Shown here piece after piece: positions 1 to 64,000 of a stretch of DNA of 64,000 nucleotides. The translations under genes were made by a program, and so were the position numbers. How positions within the stretch are numbered: the stretch's first letter is position 1; the number at the start of each line of letters is the position of its first letter. This DNA comes from a virus, in the IMG/VR virus record IMGVR_UViG_3300024327_000003, positions 1-64,000 of that record. The stretch is one strand, 5' to 3'. The notes under the pieces were generated by a model, which saw only the letters and a list, made by a program, of their open reading frames with translations, had not been told where the DNA came from and searched no databases.

Positions 1-20
1 CATTTTCTTTTTGTGGTCAT
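1..20 (-). CDS. Start of an early gene cut by the window edge
   Basis: An ATG at 18-20 (minus) follows AGGAGATAGTGTT, the same ribosome-binding pattern as the other early genes. Only six codons (Met-Thr-Thr-Lys-Arg-Lys) lie inside the window. It follows the coiled-coil gene at 25-351 by a few bases, so the early operon continues past the left edge. Product unknown. Confidence 0.6.
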
Positions 21-24
21 AACA

Positions 25-351
25 CTATCTCCTGATCATTAATTCAATAATATCCATTAAAGTTTCATTTCGAGTTATAAGCCGTTTATTATGATCTACT
101 GTACGAGTTCTGGATTCCGTCATCTTACTTAATTGAATACTTAGATCTTCCTCCAAAGATTGCTGAGCAGCATGAGCTTCCAGATACTCTTTCTGCTTAT
201 TCTGTAATTCAATATTCTTAGCTACCATACGTGCAATATCCTCATCTTTCTTAGATATTACCTCTTCGTAACTGGATATAGTTCGTTTATCCATAGCTAG
301 AGCACGAACTTGTGTATCCATTTGCTTTTGCATTTGAGCTTTAGTTGGCAT
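25..351 (-). CDS. Small coiled-coil early protein
   Basis: About 108 residues, charged and rich in Gln/Lys/Glu, with long helix-forming stretches (roughly residues 25-75) that look like a coiled coil. No enzyme motif or membrane segment is visible. The ATG at 351 is preferred over the GTG three bases upstream because AGGAG then sits six bases before the start. It lies in the leftward early operon just after the gene at 354-593. Family not recognised; a role in host takeover is only inferred from position. Confidence 0.7.
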   Translation of the reverse strand: MPTKAQMQKQMDTQVRALAMDKRTISSYEEVISKKDEDIARMVAKNIELQNKQKEYLEAHAAQQSLEEDLSIQLSKMTESRTRTVDHNKRLITRNETLMDIIELMIRR

Positions 352-353
352 CA

Positions 354-593
354 CTATCTCCTATTTTCTAATAGTTTAGTTAATTTATACGCTTTATCAG
401 GTATATAACCATCTCTTAGCATTCGAGCATGGTATTCGGTATCTGGCCAGATATGGAAAACACAGCCTATTTGACCGGAGTGATATAAACCATCATCCGG
501 ATCATAAACACTAAGCAATGCTTCTTCTATCCTACAATTCTTTGTTTCAGAGCAGGTAGCACATACTGCAGATGTTGGAGTATGCCGTTTCAT
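354..593 (-). CDS. Small early protein with a CxxC pair
   Basis: 79 residues. The N-terminal part has Cys-Ala-Thr-Cys and two further cysteines (one in CRIEE, one in GCVFH), which could bind a metal, but four ligands of a known finger are not obvious. Start is supported by AGGAGATAGTGC before the ATG. The intergenic space to the next gene downstream is under five bases, as in a tight operon. Family not recognised. Confidence 0.7.
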   Translation of the reverse strand: MKRHTPTSAVCATCSETKNCRIEEALLSVYDPDDGLYHSGQIGCVFHIWPDTEYHARMLRDGYIPDKAYKLTKLLENRR

Positions 594-615
594 GCACTAT
601 CTCCTATAAATGGTT

Positions 616-648
616 GAGGGCTTACCGATTATCAGTCGATAAGCCCTC
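616..648 (-). promoter_or_regulatory. Intergenic hairpin, 9-bp stem
   Basis: GAGGGCTTA at 616-624 pairs with TAAGCCCTC at 640-648 around a 15-base loop. It lies between the genes at 680-826 and 354-593 and has no following T-run on either strand, so an RNA-processing or stabilising hairpin is more likely than a classical terminator. Confidence 0.6.
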
Positions 649-679
649 TATGCTAAACAAGACGGGTTGGAGTCTTGAG

Positions 680-826
680 CTAGCTAATGGATATGGCGTA
701 TTGTACGCCGATATAAGCGATATATATTCCCCAAGATGCAATGCTCCAGAATAGGAATCTTTCGCCTTTATTCATAATCTGATGCCTTGTATTGCACATA
801 TAATGAACTGGTGCACGTTTTCTCAT
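680..826 (-). CDS. 48-residue early protein with one membrane segment
   Basis: A short reading frame starting Met-Arg-Lys-Arg-Ala-Pro and ending Ile-Ser-Ile-Ser. A basic N-terminal half is followed by a hydrophobic stretch (residues about 25-47: Phe-Leu-Phe-Trp-Ser-Ile ... Tyr-Ala-Ile-Ser), which could span a membrane. CCGGAGGACATC precedes the ATG, and the start overlaps the stop of the upstream gene as ATGA, both strong signs of a real gene. Function unknown. Confidence 0.7.
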   Translation of the reverse strand: MRKRAPVHYMCNTRHQIMNKGERFLFWSIASWGIYIAYIGVQYAISIS

Positions 827-1020
827 GATGTCCTCCGGTTATGACGATAATTACGTGAATCTTCGATACTGTATTTATCTATAATAAAAGCAGTATGATA
901 TCGTCGATCATTTAATACCCTACGATCTTCTTGTTCGACAGTAGCCGAATAATCTACTTGATGCTTATAGTTCTTAGATATAGCACGATATACCTCTTGA
1001 GGTAATATTGCATCGAACAT
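823..1020 (-). CDS. Small early protein, paralogue of the gene at 2575-2742
   Basis: 65 residues. Its first ~30 residues (MFDAILPQEVYRAISKNYKH and onward) align with the start of the 55-residue product at 2575-2742 (MFDVTLDPKDYRTVVKNYKH), so the two arose by duplication. The second halves differ: this one ends in a basic Arg/Tyr/His-rich tail, the other in a zinc-ribbon-like half. AAGGAGATTAATC precedes the start. Family not recognised. Confidence 0.75.
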   Translation of the reverse strand: MFDAILPQEVYRAISKNYKHQVDYSATVEQEDRRVLNDRRYHTAFIIDKYSIEDSRNYRHNRRTS

Positions 1021-1031
1021 GATTAATCTCC

Positions 1032-1388
1032 TTAATAATCTATTTGTTTAATAACCAAATTATGTTTCTTGGCCAGATCTATCATATGGCCAGTGCCTTT
1101 ACTCTTCCCATCCCATGCTATGAGCGCATGAGTGGCGATCTTAGCCATTTCTTCATTACGCCTATAACCTGCTGATTTGCCGTATTTATCCCATTCAGCA
1201 GGCATTTCAATGAGTCTAAGGCCCATATTTATTGCTATTTGAATACCTAGGCTATCAGCGCCACGAGCCATACCGGATATAATAGTTATATTCTCTTTAG
1301 GCTGTTTATGTAAAAAATTAGTAAATGCATAAAGCAGTGTTTGATAATCAGTAAAGTCTCTTCCACCGGCTATGATGAGTTTAATCAT
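1032..1388 (-). CDS. SLOG-superfamily DUF2493 (YspA-like) nucleotide-binding protein
   Basis: 118 residues forming one Rossmann-like domain. Visible marks of the DUF2493/cpYpsA-related SLOG family are the N-terminal IIAGGRDF, the central ISGMARGADSLG, the PAEWDKYGKSAGYRRNEEM segment and the late ALIAWDGKSKGTGHMI. Such proteins are thought to bind nucleotide-derived ligands; the ligand is unknown. In phage early regions they are common but poorly understood. Start supported by AAAGGAGATATT. Flanked by small unknown early genes and followed by a structured intergenic stretch upstream. Confidence 0.88.
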   Translation of the reverse strand: MIKLIIAGGRDFTDYQTLLYAFTNFLHKQPKENITIISGMARGADSLGIQIAINMGLRLIEMPAEWDKYGKSAGYRRNEEMAKIATHALIAWDGKSKGTGHMIDLAKKHNLVIKQIDY

Positions 1389-1410
1389 AATATCTCCTTT
1401 AAAGTTAATA

Positions 1411-1488
1411 ACTTAGCTTAACACCAGACCTATATAGTCTGATGCTAAACTAAGTGCACTGGTATCCTGTACTCTGCGGATACCAGTG
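1411..1488 (-). promoter_or_regulatory. Structured intergenic region with two hairpins
   Basis: CACTGGTATCC at 1457-1467 pairs with GGATACCAGTG at 1478-1488 (11 bp, 10-base loop). Beside it, ACTTAG at 1411-1416 pairs with CTAAGT at 1450-1455, enclosing CAGAC/GTCTG (1425-1429 with 1437-1441). No T-run follows, so this looks like mRNA punctuation or an RNA regulatory element between the genes at 1499-1945 and 1032-1388. Confidence 0.55.
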
Positions 1489-1498
1489 ACTTAATGCT

Positions 1499-1945
1499 CT
1501 AGAACAGGCTGATGACTTCAGAAGCGCTGATTGCTTTGATGATGCCATCTTTAGCATGCCCTGCAACTGCAGGAATGTCTGAAGCATCCAATGAACGCTT
1601 AGCATCTCCATGAGTAACAAACGCAACAAACTTAACTTCAGTCACTACGTTATCTTGAGCATCTTTCTGCTCAACATGAAGCATAACTTTCAGAGACCGG
1701 CCTGTAGTATCAGTCTCTTCAATACTTGAGTTGCCTTTGGCATTCGTAAGCAGAGAAGTAAGTCTCTCTTCTGCAGTACGTTTGTCATTGGCCAGAGGCC
1801 TATTCAACAACTCTGCCAAATAATCACCTACTTCGCAATACCAACCGGATTTGCCAAGCATATATCTGGCTTTAGGCGCTTTAGCAGGCCCATTGATCGG
1901 TACTACTTTACCTACCTGTTGTTCGTTAACTTGAGGCATTGACAT
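1499..1945 (-). CDS. Early protein of unknown function, possible paralogue of 2241-2543
   Basis: 148 residues. A Pro/Ala/Lys-rich N-terminus leads into a compact domain that can be aligned with the product at 2241-2543: an Ala-Arg-Tyr start, a middle ATP-like-free helix region, SLKVML against SLIVLL, then KFVAFV...DASDIPAV against KFFGFL...ESDIPDI. It ends in Ile-Ser-Leu-Phe. GAAGGAGATTCACC precedes the ATG. No known family recognised; the shared domain suggests duplication within the early operon. Confidence 0.75.
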   Translation of the reverse strand: MSMPQVNEQQVGKVVPINGPAKAPKARYMLGKSGWYCEVGDYLAELLNRPLANDKRTAEERLTSLLTNAKGNSSIEETDTTGRSLKVMLHVEQKDAQDNVVTEVKFVAFVTHGDAKRSLDASDIPAVAGHAKDGIIKAISASEVISLF

Positions 1946-2240
1946 GGTGAATCTCCTTCTTACTTAAGGTTTACAGTTCAGGCAATAGTGCCCAGTTCTT
2001 AGATAGTTTAATTACATATCTAGGTAAATCATGGATATTAGCTCTATCCTCATGTTTTGACTGGTGTTAAACACACCACTATCGCCACCAGGCGAGAGTA
2101 AGAGCAGAGTACTATCGTACTGTCTTGAGCTAAAGAAACGAGAGGACTGTCTGATTGATTTGGTTTAACTTAATGATTAAATGAGGTCACTATAAATACC
2201 TTATAAATCCCAATGCTCCCGTTAGGGAGCACCGGTGTTA
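1946..2240 (-). other. Hairpin-rich non-coding gap
   Basis: About 295 bases with no reading frame that has a ribosome binding site. It holds several compact hairpins: TGGTGT/ACACCA (2062-2067 with 2073-2078), CGCC/GGCG around ACCA (2084-2095) and GCTCCC/GGGAGC around GTTA (2215-2230, just after the stop of the gene at 2241-2543). The last could act as a weak terminator or 3'-end stabiliser on leftward transcripts. Confidence 0.5.
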
Positions 2241-2543
2241 TTACATGGATTTAACTTGCTCGAGGATATCAGGGATATCAGACTCCTGTAACATGACATT
2301 TGGCCTAGTTGAGACAAGAAAACCAAAAAACTTCTTTGTATTGGCATTGAGCAATACTATAAGGCTATTGCCTTCGTTTTCTTGAATGGCAGTTTCAGGA
2401 TCCAATAACACTTCTTTAAGCCTATCTTTAGTGTTAGGACTGTTAATTAATTCAATGCACTTACTTTCAGCTAACTCAATAAACAAATGCTTATTGATGT
2501 TGTAAATGTACCGAGCTGGTCTAGCAGGAATGATTTTGAACAT
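2241..2543 (-). CDS. Early protein of unknown function, possible paralogue of 1499-1945
   Basis: 100 residues without signal peptide or membrane segment. It resembles the core of the product at 1499-1945 (see that entry), lacking its N-terminal extension and its last ~15 residues. The ATG is preceded by AGGAGATATCTTATT. Placed between a hairpin-bearing gap downstream and the zinc-ribbon-like gene upstream. Function unknown. Confidence 0.75.
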   Translation of the reverse strand: MFKIIPARPARYIYNINKHLFIELAESKCIELINSPNTKDRLKEVLLDPETAIQENEGNSLIVLLNANTKKFFGFLVSTRPNVMLQESDIPDILEQVKSM

Positions 2544-2574
2544 AATAAGATATCTCCTAGGAGTAATAGATTAA

Positions 2575-2742
2575 TTAGCTATGCTCCGGACATGGATTAT
2601 CTATGAAATAATTATAGCCACATCCTTCACATTGATATATATCTGTGTCCATCTGCTCAAGGTCAACTTCACGATCGACCATATGTTTGTAGTTCTTAAC
2701 TACAGTCCGGTAATCTTTAGGGTCTAAAGTAACGTCAAACAT
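2575..2742 (-). CDS. 55-residue early protein with zinc-ribbon-like tail
   Basis: The frame starts MFDVTLDPKDYRTVV and ends in a Cys-rich piece: Cys-Glu-Gly-Cys, then Asn-Pro-Cys-Pro-Glu-His, i.e. a CxxC...CxxH arrangement that could bind one zinc ion. Its first 30 residues are paralogous to the product at 823-1020. TAAGGAGATACC lies at the right distance before the ATG. Too short for most gene callers; kept because of start signal, operon fit and paralogy. Confidence 0.75.
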   Translation of the reverse strand: MFDVTLDPKDYRTVVKNYKHMVDREVDLEQMDTDIYQCEGCGYNYFIDNPCPEHS

Positions 2743-2751
2743 GGTATCTCC

Positions 2752-2997
2752 TTAGTCGAGATTGGGTGGTTCAGCTTGCAAATGCATATCCATGAGGATC
2801 TCGAAATCCATGGATGTATAAGCTGATTTCTTTTGGGCCAATACTTTGCCTTTCTTAGCCCAAATATTCCAAGCACGTTGAATAGCCATTAATACGATGA
2901 CTTCTTTATAAACAGCATGTATGAAGAGACACATGCCTACTGCACCAACAATAGCTATGACCGCTATTAACGTATAAATGAGTGTTTCAATAGACAT
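2752..2997 (-). CDS. Small early membrane protein
   Basis: 81 residues. Residues ~5-35 form one long hydrophobic segment (LIYTLIAVIAIVGAVGMCLF and onward), followed by a basic cytoplasmic-looking part with an Ala-Lys-Lys-Gly-Lys stretch and an acidic tail. The topology suggests an inner-membrane anchor with a C-terminal domain in the cytoplasm. TAAGGGGGACATCTT precedes the start. A role in superinfection exclusion or membrane takeover would be a guess. Confidence 0.7.
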   Translation of the reverse strand: MSIETLIYTLIAVIAIVGAVGMCLFIHAVYKEVIVLMAIQRAWNIWAKKGKVLAQKKSAYTSMDFEILMDMHLQAEPPNLD

Positions 2998-3009
2998 AAG
3001 ATGTCCCCC

Positions 3010-3186
3010 TTAATAAAGTGTTTCGAGGTCTTTGCTTAATGCATTGACCTCACCGATTAGCTTATCCAGCCTTAACCAAGCAGGACTATTATGTTCTACT
3101 TTCTGCTTAGCGTAGTACAACTTAATGCTTACTGAGTACAGCTGTTCTTGAACTGAACGTTCGGTAACAGGTGTAGGCTGACACAT
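3010..3186 (-). CDS. 58-residue helical early protein
   Basis: Starts MCQPTPVTERSVQEQLYSVS and ends LSKDLETLY; mostly amphipathic helix, no membrane segment, no known motif. TAAGGAGATAGTAT precedes the ATG, and the spacing to the next gene downstream is small. Function unknown. Confidence 0.7.
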   Translation of the reverse strand: MCQPTPVTERSVQEQLYSVSIKLYYAKQKVEHNSPAWLRLDKLIGEVNALSKDLETLY

Positions 3187-3312
3187 ATACTATCTCCTTA
3201 ATAACAGGTTATAGATTAATAAATACTAGCTTCTCGACGCCCTTTATTCTTTCGGCATGTAACCGTAGATTTGTTTCATCTCTACGCTTCGAGAACCTAA
3301 TACTTATTAATA

Positions 3313-3338
3313 GGACTAGGGCTTAATTGCCCTAGTCC
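3313..3338. promoter_or_regulatory. Strong 10-bp hairpin after an early gene
   Basis: GGACTAGGGC at 3313-3322 pairs with GCCCTAGTCC at 3329-3338 around TTAATT. It lies a few bases after the stop of the leftward gene at 3346-3684 and is not followed by a T-run. The rest of 3187-3345 has no gene; TTCTCGA and TCGAGAA around 3231-3295 and a GTAGA/TCTAC pair suggest more folding there. Confidence 0.6.
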
Positions 3339-3345
3339 AATGGTA

Positions 3346-3684
3346 TTAGCTAGCAAGAGCAACGATAGCTTTACGCTGAGGATTGCTCTTAACAGGCCAA
3401 CAGATCTTCTTGGTAGCCCGTGATACCAGTACATCCATGCTGGGAACATAGATGTATTGAGTGCCATTGTGCTCAACATATACGGTTTTATTCGCACAGT
3501 AGAGATGATTAACGAGTATCGCTACCCGATTACCATGGCTGGCACTTTTATAAACTATTGAGCCAAGGTTATTCTTAATAACCATTGACTTAATGGACTC
3601 ATCCCAAGTGAGTCCTTCATCCAAAGTAACGCGGTATTTATGTCGTTTACCGTGAATGGTTAATGGAACTAATGAATAAGCCAT
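3346..3684 (-). CDS. Early protein of unknown function
   Basis: 112 residues, beta-rich, starting MAYSLVPLTIHGKRHKYRV, with two cysteines far apart and a basic C-terminus. No signal peptide or known domain. TTAAGGAGATATCTC precedes the ATG. Bounded on both sides by strong hairpins, so its mRNA may be processed as a separate unit. A second frame over its 3' half is a shadow. Confidence 0.7.
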   Translation of the reverse strand: MAYSLVPLTIHGKRHKYRVTLDEGLTWDESIKSMVIKNNLGSIVYKSASHGNRVAILVNHLYCANKTVYVEHNGTQYIYVPSMDVLVSRATKKICWPVKSNPQRKAIVALAS

Positions 3685-3711
3685 GAGATATCTCCTTAAT
3701 TAAGAGGTTAT

Positions 3712-3915
3712 GGTGTTTTAATTAACACCAATACCGGCACCAGCCGGTATGCTATAAGCAACGATTATAGTGTTCAGCAGAGTAAAGCATTGGTATGATT
3801 AAAGGTATCTTAAGGATTACCTAGTGATAGTGGGTTAGAGCAAGTCTTTTGGCGCTATCTTATAGTGTTATCTTGTGTGTAAAGGTAGGACGTGGCCTCC
3901 CGTAGGAGACCACGT
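3712..3915 (-). promoter_or_regulatory. Three hairpins in an early intergenic gap
   Basis: The 242-base gap 3685-3926 has no credible gene. It contains GGTGTT/AACACC (3712-3717 with 3724-3729), ATACCGGC/GCCGGTAT around ACCA (3731-3750) and a composite hairpin ACGTGG...CCACGT with inner CTCC/GGAG around CGTA (3890-3915). The last sits just after the stop of the gene at 3927-4145 and could end or protect its transcript. Confidence 0.55.
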
Positions 3916-3926
3916 TATAGGAAGGA

Positions 3927-4145
3927 CTAAGCGTTGTCGTATTGCGCAATCTGCGCTTCGGACCACTTACTCTTATCGACAGCATTCAGCTCGTCGAAGG
4001 ACTCCGCAAGCTGGCTTTTGTATGCACCTTGCATACCGCTCTTGTACATCTTACCGGCATACCGAGTGCCTTGTACGACATCGGTAAGCAGATGAGCTGA
4101 TTCTTCTACCGTATGCGATACGGCATGGACGACTGGGAATGACAT
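3927..4145 (-). CDS. First leftward early gene
   Basis: 72 residues, soluble, starting MSFPVVHAVSHTVEESAHLL, with a Ser/Ala/Gln-rich helical C-terminus. TAAGGAGATATCCT precedes the ATG. It is the gene nearest the non-coding divide at 4146-4741, so it should be the first product made if the leftward early promoter lies there. Function unknown; in N4-like phages this slot typically holds small host-takeover proteins. Confidence 0.7.
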   Translation of the reverse strand: MSFPVVHAVSHTVEESAHLLTDVVQGTRYAGKMYKSGMQGAYKSQLAESFDELNAVDKSKWSEAQIAQYDNA

Positions 4146-4322
4146 AGGATATCTCCTTAGTAACAGTTAACTGTTGAGCGTTATTGCCCATAAGCCCATC
4201 AGGGCTGTGTAAGGTTGAGGTTTTAGGAAAAGGATAGTTATATTGAATAGGGGGGGATGGGGTTTTCGCTGACAGGGGTCAGTTAGTTAGTATTGCACGT
4301 ACGCACCTGTGAAAATATCACT

Positions 4323-4339
4323 ATAAGCTTTTAGCTTAT
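4323..4339 (-). promoter_or_regulatory. Candidate virion-RNA-polymerase hairpin promoter (leftward)
   Basis: ATAAGCT and AGCTTAT form a 7-bp stem with a 3-base loop (AAA when read on the minus strand). N4 virion RNA polymerase is known to start at small DNA hairpins with 5-7 bp stems and 3-base loops holding a central purine. The element lies about 180 bases upstream of the first leftward early gene. The stem is AT-rich, so this is only a candidate. Confidence 0.35.
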
Positions 4340-4384
4340 TATTATTATTTAGCATATAGCAGGTATATAGCTAATTAGTTTGTG

Positions 4385-4408
4385 TATCAGAATAACGCTA
4401 TTCTGATA
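4385..4408. promoter_or_regulatory. 10-bp inverted repeat
   Basis: TATCAGAATA at 4385-4394 and TATTCTGATA at 4399-4408 are exact inverted repeats around ACGC. It could be a bidirectional terminator-like hairpin separating left and right transcription, or an operator. No gene overlaps it. Confidence 0.6.
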
Positions 4409-4510
4409 TATAAAACCCGGACCATCTTTAGCGAACAAGACGAGCTTTAGCGAGACGGTGATTTTATATATAATATAATAATAATATAATAGGGAGCCTG
4501 CGGTAGCCTA

Positions 4511-4561
4511 AGTCCGAGGACTGGAGGGTAGGGCGAAGCCCGGACCGAAAGTCCGAAGGAC
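4511..4561. promoter_or_regulatory. Cluster of short GC-rich hairpins with GA/GAA loops
   Basis: Within 51 bases: AGTC/GACT around CGAG (4511-4522), GGGC/GCCC around GAA (4531-4541), GGAC/GTCC around CGAAA (4542-4554) and GTCC/GGAC around GAA (4551-4561). GCGAAGC-type DNA minihairpins are unusually stable and hairpins with 3-base loops are how N4 virion RNA polymerase recognises promoters. The cluster is therefore a good candidate for early promoters or for a packaging/replication signal. Confidence 0.45.
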
Positions 4562-4612
4562 GCTTCTTCTTCTTAGAGAGCTAACTTAAGTAATATATAG
4601 AGAATAAAAAAA

Positions 4613-4661
4613 TATAAGTTGTCCCACCACCTTATATTTGGATTATAAGTTGTCCCACCAC
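4613..4661. repeat. 18-base tandemly placed direct repeat
   Basis: TATAAGTTGTCCCACCAC occurs at 4613-4630 and again at 4644-4661. The two copies start 31 bases apart (about three helical turns), just upstream of the sigma70-like promoter at 4681-4709. The spacing suggests paired binding sites for a regulator on one face of the DNA. Confidence 0.7.
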
Positions 4662-4680
4662 TTTAAAAAGTACTTTAAGG

Positions 4681-4709
4681 TTGCTTTATGTTGGTTTTGG
4701 GTATATATT
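4681..4709 (+). promoter_or_regulatory. Candidate sigma70-like late promoter
   Basis: TTGCTT (4681-4686), a 17-base spacer and TATATT (4704-4709) stand 32 bases before the first rightward gene, which has AAAGGTGG before its ATG. N4 late genes are transcribed by host sigma70 polymerase helped by the phage SSB, so a weak promoter with upstream repeats would fit. Confidence 0.5.
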
Positions 4710-4741
4710 TAGGAAAATAATAACTCATATAAAGGTGGATT

Positions 4742-4933
4742 ATGTCGGCACTGAAAATACATAAAGTACGGACTGCTCCTAATAGCAGAACTCGTATTTC
4801 CAAGTATCCTTACGTAGTTCAATGTGGGAAAGATTTTGGTAAAATTACCAAATACGCTAATACTTGGACTACTGTTAATTGTGCTGATTGTTTAGCTAAG
4901 AGAATTTACCAACCACGTAAGAAAGGAATTTAA
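4742..4933 (+). CDS. Small basic protein with Cys-rich centre
   Basis: 63 residues, strongly basic, with Cys at 30 and a Cys-Ala-Asp-Cys pair near residue 50. It could be a small nucleic-acid-binding zinc protein, but the ligand pattern is incomplete. AAAGGTGGATT precedes the start. It is the first gene of the rightward block and is followed two bases later by the next gene. Function unknown. Confidence 0.7.
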   Translation: MSALKIHKVRTAPNSRTRISKYPYVVQCGKDFGKITKYANTWTTVNCADCLAKRIYQPRKKGI

Positions 4934-4935
4934 TT

Positions 4936-5331
4936 ATGGATGATAATGTGAAAGCTAGTGATGAAGTAGAAATAGAAGTAAAGCCGGCTACCCAGGAAGA
5001 TGTAACTGAGGACCTGGATATCCCTAATGCAGAGAATCAGGTAGAGTCTGATACGCAGGACTCTGAACCTGAGGCTCCGGAGAAATGGGAAGGAGGCGAT
5101 GCAGGCGATGGAGTAGTAATAGGAGTAGATCCTGCTAGTGCTGAGCCAGAACCTGAAGTACCTGATCCTGGTGAAAAGAGTAATCCTGCTGAAGCCAAAC
5201 AACTTCCTGCGGAGAAAGAACAGCTGCCTGCTGAAAAAGAGCCACCTGCAGCTGGATATGATAAATCTCCTGTTGCAGGGAGAGCTGGACCGAATAAGCT
5301 GAGAGAACAGTATATTCGTAATAATAGTTAA
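4936..5331 (+). CDS. Acidic, Pro/Glu-rich low-complexity protein
   Basis: 131 residues dominated by Glu, Asp, Pro and Ala, with no hydrophobic core. A short repeat (QLPAEKE twice, then EPPAAG) lies near residue 95-110, and the last 20 residues are basic. Such disordered acidic proteins could be virion decoration or DNA mimics, but nothing in the sequence decides. AAAGGAATTTAATT precedes the ATG. It shows the composition of a disordered protein, not of a shadow frame. Confidence 0.7.
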   Translation: MDDNVKASDEVEIEVKPATQEDVTEDLDIPNAENQVESDTQDSEPEAPEKWEGGDAGDGVVIGVDPASAEPEPEVPDPGEKSNPAEAKQLPAEKEQLPAEKEPPAAGYDKSPVAGRAGPNKLREQYIRNNS

Positions 5332-5352
5332 TTAATCATGAGGAGAATAAAG

Positions 5353-5580
5353 ATGTCAGCATCTGTAGTATTCAAACAGGGTGATGAGATGCCTTTGGGA
5401 GCAAAAGAGTATCGTAAACACGCTACGGCTATGATGCTTGAAATGCATCAGACGTTTACGTGTCATAGCAGAGAAGGAGTATTGGATGGTCAGCCAGGAG
5501 ATTTCCTGGTAGAGGATGGACATGGAGGATTTTATCCTGTGTCTGCAGAGTTCCATAAAAATAACTATGTAGAGGCTTAA
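5353..5580 (+). CDS. Small late protein of unknown function
   Basis: 75 residues starting MSASVVFKQGDEMPLG. The C-terminal half has PGDFLVEDGHGGFYPV followed by FHKNNY, a pattern often seen in small phage proteins that carry a compact beta domain. The ATG at 5353 is chosen over the in-frame ATG at 5338 because AGGAG overlaps the latter. Followed at once by the nested RNA structure at 5584-5677, which probably ends this first late transcript. Confidence 0.7.
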   Translation: MSASVVFKQGDEMPLGAKEYRKHATAMMLEMHQTFTCHSREGVLDGQPGDFLVEDGHGGFYPVSAEFHKNNYVEA

Positions 5581-5583
5581 TAT

Positions 5584-5677
5584 AAAGGACTGGTTCCATT
5601 TGAGTCCGGACAGAGCCGGCTTATTTGGTGGATAAGCAAGGCAAATGGCCTAATGAGTTCCAGTCCTTTATTTTTTT
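5584..5677 (+). ncRNA. Nested RNA structure ending in a T-run: terminator or small structured RNA
   Basis: Three coaxial helices: AAAGGACTGG (5584-5593) with CCAGTCCTTT (5660-5669), CCATTTG (5596-5602) with CAAATGG (5642-5648), and GCTTAT (5619-5624) with ATAAGC (5632-5637) closing a 7-base loop. The outer stem is followed by TTTATTTTTTTC. A simple terminator needs only one short stem, so the extra inner helices suggest a stable small RNA with its own terminator. It was tested as a tRNA and fails: no D arm and no T loop. Confidence 0.65.
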
Positions 5678-5688
5678 CTTAGATAAAT

Positions 5689-6030
5689 ATGTTTAATAAA
5701 TTAGAAATACAATCTGAAGAGTCTAAAGTAGTAGGCGGAGGTATGTTGGAAGCCCCGGGTGCTAAGTTATTCGCCAGATTTGTATTTAATATTAATAAGC
5801 AAAATATAGTAAAGGGCACACCTGAGACCATAATTAAGAGCACAAATATTACTGCCTGGGAATTCAAAGTAGGGATTAAAGAATTAAAAAGATATAATAT
5901 AATTAGGAAATATACGGCAAAAGAATATATGCTGAACCCAGATGTATCGTATAACGGAGATGACAGACGTTATTATGTGCTGAAGCATATGTGGGATACA
6001 CAAACTACTACGGGATTAAAAGAAGCATGA
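5689..6030 (+). CDS. Possible winged-helix (Rep-like) protein
   Basis: 113 residues. The centre (STNITAWEFKVGIKELKRYN, then IIRKYTAKEYMLNP) reads like the recognition helix and wing of plasmid Rep-type or DnaD-type winged-helix domains. That is a weak motif-based impression. The start lies right after the T-run of the structured RNA; no strong ribosome binding site is seen. It overlaps the next gene by ATGA and so is co-translated with it. Confidence 0.6.
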   Translation: MFNKLEIQSEESKVVGGGMLEAPGAKLFARFVFNINKQNIVKGTPETIIKSTNITAWEFKVGIKELKRYNIIRKYTAKEYMLNPDVSYNGDDRRYYVLKHMWDTQTTTGLKEA

Positions 6031-6356
6031 GCGCTGTATATTACAATACTGACGAGAAGACCTCGGCGACATGTAATGTGTCGAGTAAAGTTATTCGGCT
6101 AATTCTTCCCCTTTGGCTTAATATCGATAAGAATAACCAGGTCGACAAGAGAAAATTTGAGAAGAGGCTATCTAAAATAAAAGATTATCGCAGCTGGCAG
6201 AAATACTGGAAAGAACTCGTGGATAAGAATATTGTTATTTTTTTAGATAAGAATACAATAATGGTATCGCCGCACGAGTGTTATTGTGAAGGCGCATCGC
6301 AGAATACTTTGATTAATAAATGGAATGAGGCTCGTAATGGATCAACAGTTAGCTAA
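6027..6356 (+). CDS. Possible winged-helix partner protein
   Basis: 109 residues starting MSAVYYNTDEKTSATCNVSS. The middle (KRLSKIKDYRSWQKYWKELV, then DKNIVIFLDKNTIMVSP) again resembles a small winged helix, like its upstream neighbour, so the two may be diverged tandem copies or domains of one DNA-binding complex. Start at 6027 is chosen from the ATGA overlap with the upstream stop. Ends inside the start of the next gene. Function not certain. Confidence 0.6.
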   Translation: MSAVYYNTDEKTSATCNVSSKVIRLILPLWLNIDKNNQVDKRKFEKRLSKIKDYRSWQKYWKELVDKNIVIFLDKNTIMVSPHECYCEGASQNTLINKWNEARNGSTVS

Positions 6357-7095
6357 TTTACCAGATAATGAATGTGAGTTAGAGACGACAGATTACTTGA
6401 GTAAAGAGATGCTAGCCGGTGCTGTACCCGATAAGCGCTTTCGTAAGCATGTAACTGACAAAGTTGTTGATGTAATTAATTCAGAGCCTGATTCTGAACT
6501 ACGAAGGGTGTTTAGAGACAATACCTTAAACTATGCTGCAGTGTTGTCGACTGGTAAGCATTCTCTATCTGCATATGTGAATGCAGTAAAGTTTGTTTCC
6601 CTTCGATTAATGGGGGATAAGGCCTCTACTGCGTATAGTAAGGTCTTTCCGGATAGATATCAGAATCTGATAGATCGAGGTGCCAGTGCTTCGTATATTG
6701 CCAGCTTCGCGGACAATTACAGTAAGAACAGCTTAATTACGAAGATTATGGAGCAAACCATGATCCCAACTCATATCCTAAACGCCGGAATATACCAGGA
6801 AGCTATTAATTGCCAGGCAGGGCTAATGCGAACTGCTAAATCAGAAATGGTTCGGCAGAAAGCAGCTGAGAGCCTTATGACTAATTTAGCAGCACCTGCT
6901 GCAGCTAAAATAGAAATTGATATCACCCACAATAACGATATGCTGCAAGACCTTCGTGATACCACCCGGGCTCTGGCTAAACAGCAATTGAGTTTGATTA
7001 TGAATGGCCAGGCCTCAGCCACAGAGATAGCGCATAGTGAAATCTTAGTTAAGAAGACTATTGAAGATGCTGAGGTTATCGATGTTGGAAACTAA
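6337..7095 (+). CDS. Probable terminase small-subunit-like protein
   Basis: About 252 residues, helical. Its N-terminal part is acidic, the middle (residues ~60-130) is a helical DNA-binding-like region, and the C-terminus is a long helix. It sits upstream of the large terminase with only a dehydratase and a 62-residue gene between, the place where a small terminase subunit would be expected; no specific motif proves it. GAGG sits 7 bases before the ATG at 6337, which is preferred over the in-frame ATG at 6325. Confidence 0.5.
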   Translation: MDQQLANLPDNECELETTDYLSKEMLAGAVPDKRFRKHVTDKVVDVINSEPDSELRRVFRDNTLNYAAVLSTGKHSLSAYVNAVKFVSLRLMGDKASTAYSKVFPDRYQNLIDRGASASYIASFADNYSKNSLITKIMEQTMIPTHILNAGIYQEAINCQAGLMRTAKSEMVRQKAAESLMTNLAAPAAAKIEIDITHNNDMLQDLRDTTRALAKQQLSLIMNGQASATEIAHSEILVKKTIEDAEVIDVGN

Positions 7096-7513
7096 TATTT
7101 TAGATCTATTGCCTCAACGCTATCCGTTCTTAATGATCGACCGGATCATAGAATTAAAGTCCGATAGTATTATCACGCTTAAGAATGTTACGCACAACGA
7201 ACCCCACTTTGAAGGTCACTTCCCTGATAATCCTATAATGCCTGGAGCTCTTATTTTAGAAGCGCTAATGCAAACCAGCATATTGCTAGCTAAATACGAT
7301 ATTGAAATAGATAGTCGCGCAATAATGTATGTCACCACCATGGATAAAATACGCTTTCAGAAACCTGTATTACCGGGAGATCAAATGCATTTAAAAGTAT
7401 CTCGAGTAGGAGATATGGGATCAACTATCCGATTTGCAGGCGCTGCCTGGGTAGGTAAATATATAGTTGCTCAGGCAAGCTGGACTTCTATGCTTGTCAG
7501 TCCGGGATTATGA
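7082..7513 (+). CDS. fabZ: FabZ-like 3-hydroxyacyl-ACP dehydratase
   Basis: 143 residues, the usual size of FabZ hot-dog dehydratases, which remove water from 3-hydroxyacyl-ACP in fatty-acid synthesis. Family marks are LLPQRYPFLMIDRI near the start and HFEGHFPDNPIMPGALILEA; His46 and Glu60 have the 14-residue spacing of the FabZ catalytic pair. GAGG lies six bases before the ATG at 7082, so this start is preferred to 7061. It overlaps the upstream gene by 14 bases and the downstream one by 4, so it is a true member of the packaging operon. The other acyl-chain genes are 12 kb downstream. Family very likely; substrate unknown. Confidence 0.93.
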   Translation: MLETNILDLLPQRYPFLMIDRIIELKSDSIITLKNVTHNEPHFEGHFPDNPIMPGALILEALMQTSILLAKYDIEIDSRAIMYVTTMDKIRFQKPVLPGDQMHLKVSRVGDMGSTIRFAGAAWVGKYIVAQASWTSMLVSPGL

Positions 7514-7698
7514 TTAATCCTTACGATAAATCTAAAGAGATCTGTATAAACTGCATTAATTGGGATGGAGATAATTCCGGAATGGAAGGATTGTGTGAAA
7601 AGAATGCCGATAACGTTAAATTACTTACTAGCCGGCTGGAAGAATGCGGTAATTTTATTAATCTTCATTTAGATATTAATTTAGATGGAACTGATTAA
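7510..7698 (+). CDS. Small Cys-containing protein
   Basis: 62 residues with four cysteines: CINC near residue 12, one in GLCEKN and one in EECGNF. This could form one zinc site (C-x2-C ... C ... C). It overlaps both fabZ and the large terminase start, so it is co-translated with them. Family not recognised. Confidence 0.65.
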   Translation: MINPYDKSKEICINCINWDGDNSGMEGLCEKNADNVKLLTSRLEECGNFINLHLDINLDGTD

Positions 7699-9283
7699 AA
7701 AGACAGTAGATGAGTATCTAAATGCTATCGATTATAATGACGATCCTAATTACGTGCCTAGCCAATTTGCCCTTGAATTTATATCATTTGTTAAACTAGT
7801 TAATGGCGAGAAAGGGGAGGAACATAAGACCCCGGTCATCCATTATAAGATGGTCGACAAGATCGCCGGCAAACACCAGAATACAGCTAATATGTGTTTT
7901 CGCGGATCCGCTAAAACAAGTATATTTGCTGAATATTTGTTTCTCTATCTGGCTGTGTATGGTGAAATTCCAGGGTTTGGTACGGTACCGTACGCCCTGT
8001 ACGTATCTGATAGTATTGACAATGGCGTTAAAAAGATGCGATTACGTATCGAGCGTCGATGCCAACGCAGTGTGTTCCTAAAAAAATATCTTATTGAAGC
8101 CAAATTTACTGATATCAGATGGTATTTTAAGAACGCTGACGGTAATGAATTTGTCGTTACTGGCCATGGCGCCAAGACCGGTGTCCGGGGAACAGTTGAA
8201 TTAAATACTCGGCCGAACCTGGCAATACTCGATGATTTAATTGACGATGATGACGCCCGGTCCGAGACGGTTATTAGCAATGTCGAGGATACAGTCTATT
8301 CAGCTATTGATTACGCCCTGCATCCCAATAAACGCAAAATAATCTGGTCCGGAACACCATTTAATGCTAAAGATCCTCTATATAAGGCAATAGAATCGGG
8401 GGTTTGGTATGTAAACGTTTATCCAGTTTGTGAAGCTTACCCGTGCGCTGAAAAAGATTTTAGAAGTGCCTGGCCAGATCGATTTACTTTCGAATATGTT
8501 AAGGGCCAATATGATAAAGCTTTCGGCGTAGGTAAATTAGACTCCTTCCAACAAGAGCTCATGCTTCGTATCATGTCGCCGGAAGACCGCCTGGTGAAAG
8601 ATTCAGACATGGTCTGGTATAAGCGCATTCATGTGCTTAAGAACAAAGGCGCTTTCAACTTCTACATAACCACAGATTTCGCTACCAGCGATAAGCAATC
8701 ATCTGATTGGAGCGTAATTAACGTATGGGCCTTAAATAATAACGGCGACTTCTTGTGGACTGATGGATTCTGTAAAAAATGCCTCATGAAAGAAACGATA
8801 GATGAATTATTTCGTTTAGTTCAAGATTATAAGCCGCAAGAAGTAGGAATTGAGATCGACGGACAACAGGGTGGATTCATCTCCTGGATCCAGAATGAAA
8901 TGGGATATCGAAATAATTATTTTACGTTATCTACTGGTAAAAATAGCAACCAATTGGGAATTAAGAGCAATAAAGACAAAATGAGTAAATTCCAATTAAA
9001 TGCTATTCCGCTCTTCCAAAGTAAGAAAATATGGTTTCCTGAGGAATTAAGAAAAAGCGAAGAATTAGCAGAGTTGCTTTTGGAGCTATCTTTAGCTACT
9101 CTTAAGGGGTTCAAGAGTAAGAACGATGATCAGCTTGATTCGATTAGTCAATTAGGAGAGCTGAATACTTGGAGACCGAGTGAAGTAGGTCCCCATGATG
9201 AACCTGAAGAGGAGCCTCAAGAAGACGGTATGTGGGGTAATAATGATCTTAAAAAAGTAGGCGATAGTTCCTACTTCGTTTAG
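7685..9283 (+). CDS. terL: Terminase large subunit
   Basis: 532 residues, the length of the N4 large terminase (gp68). It pumps DNA into the prohead and cuts it. N-terminal ATPase: FRGSAKTS around Lys77 is the Walker A, and ILDDLIDDDD around Asp183-Asp184 the Walker B. C-terminal RNase-H-like nuclease: TTDFAT at Asp331, an acidic EIDGQQGG strand and a late DDQLDS. The last ~40 residues are acidic. Overlaps the preceding small gene by 14 bases, consistent with coupled translation. Confident. Confidence 0.95.
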   Translation: MELIKKTVDEYLNAIDYNDDPNYVPSQFALEFISFVKLVNGEKGEEHKTPVIHYKMVDKIAGKHQNTANMCFRGSAKTSIFAEYLFLYLAVYGEIPGFGTVPYALYVSDSIDNGVKKMRLRIERRCQRSVFLKKYLIEAKFTDIRWYFKNADGNEFVVTGHGAKTGVRGTVELNTRPNLAILDDLIDDDDARSETVISNVEDTVYSAIDYALHPNKRKIIWSGTPFNAKDPLYKAIESGVWYVNVYPVCEAYPCAEKDFRSAWPDRFTFEYVKGQYDKAFGVGKLDSFQQELMLRIMSPEDRLVKDSDMVWYKRIHVLKNKGAFNFYITTDFATSDKQSSDWSVINVWALNNNGDFLWTDGFCKKCLMKETIDELFRLVQDYKPQEVGIEIDGQQGGFISWIQNEMGYRNNYFTLSTGKNSNQLGIKSNKDKMSKFQLNAIPLFQSKKIWFPEELRKSEELAELLLELSLATLKGFKSKNDDQLDSISQLGELNTWRPSEVGPHDEPEEEPQEDGMWGNNDLKKVGDSSYFV

Positions 9284-9296
9284 CTAAGGGAGCAAT

Positions 9297-9974
9297 ATGA
9301 AAGTTTCGGAACTTATTAGTGATTTAGTAGCAGGACCGTGCAGTAAACTTGCTTTTGCCAGCGTAGGAGATATGGTTACCAACCCCGGGAGCCCTACTGC
9401 AGCGCAGACTTTAAATAGAAATAAGTTTATTAGATATATAAATTTAGCTAATTTAGCTATACATAAACGATTTCATTTACTCAAAAAAACATTTGAATTA
9501 GATGCACCGATCGATGAAGAAGAATTTACTTTACCTTCCAATTTTCTTGTTCCGATTCATGCATATTACGCTGATACACGCGAAGAATTAAATATCAGAG
9601 ACGATTCTACTAAACTGGTTGATGAAGTAGATACCACCGTAACGCTGCTCATGCCTGAGCCATTTAAAATAGTAATTAAAGGCGTTGATCAGACCGTGCC
9701 AGTTCATGATTTGATTATTATAAAATACGCAGCTGCTCCTGTTAAAGCTACGACAGTATTTAATACCATATCAGTTAATGAAGTATACAGAGAAGCTCTT
9801 CTCAACTACGCTTCGTATCAAGCCCACAGCTCAATTAGCGGAGATATTAAAGACGAAAATAACACTTACTATCTGAGATATGAAGCCAGCTGTAAGCAGA
9901 TTGTTCAATCCGGTATGTGGGGAAATAATGAAATAAGCATAAATCTTAAATTAGAAGAGAACGGTTTCGTATAA
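9297..9974 (+). CDS. Head-tail connector/adaptor-like structural protein
   Basis: 225 residues with a conserved-looking layout: helix-rich N-terminus (KFIRYINLANLAIHKRFHLL), then a FTLPSNFLVPIHAYY strand region and a C-terminal helix (VYREALLNYASYQAHSSISG) like many phage adaptor proteins that check layered helices under the portal. It follows the terminase by 13 bases, the N4 gp67 position. Function inferred from fold-like pattern and order. Confidence 0.7.
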   Translation: MKVSELISDLVAGPCSKLAFASVGDMVTNPGSPTAAQTLNRNKFIRYINLANLAIHKRFHLLKKTFELDAPIDEEEFTLPSNFLVPIHAYYADTREELNIRDDSTKLVDEVDTTVTLLMPEPFKIVIKGVDQTVPVHDLIIIKYAAAPVKATTVFNTISVNEVYREALLNYASYQAHSSISGDIKDENNTYYLRYEASCKQIVQSGMWGNNEISINLKLEENGFV

Positions 9975-9978
9975 TCAA

Positions 9979-10006
9979 TTGACTTATTTTTAGATTACCG
10001 TATGCT
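9979..10006 (+). promoter_or_regulatory. Candidate sigma70-like promoter for tail-appendage genes
   Basis: TTGACT (9979-9984), a 16-base spacer and TATGCT (10001-10006) lie about 75 bases before the ATG at 10080. The only gap above 100 bases in this part of the late block carries it. A small hairpin CTGG/CCAG lies between promoter and gene. Confidence 0.5.
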
Positions 10007-10079
10007 GTTCTTGCGGATAGTCTACCTACGCTGAAAATAACCTGGATATTCCAGTCAATAATGGTAGAGGAGTTAGATC

Positions 10080-10457
10080 ATGGCATATTACCCCACCATT
10101 AATTTAGTAGCCGGCGATGACAAACCTGAAATCACCGTAGTACTCAAAGACAAAAATACAGCTGCAGCAGGCTATACTCTCGATCCCGAAGACCCGGATA
10201 GCTGGGCTCTTATCGATATTTCCGATCCTACAATTACAGTATTGTTTCGTGCTTTAGGAACTACGACTACTTTAGATACTCTAGTCTGTACAAAAGTAGC
10301 TCCGTATACTAACGGGGAATTTTATGCAACTTGGGGGCTTACTACCCTAGATGTTGCTCCCGGTACTTATGAAGGCGAAATTGTATTAACTTATGTTAGT
10401 GGCCGCATTCAAACTGTCTTTGATTTACTTAAATTTAAAGTTCGAGGAGATTTTTAA
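10080..10457 (+). CDS. Tail-appendage protein with BppU-N-like Ig domain
   Basis: 125 residues. The pattern PTINLVAGDDKPEITVVLKD, followed by repeated beta-strands and a W...DVAPGTYEGEIVLTY end, is typical of the N-terminal domain of phage receptor-binding proteins (BppU-N family). It is the first gene of the tail-appendage operon and abuts the next gene. Likely a short neck or tail decoration that docks the fibre proteins encoded downstream. Confidence 0.75.
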   Translation: MAYYPTINLVAGDDKPEITVVLKDKNTAAAGYTLDPEDPDSWALIDISDPTITVLFRALGTTTTLDTLVCTKVAPYTNGEFYATWGLTTLDVAPGTYEGEIVLTYVSGRIQTVFDLLKFKVRGDF

Positions 10458-10870
10458 TGTCTATAGGTACCTCGTTAGTTAGTAAATTAAGTGGGGTTGT
10501 AACATGGGAAGATGCCAAAGCTAATATTACATTAGATTGGGATAGCAAGAATTTTAATCTAGCAGATACTGTTACGCCTTCAGATGCGTTCTTAGCTACG
10601 CTTAATAAAACCATTGCTGATCCTGCAGATATTGTTAATACAAGTGATTCTATAATCGTATCTCCCGGTATTAATATTGCTGATACACAGAGCGTAACAG
10701 ACGCATTAGTACTGGCAATCAATATTGCAATTACTGAAACTGTTATTGCATCAGATGCTATAACTGAATACGTTAATGGAACGCTTAATGGCTCAGCACT
10801 TAATACAAGACGATTAGCAGATGGAGATACGCCTGTATCAGGTACTAATATATTAATTACAATTACATAA
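10457..10870 (+). CDS. Repetitive tail-appendage protein
   Basis: 137 residues with imperfect repeats of the type 'x-IADPADI/IADTQSV/ITETVIASDAI', about 18-20 residues long. Repeats of that kind make extended beta-solenoid-like shafts in phage fibres. It starts one base from the stop of the preceding gene. No enzymatic motif. Function inferred from context. Confidence 0.65.
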   Translation: MSIGTSLVSKLSGVVTWEDAKANITLDWDSKNFNLADTVTPSDAFLATLNKTIADPADIVNTSDSIIVSPGINIADTQSVTDALVLAINIAITETVIASDAITEYVNGTLNGSALNTRRLADGDTPVSGTNILITIT

Positions 10871-10894
10871 TTTAAATAGGATACGGAGTTTATT

Positions 10895-11341
10895 ATGAAG
10901 ACGCGTAAATTTGACGAACTTAAAGTTACGGGACATTTAAAAATTTTCCTTAATGGAAAAAAAGTAAGAGATATAGACAATCTAGTAGTCACAGAAGGCA
11001 AAGAATGGATTGCATCCAGAATGCAAGGCGTTACCGATGCTGTTATGGGTTGGATGACTATCGGTACAGGTACTACTGCAGCTGTTGTTGGAGATAGTAC
11101 TTGTGAAACCCAAGTATTTCATCAAGCTCTTACTGTTTCTGGCGGCTCAGTAGCAGGAGCGGTTATTACATTTGCAACTACGTATGCAGCTGGTGATGGT
11201 ACCGGCGCAATAACTGAAGCGTGTATTACAAATAACACGACTGTAGATACTGGCGATATGCTAGCTCGAACGGTATTTGGTGTTGTTAATAAAGCTGCTG
11301 GTGATACCATGACAATTAGCTGGTCAGTAACTATTTCCTAG
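10895..11341 (+). CDS. Tail-fibre-associated structural protein
   Basis: 148 residues with an N-terminal basic strand region (KVTGHLKIFLNGKKVRDIDN) and a Gly/Thr-rich beta C-terminus, the pattern of short phage tail or fibre-attachment proteins often found before the fibre gene. ATACGGAG precedes the ATG. Exact family not recognised. Confidence 0.65.
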   Translation: MKTRKFDELKVTGHLKIFLNGKKVRDIDNLVVTEGKEWIASRMQGVTDAVMGWMTIGTGTTAAVVGDSTCETQVFHQALTVSGGSVAGAVITFATTYAAGDGTGAITEACITNNTTVDTGDMLARTVFGVVNKAAGDTMTISWSVTIS

Positions 11342-11352
11342 GGAGAATTATT

Positions 11353-12516
11353 GTGTTAGTAAAATTTTCAAATAATGTTGCCACAGCCCTAACTAATAGT
11401 ATTACAGATTCAGCTACGTCATTTGATTTAGATGACGTATCTGCTTTGCCTACGATTATATCGGGAGAGCATTTTTATCTTTCTATACTTAGCGGGGGCA
11501 ATGGAGAAATTGTTAAAGTAACTGGTGTAGCTGGTAATACGATTACTTGTGTACGAGGGGTAGATGGTACGTCTGGGACTGCTGGCTTAGCTGCTGATGT
11601 AGTTGAGTTACGCATTACAACTGCAATGCTTACGGATGCATTCGATGCCATTAGTGATTTAGCTCCTGCGTTACATTTTCTTTTTGAAACAACTACTACG
11701 GATGCAGACCAGGGTGCCGGATTAGTATCTGGAAATAATGCTACTTTTGCTTCTTCAACAATTTTATATATTACAGATGAAGACGATAACGGTGTCGATG
11801 TTTCTGGACAAACTTCTACTTGGGGAGATTTTGCTGGAGTTGGAACAGCAGTTAGAGGAACTATTGTTATTAGATCAAAAGAAAATCCAACAACTCGATA
11901 TGTTGCATTTCATATCAATGGCGCTTTAACAGACGGAACTGGTTACTGGAAATTCCCGGTAGCAAATGTTTATACTGCAGGCGTTTTGGTTGACGCTGAG
12001 CCGGTTACTATTGAATTTATTCAAGCTCCGGCTCAATCTGCATCAGCTACTTTAGCTGGAATTGTTGAATTACTTACCAGTGCTGAAGCTATTACTGGAA
12101 CAGATACCACAAGAGCTATGACTGCTGCAGCATTTCGAGCAGCGCTAGTGGACGGTAATGATACTATTTTAGGTAAGTTTAATCTTAAAGACTTTGGAAT
12201 GATTACAGTTGCTAAAGGCAATCTGGGAGCAACTCCTGCTTTTGATTTATCAGCTGGCAATTGTCAAACTGGTACTGTAGATGAAGCTATTACATCATCA
12301 ACTTTTACTAATCCGACTGGCTCAGATGAGCTCTGCTCATTTATTCTTTTCTTAACTAATGGAGGCGCATTTTCTGTGGCATGGCCTACAAGTGTTGATT
12401 GGGCCGGAGCAAGCGCACCGAGTTTGGTGGCTTCCGGAGTAGATATTTTAGCTTTTCATACTTATGATGGTGGAACTATTTGGCATGGAATATTGTTATC
12501 TGGAGATTCTAGCTAA
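11353..12516 (+). CDS. Tail fibre/appendage protein
   Basis: 387 residues. The N-terminus (SITDSATSFDLDDVSALP and VTGVAGNTITCVRGVDGT) is a small beta domain typical of virion attachment, and around residue 240-265 it has AGIVELLTSAEAITGTDTTR followed by AMTAAAF, the repeat seen in many phage side-tail fibres. The C-terminus is a Thr/Ser/Trp-rich beta domain, probably a tip. It overlaps the start of the RCC1 gene. Likely part of the receptor-recognising appendage. Confidence 0.8.
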   Translation: MLVKFSNNVATALTNSITDSATSFDLDDVSALPTIISGEHFYLSILSGGNGEIVKVTGVAGNTITCVRGVDGTSGTAGLAADVVELRITTAMLTDAFDAISDLAPALHFLFETTTTDADQGAGLVSGNNATFASSTILYITDEDDNGVDVSGQTSTWGDFAGVGTAVRGTIVIRSKENPTTRYVAFHINGALTDGTGYWKFPVANVYTAGVLVDAEPVTIEFIQAPAQSASATLAGIVELLTSAEAITGTDTTRAMTAAAFRAALVDGNDTILGKFNLKDFGMITVAKGNLGATPAFDLSAGNCQTGTVDEAITSSTFTNPTGSDELCSFILFLTNGGAFSVAWPTSVDWAGASAPSLVASGVDILAFHTYDGGTIWHGILLSGDSS

Positions 12517-13643
12517 TGTTTATATTTGGTGGTCCTAATTTTCTAATACCACAACCTACTTCAGGCAAATTGTTTGGATGGGGTAAGAATGCTTTTGGGT
12601 GTGTAGGGGATGGTACAACAACAAACCGTTATTCGCCTGTGCAAATCGGCTCCAACACAAATTGGAGTGGAGCTAAAGGCGGCTATGCCTTTACGTGTGC
12701 GATCAACACAGCGGGAAAAGCCTATGCGTGGGGTGAAGGTGCGGATGGTAGATTAGGAACAGGATCAACCACTGACACTTGTTCACCAAATCAAATTGGT
12801 GCGTTGACCGATTGGGTTCCGAAAGGCCCGTTTGCTATTGGTGGCACAAGGTATGGGATGCACTTTATCAAAGCCAATGGAACATTGTGGGCGTGGGGAA
12901 AAAATAGTTATGGGCAGATAGGTGATGGAACAACAACTGCAAGAAGTTCACCAGTACAGATAGGAGCCTTGACCACTTGGAGATATGTTTCTGCGGGAGC
13001 CAGTGAACACGTTATTGCAATTACCACTAGCGGGACTATGTTTTCGTGGGGAAGCGGCAGTAGTGGAAGAACAGGACATAGCAATACCACATCTTATTGC
13101 TCACCTGTCCAGATAGGAGCCTTAACCACTTGGGCTAGGGTTAGATGTGGTGGTTCTTCTGGCAACTGGGCTGTAAGAACTGATGGGAAAATGTTTACTT
13201 GGGGCACAGGAACAGGGGGACAGTTAGGACTTGGCAACACTACTGCTTACTCATCTCCAAAACAAGTGGGGGCCTTAACTACTTGGGCTTCGTCAATAAG
13301 CGGTACGCATCATGGCGGTTGTATAAAAAGTGACAACACCCTTTGGTCATGGGGAAGTGGTGGTAGTGGTCGAACGGGTCATAACAACACCACGGATTAT
13401 TCATCTCCGGTACAAGTAACAGCTCCGGCTGTGACATGGCTTTATGCAGATGCAGGACAGTACTCTACTATGGGACAAGATGTAGATGGCTATCTTTATA
13501 TGTGGGGTGATGGCGCACAAGGACAGCAGGGCGATGGTATCGGTTCTTCTGTGTCTTGTCCCAAACAGTTAGGAACAGAGAAGTGGCTTTCTATGCAATA
13601 TATTTCAATGGCAAATAAACATAAACATCAAATACGAACATGA
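12516..13643 (+). CDS. RCC1-repeat beta-propeller protein
   Basis: 375 residues made of seven repeats of about 50 residues. Each has a [W/F]WG.G..G..G.G.TT..SSP.Q[IV]G-like core: GWGKNAFGCVGDG, AWGEGADGRLGTG, AWGKNSYGQIGDG, SWGSGSSGRTGHS, TWGTGTGGQLGLG, SWGSGGSGRTGHN and MWGDGAQGQQGDG. Seven blades are expected to close a propeller. In phages such propellers lie among tail genes and may bind surface glycans. Lies between a tail fibre and a sulfotransferase, and its DNA is visibly richer in G+C than its neighbours. Confidence 0.9.
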   Translation: MFIFGGPNFLIPQPTSGKLFGWGKNAFGCVGDGTTTNRYSPVQIGSNTNWSGAKGGYAFTCAINTAGKAYAWGEGADGRLGTGSTTDTCSPNQIGALTDWVPKGPFAIGGTRYGMHFIKANGTLWAWGKNSYGQIGDGTTTARSSPVQIGALTTWRYVSAGASEHVIAITTSGTMFSWGSGSSGRTGHSNTTSYCSPVQIGALTTWARVRCGGSSGNWAVRTDGKMFTWGTGTGGQLGLGNTTAYSSPKQVGALTTWASSISGTHHGGCIKSDNTLWSWGSGGSGRTGHNNTTDYSSPVQVTAPAVTWLYADAGQYSTMGQDVDGYLYMWGDGAQGQQGDGIGSSVSCPKQLGTEKWLSMQYISMANKHKHQIRT

Positions 13644-15412
13644 TATATTTTCTCTCATCACTACCAAGATCAGGAAGCACTTTGCTGGCATCATTGCTAG
13701 GGCAGAGAGAGGATACGCACGTTTCAAAAACGTCTAACCTGTCTGAAACTCTAGGGGCTGTTTACAACACTATTCAGAATAGTGGGGCGACAAAAGCAGA
13801 AGGCGGCACAGATGAAGATACCTTCCGTGCGCTTGAGGGGATTGTTAAAGCCAAGTATGCCACCACAGAAAAAGAATTTATCTTCGACAAAGATAGGATG
13901 TGGCCTAACCCTAACATTATGCCAATAATGAGAGAAGTGCAGGGCGGGGGCGCACCTAAAATTGTCGCAACCGTAAGACCTATTGTTGAGTGTATCGCAT
14001 CTTTTTATTTGATTGACAAGTCGGAGCTTTCCCCTAAAGAGTGGGTTAGAACTTCTCATCTATTTAAACATTTAATGGAGTCATATAAAACTCTACAGGA
14101 AGGCTATCAGCTTGCCCCTAAAAACTTTTGTATTGTAGAATATGACAATCTTGTAAATGACCCACAGAAAGAATTAGATCGTATTGCAGATTTCATTGGG
14201 ATGCCTCATATTGACTACAAGCCTGAGATTGAGCAAGTAGAAGAAAATGATGAGGTGTGGGGGATAGAGAATCTACACACTCTGTCACCAGAGATTCATA
14301 AAAATCATATAAATGCAAGGGCTGTTCTAGGGCAAGAGCTTTACGATCATTATTCTGGTGGTGAGTTTTGGAATGACAAGCCAGAGCCAGTTAAACCTCC
14401 GCAGGTTCTTGACTTGACCCTAGAGGCTGGCCTTCATGGGCATTTTGAAAAAGCTGAAAGCATGTTACGGCAAGAGATCAAGGTAAACCCCGGCAACGAA
14501 AGAGCGCAATTCAATCTTGGGCTATACGACATGATGAATGGCAACCAAGTCAGAGGCTATAGGCAGTTTGAGTATGGCAGGACTATGAATGTCTATGGCA
14601 ACAACAACACAGCCAAGACTGCTATGCCTAGATGGGACGGTAAGCAACCGGGAACAATCTTGATGGATATGGAAGGCGGTTATGGCGATCAGTTTTTCTA
14701 TATTCGCTTTGCTAAAGACATTGTTGACCGAGGGAATAAATTAATTGTTTCTGGATGTGAGTGGCTTTCTAATATTATGCGAAGCGTGGAAGGCGTTGAC
14801 ACCTTTTGTATGCACCAAGGGTCAGAGTTTGTTTATCATAACTACTGGCTCCCCTCAATGTCTGCCCCTTTAGTGATGGACTTGGAGTATTCTGATATGA
14901 GGGGGGAGGCTTATATCCCTAGGGTTTGCCCAAGTGAAGGGAAGATCGGGGTCAAGTGGGCTGGCAACCCAAAGTTTGAACACGAACAACATAGGCTGTT
15001 CCCTAAAGAAATGATGTGGGATGTTGTAGAGGGGTTCGATGTTATATCATTCCAACGTAATGATGAGACAGGCGAAACAGAAGGCCCAGAGTGGATGGAG
15101 AAAGCCGACCTCTTTTCATGGGATATAACAATGAAAGAGCTGAGTAAGTGCGACCTGTTGCTTACTTCTTGTACTGGGCTAGCGCATCTTGCTGGGGCTA
15201 TGGGGATTGAGACTTGGATTGTCACTCCATTGCTCCCCTATCATACTTGGGCAGTACCGGGGAATAAAAGTCCGCATTATAACAGCGTTACTTTATTTCG
15301 ACAGGAACAGTATGGAAATTGGGATAAGCCATTTTGGAATTTGAAGAAAGCCTTTAGACAGAGAATGTGGAAAACAAAAGATATTGAAGATGAACTTTTA
15401 TTGCATATATAG
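13640..15412 (+). CDS. Sulfotransferase fused to TPR and glycosyltransferase-like half
   Basis: 590 residues in three parts. Residues 1-260: PAPS-dependent sulfotransferase; SLPRSGSTLLASLL (residues 7-19) is the 5'-phosphosulfate loop and IVEYDNLVNDPQKELDRIAD the later family segment. Residues ~265-310: TPR-like helices (AESMLRQEIKVNPGNERAQF). Residues ~310-590: a GT9/GT41-like region with IGVKWAGNPKF and LLTSCTGLAHLAGAMG, which resembles the nucleotide-sugar binding end of ADP-heptose-type glycosyltransferases. Together this suggests sulfation and possibly glycosylation of a surface or virion polymer. Overlaps the RCC1 gene by four bases. Fusion is clear; substrates unknown. Confidence 0.88.
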   Translation: MIYFLSSLPRSGSTLLASLLGQREDTHVSKTSNLSETLGAVYNTIQNSGATKAEGGTDEDTFRALEGIVKAKYATTEKEFIFDKDRMWPNPNIMPIMREVQGGGAPKIVATVRPIVECIASFYLIDKSELSPKEWVRTSHLFKHLMESYKTLQEGYQLAPKNFCIVEYDNLVNDPQKELDRIADFIGMPHIDYKPEIEQVEENDEVWGIENLHTLSPEIHKNHINARAVLGQELYDHYSGGEFWNDKPEPVKPPQVLDLTLEAGLHGHFEKAESMLRQEIKVNPGNERAQFNLGLYDMMNGNQVRGYRQFEYGRTMNVYGNNNTAKTAMPRWDGKQPGTILMDMEGGYGDQFFYIRFAKDIVDRGNKLIVSGCEWLSNIMRSVEGVDTFCMHQGSEFVYHNYWLPSMSAPLVMDLEYSDMRGEAYIPRVCPSEGKIGVKWAGNPKFEHEQHRLFPKEMMWDVVEGFDVISFQRNDETGETEGPEWMEKADLFSWDITMKELSKCDLLLTSCTGLAHLAGAMGIETWIVTPLLPYHTWAVPGNKSPHYNSVTLFRQEQYGNWDKPFWNLKKAFRQRMWKTKDIEDELLLHI

Positions 15413-15421
15413 GAGTAGGTT

Positions 15422-15904
15422 ATGGCACAGGGAAATCATGTTTTAGTTGAAGGCGGGGTTGTTGTTTGGGGACCTGGAGAACTTCCTCGAAGTTGGAAGA
15501 ATCATTCAGGCTTGAATATGAAAAGTGTTGCTGATCTTAAAACACTCGGTTGGTTACCATGGTCAGAAGTGCTTATCCCCTATGACAATAAAACGCATTA
15601 CCGGGATGACTACACTCACGATATTCAAGCAGATCAGGTTATTTACACTGATATTATCAGGGCATTTACAGCTGAGCAGTTAACGCAAAATAACTGGAAT
15701 GACTGGTCAACTGAAATGAGTGAAAGTGATCGATTACTAAATCCCACTTCAGAGGGGGTACAACTTCCTCGGCAAATTGAAGATGTCGTGAATATGCTGA
15801 TTAATAAGTTTCCAAATATTTTGGACGAAGCAGGAAACGAAAAGATGAAAGAACGTTATGATGCAAAAAGGGCGTTAAGAGGCATTAAGCCTCCGCAACC
15901 ATAA
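15422..15904 (+). CDS. Tail-fibre-assembly-like or small virion protein
   Basis: 160 residues. The N-terminal two thirds (LVEGGVVVWGPGELPRSWKN, KTLGWLPW, FTAEQLTQNNW) resemble short phage fibre-associated or fibre-assembly proteins, which repeat 'V.NGVV.NI...P' themes. The C-terminus is helical and charged. AGGAGTAGGTT precedes the ATG. It closes the appendage operon. Function inferred. Confidence 0.6.
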   Translation: MAQGNHVLVEGGVVVWGPGELPRSWKNHSGLNMKSVADLKTLGWLPWSEVLIPYDNKTHYRDDYTHDIQADQVIYTDIIRAFTAEQLTQNNWNDWSTEMSESDRLLNPTSEGVQLPRQIEDVVNMLINKFPNILDEAGNEKMKERYDAKRALRGIKPPQP

Positions 15905-15928
15905 TTAATTATTGATACGGAGTTTCTG

Positions 15929-16165
15929 ATGCCAGATAGACTTTCGCCAATAGAAATTGACGAGTTAGCTGAAGCTATAGTGAAGAAGAGCTCAGAAACT
16001 GAATTCTATGTGGATCCGAAACTTCATTATAATCAGCATGAACGTTTAGAGCGGTTACTGGATGCATATGATGCAGCTAGTAATGTAATATTCAAATTTT
16101 TTATAGGGGCATGTTTAGTAGGACTGGTAGGATTCGCTGCTATGGGCCTGGGGTGGCACAAGTAG
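15929..16165 (+). CDS. Small tail-anchored membrane protein
   Basis: 78 residues: charged, helical N-terminal 50 residues and a hydrophobic segment at the C-terminus (VIFKFFIGACLVGLVGFAAM). This looks like a C-tail anchor in the inner membrane. It is the first of a run of small membrane proteins next to putative lysis genes, so a holin, pinholin or spanin-partner role is plausible but unproven. Confidence 0.65.
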   Translation: MPDRLSPIEIDELAEAIVKKSSETEFYVDPKLHYNQHERLERLLDAYDAASNVIFKFFIGACLVGLVGFAAMGLGWHK

Positions 16166-16190
16166 GAACATTTATCCCAGGAGGCATACA

Positions 16191-16532
16191 GTGGATGATT
16201 TAGACAGCATACGAACTTTGGTAACGTTAGCTGGCGTATTCGCATCAATAGCAGGTGCTTGGTGGCTTATGCGTTACCAAATTAATGAAATAAGAAAATC
16301 TATTCAAGAATTACGAGTAGATAAAATTTCAATGTGGAAAAAAGTAGATATTGGCCATGAAAAAGTTTCATTACTGGTACAGCAACAAGGAGTTATATCA
16401 GGAATGTTAAGACCTGATGCAGTAGCAGAGCAAGTAAGTAAAATGACTACTATGGAAGTTGAATTAAAATATTTACGTAGAGACGTTGACGAAGTAAGAG
16501 TATTTACAATACTAAAAAAGGAACCTAAATAA
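16191..16532 (+). CDS. N-anchored coiled-coil membrane protein, possible inner spanin
   Basis: 113 residues. A GTG start is supported by AGGAGG six bases upstream. Residues ~8-28 are one membrane segment (LVTLAGVFASIAGAWWLM) and the rest is a charged, mostly helical periplasm-sized domain with long heptad-like stretches. That is the architecture of an i-spanin, and a lipoprotein lies 1.2 kb downstream. Start of the next gene overlaps its stop. Confidence 0.65.
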   Translation: MDDLDSIRTLVTLAGVFASIAGAWWLMRYQINEIRKSIQELRVDKISMWKKVDIGHEKVSLLVQQQGVISGMLRPDAVAEQVSKMTTMEVELKYLRRDVDEVRVFTILKKEPK

Positions 16533-16705
16533 TGGCACAAGATACCAGTACCAGTACTAATATTAATATTAAAACCAGTACTCTTGTTACTGGTCTTGCT
16601 ATATTAATTATTGGTATTCTAGGTTGGTCATTAAAAGGCAATTACGATAGTATTCAGCGACAATTAACTAAACAATGGGAAAAGATTGACGCCATTGAAA
16701 AGTAA
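16532..16705 (+). CDS. 57-residue single-pass membrane protein, holin candidate
   Basis: Starts MAQDTSTSTNINIKTSTLV, has one hydrophobic helix (residues ~18-33, LVTGLAILIIGILGW) and a charged C-terminal helix ending in Lys. The ATG overlaps the stop of the previous gene. Length and layout fit small holins or antiholins; no signature proves it. Missed by ORF callers because of its length. Confidence 0.65.
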   Translation: MAQDTSTSTNINIKTSTLVTGLAILIIGILGWSLKGNYDSIQRQLTKQWEKIDAIEK

Positions 16706-16745
16706 TTTGTGCTGATCATCCTGTCCAATGTAAAGAACTTAACTA

Positions 16746-17186
16746 ATGCATATACGTGTTGATCGACATTCCTCAAACGAAGAAGCTACTCTATCTAAAA
16801 TTTACTTAGATGGTGATTTCTTCTGTTATGGTCTTGAAGATCAGTATCAAGAAGTAAAAGTTCCTGGAGAAACTCGTATACCTGCAGGAACATATAATAT
16901 TATTTTACGTACCGATGGAGGTATGACTAAAAGATATGCCGAACGATATGCTTTTCATCAAGGAATGCTTCATGTTCGATATGTACCTGGATTTACTTAT
17001 GTATATATTCATACTGGAAATACTGATGATCACACAGACGGGTGTCTTCTTGTAGGAGAATTTCAAGACGAAGAGAAATTTACTATTAGCTCAAGTAGAT
17101 TTGCGTATACACGGTTATACCGGGCTGTAATAGACGCCGCAGCTGCCGATGAATTAACTATAACCTACGAGGATAATGATGAGTAG
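16746..17186 (+). CDS. DUF5675-like protein, possible cell-wall enzyme
   Basis: 146 residues. The order 'LGLEDQYQEVKVPGETRIPAGTYNI' (split by LED), 'FHQGMLHVRYVPGFTYVYIHTGN' and 'DGCLLVG' is the pattern of the DUF5675 family, whose conserved His/Cys suggests an L,D-transpeptidase-like fold, found in many phage lysis modules. Catalytic-like His in IHTGN and Cys in DGCLLVG are present. It lies between holin-like and lipoprotein genes. Enzymatic role inferred. Confidence 0.75.
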   Translation: MHIRVDRHSSNEEATLSKIYLDGDFFCYGLEDQYQEVKVPGETRIPAGTYNIILRTDGGMTKRYAERYAFHQGMLHVRYVPGFTYVYIHTGNTDDHTDGCLLVGEFQDEEKFTISSSRFAYTRLYRAVIDAAAADELTITYEDNDE

Positions 17187-17685
17187 AACTAATATATTAA
17201 GTCCTAATCAAATGCCAGTTATGCGTCCACTGCCTATGGCAGATGGAGCGCCTCATCGCGAATGGGAACTTATGCGTAATTGGACTTTATGTTGTACCCC
17301 GTTAAATATTATATTTTTTATTCCAAGTGGTTTTATTTTTAATGGCGCTAGCGTACCTCGAGTATTCAGTAATATATTCCCAGCTACTGGTTATTTATTT
17401 ATTGCTGCATTAATTCATGATTATTTATATGGTAATGCTTGCTATATACAGATAAAAAACGGTCTCAAGAAAAAACAAAAAGTAGATAAAAAAATCTCTG
17501 ATAATTATTTTGCAGATATAGCCCAGTGGCTTTATAAAGACCATTGGTTTAAGACAAAGCTTGCTAAAGGGGCTTTAGTAGTAGGTGGCCAAGGCGCCTG
17601 GGATGCTTGTCGAAAGATCGACGGCACTTATGTAAAGCCTAAGAAATATATATATTTTGGAGATAACGAGGAAGACAATCAATGA
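17179..17685 (+). CDS. DUF1353-family protein
   Basis: 168 residues. Conserved DUF1353 features: a beta N-terminus, IPSGFIFNGASVPRVF and AALIHDYLYG, with the His-Asp pair typical of the family. DUF1353 proteins are frequent in phage lysis/tail regions and are suspected peptidases, but no activity is established. The start at 17179 is preferred over 17176 because GAGG is then six bases away. Overlaps the DUF5675 gene by eight bases and the next start by ATGA. Confidence 0.8.
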   Translation: MSRTNILSPNQMPVMRPLPMADGAPHREWELMRNWTLCCTPLNIIFFIPSGFIFNGASVPRVFSNIFPATGYLFIAALIHDYLYGNACYIQIKNGLKKKQKVDKKISDNYFADIAQWLYKDHWFKTKLAKGALVVGGQGAWDACRKIDGTYVKPKKYIYFGDNEEDNQ

Positions 17686-17861
17686 TACGGTACGTATTAA
17701 TTTTTTTAATAGCTCTCGTACTATCTGGGTGCGCAACTTTTACAGCTGTTGTGTCTGGAGGAATGGCAGCAAAAGAAGCGTGGGATTACTTTACAGAAGA
17801 CGATCAAACAATAATTAAAGTTGAAAAACTTGAAATAATAATGCCAAAAGAAAAGGAATAA
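17682..17861 (+). CDS. 59-residue lipoprotein, outer spanin candidate
   Basis: Starts MIRYVLIFLIALVLSGC: a signal sequence ending in the lipobox Leu-Ser-Gly-Cys at residues 14-17, then a short mature part of about 43 residues. Small outer-membrane lipoproteins of this size next to lysis genes are usually o-spanins. It overlaps the DUF1353 stop as ATGA. Its partner could be the N-anchored protein at 16191-16532. Confidence 0.8.
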   Translation: MIRYVLIFLIALVLSGCATFTAVVSGGMAAKEAWDYFTEDDQTIIKVEKLEIIMPKEKE

Positions 17862-17864
17862 GTT

Positions 17865-18269
17865 ATGAAGAAATTAATTGCCGCCGTATTGTCGATATTT
17901 TTATTTTGCATGGTTACGAGCGCACATGCAGAAAGAGTTTGGGATGTAGGTAAAAAATGGAATAGTACATCTATTGCTCCAGACACTGATTGGTTTTCAG
18001 CAGATATTACACCTAATCAGCGAAACCTGGAAAGCGTTAAACATACTTTTCAATTCATGTGTCCTACAACGACTGTTGTTAATATGCAGCTAGTATTTAA
18101 TTCAATTACTAAAGTTCTTGCATTTAATTCTGGAGTTGCTCTAGATGCTAATAACGGATATGTATTTACGGTTCTGTTGCAGAAAAACATGTCATACAAT
18201 ATTCAACATAAAACTGGTACACAAAATTGTTCTGTAATTATTACTGAATCTGGGAATGCAGATCTATAA
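17865..18269 (+). CDS. Exported protein with signal peptide
   Basis: 134 residues. Residues 1-22 are a classic Sec signal peptide (MKKLIAAVLSIFLFCMVTSA, cleavage near AHA-E). The mature part is beta-rich with two cysteines that may form a disulfide. AAAGAAAAGGAATAAGTT precedes the start, so it is expressed as part of the lysis operon. Family not recognised; an exported role in the periplasm is likely. Confidence 0.75.
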   Translation: MKKLIAAVLSIFLFCMVTSAHAERVWDVGKKWNSTSIAPDTDWFSADITPNQRNLESVKHTFQFMCPTTTVVNMQLVFNSITKVLAFNSGVALDANNGYVFTVLLQKNMSYNIQHKTGTQNCSVIITESGNADL

Positions 18270-18279
18270 AGGAAATATC

Positions 18280-18807
18280 ATGAAAAAACTTATCTTATCT
18301 ATTCTATTACCATTAGTTCTGATATTTGGAACCGGTGCCGGTATGCAGGGTGAAAGGCCTGGAGCTGTAGGCTCATTTAACGTAGCAACTGGCGAAGCTA
18401 ACTCTAGGAACGCATTTACCCAGTTTCAAGTAAACGGGACGTCCTGGGGCCTTCAAACTGGAGCATTTGTTACTGTTACGACGTCGACTATATATAACGA
18501 TTATTGTGGCTCTATCTATTACATTGTTGGAGATAATGAAGGTGGATTACTTAATCCGACAATTACTATCTCTGATGCTGCTGATGTTCCTGGATGTAAG
18601 TTTACTTTTATTAGTGGAACAGATGAAAACGTAACTATTGCTACTACATCAGCTGCTAAATTTAGAGGCGGAGTAGGTGTCGGTCGTTTAGCAGATACAA
18701 GTATGAACGTTTCTGATATTGGAATTGGATTTACTATTATCTATACCAATGATGGTTTCTGGCAATTAATTGCTGGAGATGAGGATGCCATAACGTGGAC
18801 AGATTAA
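18280..18807 (+). CDS. Exported protein with signal peptide
   Basis: 175 residues from the ATG at 18280, chosen because AAAGGAAATATC precedes it and a signal peptide (MKKLILSILLPLVLIFGTGA) then begins properly; the longer frame from 18256 is a shadow start. The mature part is Gly/Thr-rich and beta-like (GQGERPGAVG-like start), with repeated 'FTIIYTNDGFWQL' type ends common in phage structural or exported proteins. Function unknown. Confidence 0.7.
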   Translation: MKKLILSILLPLVLIFGTGAGMQGERPGAVGSFNVATGEANSRNAFTQFQVNGTSWGLQTGAFVTVTTSTIYNDYCGSIYYIVGDNEGGLLNPTITISDAADVPGCKFTFISGTDENVTIATTSAAKFRGGVGVGRLADTSMNVSDIGIGFTIIYTNDGFWQLIAGDEDAITWTD

Positions 18808-19154
18808 AGATCTGTTTATTATTACTTTTACTCATTCCTGCAGCAGTTATGTACGGAAAAAGAGATAAAGTATTTAATTGCAGAGGAATGATCTCTAATT
18901 TACAAAAGAATATATGGCCTGTTGTTTTAACAGATCAATTACATGAAAGATATTGTCGAGGCACAGGTAAAGTAATTCCTCATCGTTCGATGATCTTGGC
19001 TTCTCTTGTAACTAAATACAATACGCCTTTACAATTAAAAGGCATGTCTCGTAAAGAAAAACTTATTGCTATAAATACTAGATTAGCTAATTCTAATGTT
19101 TATTATTTATATAAGAATGCTGCGATCGTAACTCTTAATGAATTACAGCATTAA
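18795..19154 (+). CDS. Exported small protein with signal peptide
   Basis: 119 residues. Signal peptide at the start (LKICLLLLLLIPAAVM). The mature part is basic, with two cysteines, and contains 'MISNLQKNIWPVVLTDQLHERYC' (split here by its family position), no known domain. Overlaps the previous gene by 13 bases. Last rightward gene before the leftward diphosphohydrolase, ending 7 bases before its stop. Third exported protein in a row. Confidence 0.65.
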   Translation: MDRLKICLLLLLLIPAAVMYGKRDKVFNCRGMISNLQKNIWPVVLTDQLHERYCRGTGKVIPHRSMILASLVTKYNTPLQLKGMSRKEKLIAINTRLANSNVYYLYKNAAIVTLNELQH

Positions 19155-19161
19155 GTTTTGG

Positions 19162-19608
19162 TTATGGTTTAACTTTATGAAGTTCTGTATCCCCTTTAAG
19201 ATATGGCGGCACCGGGTCTGGATATTTCTCAAAAAGTTTATTTACAATTTGCTGCATGTCTGCCTTATCAGTTTCTACCATTGAAACTGGTGGACGGTCG
19301 TCATTACATAAACCCCGCATTTGGGCATCGCGCAGTACTATCAAAGAAGCAATAGCCTTGGTTATGTGGTGGAGGCCACTGTCAGGGTCGATATCTTGAC
19401 CTTCCCAGTAATCTAATATATGCCCTATAGTAGCGTCGATATAAATACCGGCTCGAACACCGGCAACTCTATAATTATGCCGGCCGTACTTCATCGAACC
19501 TTCCATCATGCCTACACTTACTTCACGAAGTACGTTACCAGGTACATTTGTATAAAGCCTGGGTTTCTTAACAGCTATTCCATCTTTGGGGTTTGTTTCT
19601 TTTTTCAT
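19162..19608 (-). CDS. dATP/dGTP diphosphohydrolase-like protein (former DUF5664)
   Basis: 148 residues. The pattern NPKDGIAVKKPRLYTNVP, MMEGSMKYGRHNYR, GHILDYWEGQDIDPDSGLHH and ITKAIASLIVLRDAQ is that of the DUF5664 family, now described as a dATP/dGTP diphosphohydrolase-like (MazG-fold) group. Such enzymes trim the nucleotide pool; the family is also found beside purine-modification genes in phages, but none of those genes is visible here. It is the only leftward gene inside the late block, and TAGGAGGTTAC precedes its start. Function from family knowledge. Confidence 0.85.
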   Translation of the reverse strand: MKKETNPKDGIAVKKPRLYTNVPGNVLREVSVGMMEGSMKYGRHNYRVAGVRAGIYIDATIGHILDYWEGQDIDPDSGLHHITKAIASLIVLRDAQMRGLCNDDRPPVSMVETDKADMQQIVNKLFEKYPDPVPPYLKGDTELHKVKP

Positions 19609-19636
19609 GTAACCTCCTAGGATTATTATGATACGT

Positions 19637-19665
19637 TTGTATTAGCTAAATTAATTTGTTATATA
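19637..19665 (+). promoter_or_regulatory. Candidate sigma70-like promoter of the ACP-ketosynthase operon
   Basis: TTGTAT at 19637-19642, a 17-base spacer and TATATA at 19660-19665 lie in the divergent gap between the leftward diphosphohydrolase and the acyl carrier protein gene, 33 bases before the latter's ATG. Together with AAGGTATATAA before that ATG it suggests an independent transcription start for the acyl-chain genes. Confidence 0.45.
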
Positions 19666-19697
19666 TAAATCAATATTTTATTTCATAAGGTATATAA

Positions 19698-20051
19698 ATG
19701 AGTGAAACATTTAAAGAAGAAGATTTTAGTACTTCGTCGTTTGATTTTACAGATGAGCAATTCTTATGCATCATCAACCATTTATTCAAATTGGATGCCC
19801 CTATGGGTGAAGATTTTGTTCCGATTGAGACAATGGATGAAGAAATTACTATCGAAAAATTAGATAGCTTGAGTGCTGTAGTTTTCTTTATCTGGATCTC
19901 TGAACTATTTGGGATCCCTGAAGACATGGTTAATGACTACATGGTGTCCGGAAAAAATACCGGCCGAGATTTAAAAGATTTTGTGATGAAGAACGCTACT
20001 CATACATATACTTATAAAGAAGCCGTAGAGTACAGCAAACGATGCTTTTAA
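19698..20051 (+). CDS. Acyl carrier protein
   Basis: 117 residues, longer than the usual 75-85 because of a short N-terminal extension and a C-terminal tail. The attachment motif Asp56-Ser57-Leu58 (in EKLDSLSAVVFF) carries the serine that receives 4'-phosphopantetheine, followed by the acidic helix II typical of ACPs (FIWISELFGIPEDMV). The host phosphopantetheinyl transferase would have to activate it. Its 3' end overlaps the ketosynthase start, so the two are one operon. Recognition is by motif plus partner gene; confident. Confidence 0.9.
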   Translation: MSETFKEEDFSTSSFDFTDEQFLCIINHLFKLDAPMGEDFVPIETMDEEITIEKLDSLSAVVFFIWISELFGIPEDMVNDYMVSGKNTGRDLKDFVMKNATHTYTYKEAVEYSKRCF

Positions 20052-21058
20052 CCCACACTAATTCTGTATATTCTGAAAATATTTCTTTATTGGATTACGT
20101 TACGTATCCCCAATACGTACATGTCGTTAATAACGGTGGAGGACCCCTGGTTAAAAAGGGAATTAAAACAGCGTGCGAAGAACTGGTTAACTACGTATTA
20201 CAAGGTAAACATGGAGCTACTCCAGGAACTTTTGAATTTTTACGCAAGTGCACGGAGTCAGAATTCAATAAAGTAGGCCTTATATTGGCTGCCGGGGGTA
20301 CGCATTGGATGGGGCATTTAACTAGCGTTAAATGGTCAGATCAATATCCTACCTATAAAATACCGGTAATGGCTGAAACGCAGATCTACGCCGGCTCAAT
20401 AGCTAATAAGATCGGAGAATTTGAATATATCTCTACCGACGCCACAAGCTGCATCAGTGGACATTCCGCTTGGTACACAGCCCGTAACCTCATGAAAGTA
20501 GGGGCTTTAGATACAGTTGTTATTATCAGCGTGGATGACGGTATTTCAGAAGACTATTTGTCGATATTTGGAGAATTTGGGTTATCTAAACTAGTCGACG
20601 AAGAGAATAACCCAGCTATTACTAAGTTTAGGTGCGGCCAGGCCTGTAATATATCGGTATTTGAGACTGGGTATTCTGCCTGGAATAACGAACATAAAGT
20701 TATTGCCCGGATTGAGGATATGTATATTGGTGCCGAATCGCATAATACGCCTTTAGGTATATCAGCTTCTGGATCCGGATACCGTAAAGTGATAGATAGG
20801 GTGTATACTGATAAGATTGATTTTGTTAAAACTCACAGTACTTTCTCCGAGGATAACAAAATAGAGGAAATCCTTATTAAAGAATTATTTGGGGATATTA
20901 AGACAGTGAATTATAAACTACGTATCGGTCACACTATGGGGGCATCTACAGCTGTTGAAACTGCATTAGCTATCCAGGAAGAATCTGGCACGTTTTTAAG
21001 TTTAGGCGCCGGCATGGGTAATGTATTTTCATCTGCAGTGGTGAAAATTGAATCATGA
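20042..21058 (+). CDS. Beta-ketoacyl-ACP synthase (FabB/FabF-like)
   Basis: 338 residues, somewhat short for FabF (~410) because the N-terminal half is compact. Thiolase-fold elongating enzyme that condenses an acyl chain with malonyl-ACP. The catalytic set is complete: Cys137 in DATSCISGHSAW, His265 in DFVKTHSTFSEDNK (the HGT-like motif), Lys292 and His297 in KLRIGHTMGAST. The gene overlaps the ACP stop and itself overlaps the next gene's start. It was compared with chalcone-type and FabH-type synthases; the two-histidine layout fits FabB/FabF better. Substrate unknown. Confidence 0.92.
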   Translation: MLLTHTNSVYSENISLLDYVTYPQYVHVVNNGGGPLVKKGIKTACEELVNYVLQGKHGATPGTFEFLRKCTESEFNKVGLILAAGGTHWMGHLTSVKWSDQYPTYKIPVMAETQIYAGSIANKIGEFEYISTDATSCISGHSAWYTARNLMKVGALDTVVIISVDDGISEDYLSIFGEFGLSKLVDEENNPAITKFRCGQACNISVFETGYSAWNNEHKVIARIEDMYIGAESHNTPLGISASGSGYRKVIDRVYTDKIDFVKTHSTFSEDNKIEEILIKELFGDIKTVNYKLRIGHTMGASTAVETALAIQEESGTFLSLGAGMGNVFSSAVVKIES

Positions 21059-21453
21059 TGTTTTCTCACGTTAATTTAATCCAAGAAGGCGAATCTGCAC
21101 TGTTTTATAGGTTTTCCCGGGAATTGCACGGTTACATGATAGCCGGCATATTCATTGCTCCGGATCTAGCTTCTAAAATGAATTTTGCTAAGATTTGGAA
21201 ATACTTCGTATCTTCGGTGGTTCAGGCAGACGATATCTATTGCTCTATTCTTTTAGGAACACAGAACTCAATGTTTAGTAATTATTTAGATTATCATGAT
21301 ACAATCAATGGGCTTAAGATATATAAAGTTGATAATTATCTTAAAGAACAATACAGTAGTTATGACATGCAAGCGAAGCGAGCTAAGAAGAGGCGCGATA
21401 TAGTACATATGACAAACCCTAAAAAATCCATTAAAGAGAGTATAAATCCATGA
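21058..21453 (+). CDS. Third gene of the acyl-chain operon, unknown function
   Basis: About 131 residues (an alternative ATG lies three bases earlier). N-terminal two thirds are compact and hydrophobic-aromatic (FYRFSRELHGYMIAGIFIAP, then IWKYFVSSVVQADDIYCSIL), C-terminus strongly basic (AKRAKKRRDIVHM). It overlaps the ketosynthase stop and the portal start, so it is co-translated with both. An acyltransferase that uses the ACP-bound chain is the obvious guess but no GNAT or HlyC motif is visible; a small virion protein is the alternative. Confidence 0.6.
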   Translation: MFSHVNLIQEGESALFYRFSRELHGYMIAGIFIAPDLASKMNFAKIWKYFVSSVVQADDIYCSILLGTQNSMFSNYLDYHDTINGLKIYKVDNYLKEQYSSYDMQAKRAKKRRDIVHMTNPKKSIKESINP

Positions 21454-23531
21454 GTGACGAAGATGTTGGATTTGAAATAGATTTAATAGATACAGATGCG
21501 AGTACTCTAGTGGATTGGGAAAATCCACCTAGTCTTGCAGATCTTAAAGCAGATTTGGAATCCGCTCAAACTGCTCATAGTATTCATACTCTGGAAGTAG
21601 ATAATTGGATAAGAGTACTTGAAGGCAAACAAACTATTAACGCTAAGCGAGGTCGATCTAAATTAGTACCTAAGCTAGCGCGTAAGCAAGCTGAATGGCG
21701 TTACGCAGCATTATCAGAACCCTTCTTGTCTACCGACGACGTATTTAACACTTCCCCTGCTACCTTTGAAGATAAAGAGAAAGCCGAACAAAACGGCATG
21801 GTATTGAATTATCAGCTCAATTGCCGTATGGATAAGATTGGCTTTATAGATAATTATATTAGGACTGCAGTAGATGAAGGTACTGTAATAGTGCGTGTTG
21901 GTTGGGAATTCGAAAAGGGCATACGTACGGTTTACGAAGACGTATTCGAAGATCGATTAATGCAGGACCCTCAAACAGGACAACCTGCCTTGGATCCGTC
22001 TGGTGCGCCGCTATTAGAAAGGGTTAAAACTGGCCAAACAGAATCAGAACAAGAAATAACTATTAAAAACCAACCTGTATTAACAGTCTGCGATTATAAT
22101 AATTTAGTATTAGATCCCACCTGCGAAGGCGACATAGATAAAGCCAGCTTTGCTATTTACAGCTTTGAAACCTCATTATCCGAACTTAAGAAAGACGGTC
22201 GGTATAAGAATTTAGATCAAGTTAATTTCGAGAATGCTTCGGTATTAGCTGAAGCTGATCATAAAGTTAAAACTGACGATACTTCGTTTACTTTTAAAGA
22301 TAAAGCTCGTAGGAAGGTAGTTGCTCGGGAATACTGGGGATTCTGGGATATTGACGATACCGGAGAGGTTAAGCCATTTGTCGCCACCTGGGTAGGGAAG
22401 ACTTTTATTCGATTAGAAGAGAACCCCTTTCCGGATAAGAAATTACCCTTTGTATTAGTTCAGTATTTGCCCCGACGTCGAAATGTCTATGGTGAACCTG
22501 ATTCAGCTCTTATTGAAGATAACCAGAAGATCGTAGGAGCAGTAACGCGAGGAATCATTGATATCATTGGGCGTAGTGCGAGTGGGCAACAGGGCATCCG
22601 AAAGGATGCGCTGGATGTTACCAATGCAAGGAAATTTGAGCGGGGTGAAGATTTTAAATTTAATGCAAATGTGGATCCTAAAGTGGCATTTTACATGGAG
22701 ACATACCCGGAAATTCCTCGTTCTGCCATAGAAGTAATCCAGATGCAGAATAACGATGCAGAGGCTTTAACAGGCGTTAAGGCCTTCACACAAGGTATTT
22801 CTGGCCAGGCCCTGGGAGTTACAGCAACTGGTATTAGATCAGCCTTAGATGCTACTTCCAAGCGGGAATTAGGTATCTTACGCCGGCTGTCCAATGGAAT
22901 GACTCGAATTGGCCGTAAAATCATCTCTATGAATTCAGAATGGTTGGAAGACGAAGAAATCATTCGTATTACCAACGAACAATTAGTAGAGATCGATCGT
23001 AATGATTTAGGCGGTAAATACGATATTAAGCTTAATATTTCAACAGCTGAAGCAGATGAACAAAAAGCCAGCGAATTAGCATTTATGTTACAAACTGTAG
23101 GCAATAATATGCCTATTGAAATGACTCAGATGATTTTGTCAGATATTGCTAAATTGCGTAAAATGCCTGAGTTAGCTAAACAAGTTCAGGAATACCAGCC
23201 TCAACCAGATCCTATAGCCCAGGAAAAAGCTCAATTAGAAGTAGAATTACTACGAGCTCAAATAAGCAATGAGATCGCTAAAGGACGCGAGAATGAAGTA
23301 GATGTGGGTCTCAAGACAGCTAAAACTGCAACTGAAGAAGCTAAAGCACGGCAGATGCATAGCGATTCTGATAACAAAGATCTTGATTTTGTTGAGAAAG
23401 AATCTGGAGTAGCTAACCTTCGAGATCAGGATGCTGCTGAAACAAAACATGCTCAAGATATGGAAGGTAAAGAGCATGATAGATTATCTGCTCTTGACAA
23501 AGAAGCATTCAGTGCGTTAAATAAAGGATAG
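21450..23531 (+). CDS. Portal protein
   Basis: 693 residues, close to the N4 portal (gp59). The N-terminal domain has FHQ/LSTDDVFNTSP-like wing segments, the middle carries 'TVCDYNNLVLDPTCEGDIDKA' spread over two strands, and the C-terminus is a long charged coiled coil (residues ~590-690) that may reach into the head. It lies upstream of scaffold-like and capsid genes, as in N4. Forms the ring at the special vertex and docks the terminase. Assigned by length, order and general pattern. Confidence 0.85.
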   Translation: MSDEDVGFEIDLIDTDASTLVDWENPPSLADLKADLESAQTAHSIHTLEVDNWIRVLEGKQTINAKRGRSKLVPKLARKQAEWRYAALSEPFLSTDDVFNTSPATFEDKEKAEQNGMVLNYQLNCRMDKIGFIDNYIRTAVDEGTVIVRVGWEFEKGIRTVYEDVFEDRLMQDPQTGQPALDPSGAPLLERVKTGQTESEQEITIKNQPVLTVCDYNNLVLDPTCEGDIDKASFAIYSFETSLSELKKDGRYKNLDQVNFENASVLAEADHKVKTDDTSFTFKDKARRKVVAREYWGFWDIDDTGEVKPFVATWVGKTFIRLEENPFPDKKLPFVLVQYLPRRRNVYGEPDSALIEDNQKIVGAVTRGIIDIIGRSASGQQGIRKDALDVTNARKFERGEDFKFNANVDPKVAFYMETYPEIPRSAIEVIQMQNNDAEALTGVKAFTQGISGQALGVTATGIRSALDATSKRELGILRRLSNGMTRIGRKIISMNSEWLEDEEIIRITNEQLVEIDRNDLGGKYDIKLNISTAEADEQKASELAFMLQTVGNNMPIEMTQMILSDIAKLRKMPELAKQVQEYQPQPDPIAQEKAQLEVELLRAQISNEIAKGRENEVDVGLKTAKTATEEAKARQMHSDSDNKDLDFVEKESGVANLRDQDAAETKHAQDMEGKEHDRLSALDKEAFSALNKG

Positions 23532-23571
23532 AGGTTTAATAACTAGTTAATTTAACCATAAGGAAAATACT

Positions 23572-23910
23572 ATGCAGCCCATTGAACAAATTGAAGTTGA
23601 TATCGAGACAGCCGAAAAAGCACAAGCATTACGAGATCAATGTGTTAAATTACTTGATAACGAACATTTTAAAGTAATTATTGAAGAAGAGTATTTTCAA
23701 AAAGAAGCTGCTAGATTAACAATGGCTAAAAGTTCTGATCTTAATGATCAACAAATGCGAAATATTGAAAATATGATGTATGGGGTTGGTTCATTACGTA
23801 ATTTTCTTAGCGCTATTATGATTCGCGGTGCTCAAATGGATCAGTCTCTTAAACAAGACGAAGAAACTCGTGAAGAGATGTTAGCTGAGGAGATTGAAAA
23901 CCATGGCTGA
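23572..23910 (+). CDS. Small helical protein between portal and scaffold
   Basis: 112 residues, almost entirely amphipathic helix with many Glu and Gln. CATAAGGAAAATACT precedes the ATG. Its end overlaps the start of the scaffold-like gene. N4-like phages have a gene of this size here; it may be a minor virion or assembly protein. No motif. Confidence 0.65.
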   Translation: MQPIEQIEVDIETAEKAQALRDQCVKLLDNEHFKVIIEEEYFQKEAARLTMAKSSDLNDQQMRNIENMMYGVGSLRNFLSAIMIRGAQMDQSLKQDEETREEMLAEEIENHG

Positions 23911-25087
23911 AGCTACAGAAACTCCAGGAACTTCTCTAGGAATATCTGACGAAGAGTTTTTAAAACAAGATCATAGTGAGTTTTTGTCTGATCCTGTTAT
24001 TCCGAAAACAGATGAAAAACCTGAAGATAAAGAAATTGAATCATCGGATCAAACCGATGAGGACGATAAAGAAGCATCCTCTGATAAAGAGGATAGTGAA
24101 GCACAGGAGCACACTGAAACTACCGCCGACAAGGAAGAAGTAGCCGACACTAATGAGGATACTCAACAGACGGATGAAACTTCTGAGGATAGTGATGATT
24201 CAGAATCTCTCGATACTGGTAAGAAAGACTCAACTGACACGAAAGGGGATACCCAGGATACAAAAGAGTTTGATTACAAAAGTGCATTTGAAAAGGTAAC
24301 TAGTCCTTTCAAAGCCAATGGCACTAAAATGCAGGTTAAGAATCCTGAAGATATTCAGCGTCTCATGCAAATGGGCGCTAATTATCAGAAGAAGATGGCT
24401 TCACTGAAGCCACATCTTAAGACAATTAAGATGCTTGAGAATAACGATTTACTTGATGAGGCTAAACTTCATCAATTAATCGATATTCATAAAAAAGACC
24501 CTAAAGCAATTGCCAAGCTTATTGAAGAAAGTGGAATAGACCCTTTAGATATCAATACGGATGACCAATCGGAGTATAAGCCGAAAGATTATTCGGTTAG
24601 TGACAAAGAATACAATTTAGATCAAGTACTGGAAGAGATCAAAGATACTGAAACTTTTAGTAGAACGATTGATGTTTTAACTAAAGAATGGGATCAGAAA
24701 AGCAAAAATGTTATTTCAGATAACCCAAACTTTATTACTATTATCAATCAGCATATGGGTAATGGAGTCTTTGATAAAGTTAATTCAGTAATGCAGCAAG
24801 ATAAAGCACTTGGTAAATTAAGAGGTGTTTCTGATGCTGATGCATATGGTCAGATTCTTGAAGATATGCATAAAAAAGGTATTCTTAAGCACACCGATGA
24901 TGATAAATCGTCATCTGAAAAGGTATCGAGCGAATCTGAAGACAAATCACAAGCTAATGCTGAACGTGATAAAAAACGTAAAGCTGCGGCGCTGGGTAAG
25001 CAAAGTACTTCAAAGAAAGAAGCAGCCGTTAAGAATTTTTTAAACTTATCGGATGAAGATTTTTTAAAACAAAATGCTCCCGGATAA
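23903..25087 (+). CDS. Probable scaffolding protein
   Basis: 394 residues from the ATG at 23903. Residues 1-130 are highly acidic, disordered and rich in Asp/Glu/Ser/Thr; the rest is helical and charged, with a basic patch near the C-terminus (ERDKKRKAAALGKQS). This 'acidic, coiled, basic tail' build directly before the capsid gene is typical of scaffolds, in the slot of N4 gp57. A motif EEFLKQ/EDFLKQ occurs near both ends (at the N-terminus and the last ten residues), which might bind capsid. Confidence 0.75.
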   Translation: MAEATETPGTSLGISDEEFLKQDHSEFLSDPVIPKTDEKPEDKEIESSDQTDEDDKEASSDKEDSEAQEHTETTADKEEVADTNEDTQQTDETSEDSDDSESLDTGKKDSTDTKGDTQDTKEFDYKSAFEKVTSPFKANGTKMQVKNPEDIQRLMQMGANYQKKMASLKPHLKTIKMLENNDLLDEAKLHQLIDIHKKDPKAIAKLIEESGIDPLDINTDDQSEYKPKDYSVSDKEYNLDQVLEEIKDTETFSRTIDVLTKEWDQKSKNVISDNPNFITIINQHMGNGVFDKVNSVMQQDKALGKLRGVSDADAYGQILEDMHKKGILKHTDDDKSSSEKVSSESEDKSQANAERDKKRKAAALGKQSTSKKEAAVKNFLNLSDEDFLKQNAPG

Positions 25088-25110
25088 TTTTATAACTCGA
25101 GAGAATTATC

Positions 25111-26409
25111 ATGGCTAACGAAAATGCATATAACAGTCCCACCGCAACCGATGCGGGGACTGCATCAGATATAGGCTTACAGGCCCGTACTGATTATTAC
25201 TATAAAAAAGCGCTTATTGCGGTTCGCGATAAGCAGTGGTTTATGCCCCTGGCTGACGTACGAGCAATGCCGAAGCACATGGGTAAGAAAATCAAGCAGG
25301 ATGTTTATGTTCCTCTGCTTGATGTACTGAATACCGGCGACCAGGGTATCAACGCTGACGGTGTTGTTATTCTTGCTGATGGAGAATGGTCTTCATGGGA
25401 TTCTTCTGGCGTAGTTACCGGTGTTTCAGATGCTTCTGAAGCAGCTGCTTTGGCTGCTGCTGGAGCTGGCGGTACATTCGCTATCAATGACCAGAACTTG
25501 TACGGTTCTTCTAAAGATACCGGTACGATTACTTCTAAAATTCCAGCATTAACTGAGAATGGCGGACGAGTTAACCGTGTTGGTTTCACACGTACGCAAA
25601 TTACTGGTGATCTGTATAAACGTGGTTTCTTCACTGAGTATACTCAGGAATCAATGGACTTCGATTCTGATGCAGAATTGCTGTCTCATATTACTGAGGA
25701 AGCTCTTGTTGGTGCCAATGAGCTGACTGAAGCCGAGCTTCAGGCAGATCTTATTACCAATGCTACAGCAAACGGTACTGCCTATTACATGGGAGGAACA
25801 ACCAAGGTCACAGTTGACGAAGTTGTTACATATACCGATCTGATGAATCTTTCTATTGCTTTGGATAACAATAAGACCCCAAAACAGACGAAGATTATCA
25901 GCGGTTCCCGTTTGATCGATACGAAAACCATTAATGGTGGTCGTGTTATGTATATCGGTTCTGAATTGATCCCGGTTATTAAAGCTATGGTTGATCTACA
26001 TAGTAACCCTGCATTCGTCTCTGTTGAGAAGTATGCTTCGGCCGGTAATATTCTAAATGGTGAGATCGGTACTGTTGATCAGTTCCGTCTGATCGTAGTT
26101 CCGGAAATGCAGTTTGCCGAGTATGGTGGAGCAGCTTCTGCTGATGTTGGCGGTACGGGTGCTTTGACAGATGCAGACATCTATCCAATGCTGGTTGTTG
26201 GTGATGGTGCCTTCACGACTATCGGTTTTCAGACTGATGGTAAATCTGTTAAGTTTGTTATTAATCACAAACCGCCTGGCAAAGATATTGCTGCGCTGAC
26301 TGACCCATATGGTGAAGTAGGGTTCTACTCTATCAAATGGTATTATGGTTTCATGGCCTTGCGCCCTGAACGTCTTGGTATTATTTGGACTGCCCTAACT
26401 GCAGTATAA
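25111..26409 (+). CDS. Major capsid protein (N4 gp56 family)
   Basis: 432 residues. The start (ANENAYNSPTATDAG), the 'WFMPLADVRAMPKHMGKKIK' region and 'MYIGSELIPVIKAMVDLHSN' are features of the N4-gp56-family capsid proteins. G+C at third positions is higher than around it, as expected for the most abundant protein. TCGAGAGAATTATC precedes the ATG, and a strong hairpin follows the stop. Family known; very likely. Confidence 0.93.
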   Translation: MANENAYNSPTATDAGTASDIGLQARTDYYYKKALIAVRDKQWFMPLADVRAMPKHMGKKIKQDVYVPLLDVLNTGDQGINADGVVILADGEWSSWDSSGVVTGVSDASEAAALAAAGAGGTFAINDQNLYGSSKDTGTITSKIPALTENGGRVNRVGFTRTQITGDLYKRGFFTEYTQESMDFDSDAELLSHITEEALVGANELTEAELQADLITNATANGTAYYMGGTTKVTVDEVVTYTDLMNLSIALDNNKTPKQTKIISGSRLIDTKTINGGRVMYIGSELIPVIKAMVDLHSNPAFVSVEKYASAGNILNGEIGTVDQFRLIVVPEMQFAEYGGAASADVGGTGALTDADIYPMLVVGDGAFTTIGFQTDGKSVKFVINHKPPGKDIAALTDPYGEVGFYSIKWYYGFMALRPERLGIIWTALTAV

Positions 26410-26425
26410 ATAATATAAATTGTTT

Positions 26426-26461
26426 CCTCGGGAGCCTTCCAAGCTCCCGGGGAATACTTTT
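26426..26461 (+). terminator. Hairpin terminator after the capsid gene
   Basis: CCTCGGGAGC (26426-26435) pairs with GCTCCCGGGG (26443-26452) with one G-T pair and a 7-base loop, followed by AATACTTTT. GC-rich stem plus T-run 17 bases after the capsid stop marks a partial intrinsic terminator, allowing more capsid than downstream products. Confidence 0.8.
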
Positions 26462-26478
26462 CATAAGGAAAATAAAGC

Positions 26479-27132
26479 ATGAATGATACAACTGGAAAAA
26501 CAGGTGGCGAAATGAAACAAATAGCTGTTAAAGATATGGATGCTGGAGAAATACGTAAAGAACTTGCACAAAATAAAGTTACGTTGCATCACAAAACAGG
26601 CATAGAAAAGCTTATATCGACTCTTATTGCAGTCCGTACTGGCAATTACCAGGCTCCGGCACCTACAGAATCTGCGCCTAAAGCGCCTTCAAGTATTCCT
26701 AAACCGGTACCAGAAAAATTTGTAAAGCCTACTGCAGCTGCATTAGCAGCCAAAAAAGAACATGAAACACTGACTCGGGAACAGCGAGCAATGAAACTCA
26801 CACGAGTTATAGTTACTCCTAATGATCCCAATATGTCTTCGTATCCCGGGCTTATTTTTACAGTGGGTAGTTCTAAAGTAAATAACGGTCGTATGATTAA
26901 GAAATTCGTGCCTTTTAATAAAGAATCAGGTTGGCATGTTCCCCAAATTATTTTAGATACTATTGAAAATGCTGAAATGCAGAAATTTAAAACTGTTAAA
27001 TTGCCAGATGGTAATAAAACTTCACAGGCATATATAACCAAGAAATTTAATGTTCAAGTATTGGACCCGCTTACGAACGAAGAAATGCAGGCTCTTGCTG
27101 CATCTCAGCGAGCTGTTGGAGGGCTTGGTTAA
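26479..27132 (+). CDS. Structural protein with HeH-like N-terminal helices
   Basis: 217 residues. Residues ~12-60 (AVKDMDAGEIRKELAQNKVT, then LHHKTGIEKLISTLIAVR) look like a helix-extension-helix domain that binds nucleic acid or packs in small modules; a Pro/Ala-rich linker follows; the C-terminal 130 residues form a beta domain. It abuts the next gene exactly. Likely an N4-like minor head protein located right after the capsid gene. Confidence 0.7.
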   Translation: MNDTTGKTGGEMKQIAVKDMDAGEIRKELAQNKVTLHHKTGIEKLISTLIAVRTGNYQAPAPTESAPKAPSSIPKPVPEKFVKPTAAALAAKKEHETLTREQRAMKLTRVIVTPNDPNMSSYPGLIFTVGSSKVNNGRMIKKFVPFNKESGWHVPQIILDTIENAEMQKFKTVKLPDGNKTSQAYITKKFNVQVLDPLTNEEMQALAASQRAVGGLG

Positions 27133-27657
27133 ATGGCAGCATTAACTATTACAGACTTAACTGATAATATAGCTACCAGTGCTGCATTTGTCGTAACCGG
27201 TGACGGTGTATTTGACGATATGATGGAAACTGTTAATGCGCATTTTGATGCGCAGTTTCAGTTAAATCGTATTACTAATACTGATTTTGGACAAATATAT
27301 GCAGAAGCAGTAGCTGCTGTATTAGCTCAAGCTGTTGCATATACAATCGGAGTTCAAAAAGGCAATGCTGAAGAAACTTTGTTATTTCAAAAAGAAGTAA
27401 CTGAGTTTGCTCAGACTGGTCAAACAACGTTAGTTGCTCCAACTGCTGGCAGTATTCAAGGAGCCGCTGCTCTATTATCGGTTGAGCAAGCTAAAGGCTT
27501 TCTTTGGAATGCTGATCAGAAATATCTTAAAACTATCCTGGATGCCTGGGCTATTAATATCTCTACATCCGGCGTAGCAGCTACTGGTGTAGATGCCATT
27601 AACGAAGTAGGTGCCGGTAACATTAACACCCAAATATCTAACGCTGAGCCAACTTAA
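27133..27657 (+). CDS. Structural protein of unknown role
   Basis: 174 residues, Ala/Thr/Val-rich and helical, typical of small phage head or tail proteins, with no motif. GGAGGG about nine bases upstream of the ATG supports the start, which follows the previous stop without gap. Its position between the capsid and the large membrane-associated protein suggests a tail-tube or neck component; unproven. Confidence 0.65.
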   Translation: MAALTITDLTDNIATSAAFVVTGDGVFDDMMETVNAHFDAQFQLNRITNTDFGQIYAEAVAAVLAQAVAYTIGVQKGNAEETLLFQKEVTEFAQTGQTTLVAPTAGSIQGAAALLSVEQAKGFLWNADQKYLKTILDAWAINISTSGVAATGVDAINEVGAGNINTQISNAEPT

Positions 27658-27669
27658 TAAGGCTGTGTA

Positions 27670-30429
27670 ATGGGCTTTATATCTAGTATTTTTACAGCCG
27701 TTATTACGATTGTTGTCGCGGTTATAATATTCATTGTTGATGCTGTTGTCGCAATAGTAGAAGCAATTGTTCAATTAATCATGATACTCCTCGGTTGGGA
27801 GCCAGAAGGCCAAACCGTGGAGTATTTTGAAGTACGTAACATCCCACTCTTCGAAGATACTGATAGGCAAAATCCTCTATTAAGCGCAATTCTTTCCAGT
27901 ATTTTAAATAATACAGATCTCTCTACAGGTATTGTTTACTCTCAGACATTTACAAGTCTCAAAGGAGATTTTCGTGACTTCATGGCATTTATTGATGATG
28001 GAGATTATTTTGAATCATTTCCTACAGTAGAATCTTTTATCTTAATCCCAGATTATGATGAAGTAAATGCGGCATTGCTAACTCTTACTGGGGTTACTTG
28101 CACGGCAGAATCAATTCGATTAAATGCGTTAACTTTTATAGATTGGATTAAATATTGGCTTCAAGAAAATAAAGATTATGATGTTGGAGAAAATAGATTA
28201 GGATTAGAATTTACAGAAGATTTTACTGCTCCTGCTACCCCAGCAGCCACTACTAATACTTTTTTACATACGCTAACTATTACAGATGAAGTAGCCACAG
28301 AAGATACAATGCAAGTCAATGCAGAAACCCCTGTTAGTACTTCTCCAATTACGCCTGCAGCCACAGTAGTTGTTAAGACAATTGCATTAACTACAGCAGA
28401 TGAAGCAGCTACTGAAGACGAAATGACTGTAGAATCCCGGTGGCAAGTAGATTTTAGCGAGATTACTTATAACTCCGGTCCTGATGATTACACGATTGAT
28501 GTTTTTAATGATGATGGGGATACGGCTACTCTTGGGTATACAGCACCTGCTATTCCTACTCAATTGCATTATATCGTACTTTACTACAAGAATAGTGACC
28601 CAACTCGACAATACATATTTATATATCAAGTAGGTGAAGGTACATATGTTGATTTAGATACTGTTGAGACTCCTATCGATATTGCCGGCAATACGCTACA
28701 AACAGTACCCGCTATTCCTCTTCGAATCAGCAATTCTAATTACACTACTTTTGGTGCATCCAAAGAAGCAGCGATCGATGATATATGTGACTTAGTTAAT
28801 TTAGATGCAGAAGCTATTCTTGATGAAGTTTTAAATGACCCGGATGCAGATCCTGGAGATATAGATAACGTTTATATTAATTTTGGAATCCGGTTGAGAG
28901 ATACTTCTCAGGTAGGCATAACATATTTATTTAATATGTTTGAGAACTTGTTTCCATCACAGGGTACAACTCAAGCTGATTATGATGCTGCTTCTCCTGG
29001 AGACGATAAACCTCAGAATAATATCATTACGGAAACAGATGACAATAAACTGGTTTTCCAGTGGTCTTATATTACGTTCGAACACACTACTTTAGCAGCA
29101 ATTGATGCTGCCCCGGGTAGCGATGAATACGCAGTATATTATTCAGATGCATCGAAATTCAATGCCTCTAATCTCCTAGTTTCCCCTTACTACATTTCTT
29201 CAGCTAAAACTACGTACAATGTAGGTTTTAAAGCAGGTACATTAACTGAAGTAGCAGATTTCTTAACAGGTAGCGGAACAGTTAATTCAGGTACTGTATC
29301 TGCTGAAGCTACTAATTGGCTACAAGTAACTGAAAGGCTTAGCTATAATAACCCTACTCCTGTATTAAAAGATCCAGATAATACCACCAGTGCTTTATTA
29401 TTTTTAACTCCAGATCAGGTATACGAGAATAACGGATCCGGAGTATTACGATTAGTGAATTCAGCAGCTGAAGAAACTACCGTAGGGCAAGCAATTACCT
29501 ATTACTGCGCTGATGAGGACGGATTAGACGCCTATACTGTTGTCGCACCTATTGCTGCCATGAGAGTAATTGATGGGGACTCAGGCGTGTTCAGGACCGT
29601 TAAATTCAATCTGGGAGATGAGCTGGATTTAATGGCTCCAATGATCCATACTTTTGTTAAAGATCTGCCCAATTTTGCTGTTACCGAAGTATTCTTAGAT
29701 GGAGCTCATGTTTCTATCTATATAGCTCATTATGAAGTTATTCAGCCGGCTAGCATGAGTTTTCTTACGGCATTAGTTCTGCTTATAATTATTATAGTTA
29801 TAATTTATTTTGCTTGGGCAGCAGCTCCAGAATTAATAGCAGGAATTCAAGGAACATTCAGTGCCCTGGTTGCAGGCCAAGTTACGCTACTTCAAGTACT
29901 TCAAGCAGCTATTGTGCCTTTACTGAAGAAATTATTAATCAATTTTGCTGTTCAATTAATTATTACAGAAGTAGCTAAAGAAAATGAAGAATTAGCTCTA
30001 ATATTGTCTGTAGCAGCCATTTGGTATTTTGCTGAAGGCAGTGGTGTAGAGGGACAATTTACCAATATTGACTTTGCTGGATATGCTCTAGATGTCTTAA
30101 ATTCATATAATACTGTGCAGGAAGTAGCAATCCAAGAAGATTATCAAAAGCTCGAAGAAGAGATAAACGAGCATGAGAAGTGGTTTAGAGATCAATTAGA
30201 TGCTCTAGCCGCAATAGACGAAAGCATTGCTGTAGGATATGAGCGTATTAAACGGCCAGAACAAACCGGATCATTAAACCTATTTGCTAGTAGACTTCAA
30301 CATAGCGGAAGGTATATGAGCTCGGAAGCTTATATTGACCTGGCTACGAGTTATAATACTCTTGACCCTTTAATGTATGATTATGATAAGAAAATGTTAA
30401 CTCAGATAACAAATATAGCGCCTATATAA
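27670..30429 (+). CDS. Large virion protein with membrane-active regions
   Basis: 919 residues. Residues 1-45 are very hydrophobic (FTAVITIVVAVIIFIVDAVV, then AIVEAIVQLIM). Residues ~697-790 hold further hydrophobic segments (ALVLLIIIIVIIYFAWAAAP and the LLINFAVQLIITEVA helix). The middle is beta-rich and acidic; the C-terminus is a coiled coil. This build fits an ejected internal or tail-tip protein that makes a channel through the host envelope. Placed among the internal-protein genes before the virion RNA polymerase, as in N4. Confidence 0.75.
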   Translation: MGFISSIFTAVITIVVAVIIFIVDAVVAIVEAIVQLIMILLGWEPEGQTVEYFEVRNIPLFEDTDRQNPLLSAILSSILNNTDLSTGIVYSQTFTSLKGDFRDFMAFIDDGDYFESFPTVESFILIPDYDEVNAALLTLTGVTCTAESIRLNALTFIDWIKYWLQENKDYDVGENRLGLEFTEDFTAPATPAATTNTFLHTLTITDEVATEDTMQVNAETPVSTSPITPAATVVVKTIALTTADEAATEDEMTVESRWQVDFSEITYNSGPDDYTIDVFNDDGDTATLGYTAPAIPTQLHYIVLYYKNSDPTRQYIFIYQVGEGTYVDLDTVETPIDIAGNTLQTVPAIPLRISNSNYTTFGASKEAAIDDICDLVNLDAEAILDEVLNDPDADPGDIDNVYINFGIRLRDTSQVGITYLFNMFENLFPSQGTTQADYDAASPGDDKPQNNIITETDDNKLVFQWSYITFEHTTLAAIDAAPGSDEYAVYYSDASKFNASNLLVSPYYISSAKTTYNVGFKAGTLTEVADFLTGSGTVNSGTVSAEATNWLQVTERLSYNNPTPVLKDPDNTTSALLFLTPDQVYENNGSGVLRLVNSAAEETTVGQAITYYCADEDGLDAYTVVAPIAAMRVIDGDSGVFRTVKFNLGDELDLMAPMIHTFVKDLPNFAVTEVFLDGAHVSIYIAHYEVIQPASMSFLTALVLLIIIIVIIYFAWAAAPELIAGIQGTFSALVAGQVTLLQVLQAAIVPLLKKLLINFAVQLIITEVAKENEELALILSVAAIWYFAEGSGVEGQFTNIDFAGYALDVLNSYNTVQEVAIQEDYQKLEEEINEHEKWFRDQLDALAAIDESIAVGYERIKRPEQTGSLNLFASRLQHSGRYMSSEAYIDLATSYNTLDPLMYDYDKKMLTQITNIAPI

Positions 30430-30488
30430 AAATAGACAATTATGTTAAATACCAGTAAGATACGTTAACTTAATTTTGAGGAAAGAAC

Positions 30489-31085
30489 ATGCCACATACT
30501 GGATACGAAAGCAAATTTCCAAATAACAATAGTCGAAATGGAATAATTGCTCCATACAATGGGCATAATAGAGATCTTGGGCAGTCTGCTTTGCCCTTTC
30601 AAACACCAAATACTGGTCCAGATTTGCAGGAAAAGATAAGAAGACTTAAAGGCTATTCTGTGCCAGGTGATACTCCTAAACTAAGCAGTGTTACTGATCA
30701 GTTTAAGTCATTTAAACTTGGTGATGATTTTCAATTCGGACCAAAAGGGCAAGGCGAACTAGTTAATAGTAATTTTAGTAATAGGGGCAATTTTACTGGT
30801 CTTAGTGATGACAGTTCCTTTTTTAATTTCGATAATCTTGGTTTAGGTCTAAAAGGGTTAGATTTTCTTAAAGATGCCTATGGGCTATCTCTGCAAAAAG
30901 ATCAGCTTGCTCTTAATAAACAAGCGCTCGAAGATAATCGAGCTGTAAATACTTCTAATATAGCAGCCCGGGCAGAAGATCAAAGAGTTCAGAAACGATT
31001 GATCAATAATCAAATTCTTGCAGATAATAACTTTAAATCTATTGGTAAGCGAGCAGGTGGGTATGTGCTCAATGAAACCATTTAA
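30489..31085 (+). CDS. Gly/Asn-rich virion protein
   Basis: 198 residues. The N-terminal 100 residues are Gly/Asn/Pro-rich and unstructured-looking; the second half is helical (SLQKDQLALNKQALEDNRAV). A gap of 59 bases before it carries GAGGAAAGAAC before the ATG. Position suggests a small internal or neck protein in the internal-protein cluster. Family not recognised. Confidence 0.65.
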   Translation: MPHTGYESKFPNNNSRNGIIAPYNGHNRDLGQSALPFQTPNTGPDLQEKIRRLKGYSVPGDTPKLSSVTDQFKSFKLGDDFQFGPKGQGELVNSNFSNRGNFTGLSDDSSFFNFDNLGLGLKGLDFLKDAYGLSLQKDQLALNKQALEDNRAVNTSNIAARAEDQRVQKRLINNQILADNNFKSIGKRAGGYVLNETI

Positions 31086-31098
31086 GTAGAGGCGTATC

Positions 31099-33168
31099 AT
31101 GGCTAAAGTGATTGATTACCAGAGAGCTCACCAAATAAGAGCGGCTGATAGTTCAGGTATTTTAAATAACATACGCAATACCAATAAAGATATTATTGCC
31201 AGTCTTGGCGGTATGGTTAATACCGGCGAAGAGGCATTAGAAGATTATGTTACTAACGCTACAGATAAATTCCAAGTACAAGCCGCTCAGTTAAAAACTG
31301 ATGAAGCACGGAAAGCTCTGTTAGCTAATAGCGATCAATCGTTTTTAGATCTCGATGATATTAGCAAAGGATTTGTTGATGCTCAAAATCAAGATTTTAG
31401 AGTATCGGCCGAAGGCCGTGCAGTAGCAGCTGAGGGTCGAGCTGTAACAGCAGACGAACGAGATATCCTACAAGACGCAGTAACTCTCGATACCACTAAA
31501 GAAGCATTACGGCACAGCAAAGAAATCAATCCTGTTTCTTTAGATCAAGCAATACAGTCATTAGATGCCAGTAAAAAAGAAGCAGCACATCTTGAAGCTC
31601 TCCGTCCTGGAGCATTAATTAAACAAGGTCAAGAAATTACCAAAAACAGTTTAGATACGTTTGGTCAATTACAAGATATAGATTTAGCTGAAAAAATAAA
31701 TCCACTCAAAGTAGAAGGAGAACAGTACAAAACTAAATCTGCTAAATATCAATCAATCTCAGATAAACGAGGCCTTAAATATAAACGAGAAGAGCACGAA
31801 GCTCTGAAGCAAGATGCTATAAATAAGCAACGTATCTTTGAACAAGAATCTCAGGCTTTAAGTGATGCAAGAAAGCGAGCTCAAACTAAAGATGAGCAGG
31901 ACAAAATTGATAACGCTCAAAAAAATTTAGAGACTAAACGTATAAACGATGAATACGATAATAACGTTGCTTATAAAGCTCTCAAATTAGCAAACGATCA
32001 GGCAAGAGAAGAAAATGTGCGTAAAGATCGAACAGATAAAATAGCTGTTCAAGATAGCATAGCTGCTTTTCAGCCTAGTGGTAATTTAGATAACGATATT
32101 GCCGCATATGATGTCTTAAGACAGGGCGCTATTGACGGAAGAATGTCTGAAGAAAACAAAGCATTACTTAAACCTATCGAAGATAGATTAGTAGATCGAT
32201 ATTCTACTGATATTGATGCTAGGTTAGAGCGTCTTACTGGCGAATCTACTTCTACACTTAAGGAAAACGCATACACATTTGACTTATATAAACAATTGCG
32301 CGATGGAATTGTTGGAAATTTAGGACAACCAAGTAAATTTCATTGGATGACTGAATCTCAATTAGAAACAATTGCTGATAAAGCTATCAATGATAATAAT
32401 CCTGCGAAAATAAAATTTCGTCGAGTTACTCAAGCACTTGAACTTAAAAATAAATTAGAAGCCAGATCTAGAGAAACAGTTGCAAAGAAATATGATTTAA
32501 ACCAAGAAGATATTGAAACACTAAATCGTGATCCTGAAGCCAGTATTTATGATCGTGTACAGACTCGGTTGAAAGATGTTGATTGGGATAAAGAAAATAT
32601 TCGAGCATTGCGAAACAGCATTTCTAATACGTTTATAAAACTACGCAAGGCACTACCTGGATTATCACTTGAAGGACAAGAACAATTAAATTTAGGTGTA
32701 TTAGATTTGTATGCAAAAGCTAATTTTAATCAGGATTATATTCCTTATAATCATAATGATTTTTCATTAGCTGACGATAAAGAAACAGATATTTCTGATC
32801 GAGAAATTCCTGCATTATTTCAAGTTATACAAAGAAGTTTTGGTAAAAAGACAGATTTAGGAGATGCAATTGCTGCAATAGATGCTGCAACTGCTGAAGC
32901 TAATAAGAAGAAAAGTCAGCTAGAGAAAAGTGCTGAAAAAGTAACTCCGAAGGGATTAACAAAAGAAGAATACAGAGCTAAAAAGAAAGCTAATTTAAAA
33001 AAATATGAACAAAATCTTAAAAATGCATTAAGTCCTGATCCAGAAGCAGTAGCTAAATTAGAAGCAGCAATTGCTGCTCTAGATCCTAATGATCCTAAGG
33101 ACGCTATACAATTAAAACGATATAACCGAGTTAATGATGTTAAAAAATTCTTTGGATTTGGGAAATAA
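31099..33168 (+). CDS. Coiled-coil internal virion protein
   Basis: 689 residues, strongly charged, helical, with short tandem repeats near residue 100 (SAEGRAVAAEGRAVTADERD). Long coiled-coil segments between ~150 and 320 and a Lys-rich C-terminus. No enzymatic motif. The stop overlaps the start of the virion RNA polymerase gene (TAATG), so the two are translated in step; it is probably a DNA-ejection or core protein packed with the polymerase, in the N4 gp51/gp52 slot. Confidence 0.75.
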   Translation: MAKVIDYQRAHQIRAADSSGILNNIRNTNKDIIASLGGMVNTGEEALEDYVTNATDKFQVQAAQLKTDEARKALLANSDQSFLDLDDISKGFVDAQNQDFRVSAEGRAVAAEGRAVTADERDILQDAVTLDTTKEALRHSKEINPVSLDQAIQSLDASKKEAAHLEALRPGALIKQGQEITKNSLDTFGQLQDIDLAEKINPLKVEGEQYKTKSAKYQSISDKRGLKYKREEHEALKQDAINKQRIFEQESQALSDARKRAQTKDEQDKIDNAQKNLETKRINDEYDNNVAYKALKLANDQAREENVRKDRTDKIAVQDSIAAFQPSGNLDNDIAAYDVLRQGAIDGRMSEENKALLKPIEDRLVDRYSTDIDARLERLTGESTSTLKENAYTFDLYKQLRDGIVGNLGQPSKFHWMTESQLETIADKAINDNNPAKIKFRRVTQALELKNKLEARSRETVAKKYDLNQEDIETLNRDPEASIYDRVQTRLKDVDWDKENIRALRNSISNTFIKLRKALPGLSLEGQEQLNLGVLDLYAKANFNQDYIPYNHNDFSLADDKETDISDREIPALFQVIQRSFGKKTDLGDAIAAIDAATAEANKKKSQLEKSAEKVTPKGLTKEEYRAKKKANLKKYEQNLKNALSPDPEAVAKLEAAIAALDPNDPKDAIQLKRYNRVNDVKKFFGFGK

Positions 33169-36100
33169 TGAATTTTGATGAACGTCTTTTAGCTGTTCGA
33201 GATCAAGTATTATCAAAAAAAGCTGAAACAGCTACGCTTGTTGCTGATGCTAAAAATTCCTTTTTACCATCTTCTCAGCTTGCTGATGCAGATTTGTTCA
33301 GACAAACTGCGCAAGATGTCGATACTGATCTATTCAGAGAAGTTACTCCTGGTAGTACAGAGATATTTAAAGAAGTTGGTGAAGAGGCTACCAGTCTTAA
33401 AGCCAATTCCCCAATTGTATCTCAAGAAGGGCCTATATCTTTACATGAAGACGGCACCTATTCAGTAACCACTGCTGAAGGTGTATTCATTCCCGGGTTA
33501 ACTGAATTAAATGCCCGAGAATTTGCTGGATATAATCAAGAAAATGCCAGAGCTGTAAAAGCAGGAGCCCCTACAGATTTCTTAGGTACCAAAGCAAATG
33601 CTATTGTTCAGACCACTATCGATCTGGGAGCACAAGCTGCCTCAGCGTTTACTACAGATCCTGAAAATCTTAAAGCAATTAAAGACTTCTCTGCGAACCT
33701 TAAAACTAAAGTTCCAGTTAATCGTAAAGAACAAGTAGCTGCCCATACAGCTTTCACCACGATTGCTAAAAATAGTGGTAATTGGGAAGCTACTAAGAAT
33801 GCTTTATTTAACGATCTAGGTACTCTTATCTCACAGGGCATAGACAGTGTTCCCTACATGGTGGCATTCACCATAGGAGGACCTGTAGCCCAGACAGCTA
33901 TTCTTACCTCTTTAGCTATTGGTAAGGGTAATCAGGCCATTGAAGAATTCACCGAAAAGAACGGTCGCAGGCCTACTGAGAAAGAAGCTACTCGTATTAA
34001 ATTATGGTCAGCTGTTGGTACTGTTGCTGAGAAATACGGTGATATGGCAGCTGTTAAAGCTATCCCGGGTCGACTGGCTTGGATTAAGCAAGTTCAGAAG
34101 ACTGTCAAAGAAGTCACCCCACCCAGTATTCTTAGCTTAACTGTACTTCGACCAGCAAGAGGACTTGCCGGTGAAGGATTATCTGGAGGTATTACCTCTG
34201 CTACCGAACAATTAGCTGCTGAAGGTGAGATCACAGATACTGCAGCTATCACATACGATGCTCTGGCAGAAGCTGCTGGTACTCCTGGAGGAGTTGCCAC
34301 TATCGTTGCTGGTCTCACCGGTGTACATGCAAGTATTAAACTAACCGAAAGATTAGCTGATGCTGCTATCAGTCCTTCCAGTAAAACCAAAATTAAAGAA
34401 TCAATAGAGAAAGAGATTGCAGGTATTAAGGCAATTTTAGCAGGACAAGAAACTATAAAATTTGGTAATACAGAAGAAGGCGACAAATACATTAAAAAAT
34501 TAGCAGAGATAGAAGTAACTCTTGCGGCAGCAAATATTGATATTGATGGAAATTTTGATAAAGAAAAGGCTGATACTGAAAACGCAATATTTAATGGAAT
34601 GTACATGGCATATAAAGAAGCCAATCCATTAAGCAGTAATGAGGAAGCTAATGTTGAAACTAGAAAACAACTTCGAAAAGAAATTGCTGCATTAGAAGCT
34701 CATAAAAAAGAAGTAACAGAAAAACTAGATACTCCTCTTTCTGGTGACGAAACTGTAGATCATATTAAGGAATTAGAAGATACCAAAGTTTTTTTAGAAG
34801 GTCTTCTTGAGAAAGGTGACTTTTCTGACAAGACCATAACAAAGGATTTAAAAGACGCTAAAGAAACTATTAAACCTAGTAAAGAAAATACTGAGATTGA
34901 AGATGATGAATTCAACACTATTATCAAAGACGCTAATAAATCTACTACTCAAAAAACTATAGAGAGTTTAACTAAAGTAAGTAAACGCGTATTGTCTGCT
35001 TCTCAAAAAGCAGCATTGGTTATTAGCAATAATAAACTAATTAAAAAATTAACAGATAAAGTTGGAACAGTATTAGATGTTGTAGATAAAGTAAGTTTCT
35101 TTGGCAGCATAGGCCCAACTATTGCTGAAATTCAAACAGCTATTGATACTGCTAAAAATGATCATGATAGGGTACTTCTACAAGCTCAATTAGATGCTCT
35201 CAAAATAGAAGAGCAGTTAGATACAAAGTCTGTTGATAAAACCATGGCAGAAGTTCATGACGAAGTAGAAGAGGGCACATCTCAGAGATGGAGAGGCATA
35301 AAGAGCTATCAAGACGAGATATTAGATATTATTAATAGCGACATGCATTACCAATTAGCTCAGCAAAAGATTACAGTCCTTGAGCAACGATTGAAAGTGC
35401 ATGCAGATAATCTACAAAATAAAGCAGATAAATTTGCTGAAGCACATAAGCTAGCTCTTGCAGATCCCCAAGGACGTTCGATCCGTGTAGTTAGTCGGAG
35501 TGATAAAAAGGCTCGAGGCGAACGGGCTGTACGTTATGAAATTCCTAAGGGAGATGATAAATACGTTACTGAGAAAAACAAGAAAGCACCATTTACTACT
35601 ATTATTCATAAAAAGTCTAATACCTTAATTACTGTAGTTACTAAAGAAGCCTCTTATGGACAGTTAACAACCCAAGTAGTAAAAGGGCATAAGACTACTT
35701 CTTTTCATAAAAATGCTCAGCAACTCAAAAGAGATAAAGCTAATGCTGCTGCACAATTAGCAAAAGCAAAGTCTATAGAAGGCAATATTAAAACAGTAGC
35801 TGACCCTGCTACTCAAAAAGATATAAATAAGTTAAAGAATCCAGAAGGCAAAACCTCTCCCAAAGCTGACCCGGTGGAGGCGTCGGCGCAGCCAGAGCCG
35901 ACACAGGGCAGCGATAAAACAACTAAATCTGATGTCTTTCATTCCAATTCACCTGGAGTTAAACGAGCATTTGATATATTTGACATAGAAAAACTTCAAG
36001 AACAAATTAAAAGATTAGAAAAAATATTAGCTAACCCTGAAACAATTAAAGCTAATAGCGAACATACAGCAGCTGAACGTATTGCTCAGGCTAAATTAAA

Positions 36101-39100
36101 TCTTGAAGCAGCAAAAATACAATTAGAGTATTTACAAGAAGGTCAAGAAAAAGGGTTAGCTTCTCCAGAAAGTATACGATTTATAGTAGTAAAGACAGAT
36201 CAATTAAAAGCACAATTAGCTAAACTTAAATCAGGTACAAAAGCACACACTGCAAAAGCAGCTGAATTAAAAGAAGCGAATGATGCATTAACTGCTTTAA
36301 TTGATAAAGATGTAGAAACTGAATTAGATCTTAAGGAAGAAGAAAATGCTAAAAAATCAAAAACAGGAACTACGGGACAAGCTCCAGGATCTGGGAAAGA
36401 AACTTCGTCTACTACGGTTCCTCCTAAACGTTCTGGACAAAACAGGAATAATGAACGAGGAAAGCCCCAAGCAGCTCCAACCAAAAAGAAAAAGGTTCCA
36501 TCAGATTCTCCAATTAAAGTAGGAGATAAAGTTCAATGGACTTTACGGGGTGTAGATCAATTTAAAGAACCTACTACTGTATTAAAGATTTACCCGCTAA
36601 CTCCAGACGGTTTTACTTATGTAAAACTTGAAGGAACTAATACGGGTGCACTAATTACAGAATTAACTGTTGTTGATTCTACTAAACAGACAATTCCTAA
36701 AACATTTGAATTTACTAAAGATGAATCATTTGCTTTAGCAGATCCTGAGAATGGATATTCTCCAGAAGATATTCAACGATTACTGGATGATCCTGTATTT
36801 GCAGCAGAAGCTTTAGCTGAAGCGAAGCCTACCCCGTTAACTGCCGAAGAACAAGCAGCAGAAGATTTAGAGCGAGAAGAAAATGATGATTTTGGTATTA
36901 CTGAAGATTTTGCCGATGGTGGAGATACAGTTAAAATAGTTGCTGCCCTAGAGCGATTACAAGCATCTAGACAAGCTCCTTCAACCAATAAACTTACTAA
37001 AACGCTACTAAAAGGATTTAAAACTACAGACGTAGCTTTACAGTGGTTAATCGATAATGCAGTTAATCCAGAATTTAAAGGGGTAGCAAAACAACTATTA
37101 GGTACAGTTGGTAAACTAGAAGTTAGATTTAGCGAAAAAAGACCTGATAGTGCACTTGGATCTACTATAGTTACTGTAGATGGAGTGGAAGTACAAAGAG
37201 ATATAGAACCTACTGGCACAAGTACGTCTGTTACAGAATTTATTGGTATTGTCATTTATGCTAATGCTTTAGATAATAAAGTGCTTACTACAGAAGAAGT
37301 ATTATTACATGAACTTATTCATGTAGCTGTGCGGAATACTTTTACAAACCCCATAACTAAAGCACAAAAAGCAGCTGTTAAAGAGTTACACAAAATAAAT
37401 AGTTTATTGCGTGTTGAATTTGATGCTATAGAACATGGTGGTAGAGATCCTGAACGGGCATTTGGCGGAAAATTAACAAAAAAAGAAATTAATATTTTAG
37501 AAAAATTAGTAAATCAAACTCCAGAAGAATTTATTACATATGGATTGACGAATAAACTTTATCAAAATATCCTAAAGAAACTTCCTCCCCAGTATGAATA
37601 TGGTGAAACACCGAAGAATAAGCCTTCATCTTTATGGTCACAGTTTGTTAGTGTCGTACGTATTGTTCTCAATATCCCAGAACATCAGCATACTTTATTA
37701 ACTCAGATACTAGAAGCTAGCTCTGACCTAATACTAATTGCTGATGTAATTATTCCTTCTAATGAAAGTTTTGAAGACGTCGATCTTGATGCAATATTTG
37801 GTGCCGAAGGTAACTTTGGTGATTTCGAAAATGAATTTGCTGGTGAGAGTGCAGAAGAGCAAACACCTAAAGAGTTTTTAGAGGCAGATGCTAACAGGGA
37901 GCAGACTGCGGAAATAGAAGAAATAGATGATCTAGCTCCTTCCGATGTAACCGATCGATTTATACCTATTGAAGAGCTAAGCAAACAAGCTCTGTATCTG
38001 GTATTCCCAGAAGTCATTACCAGAAATGGGAAACTAAAAATAAAAGAGCAGGCTAATTTAACTGGACCGCAGAGAAAACAATTTGGATTAATACTAAATC
38101 AATTGGCCAGCTTATTTGATCTGGATGTAATTAAGAATAGGAAAAAAGATTTCCCAGCGTTATTAGATGCACTTAAAGATCTCGGTGATACCAAGAACTT
38201 TATTGAAGTAACTAAAGATACATTGCCTATTGTTATTACCGATGAGCAATTAACTGAGAATAAAACTAAAGCCCTCCCGGGTAGAAAACGTGCAGCTCAA
38301 AAGAAGGGCGAAAAAGCTCCAACATTAGAAGAACTAAAAGCAGATAGCGGAGATAGCGCCTTAGGTATTTTAAGTAAGAAGTTCGCTGAACTAGTTCAGG
38401 TGCGTGTAAATAAGAAAGGCAAAGAAGCTACTGGCATATTTGCTCTTCCTGATGTTGTCTTTAAAAGTGACGCAATGCTACAAAGAGCCTTAATCACATT
38501 AGGCTTAAGTAGACCTGCAGCTGTTCAGATGACCATCGAATATAATAGGTTCGCTAAAAAGTATCAGGACATTAAACTTACTGAAACCTTCTCTACCGGA
38601 ATTCCTGCTGCTAGAAAGCCACTATCTTTACTCCACCGAGGAGAAGAAGGATTACCTCCACAAATCATATTTGCAATGGCTATAGGCTCAATGCAGATGA
38701 TTAGTAGGAATCCTACTAATATAGCGTTTAGAAGTGGCTTTGCTAAATCAGAATTTTTATATAATACATACACTGATTTAACCGGAGAAGAGAGTGAGCA
38801 ACTTGATGAAGTAGGCTCCGGGTATAACAACACGGCAGAATCTACAGGTAAAAGCATTGCTGCTTTACTGAAGATAACTTCGGTCGATGTAGAGACCTCA
38901 GGTTACTTCGATCATTTAGAGATTGCTTTAGGACTAGCAGCTATACAAATAGAGCACGGTCCCAGCACTAAACTTAATAAATTAACTTTTGAAGAAAGAT
39001 CCAAATTACCAGATTCTCGCTATCATGTAGCGTCCCATATCTGGAATTTTAAACAAGTTCCTTATAATGCAGATCGTAAATTCAATAGCAAGATAACTCA

Positions 39101-42100
39101 AGAAATAGCAGATGAATTAAATAAGGATGTTACAAAACCTAAGAATTTAAAATATCATAGCCAAACAACGTATCCCACGGTTGCTTCGCTACAAGCAGTA
39201 ATGCAGCAATTACGTAATAAATTATCAAAAGATAAAACTGCCCTTAAAGCAATAATGGCAGACATGGCTATACTTCGTGCTGAACTGAATTACCGATCAA
39301 AGACTGTAGGGCTCAGAGACGCCACAGAATATAAACACATTCAGATTCATACACCTAGAGTCACTACAATAAGCGAAGACGGAACAAAAGAGCATAAAGA
39401 AACTCCATTTGAATTTTCAGATAAAGAAGCAGCTGCCTTAAAGGAAACTGAAGAGGCATTTGGTATTCAGTCCCATAATAAATTTCCTTTACAAAAACCT
39501 AGCAAAAATATTGTTACCGAGGTTAGGAATTCAAACGGTAAAGTACCGGAAGAAGTTACAGAAACACTTACAGGGATGCATAATAATGCCTGGACTAAAG
39601 CACAAGCTATGGACATGTTGTCTCTTGTTGCAGAGATCCCAGGTTTACGTGCTGTCATTGACACCTTGGCCGGCGTAGTTAAAATACATAAACGTGCTCA
39701 CGAAGCCGTTAAATTATCTGATTCCGCATCAAATGCTAATAAGACAATTGCTTTGGATGAAGTACTCGAAGCTAATAAGCCAGAAAATAATAAATTAGAG
39801 AAATTCTTTTTTACTTATCGTTTACAAAATCAGCTTCGTATTTTGATGGACGGTAATATTAACCCGCAACAAAGCAAAGTAACTAGACAATTACTTAGAT
39901 CAGATGACAAAGTTACTGTTTACACAAAAGATAATATTCATCTATTTAAGCAATCTGTCGCTTCTCATCTTGGAGTTAAAATAGATAAACAAAATTTAGC
40001 TGCCTCTGAAGCTGAATTCGATACCATAGTAAATGACCCGCATGTACAGAGGGCAGTAATTATTTTAGCTAACTTAGGAAAGAATCCTAAGAAAGACAAA
40101 AAATTAAAAACATTACTGCCTAAAATTCAGAATAAGTTTGGCGGAGATATTTCTATATTTGCTGCGCTGGTGGCATTAACTAATTATATGCCTGATGGGA
40201 AACCTCCTACTGAAGTAAGTGAGTCTTTTAGCTCAGATACTCTGCTTGAAATTGATGGCATCTCTAATGGATTTGCTCAGAACGTAGGACAATTTCCTAA
40301 TCTATACGGCGAAGAATTCAATGAACAGGTACAAAATCAGGTAGGGATATATAAAGGCAAAGAAGGAGATGAGATTCATCACAATACTGATGCTCTTGAT
40401 ATCTATCATACTCTCGTAGAAAAAGTAATCGAAGGAGAAGATGCAGATATTGCTGCAGAATACGCTAGAAAGAGAAATCAGTTTTTTAATGAAGATGCTT
40501 ATAAGAATAAAGATACTGCTCTAAAAGCTATATATAAGCAATTAAGGGATGAAAACTCTAGGGACTTGGTCAAGTATCCGTTTCTCATATTCATGTACGG
40601 AGGAGGCATTAAGAGCATCTCTGAAGGTGTTGCCAAACTGATAGTAGGAGAGATATACCAGCAATTAAGTGCTTTGAATATCAAGTATCAGGATCTTGTA
40701 GAAGACAAGACATTGACTGAAGCACAAAAGGCTCCTCTATTGGTAGCTGAAATAAAAAAAATTAGAAAACTTGCAGATCATTTAGAGACTATTGGCGCTT
40801 TTAAATTTAATAAAGGTAAAACAGATCGATTCCAAAGTAGAGATGATTTTGTCCGGAGTATAGTAAAAGGTACTTCCCAAACTAAATATCTCAATGACAG
40901 CTTTCTAATAACTAACGTAGGAGAGGTCCTGGCTCCTAGATTCCATCATGGATTAACCGGCATGCTTGGAGGTACCCAACAGGCTAGAGACGCTGTAATT
41001 CAATCTGGGGAGATCCTACATGCAGCCTTTATGGTGCATTTCGAGAAAGCTTATGCAGAGAAATTAGGTAAGAGATCTTCATTATCTAAAAAAGAGATAG
41101 ACGCTCTTATTGAAGAACAGTTATTAGATGTATTCCCGCAATACAAAGGCCCGCTCATGACAAAAGAAGAGCGAGCATTTGTTGACTTAACTAAACGGGC
41201 ACTATCACAGGCTATTAGTAATGAGGAAGTAAGTAAGTTTGCTTTCACAAATGAAAAAGGTACTCCTTCTGATGTCGGTGGGTCTCCACGACAAAGTGTA
41301 TTTGTATCTCCTGGAGTAAGTGCACTTATTAGATTAATCATTAATATGGACTCAGCCATATTAACTAAAGTATTAGCCAAGTTTCCAAATGCCCTAGCTC
41401 TACATGACGCAATTATGGCTAATCCTTCAATATTAGAAGATGTGTCCAATGAGTACGGAAATGTATTTAATGAGCTCCATAAAAATCATAGCATCCTGCA
41501 AACTATTAGCGATCAAGTAGACACAGTAATTAAAATTACTGAAGCTAAAGATAAAGCTAATGGTAATCGAGCTTTAATGCAGGCACTGAATACATGGTTA
41601 ATAACTGAAGGACATCAAAATCAATTTGCTAGAAAGACTGAAGATATTCAGGACCTTAATGCATTTCGGGCAAATATTGCTGAAGCTCTAGCAATTGTTA
41701 CCGAAGGTAGAGCTGAAAGACAGAAAGAAGTTTCTAAAGCAGGCGGGAAAGTATTTAATCATCAGCTATTCTTAGCTCGGAAAGAAAGTAAAAAAGCTAA
41801 AAAGAATACTAAACCTAAAGTAAAGAAGAAGAAAGTTACTTTAGAAACAGAGCTCGAAAAGAAAGTAGTTATAAGCGTTAAGCGAGCTAAGCGTCCTAAG
41901 ATGACAGAGACGATTGATATTATAGTGACGCCTACAGATTCCGATACAATTCCTTCTGTTCTTCATGGCGGTAAAGATGTTCCTGCTATTATTTTAGGAA
42001 ATTTTGCCGTACATAAAGGACAGCCTGATTCTGGTAAAAATAAAGATATTTTTGGAAAAGGAAAGACATCTCAAGTTACTCATATACCTAGCGGGGTAGT

Positions 42101-45100
42101 AGTAGTTAGAAACTTAACTGCACAAAAAGCTTATGAATGGGCATATGATTTTTCAGCGCTATTAGCTGAAGCAAATATAGATACTGCTGGCATAAAAACT
42201 AGAAAAGATATAGATAGAGTTACTCCAATTTGGAGATTTGCCCGAAATGCTCTTATGGCAGATGACGTTGATACCGCAAAAAGAGAATTTCTAAAAGAAC
42301 ATTCAACTACGGATCCAGATAGCTTAAATCAATTTGCTTCATTAGATAATCTGAAAAGAGACAATGAAGTTACGATTATGAATAAAGACGTTAATGGCAG
42401 TAATCTTATTTCTTTATTCGATACATTTGCTGAATTCTCTGCTAATTATTATGCCTCCACAGAGGATATGAATGCCCATACGCTAGTATTAAATAGAATA
42501 ATGAATATGCTAGCTAAAGGCATGGATGCAACTACCCAGATTAATTTAACTGTCGAAGAAATTGATGGAATTACCCAGGGTAATTACGACTTAGCTCGTG
42601 ATGCTGTAAGGCTCTCACTTAGCCGGCAGCCTCCAGTATCTGCTAATGGACAGTCACCTCAGGAAGTGTATACACATGAAATGGTGCATGCAATGGTAGC
42701 TGCTGCATTAGCTAGCGAGCCTTTGCTTGCTAGACGAGTTGAACAGCTATATAACCAGACTTTACATGAAATAGGTCCTGTCAGTAAAGGACATTTAATC
42801 TTCCTGGAAGGCATTACAAATCCTTCTGCAGAGGATGTTATTGCAGCCAAGCGACAGTATAATTATCTTTTCGATAATCCTACAAAAGAAGCAAATAGAT
42901 TACATGAATTTTTAGCTTACGCTGTAACTAATAAATCTCTTATTAAATATCTATCTGGTACTAATATTAAATTACCGGTACGAAATAAAGGGCTATTAGG
43001 TAAATTATTGCATTTGGTTGATCTTATTGTTGATGAGTTTAAAGCACTTATTAATCGTAAATTTCATAAGAGACAAGGACGAGCCAATTCTTTTGAAGAA
43101 ATGATAGCAGTAACTGAACAGTTAATAGCTATTCAGAGTAAACATGAAAGCATTCTTCGAAAAGAGATTACTAAAATATACACTCATCTCTCTGATACTG
43201 ATCAGAAAATTAGAAATTATGCTGAAGAACAGGGACTTAAATTAATTCAATTAGAGTCTGTGGGAATATTTAAACAAGTAGTAAGCGATCTTGCCAGTGT
43301 AGGTGCTCTCACTATGAGTGATTCTGCCAGTGCTCATAACGCAAGACAACATATGTTTCTGACTCTTAATAAAACATTAAGATCTATAGCTAATGAAGTA
43401 GGTAGAGGTTCTCTATCTAAAATAATGATTGATAGATTATTACATGCTAAAGTTAATATTTCTAAAGCTCGACAAGAAGCAGAGAGATTTACTACTAACT
43501 GGTTTAATGGTATTTGGAAAACAGTAAAACCAAGTGATCCGCATGGTATGACAGTAGATATGAGAGAAGCTTTAACTGACGTATTGCTTAGAGCAGATAT
43601 TTCTAGTTTAAAACTTATAGGGTTATCTTCTCGAGCCATTGTACGTTTAATTGGCGCTGATAGAATAAGTAGGCAAGCAATATTAAAAGAACAGGCAGCT
43701 ATCTTAACTAAATTGAATATTGCACGTTCACATAGAGCAATCAAATACGCTGATGAACTTGGGTATCACATCAGCACAGGCAATACTAAATTACATGGCG
43801 CATACCAAAATGCTTATAGTCTTGCTATTGGTGAACTTGATAATCCTACTGCTGAGCAAGTACAATTATTAGATGCGTATGCTTCGTTAGCTGCATTAAA
43901 TTATGCTGATCCTCGAAAACTGGAACAAGTAAAAACTTTAGCCAATAACGAAATGGAAGCAAATTCTAAAGATAATGGCATTGTAGATATGATAGATAGC
44001 CATCTTCTATTTAAGCGCAATTCGTTAGAACATTTGTTTAAGAGCAATCCTACACAAATGGTTAAAGGATATATTATCGAACGAGTAGATAATTTTACTA
44101 GTATGAGAACAGGTTTCTCTACACAAGAAAAACAAATGAGTAAGGAAGGGTACACTGAAGCTTATTCATTGGGAGAGATTTTAGGTATTCCTCAGGCTCA
44201 TGATACTTTATATATTACCCGGACCACTCCTGAAGTTCCTGATGCGTCTGGTGTCGTATCAACTACAAATCAGAGAAATATGGGTACCACGCTAACTGAA
44301 ATCTTAGCTAAGCATAAGGGTTTTCAGGACAGCAACGGTAATCCTGACTTTTTTAAAATAGAAAGAAAAGTTGCAGCATTTCATCAAACACAATTAGCAG
44401 AAGGTAAAGTATTAATTGAAAATAAAAAAATAAAACTTCGTCCTCTTCGAGATGATCAAAATAAAATTGTTGATTATCGCGTAATGATGGGTAATGAAAC
44501 TAAAAAACAATTACTACGCCCAGATCTAGAAATACAAAATGTATTTGCTCATATGCATTCCGTGTATATTGATCGTAAAAATACAATTGATAATGATTTA
44601 GAAGTAGTAAAGCTTTTAGTTCATGAACAAAGCGATATGCATAAATCGCATCCAGATATATTTATTGATTTTATAAATGATCCTAATTATGTAGATCGAT
44701 TTAGAAAACTCCCAAAAGAAGTACGTGACTATATGAAGTCTTTTGCTGTAAATGGAAAATTTATGGTTAGGGAGGATATAGTAGATAAAGTATTTGGATA
44801 TAAAGTATGGGATTTTAGTCAATTTAAGTTTTTGCAAGGCGAGTCAATGGGGAGAGTTAAAAGATACGTAGGTATCTTTCATTATATACTTAGGCAAATT
44901 GTAGGTTACGGTAAGGACCGTATTGTTGTAGCAATGCCTAAGGTAGTTTTTGGTAATATGATTTCAAACATTGCTCAATTAAGCATGCGAAACATCCCTA
45001 TAACTTTTACTATCCGTAAAATACTAGAAGGATTTCATGAATACCAAAGATACCGAAAAGATACTGATGCACGTACATCACTATTACATAGAATTGGGTC

Positions 45101-45794
45101 TAAGCAATTAGGAGCTAATAGCCCAGAAGCTATAAAAGCTGAGCAACTAAAAGTAAGAATTGAGAATAATAAAATTCATAGAATGACTGCAGCAGGACTT
45201 AATTCACTTATTGTGGAAGACGTCAACGAAGCTCAAATTGATGGATTTTTTAATCGTATTAAACGTACTCTTAAAGTAGATAAAACATTTTCAGAGTTTG
45301 CTGATAGGGTTCCTAATTCAGTAAGTGAAACTGCTGCTATTATGTTTATGACTAAGACCAGTGCACCATATCAACTGGCTAGACAAATGGTACAGCTTAC
45401 CGATTTCTTAGGTAGATATGTAATGATTGAACATCTTACTACTGTAGAAAATAAAGACTTTGAAGTAGCTATGCATGAATCATTAGATGCATTTGTATTA
45501 TTTGATGAGGCGTTAACACCTGCTTTAGAAGCAATAGATGCAGTCGGAGCTACCTCATTTATTTCTTATTTCATGCGTAATCAAAGAGCCGCTAGAAGGT
45601 TAGCTCAAACTAATCCTACTGGAGTAGGTTTATCTGCTGCAATCCAAGGTCTTACTGGAATACCTACTTTAGGTAATGTAAATGCTGCATGGCTTAGCGG
45701 GGATATATCTCCTAATATGCTTCAGTTCGATGATCTGCTTGATGAAGCCAATAACGTATCTTTATTAGAAGCACTAAAAGATATATTTGGTTAA
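33168..45794 (+). CDS. Giant virion RNA polymerase with two metallopeptidase-like segments
   Basis: 4208 residues, packaged and ejected with DNA in N4 (gp50, 3500 residues). Polymerase domain about 1805-2910: a TxxGR-like strand at Arg2218 (TYRLQNQLRIL), motif A with Asp2363 in LLEIDGISNGF, motif B Arg2465-x3-Lys2469-x7-Tyr2477-Gly in RDLVKYPFLIFMYGGG, motif C Asp2747 in ALALHDAIM. Spacings are close to those of N4 mini-vRNAP. Residues 215-330 hold a Gly-rich amphipathic region typical of membrane-penetrating ejection proteins. Zinc-peptidase-like segments: HELIH at 1381-1385 with Glu1454, and HEMVH at 3170-3174 with Glu3247. Last gene of the late block. Confidence 0.93.
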   Translation: MNFDERLLAVRDQVLSKKAETATLVADAKNSFLPSSQLADADLFRQTAQDVDTDLFREVTPGSTEIFKEVGEEATSLKANSPIVSQEGPISLHEDGTYSVTTAEGVFIPGLTELNAREFAGYNQENARAVKAGAPTDFLGTKANAIVQTTIDLGAQAASAFTTDPENLKAIKDFSANLKTKVPVNRKEQVAAHTAFTTIAKNSGNWEATKNALFNDLGTLISQGIDSVPYMVAFTIGGPVAQTAILTSLAIGKGNQAIEEFTEKNGRRPTEKEATRIKLWSAVGTVAEKYGDMAAVKAIPGRLAWIKQVQKTVKEVTPPSILSLTVLRPARGLAGEGLSGGITSATEQLAAEGEITDTAAITYDALAEAAGTPGGVATIVAGLTGVHASIKLTERLADAAISPSSKTKIKESIEKEIAGIKAILAGQETIKFGNTEEGDKYIKKLAEIEVTLAAANIDIDGNFDKEKADTENAIFNGMYMAYKEANPLSSNEEANVETRKQLRKEIAALEAHKKEVTEKLDTPLSGDETVDHIKELEDTKVFLEGLLEKGDFSDKTITKDLKDAKETIKPSKENTEIEDDEFNTIIKDANKSTTQKTIESLTKVSKRVLSASQKAALVISNNKLIKKLTDKVGTVLDVVDKVSFFGSIGPTIAEIQTAIDTAKNDHDRVLLQAQLDALKIEEQLDTKSVDKTMAEVHDEVEEGTSQRWRGIKSYQDEILDIINSDMHYQLAQQKITVLEQRLKVHADNLQNKADKFAEAHKLALADPQGRSIRVVSRSDKKARGERAVRYEIPKGDDKYVTEKNKKAPFTTIIHKKSNTLITVVTKEASYGQLTTQVVKGHKTTSFHKNAQQLKRDKANAAAQLAKAKSIEGNIKTVADPATQKDINKLKNPEGKTSPKADPVEASAQPEPTQGSDKTTKSDVFHSNSPGVKRAFDIFDIEKLQEQIKRLEKILANPETIKANSEHTAAERIAQAKLNLEAAKIQLEYLQEGQEKGLASPESIRFIVVKTDQLKAQLAKLKSGTKAHTAKAAELKEANDALTALIDKDVETELDLKEEENAKKSKTGTTGQAPGSGKETSSTTVPPKRSGQNRNNERGKPQAAPTKKKKVPSDSPIKVGDKVQWTLRGVDQFKEPTTVLKIYPLTPDGFTYVKLEGTNTGALITELTVVDSTKQTIPKTFEFTKDESFALADPENGYSPEDIQRLLDDPVFAAEALAEAKPTPLTAEEQAAEDLEREENDDFGITEDFADGGDTVKIVAALERLQASRQAPSTNKLTKTLLKGFKTTDVALQWLIDNAVNPEFKGVAKQLLGTVGKLEVRFSEKRPDSALGSTIVTVDGVEVQRDIEPTGTSTSVTEFIGIVIYANALDNKVLTTEEVLLHELIHVAVRNTFTNPITKAQKAAVKELHKINSLLRVEFDAIEHGGRDPERAFGGKLTKKEINILEKLVNQTPEEFITYGLTNKLYQNILKKLPPQYEYGETPKNKPSSLWSQFVSVVRIVLNIPEHQHTLLTQILEASSDLILIADVIIPSNESFEDVDLDAIFGAEGNFGDFENEFAGESAEEQTPKEFLEADANREQTAEIEEIDDLAPSDVTDRFIPIEELSKQALYLVFPEVITRNGKLKIKEQANLTGPQRKQFGLILNQLASLFDLDVIKNRKKDFPALLDALKDLGDTKNFIEVTKDTLPIVITDEQLTENKTKALPGRKRAAQKKGEKAPTLEELKADSGDSALGILSKKFAELVQVRVNKKGKEATGIFALPDVVFKSDAMLQRALITLGLSRPAAVQMTIEYNRFAKKYQDIKLTETFSTGIPAARKPLSLLHRGEEGLPPQIIFAMAIGSMQMISRNPTNIAFRSGFAKSEFLYNTYTDLTGEESEQLDEVGSGYNNTAESTGKSIAALLKITSVDVETSGYFDHLEIALGLAAIQIEHGPSTKLNKLTFEERSKLPDSRYHVASHIWNFKQVPYNADRKFNSKITQEIADELNKDVTKPKNLKYHSQTTYPTVASLQAVMQQLRNKLSKDKTALKAIMADMAILRAELNYRSKTVGLRDATEYKHIQIHTPRVTTISEDGTKEHKETPFEFSDKEAAALKETEEAFGIQSHNKFPLQKPSKNIVTEVRNSNGKVPEEVTETLTGMHNNAWTKAQAMDMLSLVAEIPGLRAVIDTLAGVVKIHKRAHEAVKLSDSASNANKTIALDEVLEANKPENNKLEKFFFTYRLQNQLRILMDGNINPQQSKVTRQLLRSDDKVTVYTKDNIHLFKQSVASHLGVKIDKQNLAASEAEFDTIVNDPHVQRAVIILANLGKNPKKDKKLKTLLPKIQNKFGGDISIFAALVALTNYMPDGKPPTEVSESFSSDTLLEIDGISNGFAQNVGQFPNLYGEEFNEQVQNQVGIYKGKEGDEIHHNTDALDIYHTLVEKVIEGEDADIAAEYARKRNQFFNEDAYKNKDTALKAIYKQLRDENSRDLVKYPFLIFMYGGGIKSISEGVAKLIVGEIYQQLSALNIKYQDLVEDKTLTEAQKAPLLVAEIKKIRKLADHLETIGAFKFNKGKTDRFQSRDDFVRSIVKGTSQTKYLNDSFLITNVGEVLAPRFHHGLTGMLGGTQQARDAVIQSGEILHAAFMVHFEKAYAEKLGKRSSLSKKEIDALIEEQLLDVFPQYKGPLMTKEERAFVDLTKRALSQAISNEEVSKFAFTNEKGTPSDVGGSPRQSVFVSPGVSALIRLIINMDSAILTKVLAKFPNALALHDAIMANPSILEDVSNEYGNVFNELHKNHSILQTISDQVDTVIKITEAKDKANGNRALMQALNTWLITEGHQNQFARKTEDIQDLNAFRANIAEALAIVTEGRAERQKEVSKAGGKVFNHQLFLARKESKKAKKNTKPKVKKKKVTLETELEKKVVISVKRAKRPKMTETIDIIVTPTDSDTIPSVLHGGKDVPAIILGNFAVHKGQPDSGKNKDIFGKGKTSQVTHIPSGVVVVRNLTAQKAYEWAYDFSALLAEANIDTAGIKTRKDIDRVTPIWRFARNALMADDVDTAKREFLKEHSTTDPDSLNQFASLDNLKRDNEVTIMNKDVNGSNLISLFDTFAEFSANYYASTEDMNAHTLVLNRIMNMLAKGMDATTQINLTVEEIDGITQGNYDLARDAVRLSLSRQPPVSANGQSPQEVYTHEMVHAMVAAALASEPLLARRVEQLYNQTLHEIGPVSKGHLIFLEGITNPSAEDVIAAKRQYNYLFDNPTKEANRLHEFLAYAVTNKSLIKYLSGTNIKLPVRNKGLLGKLLHLVDLIVDEFKALINRKFHKRQGRANSFEEMIAVTEQLIAIQSKHESILRKEITKIYTHLSDTDQKIRNYAEEQGLKLIQLESVGIFKQVVSDLASVGALTMSDSASAHNARQHMFLTLNKTLRSIANEVGRGSLSKIMIDRLLHAKVNISKARQEAERFTTNWFNGIWKTVKPSDPHGMTVDMREALTDVLLRADISSLKLIGLSSRAIVRLIGADRISRQAILKEQAAILTKLNIARSHRAIKYADELGYHISTGNTKLHGAYQNAYSLAIGELDNPTAEQVQLLDAYASLAALNYADPRKLEQVKTLANNEMEANSKDNGIVDMIDSHLLFKRNSLEHLFKSNPTQMVKGYIIERVDNFTSMRTGFSTQEKQMSKEGYTEAYSLGEILGIPQAHDTLYITRTTPEVPDASGVVSTTNQRNMGTTLTEILAKHKGFQDSNGNPDFFKIERKVAAFHQTQLAEGKVLIENKKIKLRPLRDDQNKIVDYRVMMGNETKKQLLRPDLEIQNVFAHMHSVYIDRKNTIDNDLEVVKLLVHEQSDMHKSHPDIFIDFINDPNYVDRFRKLPKEVRDYMKSFAVNGKFMVREDIVDKVFGYKVWDFSQFKFLQGESMGRVKRYVGIFHYILRQIVGYGKDRIVVAMPKVVFGNMISNIAQLSMRNIPITFTIRKILEGFHEYQRYRKDTDARTSLLHRIGSKQLGANSPEAIKAEQLKVRIENNKIHRMTAAGLNSLIVEDVNEAQIDGFFNRIKRTLKVDKTFSEFADRVPNSVSETAAIMFMTKTSAPYQLARQMVQLTDFLGRYVMIEHLTTVENKDFEVAMHESLDAFVLFDEALTPALEAIDAVGATSFISYFMRNQRAARRLAQTNPTGVGLSAAIQGLTGIPTLGNVNAAWLSGDISPNMLQFDDLLDEANNVSLLEALKDIFG

Positions 45795-45961
45795 TTCTCT
45801 TCTATTGATGACTTAATCACATAATATATAACAAGAATTAATATGGCAAAAATTGCTACTGGAATAGTTAAAAATATAATAATAAGAGCAGCAATAATTG
45901 TCGCTATTAATCCTATTGCCCATAAAATACTTTTAGTCGTTAACCAGAATTTTTTGAACAT
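45791..45961 (-). CDS. 56-residue two-pass membrane protein
   Basis: Starts MFKKFWLTTKSILWAIGLI, has two hydrophobic segments (residues ~13-31 and ~33-48) with a Pro between them and ends SSIEEN. Its last codons overlap the final codons of the opposite-strand virion RNA polymerase, so the two genes converge without a gap. The ribosome site is weak. Could be a second holin-like or membrane-remodelling protein; it may instead be a late shadow, but the membrane pattern argues for a gene. Confidence 0.5.
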   Translation of the reverse strand: MFKKFWLTTKSILWAIGLIATIIAALIIIFLTIPVAIFAILILVIYYVIKSSIEEN

Positions 45962-45992
45962 ATAGTTACCAGTGTTTATCCATCCAGGCGAA

Positions 45993-46559
45993 TCACGAGA
46001 ATAGAGAGTCAGTATTTAGCTTCTCAGTCGTTGGTATTGAGGGCTCTTCAGAAGCTGGAAGTTGTTCTTCTCCATTTACGAATACTTTGCCACCAGGTTC
46101 TTCAGCTGCAGCTTCTTCTGCGAGCTCCTTAGAGGCTGCATCCATGCCCTGTTTAGCCATCTCATCAATACGTACCTTTTTAAGGGTATCTTGCTTAGCT
46201 TTTTCCTCAGCAGTTTCGTCTATTTCGACATGCGCTTTAGCTTCTCCTTTCTCCTCAGGAGTTAGATTCCTGCCTAATTTAAGTTCTAAATCATGTAGAG
46301 CTATTTGTTCAGGATTTCTACGTGTACCAGGTCTAGGGCCAAATTCCCATGTAATATTACTGGGTGCCTTATTGATTGCAGGTTTAGTAGTTGATGCTGC
46401 TGGAGTATGTTGCTGTTGACCAGTTGTAGCAACTGTAATAGTTTTTCTTGGTTCTGGATCAGATACAATTTCTATCTCTGTACCAAAATCTATTTTTTCT
46501 AGAAGAATTTTACGAATTTCTTCCCGAAGAACTTGTTCGATATTAATTGTGATCTCCAT
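45993..46559 (-). CDS. Acidic disordered protein at the end of the middle operon
   Basis: 188 residues. N-terminal ~45 residues form a helix and short strands (EQVLREEIRKILLEKIDFGT); residues ~50-95 are Thr/Pro-rich; the rest is acidic, helical and low-complexity, ending in Asp-Ser-Leu-Phe-Ser. Start and end resemble partner proteins of single-strand-binding complexes, an impression only. It is ten bases from the RuvC-like gene, in the replication operon. Unknown function. Confidence 0.7.
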   Translation of the reverse strand: MEITINIEQVLREEIRKILLEKIDFGTEIEIVSDPEPRKTITVATTGQQQHTPAASTTKPAINKAPSNITWEFGPRPGTRRNPEQIALHDLELKLGRNLTPEEKGEAKAHVEIDETAEEKAKQDTLKKVRIDEMAKQGMDAASKELAEEAAAEEPGGKVFVNGEEQLPASEEPSIPTTEKLNTDSLFS

Positions 46560-46569
46560 ATTTTATTCC

Positions 46570-47028
46570 TTATATGTTGGATAGCCCATAATGAGCTATC
46601 ATTAATGCATCAGATCGGCCATCAATTAGGCCACCTTTAGGTCCACGAATATTAGCTGCAGGATATATTGTTGAAGCCACTTGAGCAACTTGCTTCTTAA
46701 TCATAGATCCTTTAGCTGTGATTCCTATATGTTTTTGCCACACTCTAGGGACGACTGATTTAGGTAGCAATCCCTTGGTACCAATTTCACATATACTCAT
46801 TGCAATTCCATAGCTGCGACCAAATCCAAAACTAGATTTAGCAGCCATACCAGGAAAAGCATGTATCTTCTCTAACCAAATTACATTTACATTTTGATCA
46901 TGCAACCATTTAGCTGCATCATAAATAGTGTTTAGATGGAAATCGAACAGGGCAATATGTGCTGGATCATTAGAATCCAGCACACACATTGCCCCTCGAG
47001 TTCCTGGATCCATTCCACAGACTCGCAT
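46570..47028 (-). CDS. RuvC-like Holliday-junction resolvase
   Basis: 152 residues, RNase-H-like fold. Catalytic acids in the usual order: Asp7 in CGMDPGTRGAMCVLD, a Glu in VIWLEKIHAF, and two late Asp in IDGRSDALMI. RuvC cuts branched DNA; in N4 this slot (gp44) serves to resolve replication intermediates before packaging. Overlaps the SSB-like gene stop by one base. Family assignment by motif is solid, substrate inferred. Confidence 0.88.
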   Translation of the reverse strand: MRVCGMDPGTRGAMCVLDSNDPAHIALFDFHLNTIYDAAKWLHDQNVNVIWLEKIHAFPGMAAKSSFGFGRSYGIAMSICEIGTKGLLPKSVVPRVWQKHIGITAKGSMIKKQVAQVASTIYPAANIRGPKGGLIDGRSDALMIAHYGLSNI

Positions 47029-47780
47029 TAGTTAAATAACGAGCTTGCAGCGTTACCGGCTACGTTTTCAGGAGATGCAGTATTTGATTGTCCACCTCCC
47101 ATGATGTCAGCAGCAGAAGCTGCACCAGCATTCTTGGTAGTTTTGTCAATAACATTGCCGGTATTCTTCTCGGCCCATTTAGTGAACATTTCGGCAGGCT
47201 TATCCCCCAGAATTTCTTCTGTAGTTTTGCCTTCGATATTACCAAAGAATTTACACTCGTTAATTGTACGAGATTCACCAGTCGATTCATACTGACCAGC
47301 TGCATTCTTCTTTTGCTTATCTTCGGTAACCTGGTGAACAGCTACCTTAACTGCTTTGTTAAGCAAATTTGCCAATACAGGACGTTCAGTTGGAACCTCT
47401 TCTTTCTTATCATAATCGTAAATCTTGACCATTTTCTTTTCAGCTGTATCCATACACTTAGATAAGCTGAGTCCTGTAGCAGCTACGCACATAGAGTTAG
47501 CAACTGAATAACCAGGAAGTGGATAATTCTTACTATCTTTTGTGTAGTAGGTTTTGTTACCTTTTGCAGTACCAGATTTAATCCAAAAGGATTCTTTCAG
47601 TTCCTTACCTGCAGAATTTTGCAAAACAACATTAAAGCTTACTGCTTTAGAGTCGGCTTGATTCAGATATACCATGGTAATATTGGCATCATAGACCCCA
47701 GATTCCCAAGCAAAACCTCCACCTAATCGTTCGATAGATTGTTTCTCAGTACCTGTAGGCAATTCCCATTCTTCACTCAT
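47028..47780 (-). CDS. Single-strand DNA-binding-protein-like gene (N4 gp45 position)
   Basis: 250 residues, close to N4 SSB (265). Beta-rich N-terminal domain (AWESGVYDANITMVYLNQAD), an NECKFF segment and a long Ala/Gly/Asn-rich tail ending NAASSLFN. N4 SSB binds ssDNA and, through its C-terminus, activates late transcription by host polymerase. Order (between dCMP-deaminase side and RuvC-like gene) matches N4. No sequence motif for the OB-fold is certain, so the call rests on size and order. Confidence 0.7.
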   Translation of the reverse strand: MSEEWELPTGTEKQSIERLGGGFAWESGVYDANITMVYLNQADSKAVSFNVVLQNSAGKELKESFWIKSGTAKGNKTYYTKDSKNYPLPGYSVANSMCVAATGLSLSKCMDTAEKKMVKIYDYDKKEEVPTERPVLANLLNKAVKVAVHQVTEDKQKKNAAGQYESTGESRTINECKFFGNIEGKTTEEILGDKPAEMFTKWAEKNTGNVIDKTTKNAGAASAADIMGGGQSNTASPENVAGNAASSLFN

Positions 47781-47814
47781 AATTTTTTATCCTTCTGTTA
47801 CGGGGTTATTAAAA

Positions 47815-48018
47815 TCACTTTCTATTAGCTAAATCAATCGGTACTTGTTTTTTGGCATTTTCTATATAGCCATCCAAGATATGAGTAAAATCTCTAAGAG
47901 TCATACCAGGTTTTTGTGCTATAGCTTGAGCAGCAAGTTCTTGAACTACTGCAATGCCGAACTCTGTACCAGCGAATACTAGATTCTGAGTAAGAGTAGT
48001 TTCTAATTCTTTTTTCAT
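47815..48018 (-). CDS. 67-residue helical protein
   Basis: Starts MKKELETTLTQNLVFAGTEF, amphipathic helices throughout, basic C-terminus. TGGAGGGCAC precedes the start, and it overlaps the deaminase gene stop by four bases. No motif; likely a small replication-operon protein of unknown role. Confidence 0.6.
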   Translation of the reverse strand: MKKELETTLTQNLVFAGTEFGIAVVQELAAQAIAQKPGMTLRDFTHILDGYIENAKKQVPIDLANRK

Positions 48019-48470
48019 GTGCCCTCCAGAGTTAATCCAACTATAGATATATTGGCTTCCTTAAACATTAGTGTGGCTTCTTCGCTATTATGCCGTGCCA
48101 TATCATCATCTGTTTGTTCATAGATGATATGTTTAATTCCTGCTTGAATTATAATACCGGCACAATCAGCACAAGGATGGTGAGTAATAGCTAGAGCACT
48201 GCCACTTGTACTGATCCCCTGGTTAGCAGCTTCGACAATAGCATTAGCTTCAGCATGTACAACACGGGGATATTTACGAGTTTTATCTTCATAGAGATCT
48301 GGTTTATCTGAAGTATTTCTGGGAAATCCATTATAGCCAGTAGTGATAATAGTTTTCCTAAATGGATTGAAAATTACTGCACCAACTTTAGTAGAGGGAT
48401 CCTTAGAAAACGTAGCTATTAATTTAGCCATCTTTAACATTCTAGATTCCCACTTATTTGCCATTTCCAT
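48015..48470 (-). CDS. Deoxycytidylate deaminase
   Basis: 151 residues with the zinc-dependent deaminase signatures: His72-Ala-Glu74 in VVHAEANAIVEAA and Cys100-x2-Cys103 in HHPCADCAGIII. Converts dCMP to dUMP and so feeds the thymidylate synthase ThyX encoded at 52264-52953. AAGGG seven bases before the first ATG supports the chosen start. Placed with DNA replication genes. Family assignment sure. Confidence 0.93.
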   Translation of the reverse strand: MEMANKWESRMLKMAKLIATFSKDPSTKVGAVIFNPFRKTIITTGYNGFPRNTSDKPDLYEDKTRKYPRVVHAEANAIVEAANQGISTSGSALAITHHPCADCAGIIIQAGIKHIIYEQTDDDMARHNSEEATLMFKEANISIVGLTLEGT

Positions 48471-48774
48471 TTAGATACCCTTGGTAAGTTATTGAACTGA
48501 GGTAACGATAAACAGGACAGAGGGAGATTAATATCCTATATTGTGTATTGTTACCCCAGTCCTAAAGAAAGACGCCCTCCCTGGGAGTGTGAGCCAGGGA
48601 GGACTAGAGTTTTATAACCCTTCGGTTAAGATAGGCCCCGTAGAAGGAGGTTTGCCTTCATAAGGAAAGGCCAATACAGTCCTATCCCGCATTAGATTTA
48701 TTTAACGTCGCTCTTATAATGCGATACGAGCCACGCTAATTATACCTAAATAGGGAATATTCTTCTACCTATAA
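48471..48774 (-). other. Non-coding gap with strong hairpins
   Basis: 304 bases without a gene. Hairpins: CCTCCCTGG (48576-48584) with CCAGGGAGG (48594-48602); TAACC/GGTTA around CTTC (48615-48628); GAAGG/CCTTC (48643-48659) within GGCC repeats at 48634-48637 and 48669-48672; and CGCATTA/TAATGCG (48688-48694 with 48717-48723). The minus-strand transcript should fold into a multi-branched structure upstream of the dCMP deaminase start. Could hold a middle-promoter, terminator or regulatory RNA. Confidence 0.55.
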
Positions 48775-49509
48775 TTATACACAATAGTAATCAGTTAAAC
48801 GTTGAATAACGAGTTGAACGTTATTATCGATATATGTTTCTTTTGGAGTCCACATTCCCATAGGAGCTCTAATACGCTCATTAACCGTTTCTTTAGTCAA
48901 TGTGGTTTGAAATACATATTTGAATCCTAAAGCTTCTTCTTGCGGAGTAACTTGAAATAATGGCGAATCAGCATTATCTTTAGTAAATTTAGCTAAAGCA
49001 AGTTTCTTAGATGAAATAACGTTAGTGAAATAACTTTCAATACCGTTATTCATCAATGAGCCTTTAACTTTAACAAGAGTCTCGGTCACCATTTCAGTCT
49101 CATTAAACAGATCTGCACTATGAGCTAAAAAAATTACATTCTTTGTTGATTTAGCTACTTTATCAGACATTAGTCTTTTAAAGAACTGAGCATAATTACC
49201 CCATGCTTTTCTACTTTCTTTTTCTCCTACAGTTAATACACGCGTAGTTTCATACAAATCTAGCATGTAAGTTAGGGTATCGATAATAATAGTATGAATG
49301 TCTTTTCGTTCTTCTGCTTGATCAAATGCTTGGTATATTACAGCGCAATCAGTAATAACAAGATTTTTAAAATCATTTTTAAATGGCAGTTTTTTACCCA
49401 TATCGCAATTTAGGTAAACGACTCCTGGTTGATTTTGTATATCTCTTAAACTGGCACTTTTACCCGTTGCGGATTTCCCACTGATCAATACCAAATGATC
49501 ATTTGTCAT
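48775..49509 (-). CDS. RecA/DnaB-like ATPase (N4 gp43 position)
   Basis: 244 residues. Walker A GKSATGKS at residues 11-18; Walker B-like IIIDTLTYML near residue 77; the C-terminal half has VFQTTLTKETV and no extra domain. Size and layout match the phage RecA-like accessory ATPases (Sak4-type single-strand annealing or gp43 of N4), which help load on or strand-exchange with SSB-coated DNA. AAGGAGAATACTTATT precedes the start. Neighbours are the large ATPase/primase-like gene and SSB-like gene. Confidence 0.75.
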   Translation of the reverse strand: MTNDHLVLISGKSATGKSASLRDIQNQPGVVYLNCDMGKKLPFKNDFKNLVITDCAVIYQAFDQAEERKDIHTIIIDTLTYMLDLYETTRVLTVGEKESRKAWGNYAQFFKRLMSDKVAKSTKNVIFLAHSADLFNETEMVTETLVKVKGSLMNNGIESYFTNVISSKKLALAKFTKDNADSPLFQVTPQEEALGFKYVFQTTLTKETVNERIRAPMGMWTPKETYIDNNVQLVIQRLTDYYCV

Positions 49510-49684
49510 AATAAGTATTCTCCTTATGAATGATTTTATAGTTAGAAACGCAAAGCGGATTACAGAAGTAATATACTCCTATTTTCCAATAACCAACGTA
49601 GGCAGGAACTATTCGTCCTTGTATTAGCTGTGACCATTGACCATACCAAGGCTTATTACATTGCCGGCATCGGTAAATAATCAT
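49499..49684 (-). CDS. Small zinc-ribbon protein
   Basis: 61 residues. Cys-Arg-Gln-Cys near residue 6 and Cys-Asn-Pro-Leu-Cys near residue 41 give two CxxC/CxxxC pairs, a complete zinc-ribbon. Trp-rich between. It overlaps the next gene's start by 11 bases and follows the big ATPase by one base. Probably a small nucleic-acid-binding partner of the replication proteins. Confidence 0.7.
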   Translation of the reverse strand: MIIYRCRQCNKPWYGQWSQLIQGRIVPAYVGYWKIGVYYFCNPLCVSNYKIIHKENTYYDK

Positions 49685-51844
49685 TTAATTGCCTCGTTTT
49701 TGAACCTCTTTACTAATAGATTTAACTGTACTATTTCTGAATTGCTGTTCAGGTAGGGGTGATTCTAATCCTTTATTAAAGTTCTCTAATCGTTCGATTA
49801 TTTCACCTAAAGCCAGGCCTGCATCTACCATCACCATTCCATATCTATATAGATGTGTGGCTCTATTGCCTTTAGATGTATGTGTCATAAACCAACGCTC
49901 GATGTTATTTACTCCAGTAGTTGAAATCGTTTCTTTAGTTTCATCAGAACGTTTAGTCTGTGGAATAAACATAGTGGCGTCAATAACGTTTCCTTCGTTA
50001 TATTCATAATGCCCTTTATGTGCTGCCCACTTTCTGGAGATATCTTTGGTAGCTTCATCTACAGGAAATGGTAACCATTCGAATACATTTGTCATAAATT
50101 TAGCGTATTCTTGAGGGCCTAATTGAAGACGATGAGATATAGGCAGAATAAGCCTAAATCTATTTTGCTCTGCAGTATGTCGTTTGGTAGTAGAAATTAA
50201 GAAGGCATAATCTTCTAATAAGACTTTAACAATAGAGATGCTTACATCTCCATCGCAGTCTAAAATAATAAGATCAAAGCCCGGGATAGCATTCTCACTC
50301 TTACGATGGCCATTCACGAATCCGTGTGCAGTGTAATGGTACCCCGGGGCAGTGGTCAATTTATGAAGCTTCTTAAATGGAGGATGACTAGTCTCATAAT
50401 CATAGGCAATATCTTTGCTAATTCCTGTCGTCATATGATTCAGATCTGTCTCCAGGAGAGTTTCTCCAGAAAAGAACTCGATATTGTCCGATGTACGCCT
50501 TCTGATGATGATATTGTTCTTATACCCAAAGGACATAGCTAACGTCATTATGTCCTTCCTCTGGGCTTCTGAGCCCTTATAGAAGGGCAATTCTTCCAAT
50601 AGCTCATGTTGGGTCACTTCGTTGTTACAATCGGCCAAATAGTGAGCTAAACGCTCATATGAGCCTTGTTTACGCATGAGGGTGTGGAAAGCTTCCCCGG
50701 AGTCCTCAACTACGCTAATAGCACAATCCAGATGGTTTTTAGTGACTTCTGTGGAATTGTCTGAAAATGCATACGCTCCAGCTAATTTAAGAGCTTTATA
50801 GTACCTGTGCATCATTTCAGCCTTATGGATACCCATATGCTCTCTGAAATTATCAGCCAGGGTTTCGCACCGTTCCTGATACTCAATTAAATAAATAGAA
50901 TTGACTTCAGACATTAGCAATACAGGATTAAATGGACGCTTAGCAAAATTAGCAAATGCTGTCTGAATAGCTTGCATTTCTGTAACTAAACTAACATCGA
51001 CCATTTGCTTATATCTGTCTTTAGCAGAAGCATATTTAATGCGATGAGTTTCTGTCGTATACCCAAATAGCAATCTACGAGCATATCCAGTTTCAAGAAA
51101 TTGCTTAAATTCTTCTTCAGTTCGGCCTCCATCTAATAGCTTGGTTGGGGTTCCGAACATCATAAGATTAGTGGGTGTATTACCAGGAAGCTCTTCAGAT
51201 CTAATATTTTCTACTGTATTCTTAATAAGCTTTTGCTTAATTAAGCCTACGTCGTAGAGCTCAAGAAATGCATTAAGAACGTCTACATTAGCAGACATAT
51301 TAGAGCCAATCTCATCCAGCTCTAAATTCATAGAGCCGGCTGAGGCTAGCAAAAGTTTCTCCCGCATCTGTTTGACCGCTGGAGCGGTTCCACTATCAAA
51401 GCTGAATGCTAACTCTCCTAAACGATCGAAATGTTTTTGAAACTTATCTTCTTGAATAGATGCTTCTTCTAATACATTGGCACATGTACTTTGACCGGCA
51501 TTAAATAATCTATGAGCAGCTTCCATAGCTAAAGATTGAATATGCTCTTCGGCTTTTCGAGGGAATACAACATTTAGAAATTCATGTTTAAAGTGAGCTA
51601 CAAATTCTCTTTCGAGAATATTAGTAGAATGTCCTTTACCTGCTCCAGATGGCATTAAATTTAATACATAGGTATTTACTGGTATGACGTCCCTATCGTT
51701 AGTCTGAATATTACAGCGCATCATTGAAGCTACTTTAGATAAGTAATACCCTGCTAGAATACGAAAATAATGCCTATTATTGTTATTCGTTTTACGAGTA
51801 AGGACATCGACTATTCTTTCAGCAAATGGATGGTATTTTTTCAT
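49685..51844 (-). CDS. Large ATPase / replicative-helicase-like protein (N4 gp42 position)
   Basis: 719 residues. A P-loop GAGKGHST at 67-74 follows a buried strand (TYVLNLMPS); acidic Asp-rich segments later (FDLIILDCDGDVSI near 505) suggest a second catalytic domain that reads like a primase or TOPRIM-like fold, while 'IISTTKRHTAEQNRFRLILP' (residue ~540) is close to primase-polymerase patterns (PriCT/DUF3987-type). N4 gp42 is a DnaB-like protein of this place. Combined helicase-primase function is plausible, not proven. Confidence 0.75.
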   Translation of the reverse strand: MKKYHPFAERIVDVLTRKTNNNNRHYFRILAGYYLSKVASMMRCNIQTNDRDVIPVNTYVLNLMPSGAGKGHSTNILEREFVAHFKHEFLNVVFPRKAEEHIQSLAMEAAHRLFNAGQSTCANVLEEASIQEDKFQKHFDRLGELAFSFDSGTAPAVKQMREKLLLASAGSMNLELDEIGSNMSANVDVLNAFLELYDVGLIKQKLIKNTVENIRSEELPGNTPTNLMMFGTPTKLLDGGRTEEEFKQFLETGYARRLLFGYTTETHRIKYASAKDRYKQMVDVSLVTEMQAIQTAFANFAKRPFNPVLLMSEVNSIYLIEYQERCETLADNFREHMGIHKAEMMHRYYKALKLAGAYAFSDNSTEVTKNHLDCAISVVEDSGEAFHTLMRKQGSYERLAHYLADCNNEVTQHELLEELPFYKGSEAQRKDIMTLAMSFGYKNNIIIRRRTSDNIEFFSGETLLETDLNHMTTGISKDIAYDYETSHPPFKKLHKLTTAPGYHYTAHGFVNGHRKSENAIPGFDLIILDCDGDVSISIVKVLLEDYAFLISTTKRHTAEQNRFRLILPISHRLQLGPQEYAKFMTNVFEWLPFPVDEATKDISRKWAAHKGHYEYNEGNVIDATMFIPQTKRSDETKETISTTGVNNIERWFMTHTSKGNRATHLYRYGMVMVDAGLALGEIIERLENFNKGLESPLPEQQFRNSTVKSISKEVQKRGN

Positions 51845-51851
51845 GTTATTC

Positions 51852-52277
51852 CTATTCGTCGATAGTTTTAAGAACTAGTTGTATGTCTCCGTCTTTTGCA
51901 ATGACATCAATAATAGCTTGTTTGCTAACTTCTCCAATTCCAGCCATCCATAATGAGGCAGAATGGTGCATAGTAAAACTGGGGTCAGGTCCTATATTAG
52001 GTTTCATTAATGTGCTTTCGCACATTTTTAAAAATTCACCAACTGTAATAGCTGCATTAGTTTGATTAAATGCCAAATCTTCTGGATGCCCTGCATAAAT
52101 ATGGGGCATACCTGGTGACCCTCCAGATGCAGTCATTACTAATAGTCCTTTACGCTCTCTCTTAAGAGCCTTAATCAAACTACCTAATGTCATCTGATTA
52201 TTGCCACGAGGTTTAGGCTTATATGAATGTAATTTTTTAAATAGTTCTTTTACATGTTTCTTTTTAGGTAGCCGCAT
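51852..52277 (-). CDS. Unknown replication-operon protein
   Basis: 141 residues, basic N-terminus (RLPKKKHVKELFKKLHSYKP), then a compact globular region and no known motif. Its start overlaps the ThyX stop by 14 bases, so it is translationally coupled to ThyX. Function unknown; a DNA-binding role is possible from the basic start. Confidence 0.65.
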   Translation of the reverse strand: MRLPKKKHVKELFKKLHSYKPKPRGNNQMTLGSLIKALKRERKGLLVMTASGGSPGMPHIYAGHPEDLAFNQTNAAITVGEFLKMCESTLMKPNIGPDPSFTMHHSASLWMAGIGEVSKQAIIDVIAKDGDIQLVLKTIDE

Positions 52278-52953
52278 GTGTTTTCTCCCAGGCTTCTAGA
52301 GATACTGGAGCTACTGATTTAGCTAATAGCAACATAGCTTCAGCATAAACCCTGATTTCATATTGAGCATGACTGTGACATCTCAATGTAAGAAATTTCA
52401 TAAAATTAAGAAGGTTTACTGTAGCAAACATATGACTGTAAGTAGCCAGAGGAAGTACACATCTAGCTAATTCACGAGGACATCCATCTTTTAGCATTTG
52501 TTTATATAGATGAAATGCTTGGCTATTAGATTCCATCATATGTGCTCGAAATACAGCAGCTTTAGGATTTTGTTCATCTGTACGCATTTGCTTATTGTCA
52601 GTAGATTGGGTAGTAATTTGCTCTGCTTGAGGAATATAAAATTCTTCAGGAAGTTCTTTATACCGTGCTGATAGCTCGTTATAGCTCCATGTTCTATGTC
52701 TATGCCATTGCCTATAGACAAAGATAGGAGCCTTAACTTCAAATGTAAGAGTGACTGATTCGAATGGAGTAGAATGTTTATTCTTCCAGAGATAATTAAT
52801 TAATTTAGTATCTCCTCCAGTATCATTACCAGCTCTCCATGCTGCATCATATGAGACTCTGGCAGATCGAACTACAGAAAGATCGTTTCCCATGAAATCC
52901 ACTAAACGTACGAAGCCGTGATCAAGTAAATCAATTTTATCATTCTTTTCCAC
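52264..52953 (-). CDS. thyX: Flavin-dependent thymidylate synthase ThyX
   Basis: 229 residues with the signature RHRTWSYNELSARY at 85-98 (the RHRxxSxNxxSxRY motif of ThyX). It makes dTMP from dUMP with methylene-tetrahydrofolate and FAD, using the product of the dCMP deaminase at 48015-48470. C-terminus has RCHSHAQYEIRVYAEAML, a further conserved region. Overlaps the next gene and the preceding 64-residue gene by 14 bases. Confident. Confidence 0.95.
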   Translation of the reverse strand: MEKNDKIDLLDHGFVRLVDFMGNDLSVVRSARVSYDAAWRAGNDTGGDTKLINYLWKNKHSTPFESVTLTFEVKAPIFVYRQWHRHRTWSYNELSARYKELPEEFYIPQAEQITTQSTDNKQMRTDEQNPKAAVFRAHMMESNSQAFHLYKQMLKDGCPRELARCVLPLATYSHMFATVNLLNFMKFLTLRCHSHAQYEIRVYAEAMLLLAKSVAPVSLEAWEKTHAAT

Positions 52954-53134
52954 TATACCAATCTCCTTGATAAGGTTTAAAACACATTAAATATTCATAC
53001 CAGCGCCTAGTTGGGTATGATCTAAAATAATAACAATTTTGTATCTCAAGAAATACATCATCAAAGTATTTAAATAAATTATACGTTTCTTCTACATTAA
53101 AAAATTGTCTGCGGTTTAACCGCATGAAGGGCAA
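52940..53134 (-). CDS. 64-residue aromatic basic protein
   Basis: Starts MPFMRLNRRQFFNVEETYNL, rich in Tyr/Phe/Arg, with one Cys pair far apart. No motif. It overlaps ThyX's start and the stop of the preceding small gene. ATP-independent role in the operon unknown. Confidence 0.55.
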   Translation of the reverse strand: MPFMRLNRRQFFNVEETYNLFKYFDDVFLEIQNCYYFRSYPTRRWYEYLMCFKPYQGDWYSGKE

Positions 53135-53334
53135 TCTCCTATCCTATTAGCTTCCATTTTTTCTAATAAATATGTTGTACGATGTTGTGGGGGAATTGAA
53201 TTTTCAATAGACCAGCTAGCTTGTCTTAGTATAGCTGCTGTATTAGCGTCGCTACTTCTTCTCATATAAACATCGGCGTCTAGACTAAGTCTTTCTGTAA
53301 TTCCAAATAAGAATACAGCTGTTGCATAATTCAT
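53116..53334 (-). CDS. 72-residue protein with C-terminal CxxC
   Basis: Starts MNYATAVFLFGITERLSLDA; helical, ending in IGDCPSCG, whose CxxC near the end could bind zinc with a partner. Starts just after TAAGGAG in the structured non-coding region, so that region may control its translation. Function unknown. Confidence 0.65.
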   Translation of the reverse strand: MNYATAVFLFGITERLSLDADVYMRRSSDANTAAILRQASWSIENSIPPQHRTTYLLEKMEANRIGDCPSCG

Positions 53335-53340
53335 ATTAAC

Positions 53341-53650
53341 TCCTTAATTTATCAGGCGGACAGTGAGCTCCGCAACTGGATCTCTGTGCCTTTAATGGGC
53401 TGATAAGCCTAGGACTAGCTCTTACCCAACCTGGTAAAACTGATCTGCCAAAGTAACACACCATAAAGGATTCACAGCTACTGCTCCGGCGAGGTTGAGC
53501 GACCGATAGCGCTCTCCTGGCAGACCTTTAAATTAAGCAAAACTGGTCTCGACCAAATACGATTTCCCTAGTAGGAGCGGGTATAAGATAAAGACCAGTC
53601 TCCGCGTACAGACTGGACGGTTACGATCCGCAACCCGGTCTGATAAAATA
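53341..53650 (-). ncRNA. Structured non-coding RNA candidate next to the tRNA
   Basis: About 310 bases without a gene. Stems: TTATCAG (53349-53355) with CTGATAA (53400-53406); GAGCG (53497-53501) with CGCTC (53510-53514); ACTGGTC (53542-53548) with GACCAGT (53593-53599); and CCAGTCT (53595-53601) with AGACTGG (53610-53616). The last two use overlapping bases, so they exclude each other as in a switch. The transcript runs leftward from the tRNA into the 72-residue gene. Not a second tRNA: no D arm or T arm is found. Confidence 0.5.
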
Positions 53651-53653
53651 TGA

Positions 53654-53726
53654 AGCCCTTAGATGGGTTCAAACCACCGACCTAAGCTTTACAAGAGCTT
53701 TGCTCTGCCAGCTGAGCTATAAGGGC
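53654..53726 (-). tRNA. tRNA-Thr (anticodon UGU)
   Basis: A complete cloverleaf on the minus strand: acceptor GCCCTTA/TAAGGGC, D arm GCTC-AGCTGGCA-GAGC, anticodon stem AAGCT/AGCTT around loop CTTGTAA (anticodon TGT), a short variable loop and T arm GGTGG-TTTGAAC-CCATC. The CCA end is not encoded. It reads ACA threonine codons, frequent in AT-rich genes. It stands right before the structured non-coding region. Confidence 0.92.
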
Positions 53727-53732
53727 AATAAA

Positions 53733-54722
53733 CTATAGTACTAAACGTCCACTTGCCAGCATTTCTTCTGCTTGATCGCAGACACCAACAACTGCACAAT
53801 ATTGACATGCTTTGACTTCGCCAGGAACAGTTTTAATGACACCGACATCGCCATCATTAGCTTTACGAGTTATAGCATCCTGTATATCATCAAAATTTTT
53901 GGTAGACCTAGACATCGAGTTAGGATTTTTATAGTACTTGTGCACCGTCTTAGAGGCCCATAATTCTTCATCTGTGCATTTTGGGAGCAAATCTTGAGTA
54001 GCATCAGCTAATTCTTGATATGCTTCGAGCCTATTCATGATCCAATGTTCGGTCTCTTCAGGTCCCCAAAGAGGATATTTTTTAGTTATACATCGTAGTT
54101 GAGGATACCCTTTCGGATCCTGTCTAGCGTTAGCAGCTGACCAATCTGTGAATATATAATTAATATTAATATACTCACTGGTAATTTTATCTTGATTAAG
54201 CCACTTATAAATACTGCCTTGTTTAATATGATTCTGGGCATTACTATCATAGATATAGCCCCAGACACTGCCAGTTTTATAATCGTTAACTACACCATGC
54301 ATAACTAAATCAAATTTACCTGTGACAACATAACCAATGATTTCTTTTTCTGTACGTTGCTCTACATAAATAGCAATTTCATCTTCTTTAACTGGCTTAT
54401 CAGGATTAATTCGAATACTCTCAATAGCTATATCAGATGCGCCCGCTAACTTAAGAGCTTTGGCAATATTATCCATATCTGTCCAAGCTTTTTCACAGCC
54501 ATCATGAATAGATGAGCCCATACGAGATGCTACTAGATCAGAAATATCTACTGTTTTAAGCAGTTGCTTGTTTTGCTGACTAAGTACTATCTGACGCATT
54601 GGTTTCATGAGACTCGTAGCGCTGATAGCATTAGATCTCTCGTCATAACCATAGTCGTCATACATTAAGAAGACTGCTAGAGCTAATGGAATATTATGTT
54701 TATTTGTGTAAGTAAATGCCAT
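53733..54722 (-). CDS. PD-(D/E)XK nuclease (Cas4/RecB-like)
   Basis: 329 residues. The nuclease core shows as GSSIHDG near residue 70 and the pair GKFDLVMHG ... VNDYKTGSVW around 137-152, i.e. D...DxK. Near the C-terminus KACQYCAVVGVCDQ gives three of the cysteines of a Cas4/AddB-type iron-sulphur cluster. N4-like phages carry a gene of this family between helicase and ThyX; it should trim DNA ends during replication or recombination. Start supported by AAGGAATTACT before the ATG. Confidence 0.85.
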   Translation of the reverse strand: MAFTYTNKHNIPLALAVFLMYDDYGYDERSNAISATSLMKPMRQIVLSQQNKQLLKTVDISDLVASRMGSSIHDGCEKAWTDMDNIAKALKLAGASDIAIESIRINPDKPVKEDEIAIYVEQRTEKEIIGYVVTGKFDLVMHGVVNDYKTGSVWGYIYDSNAQNHIKQGSIYKWLNQDKITSEYININYIFTDWSAANARQDPKGYPQLRCITKKYPLWGPEETEHWIMNRLEAYQELADATQDLLPKCTDEELWASKTVHKYYKNPNSMSRSTKNFDDIQDAITRKANDGDVGVIKTVPGEVKACQYCAVVGVCDQAEEMLASGRLVL

Positions 54723-54736
54723 AGTAATTCCTTATA

Positions 54737-56035
54737 TTAACCACCGTTTATATATACGTTTTTACTAGCTCGAGTAAGAGCAACATAGAGTAATCTGGCT
54801 TTAACAGCTGGGATATGACATTTATTAATATTTGTTCTATCTATGAATACGGCAGGAAATGTTCCACCTTGAGCTTTGTGAGTAGTACCAGCAAATGGTG
54901 GGCGTAGATCAGCTAAAGATTGCTTTAGTTCATAGAAATGTACCCAGGCTGCTTTAGATTTAGTTTTAATAGCCCTATCTTTATGCACATTAAGAACCTT
55001 ATCTACTGCTGCTTTATTTTTAGGAACAAATACTTTTTTCTTATCAGAACCATTAGCAGGATTAAAATCTCCGCGTACTGTTACAAAGTACCCGGGAATT
55101 TCAGCAAACTCTCCTTCTTCATACGAAATAACATGTACTGCTTCGTTATTTGTTAGAAGAGGACGTTCTCCCCGCATAACAACACTATTAGTAATTAATC
55201 TTTCGCCTACATAGAAAGGTTTGATAGTGTCTTCAAGGAAATACGCTGCCTTACGAATCATATTATTATAATTAATAGCAGATTCATTTGTGTAAGTACA
55301 GAGTGGCACATCTACTGGTGCTCCAGCAGAATAGTCTACATATTTATGAACGAATTTAGTAATAAATTCTGTATGAGGTAATATGTGAATACCTTCGCCT
55401 TTAGCGTTAATACATGTTTCTATTACTGGCTCAACATTACGAATACCTTCTATAAATTCACGGAACTCATTAGCCTTCTCGAGGATAGGATTACCTCCTG
55501 CTTGTCGATGGACTTGAGTAAGTGTGAAAGTTTGCAACGAGCCGTCAAAGATACTGCAAGTATCTGTAGGCGGCGGCAGTTGAAAGGGATCTCCTACAAA
55601 TAATATTTTTAGAGACCGTTTCTTAATGATATCTACAATAGCATGTAAGAATTTGTTCCCAATCATTGATGTCTCATCAATAATAAGAACAGATCCATAA
55701 GGAATATTGCACATCCCAGTACTTTTAAGAGTTTCTTTTCCAAATTTATCAAGACTAGGGCGTAACTTAAATAATGAATGAGCTGTCGTTACAGGCTCTC
55801 CTGAAATATCTCGAAGTACCATCGCAGCTCTATGAGTAGTAGCAGACAATTCAACATTAGTTTTTTGGGTATGTTGACTAATTCTATCAAGAATTTCCGT
55901 AACTACAGTAGTCTTACCAGTACCTGCTGACCCGGTAAGAACTGCTATGGCATGAGATTTATTAGAAGGATCAAGTAACGTACGACAAATACCGTCTACT
56001 GCATCAACCTGATCCTGTGAGAATTGGAAAGACAT
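54737..56035 (-). CDS. RecD/Dda-like superfamily 1B helicase
   Basis: 432 residues from the ATG at 56035, chosen because AAGGAAATTACAG precedes it. Motif I GSAGTGKTT at 35-43; motif II VLIIDETSM; motif III ILFVGDPFQLPP; motif V/VI: FAGTTHKAQGGTFPA and LLYVALTRASKNVY near the end. These are the SF1B 5'-3' helicases of the RecD2/Dda type, which N4 carries as gp37. It overlaps the last piece of the polymerase by 32 bases and is in the same operon. Confidence 0.92.
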   Translation of the reverse strand: MSFQFSQDQVDAVDGICRTLLDPSNKSHAIAVLTGSAGTGKTTVVTEILDRISQHTQKTNVELSATTHRAAMVLRDISGEPVTTAHSLFKLRPSLDKFGKETLKSTGMCNIPYGSVLIIDETSMIGNKFLHAIVDIIKKRSLKILFVGDPFQLPPPTDTCSIFDGSLQTFTLTQVHRQAGGNPILEKANEFREFIEGIRNVEPVIETCINAKGEGIHILPHTEFITKFVHKYVDYSAGAPVDVPLCTYTNESAINYNNMIRKAAYFLEDTIKPFYVGERLITNSVVMRGERPLLTNNEAVHVISYEEGEFAEIPGYFVTVRGDFNPANGSDKKKVFVPKNKAAVDKVLNVHKDRAIKTKSKAAWVHFYELKQSLADLRPPFAGTTHKAQGGTFPAVFIDRTNINKCHIPAVKARLLYVALTRASKNVYINGG

Positions 56036-56711
56036 CTGTAATTTCCTTAAGAGTTGCATTGTTATGTAATGGGACTAATTTATCCCAAGACTTACCGACT
56101 TCAAGTGAAGCTTTCATAGGAACATCTGTAGATCTAATTAGATCATTATCGTTCCATTCCATCTCCTCTATCAGTACATCATTTAAAAATTTAATATACT
56201 GAGGTTCTGCTTTTACTAAGAAATATCCTGCATCATGAATCATGTTACAGGGAAGAATAGCAGTTCCATGCCCAGCTTCTTCAATACGTCTATTAGCAGC
56301 AATGATTGCTCGATTAAGCAACATGCCCCATGACTGAGTTACTGCGTTATTAGCGCTACGTCCTTCGCTTTCAGCTTCATAGGGAGTTTTAGAATTTCCC
56401 ATTACGCACTGCGAAATAATCGGAGTTCTTAGCTTTAGTCCGAATGCACATTCTATATAGCCATGCTTCTCCATAAATTCTTTATTCTTCTTATTGAATT
56501 CCCCGGAGACCGCGTAGAGTTCATGAAATGATTTCTCTATCTGTTTAGCTTGTTCTTTAGGAAAGCCTGTTCGTTTATGCAATGTAAACCAGGTACCGTC
56601 GTATTGAAGAGCAAACGTAGGAGGCTTAGATTTAGTTCTAAGCTCTGAATATTTAGTAGCGATAGAATTAATTGTTCCAGCTAAATATTCTTCTTTAGTT
56701 ATAAGATTCAT
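56004..56711 (-). CDS. DNA polymerase A, C-terminal piece (motifs B and C)
   Basis: 235 residues. It contains the fingers and C motif of family-A polymerases: 'SKPPTFALQYDGTWFTLHKR' (motif B, O helix) and MIHDAGYFLV (motif C, with His-Asp). It lacks motif A and the exonuclease, which are in the pieces at 57270-57656 and 58138-59844. AGAGGTATTT precedes its ATG. Its start (ITKEEYLAGTINSIATKY) follows on from QMPDIT at the end of the middle piece, as if the coding sequence had been cut there. Either a split subunit or a spliced exon. Confidence 0.88.
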   Translation of the reverse strand: MNLITKEEYLAGTINSIATKYSELRTKSKPPTFALQYDGTWFTLHKRTGFPKEQAKQIEKSFHELYAVSGEFNKKNKEFMEKHGYIECAFGLKLRTPIISQCVMGNSKTPYEAESEGRSANNAVTQSWGMLLNRAIIAANRRIEEAGHGTAILPCNMIHDAGYFLVKAEPQYIKFLNDVLIEEMEWNDNDLIRSTDVPMKASLEVGKSWDKLVPLHNNATLKEITDVFPILTGSG

Positions 56712-56719
56712 AAATACCT

Positions 56720-57277
56720 CTATTTAGGATATGAAATACTATTTTGTTTATCGTGAGGTAGCCAATTACGATAGATATCTATTGAATTGAATCCTTCTAG
56801 ATCACGTTTATCTTCTAAAAGTTGACTAACTTTAAGAGTTGCAGGTAATCCATAAGGTTCAAAATATAATCTAGCTGGATAGATTTGAATAAAAGAATTT
56901 AAATTTGTGAAATAAGCATAATAATATTCATCAGATTTACTATGTTTAGTTACTTCTACTTCAGCTATTTCAGGTACATCACACATTAATTGTGATAATT
57001 CAGATTCAGGAGAATTTGCTTTTATTTTTCCAAAACTTGAAAATGTAGAATTTAATGTTTGTATATCAACAGGATCAGTAAAAACTAATTCTGCATCGGC
57101 ATACATAAATATATTGTCATATTCCCCTGGAAATATAGTATCTGCTGGGTTTACATAATCATATCCTTGTGCTTCTATTCTTGAAGCAATAATAGTAGTT
57201 GACTGTTCTTTAGCCCATTCAAGTAATTTACATCTAATTTCATAAGTTACTGCAGGTTCTGATATAAAATTATTCAC
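56720..57277 (-). CDS. Unknown protein inside the second polymerase interruption
   Basis: 185 residues from a GTG at 57277, chosen because AAAGGAG lies nine bases upstream; a GTG at 57298 is the alternative. Acidic, beta-rich, no membrane segment, no HNH, GIY-YIG or LAGLIDADG motif. It sits exactly between polymerase pieces two and three, overlapping the former by 8 bases. By analogy with the HNH gene in the first interruption it may be a mobility gene, but its sequence does not show it. Confidence 0.65.
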   Translation of the reverse strand: MNNFISEPAVTYEIRCKLLEWAKEQSTTIIASRIEAQGYDYVNPADTIFPGEYDNIFMYADAELVFTDPVDIQTLNSTFSSFGKIKANSPESELSQLMCDVPEIAEVEVTKHSKSDEYYYAYFTNLNSFIQIYPARLYFEPYGLPATLKVSQLLEDKRDLEGFNSIDIYRNWLPHDKQNSISYPK

Positions 57278-57656
57278 AACAATATTCTCCTTTATCACTT
57301 ATCCAGAATTTAGTAGCTGTTTTAGCTTTAGCTAGTGCAGAAGTAATATCTGGCATTTGATCAGCAAAATATTTGTAAGCCCTCATAGAATGGCCATCAT
57401 ATCCATCTGTATATACTTTAATCCTATTAGGATCTTGACTTAAAATAGCGCCAATACGCTCCTCAAGAGCTGAAAAATCAGCACCAGCAAAGAGCCAACC
57501 AGGATGGTATTCAAATGCTTCTTTAACTTGTTGTTGTAATTCAGACGGTAATGTATTAACTAGTGTTTCAAATTGTTCACAATCTTTTATTTCATTTCTT
57601 TTAATTAAAGAATTAATCTCTAACAGAGTATTAGATGTGCTGGTGCTGTAATTCAT
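57270..57656 (-). CDS. DNA polymerase A, middle piece (motif A)
   Basis: 128 residues. Residues ~50-105 carry motif A (GWLFAGADFSALEERIGAIL, with Asp) and the conserved 'KVYTDGYDGHSMRAY' stretch. The first ~48 residues and last ~24 are not conserved in family-A polymerases. Its start overlaps the HNH gene stop by 26 bases and no strong ribosome site is seen, whereas its reading frame continues that of the enzyme. It probably joins the N- and C-pieces through splicing or by subunit assembly. Confidence 0.85.
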   Translation of the reverse strand: MNYSTSTSNTLLEINSLIKRNEIKDCEQFETLVNTLPSELQQQVKEAFEYHPGWLFAGADFSALEERIGAILSQDPNRIKVYTDGYDGHSMRAYKYFADQMPDITSALAKAKTATKFWISDKGEYCCE

Positions 57657-58125
57657 ATATTCTCAAATGCTCCTGCAAGTTATTATCAATAAAATATTGT
57701 TTACGGGCTTGATGAGCTTCTAATGCATCATCAAATTTACCGATTTCAATTCGTTTATTTTTAATAGTTACTCTAGCAAACCATTTTTCTTTTTTTTTAT
57801 GCCAATTAACTCCTACATATCCTGAGGTATTTTTAACAGTCATACCTCGATTACCTGCTTGGCATTCTGCAGGTATCCAAGTGCAATTTTTAGGAGTATA
57901 CCCAAACGTAAAATTTTTACGTTCAATAGTTAATTTGTCTGTGTATCCATTTAATAATGCCCAGGCCATAAATTCATTAGCGTTGTTTCTCCAATTGGGA
58001 CATACAGTAATACCTTTAGCTCCGTATTTGGAATACCCTGAGTAATTTGGGTTATGGCATCTACCGTTTATAGATTCCCATGTTCTAAATAACCTAGTGT
58101 CTTGTATTCTTGCGTACTGTCCCAT
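57631..58125 (-). CDS. HNH homing endonuclease (with AP2-like tail)
   Basis: 164 residues from the ATG at 58125, which follows AAGAGGTGCTTATT. The N-terminal 100 residues show the phage HNH pattern: TWESINGRCHNPNYSGYSKY, GITVCPNW, LTIERKNFTFGYTPKNCTWI and AECQAGNR. Residues ~100-160 (SGYVGVNWHKKKEKWFARVT) look like an AP2/ERF DNA-binding domain often fused to these nucleases. It is inserted between the polymerase N- and middle pieces, as expected for an intron- or intergenic homing endonuclease. Confidence 0.93.
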   Translation of the reverse strand: MGQYARIQDTRLFRTWESINGRCHNPNYSGYSKYGAKGITVCPNWRNNANEFMAWALLNGYTDKLTIERKNFTFGYTPKNCTWIPAECQAGNRGMTVKNTSGYVGVNWHKKKEKWFARVTIKNKRIEIGKFDDALEAHQARKQYFIDNNLQEHLRIYELQHQHI

Positions 58126-58137
58126 AATAAGCACCTC

Positions 58138-59844
58138 TTAAGGGTTATTGATTGGAGCCAGTATAGCATTCCATTTTACACTGTCAACTGTGTATTTTTT
58201 ACCAGGAGCAACAATACAACTTTTTGTGAGTTTACCCATTGGACCGTGCGCAGGGAGATTAGTAAGATTAGGATCGCTACTAGACAAACGCCCTGACTGA
58301 GCACCACCCAATTTAAGACTACCATGTAGAAAATCCTTCTCTTGCATAAATGCTTTTATAAAAGTTCCATTAATTTTATTGGCTTCAGCTAGCTCTCGTA
58401 TAAATTCGAGCAAATCAATTACATTTTGATTAGTTGTATGATTAGCTAAATTCTCTAATATATCTCCGCTAGTAGAAGGAGCTCCTGTCTTTGTTTTCTC
58501 TAATACAGGTAGTCCTAACGTATCAAAAAATAATTGCCCTATCTGTAGAGGGCTTCGTGGATTAAATTCGATATCTTGAAAAGCATCAATTGTTTTAACA
58601 GGAGTACGTACCTTTACTCCCTGTAATATTCTTTCAGCACGATCTGCTTTATTTTTATCACAAGCTTTCTTTCGCAATAATATATTAAAATGCATTACGC
58701 AGCTATTATCTTGAATTTGCTCATTAAGAATTTTTTGCTTAGCTGCCAGAATTTGATTTACCTCTTTGACTCTATCTGAATCCATAGGCAAACCAACTAG
58801 CATCATTTTAAGAATAGGGTAGATACTAGGCTGGAATATTTCTACGTAAGGTCTGGAAGTAATTTCATCTTGGTACTTCTCCCATAGGTAGAAAGTACCT
58901 AAAGTATCAATCAAGTTGTATTGCAAGATTTCTTGCTTGGTATACTTGGTTATATCTTCGATCTCGATAGCATAATTACCGACATAATCGAGAGCTAGTT
59001 CTTTAAGTCCCAGTCCAACATGCGTAGTTGCATTCTTAGCTATAAAAGCTAATAGCATCGTGTCATCAATATCCTTAAAATATTTTAAACCTTCAAGCAT
59101 ACCTGCATAGTCAGTGCCATGTTCCATCCATAAATGTCGAATGAGCATCTTTCCGTCATATAGTCCTCCATGGAATATTAGCTTACCTGTGTAAGCTTGA
59201 AGGAATTTACGTAGGTAATACATACCTGTAATAGATAAATCAATTGCAATTCCATCATGTTTACTCCATGCGAAGGATACCGATACGATCTGATCATAAA
59301 GAGTTAGCCCGGTAGTTTCAATATCTGCTGCCAGTACAGGATACTTGTGTAGTGAATCTAATAATTCTCTATCGGATCCATATTCGAATCCGTATTGAGC
59401 TGTCTTAATTAAAACAGAGGTTCCTGTACCAGCTATAGCTTTAAGTCCTAGATCAATTAATTGCGAGTTTTCAGGTTGCTTAAAAAGTGTCTTATAATTC
59501 GGAACATATACGCAATTAAATGCTGAATATCCATCATGTTTACCTTTTATTGTAGTGCCATAATACGTAGATACTTTTCCTGCACCAGTAATAAATTTGT
59601 AATAGCTACTATCTGCAATAATTAAATTAATAACAGTATCAGGAATCCTGCTAAGTAATTTATCTAGATAAGCTTTAGCAGTTTTAGCGTAAACTTTAAC
59701 TGCATTATTATAATATAAAGGCTTTATTAATATAGCATCAGTAGGGATTCCTTCTTTAGCTAAAGGCTGCAAGTAGTGGGTATCAATTGCTGCAGTACCC
59801 ATTGCAGATTCTTTAATTAAAATTACTGTAGTTATATCAGGCAT
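58138..59844 (-). CDS. DNA polymerase A, N-terminal piece with 3'-5' exonuclease
   Basis: 568 residues. Exonuclease motif I VLAADIETTGL (Asp174, Glu176), motif II LIFHGGLYDGKML and motif III YNLIDTLG. The polymerase part ends with GRLSSSDPNLTNLPA and KLTKSCIVAPGKKY, which lead toward motif A, but the frame then runs into a short unrelated tail and stops. Replicative polymerase of the N4 gp39 type. The next gene downstream is the HNH endonuclease. Broken at its active-site approach, so it must be completed in some way. Confidence 0.92.
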   Translation of the reverse strand: MPDITTVILIKESAMGTAAIDTHYLQPLAKEGIPTDAILIKPLYYNNAVKVYAKTAKAYLDKLLSRIPDTVINLIIADSSYYKFITGAGKVSTYYGTTIKGKHDGYSAFNCVYVPNYKTLFKQPENSQLIDLGLKAIAGTGTSVLIKTAQYGFEYGSDRELLDSLHKYPVLAADIETTGLTLYDQIVSVSFAWSKHDGIAIDLSITGMYYLRKFLQAYTGKLIFHGGLYDGKMLIRHLWMEHGTDYAGMLEGLKYFKDIDDTMLLAFIAKNATTHVGLGLKELALDYVGNYAIEIEDITKYTKQEILQYNLIDTLGTFYLWEKYQDEITSRPYVEIFQPSIYPILKMMLVGLPMDSDRVKEVNQILAAKQKILNEQIQDNSCVMHFNILLRKKACDKNKADRAERILQGVKVRTPVKTIDAFQDIEFNPRSPLQIGQLFFDTLGLPVLEKTKTGAPSTSGDILENLANHTTNQNVIDLLEFIRELAEANKINGTFIKAFMQEKDFLHGSLKLGGAQSGRLSSSDPNLTNLPAHGPMGKLTKSCIVAPGKKYTVDSVKWNAILAPINNP

Positions 59845-59861
59845 ATTACTTCCTTTAAAAA

Positions 59862-60026
59862 TTAATACGGTTCTATTTGCATAGTTCCTGTGTGCTCTAT
59901 ACTTTGTATAGGATCATCATCATTTAAAGCATGAAAATGATCACCTAATTTATTTATAGCATCGTCTATATCTTTTGCTTCAAATACAATATCTGCAGTA
60001 AAGTGAAATTTTTTATCAGTCGACAT
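59862..60026 (-). CDS. 54-residue acidic protein
   Basis: Starts MSTDKKFHFTADIVFEAKDI and contains an Asp-Asp-Asp-Asp-Pro stretch; beta-alpha layout like a small ferredoxin-type domain. AGGAGAAACTATTT precedes the ATG and it overlaps the VWA gene's end by 11 bases. No motif. Between the VWA and polymerase genes. Confidence 0.6.
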   Translation of the reverse strand: MSTDKKFHFTADIVFEAKDIDDAINKLGDHFHALNDDDPIQSIEHTGTMQIEPY

Positions 60027-61110
60027 AAATAGTTTCTCCTATATTGCATGGTTCGTGCTCTGAATTGCATATCCATAAAATAGGATAATCTACTTCATCC
60101 AATTTCTCTTCGCCGTATAAATCAGTGAAATATACAAGAGCCTGGGTAGGATTTTCGGCTACGTAGTCTAGTACTGGCATAAAACTAGTGCCTCCACCTC
60201 CATGAAAGCTCAAGGACATTATATCAGTATTCTGATTAACATCGTGTACTTTATGAATCTTGGCGTCACAATCTATAATAGTCATTCGTTCAGGATTAAA
60301 TACATCTCTGATGCCTTTAATTTCGCTTAGCATAGCGCTCAATTCTTCATCACTTACACTGCCACTCGTATCAATTGCGAAGGTTAAATGCCCTAATCCG
60401 TAGCTGTGCAGGCTAGGCAGATAAGTAGACCTAAATCTACGATTTCTCCGTGCCCAGGAGTATTCTTCTCGAGTTCTTTGATCTAAGAATCTATTTAATA
60501 TAACTGGCCAAGGCAATTTAGGATTTAGGAGCTTATCGATAACTCTGGCAATCTCATCTGGGATCTCTCCAGCTGATTTCTCACCAGATATCTGTGCTTG
60601 AGTCTGAGCTCGAACAATAATATCAGTGATGGTAGATCGAGCATCAGGAGCCTCTGCTCCTTCACCATAAATAAGATCCAGCATCATATTATTGCAAGGC
60701 TTACCTTCTTTAATTAGATCATCATATACACCATCAGTAGACCAACCATTTCCGTATTTAGAGCTGAGTAACCCATTAACAGGTATTTCAAATCCTGCTT
60801 TAATAAGCATATGATTAATTATATAGTCTCCTGCATGATTCCATACATCCGGGCATCTATCTCCTCTACGACCGGCATGTTGAAATGCCAGATGCCAGCA
60901 TTCATGAGCTATTAATCCAGCAAATTGTGAGACTGTTTGTTTTTCTATAAAATCAGGATTATAGCGGATAGTAGTTTTGCAGACATCAGCGGTTTTAGTG
61001 GCAGGAGTAATTATGTGACGAACACTTAATGCAATAGTAGAAATAAAGACCGATCGAGTCATCAGCTCTATCTTGGCCTTGAGTAATTTACTCTCCAGTT
61101 CTTTAGACAT
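60016..61110 (-). CDS. VWA-domain protein with metallopeptidase-like N-terminus (DUF2201-like)
   Basis: 364 residues. Residues 69-73 are HECWH in GLIAHECWHLAFQH, an HExxH zinc motif. Residues ~245-350 form a von Willebrand factor A domain with the metal-binding DTSGSVSDEE. Such proteins pair with MoxR-type AAA+ ATPases; the gene at 62577-63623 is that partner, as N4 gp24/gp25. They may remodel a host or phage complex; mechanism unknown. Starts follow the gene at 61114-61524 by 3 bases. Confidence 0.88.
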   Translation of the reverse strand: MSKELESKLLKAKIELMTRSVFISTIALSVRHIITPATKTADVCKTTIRYNPDFIEKQTVSQFAGLIAHECWHLAFQHAGRRGDRCPDVWNHAGDYIINHMLIKAGFEIPVNGLLSSKYGNGWSTDGVYDDLIKEGKPCNNMMLDLIYGEGAEAPDARSTITDIIVRAQTQAQISGEKSAGEIPDEIARVIDKLLNPKLPWPVILNRFLDQRTREEYSWARRNRRFRSTYLPSLHSYGLGHLTFAIDTSGSVSDEELSAMLSEIKGIRDVFNPERMTIIDCDAKIHKVHDVNQNTDIMSLSFHGGGGTSFMPVLDYVAENPTQALVYFTDLYGEEKLDEVDYPILWICNSEHEPCNIGETIYVD

Positions 61111-61113
61111 AAA

Positions 61114-61524
61114 TTATCCTACTTCAGTCATATAATAAATAATACGATGATTCTCATCTATCGTATCAGGAAATGCTTCTAAAATATTTCTAGCGTGTTT
61201 CTGACATGGCTGTAATTTAGTAGAATCTTGCTGTAATAATAAATCAGCAATTATCATTTTTAATTCAATAACAAACATATAGCTATATGTTTTTTTATAA
61301 GGTTTACGATGCGTATTTACAAAACGTTCATCACGTTCTACTTGCACTTTTTTACTAGCACCGGATGGTATGCCTTGTCGAAGTGGGCCTGTAAATTGAT
61401 TTTCTTTATGCCAACAAAATAACATCCAGTATAAAGTAGAATCGTGAGGAAAACACATTTCTCCTATTAACGTCCAAACATTATTTACTTTTTCTTCTGC
61501 ATACATAAAAATATTAAGACTCAT
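61114..61524 (-). CDS. Unknown protein in the AAA-VWA operon
   Basis: 136 residues. N-terminal ~50 aromatic and hydrophobic (WTLIGEMCFPHDSTLYWMLF), then a basic stretch of about 35 residues and a helical C-terminus. No recognised domain. It lies directly upstream of the VWA gene by 3 bases and after the ligase by 8 bases, so it is part of the same unit. Confidence 0.65.
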   Translation of the reverse strand: MSLNIFMYAEEKVNNVWTLIGEMCFPHDSTLYWMLFCWHKENQFTGPLRQGIPSGASKKVQVERDERFVNTHRKPYKKTYSYMFVIELKMIIADLLLQQDSTKLQPCQKHARNILEAFPDTIDENHRIIYYMTEVG

Positions 61525-61532
61525 AACATTTC

Positions 61533-62423
61533 CTATATATCAGATGGGTCTCGAAATCCTATGAATACGGGATGTCGAGGTAATTCTTTTACCCCAATAT
61601 GAAAATATTTATATTTAATTAATCTGCCCATTTCTTGCTTACGACCATCCCATATATCTTGACGTAATAAATCTGAGAATCCTGTACCAACGTTAAATAC
61701 AAAACCGGTTTCTGTATCTCGACAAATTAAAGCTCCTAATGTTCCTGTAGGAACTTTGTTTTCTTGATGGGATGAACGTTGAGTTCTGCCTAATTCATTT
61801 GTTTTAGCTTCATTGGCATTGTGCATACGCTCTTCAAATCCAACGATAGTAGCTTCAGAATCAGTAAATCGTTTTACTTTAATAAGATGTCCTTGCTTAG
61901 CTGTGGATCTACCGTATTTATATTCAGCACCTGGATCTCGGAGAATAATTCCTTCATATCCTTGCAGTAAACAAGATTCTTCATACGCTTGCATCTCATT
62001 CATATTAGTAATAATTTGAGATTGAAGAATTTGAATATTTTCAGGTAAGGGAAATTCTTTTAATAAATTAAATCTATCTATATACGCATTTGCATTTAGA
62101 CAATGATCAAATACATAGAATGTGAAATTAGGTATTCCGGATGATCGCATAACAGCACTAACTGTTTGGTTATACACATCATGAGCAGTAGGACTGCCCA
62201 CAATTAATTCTCCATCTAATCCATTAAATTCTTCTTTAGCTAATAGAATCTTAATGTGCTGATTTTGAATTAATTTAAGAGACCTAGATAGAGCTATTCC
62301 ATTTTGAATTAAACAACGGATGCCGTCTAGTTTAGGAGAGGCAATCATGTGACCGAATTTATCTATTAAATCTTTAATCTGTATATCTGTAGCTTTAGCA
62401 GCTAGCATAGGTTTAACTGGCAT
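61533..62423 (-). CDS. ATP-dependent DNA ligase
   Basis: 296 residues, the small single-nucleotidyltransferase type. The nucleophilic lysine is Lys31 in SPKLDGIRCLIQNG (motif I KxDG). Downstream: FNGLDGELIVG (motif III-like), YEGIILRDPGAEYKYGRSTA (motif IV), and LIKVKRF (motif V). The C-terminal 100 residues form the OB domain. It seals nicks during replication. Overlaps the 65-residue gene by 11 bases. Confident. Confidence 0.93.
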   Translation of the reverse strand: MPVKPMLAAKATDIQIKDLIDKFGHMIASPKLDGIRCLIQNGIALSRSLKLIQNQHIKILLAKEEFNGLDGELIVGSPTAHDVYNQTVSAVMRSSGIPNFTFYVFDHCLNANAYIDRFNLLKEFPLPENIQILQSQIITNMNEMQAYEESCLLQGYEGIILRDPGAEYKYGRSTAKQGHLIKVKRFTDSEATIVGFEERMHNANEAKTNELGRTQRSSHQENKVPTGTLGALICRDTETGFVFNVGTGFSDLLRQDIWDGRKQEMGRLIKYKYFHIGVKELPRHPVFIGFRDPSDI

Positions 62424-62610
62424 AATTACCCTCTAAAAAATGTTTAACTTTAGCTTGTAAAGCTTTTTCGTATGTTGAGTAAACTCCAATATTTTTCCAG
62501 CAATTTTTTTCAACTTCATAATCTAGAAAAAATTGATCTCGTTGATACTGGTTATAGTGCTCAATACGATATCTCATCAGAACATAATGCTTGCATTTCT
62601 TGAAATCCAA
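62413..62610 (-). CDS. 65-residue aromatic protein
   Basis: Starts MDFKKCKHYVLMRYRIEHYN; charged, rich in Tyr/Lys/Gln, one or two helices. It overlaps the AAA+ gene's end by 34 bases and the ligase start by 11 bases, so coupling by overlap is the only expression signal. Function unknown. Confidence 0.6.
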   Translation of the reverse strand: MDFKKCKHYVLMRYRIEHYNQYQRDQFFLDYEVEKNCWKNIGVYSTYEKALQAKVKHFLEGNYAS

Positions 62611-63623
62611 TTAACAATAGAAGGATGTTTCTGTAATTCAGGAGTTCTCTTATAAATATCTTTAAAAGTAATTACCTGGAAATCGATAGGCAATCGTTCA
62701 ATAGCTATGATAATTTTATCTATACTTTCTACAGTAGTATTGTGAGATAGCATCGTAGTCACAGCATATTGCTCACTAGGTTCTGTAGGAACTTTCCATC
62801 CTGATCTAGGATCTTTAAGTATTTCTTCGATCGTAGGTAAGCTTTTATAAATATCAGAATAGACTGCTAGTTCAGATGCAGCTCCTGCTCCAACTGTGCC
62901 GGCTAATCTGATTTTAGTAATTTCCCCTAATGTGGTTTTATTAGTAATAATTTTAGAAGCAAATTCCCATGTACGAGGACATGGAAAAGTAAGCTCCTGG
63001 GTATTTGGATCAAATTTATGCAGAATATCTGGTTTAAATTTAATGAAAGAGATAATACGATGATCAAGGTTATTGGCATTTGCCCAATCGATCCATGCTC
63101 TATGATCAATTTGCAATCTATAATTAATTAATCGTGAGGTAGTAGCGGTGCTTTGAGTATTTACGATAGCTCTATCTGTGATTAAATTACCGGCTGCAGC
63201 AATTAGACATTTTGGATGTAATTTATGTTTATATACTTCTCTATCCAAAATTAATTTATATGATGCAGCTTCGGTTTGTTTATTTCCTGAATTAAGTTCA
63301 TCAAGAAATATTAACCATCCTTCGTATCGCTCTGTAGGATCTTCTGGATTGTTTGTCAGTGGTAATTCATCTCCCACAATAGGAAAGTATTCGGGGATAT
63401 GAAAGGTCATCCTTCCGTCTATGACTCCAGGATAACCTTGCATATCCACTGGCTCACATTGAGATACACGAATATCAATAAGTAAGAGTTTAAACTGTTT
63501 AGCTACATCTCGGATAATATCTGATTTACCCATACCCGGACTGGATGCTACCATCGGGGTAAGGCCTGCTTTGAGATCTTCAATTAAGCATTCACGTAAT
63601 TGCACGGTATTTACTTCATACAT
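62577..63623 (-). CDS. MoxR-type AAA+ ATPase
   Basis: 348 residues. Walker A SPGMGKSD at 28-35; Walker B LIFLDE at 104-109; sensor-like AAAGNL after it; an arginine in TATTSRLINYRL. Together with the VWA protein at 60016-61110 it forms the MoxR/VWA pair of N4 (gp24/gp25), which may act on a phage or host complex early in infection. Starts two bases after the stop of the partial gene at the right edge. Confidence 0.88.
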   Translation of the reverse strand: MYEVNTVQLRECLIEDLKAGLTPMVASSPGMGKSDIIRDVAKQFKLLLIDIRVSQCEPVDMQGYPGVIDGRMTFHIPEYFPIVGDELPLTNNPEDPTERYEGWLIFLDELNSGNKQTEAASYKLILDREVYKHKLHPKCLIAAAGNLITDRAIVNTQSTATTSRLINYRLQIDHRAWIDWANANNLDHRIISFIKFKPDILHKFDPNTQELTFPCPRTWEFASKIITNKTTLGEITKIRLAGTVGAGAASELAVYSDIYKSLPTIEEILKDPRSGWKVPTEPSEQYAVTTMLSHNTTVESIDKIIIAIERLPIDFQVITFKDIYKRTPELQKHPSIVNWISRNASIMF

Positions 63624-63624
63624 T

Positions 63625-64000
63625 TTAGTTTCCTTCGAGTAGATTGGTTGTTAATCGGTTTTTAAGAAAATCTGGTTCCGGAGGACTTATTATTTTAGTT
63701 TTAGTTTTCTTTTTAGAACTTTTAACAGGTTCAGGTGGAAAATATTTATGTAAAGACTCTGGCCAAACCTTTTTTAATTGAAGTGATCCAGAATAAGTAT
63801 CAGTAGTTGTGTCCAGAAAATTTTTCATTTTGCCCTTTTCTGTATTTAGGGCGATAATTTCTTCACATAATTCAGCTGCGGAATCTTGCAATCTTCGATC
63901 TAAATTGGATTTTGCATGCTTAAGATTTCCAAGAAAAATTGGATCAGGATTAATTACATTTTTAGTTTGTTTATATTCCCAAATTTCTTGTAAAGCGTAT
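63625..64000 (-). CDS. Partial gene cut by the right window edge
   Basis: The visible reading frame (at least 125 residues) runs in from the right edge without a stop and ends LTTNLLEGN. The N-terminus lies outside. The visible part is charged; its C-terminal third is Lys/Pro-rich and probably unstructured. It is the first gene of the visible middle block. Family not recognised. Confidence 0.7.
   Translation of the reverse strand, partial: YALQEIWEYKQTKNVINPDPIFLGNLKHAKSNLDRRLQDSAAELCEEIIALNTEKGKMKNFLDTTTDTYSGSLQLKKVWPESLHKYFPPEPVKSSKKKTKTKIISPPEPDFLKNRLTTNLLEGN

Follow-up and report, generated by a model that had tools for sequence, protein, structure and literature searches.

A single gene of an N4-like phage joins a sulfotransferase domain, a short TPR-like stretch and a GT-B glycosyltransferase domain, and stands directly behind a gene for an RCC1 beta-propeller. 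We consider it slightly better than an even chance that this phage cassette adds both sugar (perhaps heptose) and sulfate to the RCC1 propeller of the phage's own tail, a reading that covers both activities and RCC1 as their target. It is more probable that the protein is a GT-B enzyme that binds PAPS than that this full reading holds. The case for RCC1 as the target is built from the folds (TPST1, WaaC and TibC), the conserved residues, the linkage to RCC1, the partner genes and the presence of RCC1 proteins in virions of phage W70.

Sequences and counts

The window, the 64,000-nucleotide stretch of DNA that was analysed, is the first 64 kb of a source record of 74,681 bases (IMGVR_UViG_3300024327_000003). 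The window protein alone as query found 31 loci. With an alignment as query, relatives were encoded by 433 of 486 candidate stretches in IMG/VR, and the best 80 of the 433 were analysed. A pattern scan across 84,980 genomes of bacteria and archaea found relatives in two of 68 candidate stretches, one clear (L033) and one remote (L034).

From 90 sequences (L001–L089 and the window) three were dropped: L001 is the window again, L032 is a fragment outside the cluster and L034 is remote, at 26% identity. This leaves 87 loci. The full-length alignment (A4) holds 80 proteins, window included, in 34 clusters at 80% identity and 7 at 50%; left out of it were fragments or split genes (L027, L028, L030, L031, L046 and L084) and the 1349-aa L033. 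Cluster counts at 80% refer to this alignment alone. Neighbours were counted as ORFs of at least 70 aa, shorter genes being passed over.

Genome and gene

The terminase is 58–60% identical to those of N4-like phages, mostly of 73–76 kb, and a 4208-aa protein matches the virion RNA polymerase family phrog_2206 (E 3.3e-175). With a giant virion RNA polymerase and an N4-type terminase, the genome is, as judged from sequence, N4-like (Schitoviridae). The features discussed below are as follows; fractions are of the 80 aligned proteins.

11353..12516, + strand: upstream tail-fibre protein, 387 aa (phrog_8469 and phrog_9017, tail fiber protein)
12516..13643, + strand: RCC1 beta-propeller, 375 aa, 7 RCC1 repeats (Pfam; phrog_4219); proposed substrate
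13640..15412, + strand: sulfotransferase, TPR-like and GT-B fusion, 590 aa (ORF with ATG start, Pfam, model, fold)
13640..14389, + strand: sulfotransferase domain, residues 1–250 (Sulfotransfer_3/1; phrog_27463 over residues 2–246; fold)
13664..13687, + strand: 5′-phosphosulfate-binding loop PRSGSTLL, residues 9–16 (RSGST 80/80, P9 78/80)
13889..13891, + strand: K84 of the D-K motif (79/80)
13976..14002, + strand: 3′-phosphate-binding motif R113...S121 (R113 80/80, S121 79/80)
14405..14587, + strand: four helices, about two TPR-like repeats, residues 256–316 (model; profile match)
14651..15409, + strand: GT-B domain, heptosyltransferase (GT9)-like fold, residues 338–590 (fold)
14687..14689, + strand: D350, candidate catalytic Asp in EGGxGDQ (80/80)
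15167..15193, + strand: SCTGLAHLA motif, residues 510–518 (S510 and C511 80/80)
15422..15904, + strand: small downstream protein, 160 aa, conserved in the cassette

The original prediction of one joined ORF at 13640–15412 holds, at 590 aa and with relatives that align to it. Its start codon shares bases with the stop of the RCC1 gene in an ATGA overlap (13640–13643), and the RCC1 protein scores 175.7 bits with Pfam RCC1 against a cut-off of 21.7. The 160-aa downstream protein belongs to a cluster found in 29 of 32 listed sequences, or in 40 of 89 under stricter clustering. A family search with this protein gave no match above cut-off; by appearance only, it resembles a tail-fibre chaperone.

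The joined architecture is aligned over its length in 29 relatives (36–52% identity) and in the 80 proteins of A4, and so is not a chance joining. Among the matches listed, R10, S11, G12, S13, T14, D83, R113 and D350 are invariant in 80/80.

Sulfotransferase half

Pfam scores exceed their cut-offs for both Sulfotransfer_3 (50.8 bits, cut-off 27) and Sulfotransfer_1 (33.5 bits, cut-off 22), and all 80 aligned proteins, window included, have a Pfam sulfotransferase match at E ≤ 0.01 among the matches listed. An intact PAPS loop had been read at the N-terminus, and these scores together with PRSGSTLL bear it out; loss of PAPS-binding residues in homologues was looked for in the alignment and not found (RSGST, R113 and S121 as listed above).

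Structure was predicted for both halves, as had been proposed. An AlphaFold2 model built from 23 sequences (window and IMG/VR) has a mean pLDDT of 83.8 and a pTM of 0.61, so that the domains are good and their mutual arrangement is uncertain. Residues 1–250 match best the fold of human TPST1 (5wrj; Z 18.8, rmsd 3.5, 235 residues aligned), tyrosylprotein sulfotransferases rank first when the fusion model is searched with Foldseek, and heparan sulfotransferases are among the fold matches with Z up to 14.7. In common with TPST1/2 the N-terminal half has its fold, the PAPS loop and the 3′-phosphate motif; it differs in belonging to a phage protein with a fused glycosyltransferase, and in its residue 31. 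There, in a profile alignment to tick TPST, Thr31 (80/80) takes the place of the catalytic Glu, which we take to be E100 of TPST1 and E99 of TPST2. Either another base serves or the acceptor differs; H213, invariant among the 80 aligned sequences in the matches listed, is a possible alternative base. Membership of the TPST family was considered and rejected, since the fold agrees but the catalytic Glu is replaced by an invariant Thr.

When solved structures are ranked by sequence match, sulfotransferase domains from polyketide synthases come first (CurM and a Synechococcus olefin synthase), a result that would suit an enzyme making a small sulfated or glycosylated metabolite. The neighbours shared among loci are propellers and tail-type genes, against this, and we give the metabolite reading very little credence.

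TPR-like middle and glycosyltransferase half

TPR-like helices had also been predicted. The model has the four helices, and a profile of the C-terminal half, searched against the PDB, matched consensus TPR proteins (best E 1.1e-5), TPR proteins only and no glycosyltransferase sequence; Pfam TPR, however, is unmatched in the window protein and present in just four of the 80 aligned proteins among the matches listed. A TPR-like stretch followed by GT-B recalls SPINDLY/OGT (GT41), and SPY chains are among the fold matches. The window protein differs from these in having only about two repeats, and the Glyco_transf_41 profile does not match it, for which reason GT41 membership was rejected.

The predicted GT9-like end is upheld by fold and not by Pfam. 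The model has a GT-B fold of the WaaC/WaaF type, with matches to WaaC (2h1f; Z 15.4 over 225 residues, spanning 338–576), 1psw (Z 14.6) and the protein heptosyltransferase TibC (Z 14.0 over 239 residues), and the Foldseek list for the fusion model also holds SPINDLY, TibC and WaaC. Searches of the C-terminal half for a Pfam glycosyltransferase (E ≤ 1 for the window protein, E ≤ 0.01 for the 80 aligned) found none, so the GT9-like assignment comes from fold, without a Glyco_transf_9 match. D350 would fall on residue 13 of WaaC, provided that the offset seen where the match begins stays constant, and residue 13 is presumably the catalytic Asp of WaaC. The likeness to WaaC thus lies in the GT-B fold over 338–576 and probably in an Asp at the same early position; the unmatched Pfam GT9 profile, the TPR-like helices before the domain and the tail-gene neighbourhood set the two apart. 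A motif of the STGLAHLAG type is present as predicted, its actual letters being SCTGLAHLAG; the second of these, Cys511, stands where we take many GT9 proteins to have Asp.

Thr31 and Cys511, the latter again by our assumption on GT9, are what one would cite for a protein with one or both halves catalytically dead and a lectin-like or scaffold role. The cofactor-binding residues and D350 are conserved and donor-making genes occur at some loci, which argue the other way, and we regard dead halves as highly unlikely.

TibC resembles the window protein in its GT-B fold and as a protein glycosyltransferase that acts on an adhesin. In the GT half the only invariant Cys are Cys504 and Cys511, and position 372 is Cys in at least 90% of the 80 sequences listed. 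In the TibC paper (PMC4358343), Asp110 is given as the candidate catalytic base and an iron finger of four Cys as a feature of TibC. The window protein was rejected as a BAHT (TibC) member: it has no four-Cys iron finger, four helices and not an N-terminal beta-barrel precede its GT domain, and it would modify a propeller instead of an autotransporter.

Linkage to RCC1

RCC1 is the ORF directly upstream in 78 of the 87 listed fused loci. All 78 of these neighbours match Pfam RCC1 at E ≤ 0.001, including 14 in which a crude RCC1 motif count is zero, and 32 of the 34 clusters at 80% identity include a listed member with RCC1 directly upstream. The nine other loci are preceded by a member of c2, the cluster that holds the window's tail-fibre protein (four), by a GT2-like gene (two, both of them second copies in a tandem pair) or by no ORF on the contig (three). 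The c2-preceded loci have RCC1 downstream in three cases (L026, L064 and L065); in the fourth no RCC1 occurs before the contig end. This linkage points to sulfated sugars being placed by the virus on its own tail.

Using RCC1 itself as the query in IMG/VR gave only three loci, probably because back-translated patterns are strict. One has the fusion behind RCC1 (L093), one has the two halves split, with RCC1 immediately ahead of the sulfotransferase (L095), and one has neither enzyme in its 4.6 kb (L094). A Clostridioides phage and a Helicobacter prophage also carry RCC1 without either enzyme, so RCC1 does not require the enzyme. Ser/Thr/Tyr content did not differ between RCC1 proteins next to the enzyme (74) and other RCC1 copies (66).

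A place for RCC1 on the tail is suggested by its position among tail-fibre genes. In phage W70 (PMC11370258), three proteins of phrog_4219, the best PHROG match of the window's RCC1, were found in virions by mass spectrometry, and the authors of that study cite a suspected role of RCC1 proteins in DNA encapsulation. A report on phage phAPEC6 (PMC7247149) describes eleven RCC1-like proteins, states that there is no information on the function of prokaryotic RCC1 proteins and suggests DNA ordering.

The fusion family looks mainly viral within the reach of the one 84,980-genome pattern scan. The clear relative from that scan, L033, comes from a Patescibacteria MAG, in which Terminase_6N was sought with no match. 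It is a single 1349-aa ORF behind RCC1 that carries sulfotransferase, GT, methyltransferase, TPR and GT41 domains, the last being of the OGT family (Glyco_transf_41, 211.3 bits).

Unfused forms

The two halves also occur as separate genes. Among IMG/VR relatives, RCC1 immediately precedes the unfused sulfotransferase in 29 of 31 cases (the other two lie at contig ends) and the unfused TPR-GT in 42 of 47 (two at ends, three without a profile match). These sets are close kin, with two and three clusters at 80%, respectively, and often share contigs. That the halves, when apart, each have their own RCC1 is the strongest argument for the propeller as their substrate.

Cyanophage S-SRM01 encodes homologues of both halves, a sulfotransferase and a TPR-GT, and each of them comes immediately after an RCC1 gene; unlike the window's fusion they are separate genes, seven gene products apart (five genes and RCC1), and the record gives no joint function. 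The order is tail fibre, RCC1, DUF4376 protein, RCC1, TPR-GT, five genes, RCC1, sulfotransferase, after which come one gene, a glycosyltransferase and, at a greater distance, an epimerase. Sulfotransfer_3 genes similar to that of S-SRM01 occur in marine OM43 phages; the accessible part of that report (PMC10580990) describes no fusion, RCC1 or function for them.

Eight distinct named viruses match a half (11 records, three viruses appearing twice), and RCC1 adjoins the half in three: S-SRM01, Synechococcus phage BUCT-ZZ01, where RCC1 is followed by a TPR-GT with a methyltransferase-like tail (a weak match) and no sulfotransferase was seen alongside, and AG-345-E08, where RCC1 is next to the sulfotransferase and two genes away from the TPR-GT. 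In the stretches seen of the other five, no RCC1 adjoins the half. S-SKS1 has a Kelch propeller gene ~450 bases before the sulfotransferase (50.9 bits, cut-off 50); AG-345-O18 has a neighbour with a Kelch match just under cut-off; AG-345-L05 has, at one of its two places, an oxygenase and then a lectin-like protein; S-SCSM1 has an SMC/AAA-type gene adjoining the half; and MW202512 shows no RCC1 beside the half over the stretch seen.

The enzyme might instead modify another virion protein, the upstream tail fibre, with RCC1 being part of an exchanged module or a holder of enzyme or glycan. The c2 cluster occurs in 48 of the 89 listed sequences, and where the fusion directly follows a c2 gene with RCC1 downstream (the three loci above) the order fits a fibre target. 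In S-SRM01 and its relatives, however, the unfused halves are each preceded by RCC1, not by a fibre gene, and we judge the fibre an unlikely target.

Partner genes and donors

Further genes accompany the fusion, with at least one counted partner class in 55 of the 87 listed loci. Across these 87 they are GT2-like (30), GT25 (30), APS-kinase-like (23), methyltransferase (19), UDP-galactopyranose mutase (10), HldE-C-like (9), HldD-like (8) and HldE-N-like (7) genes, their identities being assigned from representatives only. Scores for GT25, GLF, methyltransferase and APS kinase (29.0 and 33.5 bits against 21.1, Pfam) are above curated cut-offs. The GT2-like representative (19.7 bits against 23.3) and the three heptose genes (177 against 181.5, 101 against 345 and 195 against 274.6, NCBIfam) are below theirs. 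At least two of the HldE-C, HldE-N and HldD-like genes occur together at eight listed loci, in two of the 34 clusters.

By fold, APS kinases are the closest match of one half of the APS-kinase-like protein (Z 17.5; the best gluconate kinase reaches 14.6), and the other half resembles NMN adenylyltransferases; at two loci (L037 and L038) the protein consists of just the kinase half. A Stenotrophomonas phage encodes the APS-kinase-like/NTase protein too, and the 12.7 kb seen of that phage contain no match to a sulfotransferase. It is thus not bound to sulfotransferases and lends weak support to the cassette. In the window's own record APS-kinase and GT2 genes were sought with no match, so donors would come from the host.

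GT25 is by its Pfam name a family of LPS, and both folds of the fusion include many glycan enzymes (the heparan sulfotransferases and WaaC above). These points favour a host surface or storage glycan as target, modified so as to block superinfection or aid release. The place of the gene among tail-fibre genes, the ATGA overlap and the linkage to RCC1 speak against it, and we hold it distinctly improbable. Among the three targets that the original prediction had named, the propeller has gained from the upstream RCC1 genes of the 78 listed loci, and the host surface, left without positive support, is disfavoured.

Proposed function

In the RCC1-target reading, the fusion would be a bifunctional enzyme that matures the phage tail. 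The GT-B half would, in the infected cell, move a sugar from a nucleotide donor onto side chains of the RCC1 propeller, the best guess for the donor being ADP-heptose (for heptose). The TPR-like helices may help to keep that protein in place. Sulfate from PAPS would be added by the sulfotransferase half, either onto the transferred sugar or onto a side chain of that propeller. Once modified, the propeller would be mounted on the tail, where the modification may serve receptor binding or shield the tail. The analysis shows the two folds, the conservation of cofactor residues and the tight linkage to RCC1; from these we infer the catalysis, the donor sugar, the order of steps, the RCC1 target, the site on the tail and the use.

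More tentatively, and with less than even confidence, we suggest that tailed phages from two or more families possess a module of RCC1, sulfotransferase and TPR-glycosyltransferase that is dedicated to putting sulfated glycans on tail propellers. This module would sometimes bring its own PAPS-like and ADP-heptose supply and, once, an OGT-type domain.

Virions of mycobacteriophages are glycosylated, and a phage glycosyltransferase acts on virion proteins. We know of no sulfation and no such fusion in glycosylated virions of this kind. In the literature searched (subscription journals and preprints aside), as far as its accessible text goes, there was no phage sulfotransferase-TPR-GT protein and no sulfated phage virion.

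Should this wider module reading be true, it would, as far as we know and within the literature searched, be the first case of a phage virion protein sulfated from PAPS by a virus-encoded enzyme. Both the orphan sulfotransferases and the orphan RCC1 proteins of phages would be explained. Tail proteins would then be sulfated and glycosylated by the phages that make them, a variation of tails that is hidden when the genome alone is read.

Joined, doubled and split forms of the fusion

One joined form is a 1349-aa protein in a stretch from a Patescibacteria MAG (L033:1649-5698), in which a sulfotransferase is combined with a GT domain, a methyltransferase, TPR and GT41; an RCC1 gene precedes its ORF. 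Two loci, L073 and L075, each carry the fusion gene twice; the paired copies are separated by genes for GT25 and methyltransferases and by a GT2-like gene. The second copies are:

L073:7992-9776, fusion gene
L075:4425-6209, fusion gene

At L031:3807-5485 the fusion is broken into two ORFs, a split that may be an assembly error; it is intact in the close relative L026.

Among the separate halves, the TPR-GT of Synechococcus phage BUCT-ZZ01 (L092:7848-9572) has a methyltransferase-like domain at its C-terminus (Pfam 17.4 bits, under cut-off). The sulfotransferase of S-SCSM1 (L187:7986-8831) has a different gene setting, being surrounded by replication and late-transcription genes and adjoining an SMC/AAA-type gene.

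Other genes of the window

19698-21058, acyl-carrier-like small protein and ketoacyl-synthase-like protein (phrog_28189, phrog_35856)
33168-45794, virion RNA polymerase-like protein (4208 aa)

The small acyl-carrier-like protein matches phrog_28189 and has an LDSL motif, spotted by eye; it had no Pfam match. Directly after its gene comes that of the 338-aa ketoacyl-synthase-like protein, which matches phrog_35856 and scores far under the cut-offs of NCBIfam ketoacyl-ACP synthase models (best E 3.8e-9). In the 4208-aa protein, the best stretch matching virion RNA polymerase is residues 3065-4187.

APS-kinase-like partner

A compact protein at L054:13292-14134 and at 22 further loci joins an APS-kinase-like part to an HxGH nucleotidyltransferase. 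Its relatives occur in phages of Stenotrophomonas, Xanthomonas and Clavibacter, and it is possibly a minimal PAPS synthetase.

Follow-up and report, generated by a model that had tools for sequence, protein, structure and literature searches.

Several phage systems with genes of fatty-acid synthesis have been described. Clusters of fabG, acpP and fabF were reported in Rhodobacteraceae prophages (PMC8224337), and viral fabF and fabZ genes are documented (PMC8224337, PMC10653327). Genes for an acyl carrier protein (ACP) were reported in phages R22Y and R6L (PMC11705849, PMC5463345), and the R22Y gene is presented there as an auxiliary gene (PMC11705849). Membrane roles have been proposed for phage fatty-acid genes in these studies (PMC8224337, PMC10653327, PMC11705849).

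We analyzed a stretch of 64,000 nucleotides, referred to as the window, which corresponds to bases 1–64000 of the 74,681-base virus record IMGVR_UViG_3300024327_000003. It carries an ACP gene, a ketosynthase (KS) gene and a small third gene in succession, and a FabZ gene elsewhere. The earlier note on this DNA knew of no phage system that joins an ACP, a FabB/F-type KS and FabZ. This holds only for the particular cassette: the fabG-acpP-fabF prophages and viral fabF and fabZ are published, and the viral contig L071 (IMGVR_UViG_3300046804_004121; region 8136–16644) joins all three, with acpS, FabZ, ACP and KS within ~4 kb. No prior description of the ACP-KS-third gene cassette was found in the literature outside subscription journals and preprints. 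Thus, what appears to be new is a conserved virus-specific cassette tied to virion genes, phage fatty-acid genes themselves being already known.

The Rhodobacteraceae prophage clusters (PMC8224337) resemble the window in having a phage-borne ACP gene adjoining a KS gene, but they keep an E. coli-like fab order with fabG, whereas the window cassette is virus-specific, has no fabG and stands in a virion-gene context. L071, also viral, likewise combines FabZ, ACP and KS on one contig; it differs in being an unrelated contig with a distinct 408-aa KS, its own acpS (found only there among the virus records searched), a desaturase-like ORF nearby and no adjacent portal gene seen. The cultured Alteromonas phages R22Y and V19 are Schitoviridae in which the ACP gene overlaps a small conserved gene of ~168 aa, ahead of a large ORF. 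Unlike in the window, their ACP gene is far from the portal gene and no KS was found, the search covering 45 kb of R22Y. No discussion of the partner gene of the R22Y ACP was found in the accessible part of the report (PMC11705849).

Gene organization in the window

The features considered here are as follows.
7082–7513, + strand: FabZ (3-hydroxyacyl-ACP dehydratase); Pfam FabA 2.2e-26, PDB FabZ 3e-31
19698–20051, + strand: ACP, 117 aa; Ser57 in LDSL is the phosphopantetheine site; PHROG 28189 (unknown function)
20042–21058, + strand: FabF-type KS, 338 aa; Cys137-His265-Lys292-His297; PHROG 35856 (unknown function)
21055–21453, + strand: third coupled gene, 132 aa; tentative GNAT-like acyltransferase; PHROG 28689
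21450–23531, + strand: portal protein (N4 gp59-like), directly downstream of the third gene; late-block context
33168–45794: 4208-aa ORF; giant virion protein gene, candidate vRNAP

Both the ACP and KS ORFs are present where the earlier note had placed them, with 10 nt in common. The KS stop codon is overlapped by the start of the third gene (21055), and the portal gene begins at the end of the third gene (21450). The window portal and major head protein (MCP) match families of known Schitoviridae and, together with the giant virion protein gene, they identify the virus by sequence as an N4-like (Schitoviridae) phage. The proposed setting in the late block of such a phage agrees with this, as the portal gene adjoins the cassette. 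The cassette had also been credited with its own promoter. This was not borne out, and a sigma70 promoter was rejected, as 10 sigma70-like sites were counted against 8.7 ± 3.1 in shuffled sequence, which is the chance level. A phage-type promoter may lie in the AT-rich gap of ~90 nt ahead of the ACP gene.

Other features of the window were recorded. A protein with a dATP/dGTP diphosphohydrolase N-terminal domain is encoded just ahead of the ACP gene on the opposite strand (19162–19608, −). Seven RCC1 repeats (E 2e-52) were detected in an ORF among the virion genes (12516–13643, +), and a sulfotransferase domain (Pfam 3.5e-13) at the N-terminus of a 590-aa ORF (13640–15412, +). DNA polymerase A was matched by two separate ORFs (58138–59844 and 56004–56711, −) with small ORFs between them, one of which (57631–58134) contains an AP2 domain, as in some homing endonucleases; the polymerase gene (56004–59844, −) is possibly split or interrupted by an intron. 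The only tRNA found was tRNA-Thr (tgt; 53654–53726, −).

Properties of the ACP, KS and FabZ

Pfam recognized neither the window ACP alone nor its family. When the family profile was compared with the PDB, the matches listed were almost exclusively ACPs (best E 8e-4), in agreement with the earlier reading of the protein as an ACP with an Asp-Ser-Leu attachment motif. DSL was invariant in 20/20 aligned members, and DSL or DSM was kept in 110 of 112 distinct ACP ORFs, the other two being truncated fragments; all intact copies therefore have the attachment Ser. The dN/dS of the ACP was 0.02–0.10 where computable among the N4-like relatives. The protein resembles type II ACP (AcpP) in its DSL motif, acidic character, single domain and match to ACP profiles, and differs from it in having longer N- and C-terminal tails.

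The window KS alone retrieved ketosynthase/FabF structures as its best PDB matches (phmmer, E 1.8e-6) and fell below the Pfam cut-off. A profile of 22 phage KSs retrieved FabF structures at 3e-29 over most of the length. C137, H265, K292 and H297 align with C164, H304, K336 and H341 of E. coli FabF (numbering counts Met), in keeping with the Cys137/His265/His297 set given by the earlier note, and all four residues were invariant in 104/104 full-length sequences, including that of the window. The same note had allowed that the protein might be only a distant thiolase-fold homologue with Cys and His out of register; they were found in register instead. A decoy KS lacking Cys/His was rejected on the same 104/104 count, and so was a chain-length-factor type with an altered triad for the viral set, the triad being intact in the alignment as well. 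With a dN/dS of about 0.06–0.08 in the N4-like relatives, the KS, like the ACP, is under strong purifying selection. The window KS is thus assigned, by its sequence, to the KAS I/II (FabB/FabF) type with intact catalytic residues. It shares family membership by profile and the Cys-His-His triad plus Lys in register with FabF/FabB, but it is shorter (338 aa versus 413), with a short N-terminus and a missing C-terminal segment, and the viral KSs lie on a long branch away from the cellular KSs sampled. Compared with the lineage B KS (see below), the window KS lacks some 26 residues close to its C-terminus.

The FabZ gene, for which no coordinates had been given, was located at the position listed above. 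The mechanical ORF begins at TTG 7061, and ATG 7082 is the likelier start. The protein has a FabA/FabZ domain, with the catalytic His and Glu in GHFP...PGALILE. FabZ also lies upstream of the terminase gene, as in the window, in four relatives (L067–L070). Among N4-like records with TerL, FabZ was present in 4/6 with KS and upstream sequence (G000, G045, G048 and G049; not in G028 and G047) and in 0/6 without KS (G033, G035, G036, G040, G043 and G044); these numbers are small, G045 and G049 are possibly one virus and some contigs are fragments. Searches for PPTase, FabD and FabG homologues were negative both for the virus record of the window and for the further records of lineages A and B that were covered, and the controls were detected. 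Loading and feeding of the ACP would therefore fall to host enzymes.

Distribution in two phage lineages

A search of viral contigs with the KS yielded two groups. Lineage A is the clade of the window and consists of marine N4-like phages, in which the cassette adjoins the portal gene. Lineage B consists of phages of ~55 kb like MW202545 (Manatee Spring), the first one met, in which the cassette lies between the gene of a 'phage stabilization protein' and long virion-like genes. Nearly all complete loci of both lineages have the order ACP-KS-third gene, and the KSs are only ~30% identical between lineages.

Ketosynthase matches of 23–28% identity were also obtained in unannotated Listeria, Enterococcus, Staphylococcus, Pseudomonas and faecal 'phage' records (H4–H20); these look like host DNA and not phage genes. 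Since some phage-labelled records seem to hold such host-like FabF (Listeria/Enterococcus/Staphylococcus matches), host contamination or misassembly was considered for the cassette too. The window KS has only 19% identity to E. coli FabF, and the same gene order stands beside portal or virion genes in many viral contigs. This explanation was rejected as extremely improbable on the basis of synteny across many independent contigs.

When loci were anchored on the third gene, ACP and KS were both found in 75/76 lineage B loci with enough upstream sequence, a count that is partly ascertained, as these loci were fetched by pattern from KS-linked genes. Among 51 scorable lineage A loci, ACP was present in 51 and KS in 39; the remaining 12 scored N4-like loci keep ACP and the third gene and miss KS. 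In the sampled loci, the third gene is thus tracked by ACP more closely than by KS. Some portal-anchored N4-like relatives are without all three genes, the third gene occurs with no detected ACP in five N4-like relatives (L116, L117, L120, L132 and L134), and ACP and KS occur without the third gene in four loci (L096/L098/L100/L101). A DUF2269 membrane protein is encoded between ACP and KS in L101 (1179–1637) and in the records of L098 and L100, and just upstream of ACP in the N4-like relative L012 (1710–2195). The link between the three genes is strong in the sampled clades and is not absolute.

In 12 loci ACP stands beside the third gene without KS, which speaks for a non-catalytic or regulatory use. 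The phage ACP, alone or together with KS, would then bind host ACP partners and so hold down lipid synthesis or stress signalling, or it would act as a structural cofactor. Structural roles of ACPs exist in other systems. Against such a use, the KS catalytic residues are perfectly conserved and the FabZ motif is intact, and we regard it as very unlikely.

In a 71-sequence tree, the viral KSs grouped on a single branch, at a wide distance from E. coli FabF and FabB and four MAG ketosynthases; as the cellular sequences are few and the branches long, the rooting and the placement of this branch relative to cellular KSs are tentative. There were two exceptions: MAG contig L160, which has a phage-like gene order, fell within the viral branch, and the viral KS of L071 fell outside it. 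A scan of genome contigs gave 39 loci, and a close lineage B KS (55%, same gene order) occurred only in L160, a Balneolaceae contig, which names a possible host. Judged from these comparisons, the ACP-KS pair is a virus-specific family, apparently catalytically intact and tied to virion genes in two phage lineages. As this pair turns up again in a phage lineage unrelated to that of the window, some phages seem to produce acyl-carrier machinery of their own, perhaps in order to attach an acyl chain to something as the particle forms.

The deep virus-only branch also bears on a reading as auxiliary metabolic genes, in which the phage ACP, KS and FabZ would increase fatty-acid elongation in the host, or redirect it, to give membrane lipids suited to replication or lysis, and the third gene would have an unrelated role in morphogenesis. 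KS and FabZ do belong to the fatty-acid cycle, some relatives encode a DUF2269 membrane protein together with ACP/KS, and the membrane roles proposed for other phages in the reports cited above point the same way. However, the viral KSs are no recent copies of host genes, the cassette lies among virion genes in both lineages, and KS can be absent while ACP and the third gene persist. We consider this reading rather doubtful.

The third gene and the possible function of the cassette

The lineage B third protein gave an AlphaFold2 model with a pLDDT of 93. Foldseek against the PDB returned 70 matches at E ≤ 1e-3, starting from 5e-5, and those listed were all of GNAT type; the protein is thus predicted to have a GNAT fold. 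The model of the window third protein had a pLDDT of 57 and its top Foldseek matches were mostly GNATs at E 0.02 or worse. Because of these values, and because there is no profile similarity to the lineage B family, the tentative assignment of the window gene as a GNAT-like acyltransferase is only a lead. Profile comparison likewise did not support homology of the lineage A and lineage B third genes, which is improbable; they may be analogous. Neither family had a sequence-level match among PDB GNATs, and Pfam did not recognize the lineage B gene. The latter showed no profile similarity to T7 gp13 or to the R22Y partner gene, and no clear CoA-binding R/QxxGxG/A loop was seen by eye in A2 (lineage B third gene). 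GNAT-like genes are also found in other phages, for which no acyl chemistry is known.

LuxI, FeeM and HlyC are ACP-dependent GNAT acyltransferases. They offer a possible functional analogy, a GNAT-fold protein adjoining an ACP, the likeness drawn here being one of gene neighbourhood. Synthesis of an N-acyl compound that aids lysis or acts as a signal or toxin, as with the ACP/GNAT pair FeeL/FeeM or LuxI, would use just such parts as ACP, KS and a GNAT-like enzyme, and among the lineage B GNAT matches is the acyltransferase domain of the NRPS protein NcdE. The neighbours of the cassette are instead virion genes, with no tailoring, export or adenylation gene adjoining, and small-molecule synthesis is unlikely.

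The earlier note had left three outcomes side by side: altered membrane lipids, a small molecule, or acylation of a virion or host protein. Its enzyme roles and late-block setting stand; among the three, the conserved neighbourhood favours acyl transfer, weakly and not decisively. We tentatively propose, as the likeliest of the readings considered, that the cassette is an acyl-carrier line of the phage's own, whose expression accompanies that of the virion genes, and that its third protein transfers an acyl chain, perhaps to a virion protein. In this acyl-transfer scheme, a host PPTase would add phosphopantetheine to Ser57 of the phage ACP, as no PPTase gene was found in the virus record. The phage KS would condense malonyl units on acyl-ACP via Cys137/His265/His297, with host FabD and FabG supplying malonyl-ACP and reduction and the phage FabZ carrying out dehydration. 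The intact active sites and missing FabD/FabG genes suggest that this KS/FabZ cycle would determine which acyl chain is made or how long it is. In loci without KS, the acyl chain on the ACP would come from the host. In the least certain steps, the small third protein would accept the acyl group from ACP and pass it to an amine or hydroxyl, and the acceptor would most probably be a virion or late protein encoded in the same block of genes. The broader idea, that the two lineages share an ancient virus-only ACP/KS/GNAT-fold machinery acylating a virion or ejected protein, seems fairly unlikely.

Many uncultured phages of marine and fresh waters carry the cassette, and the ACP and small gene of R22Y and V19 are a possible cultured model for part of the system. 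Even if the cassette only redirects fatty-acid synthesis, it represents a widespread family of intact enzymes listed as 'unknown function' in PHROGs. If the broader idea of a shared ancient machinery is true, the virus would itself provide the acyl donor for its particle, in a phage version of ACP-dependent protein acylation. If a virion or ejected protein is acylated, the phage would build its own lipid-like modification instead of borrowing that of the host.
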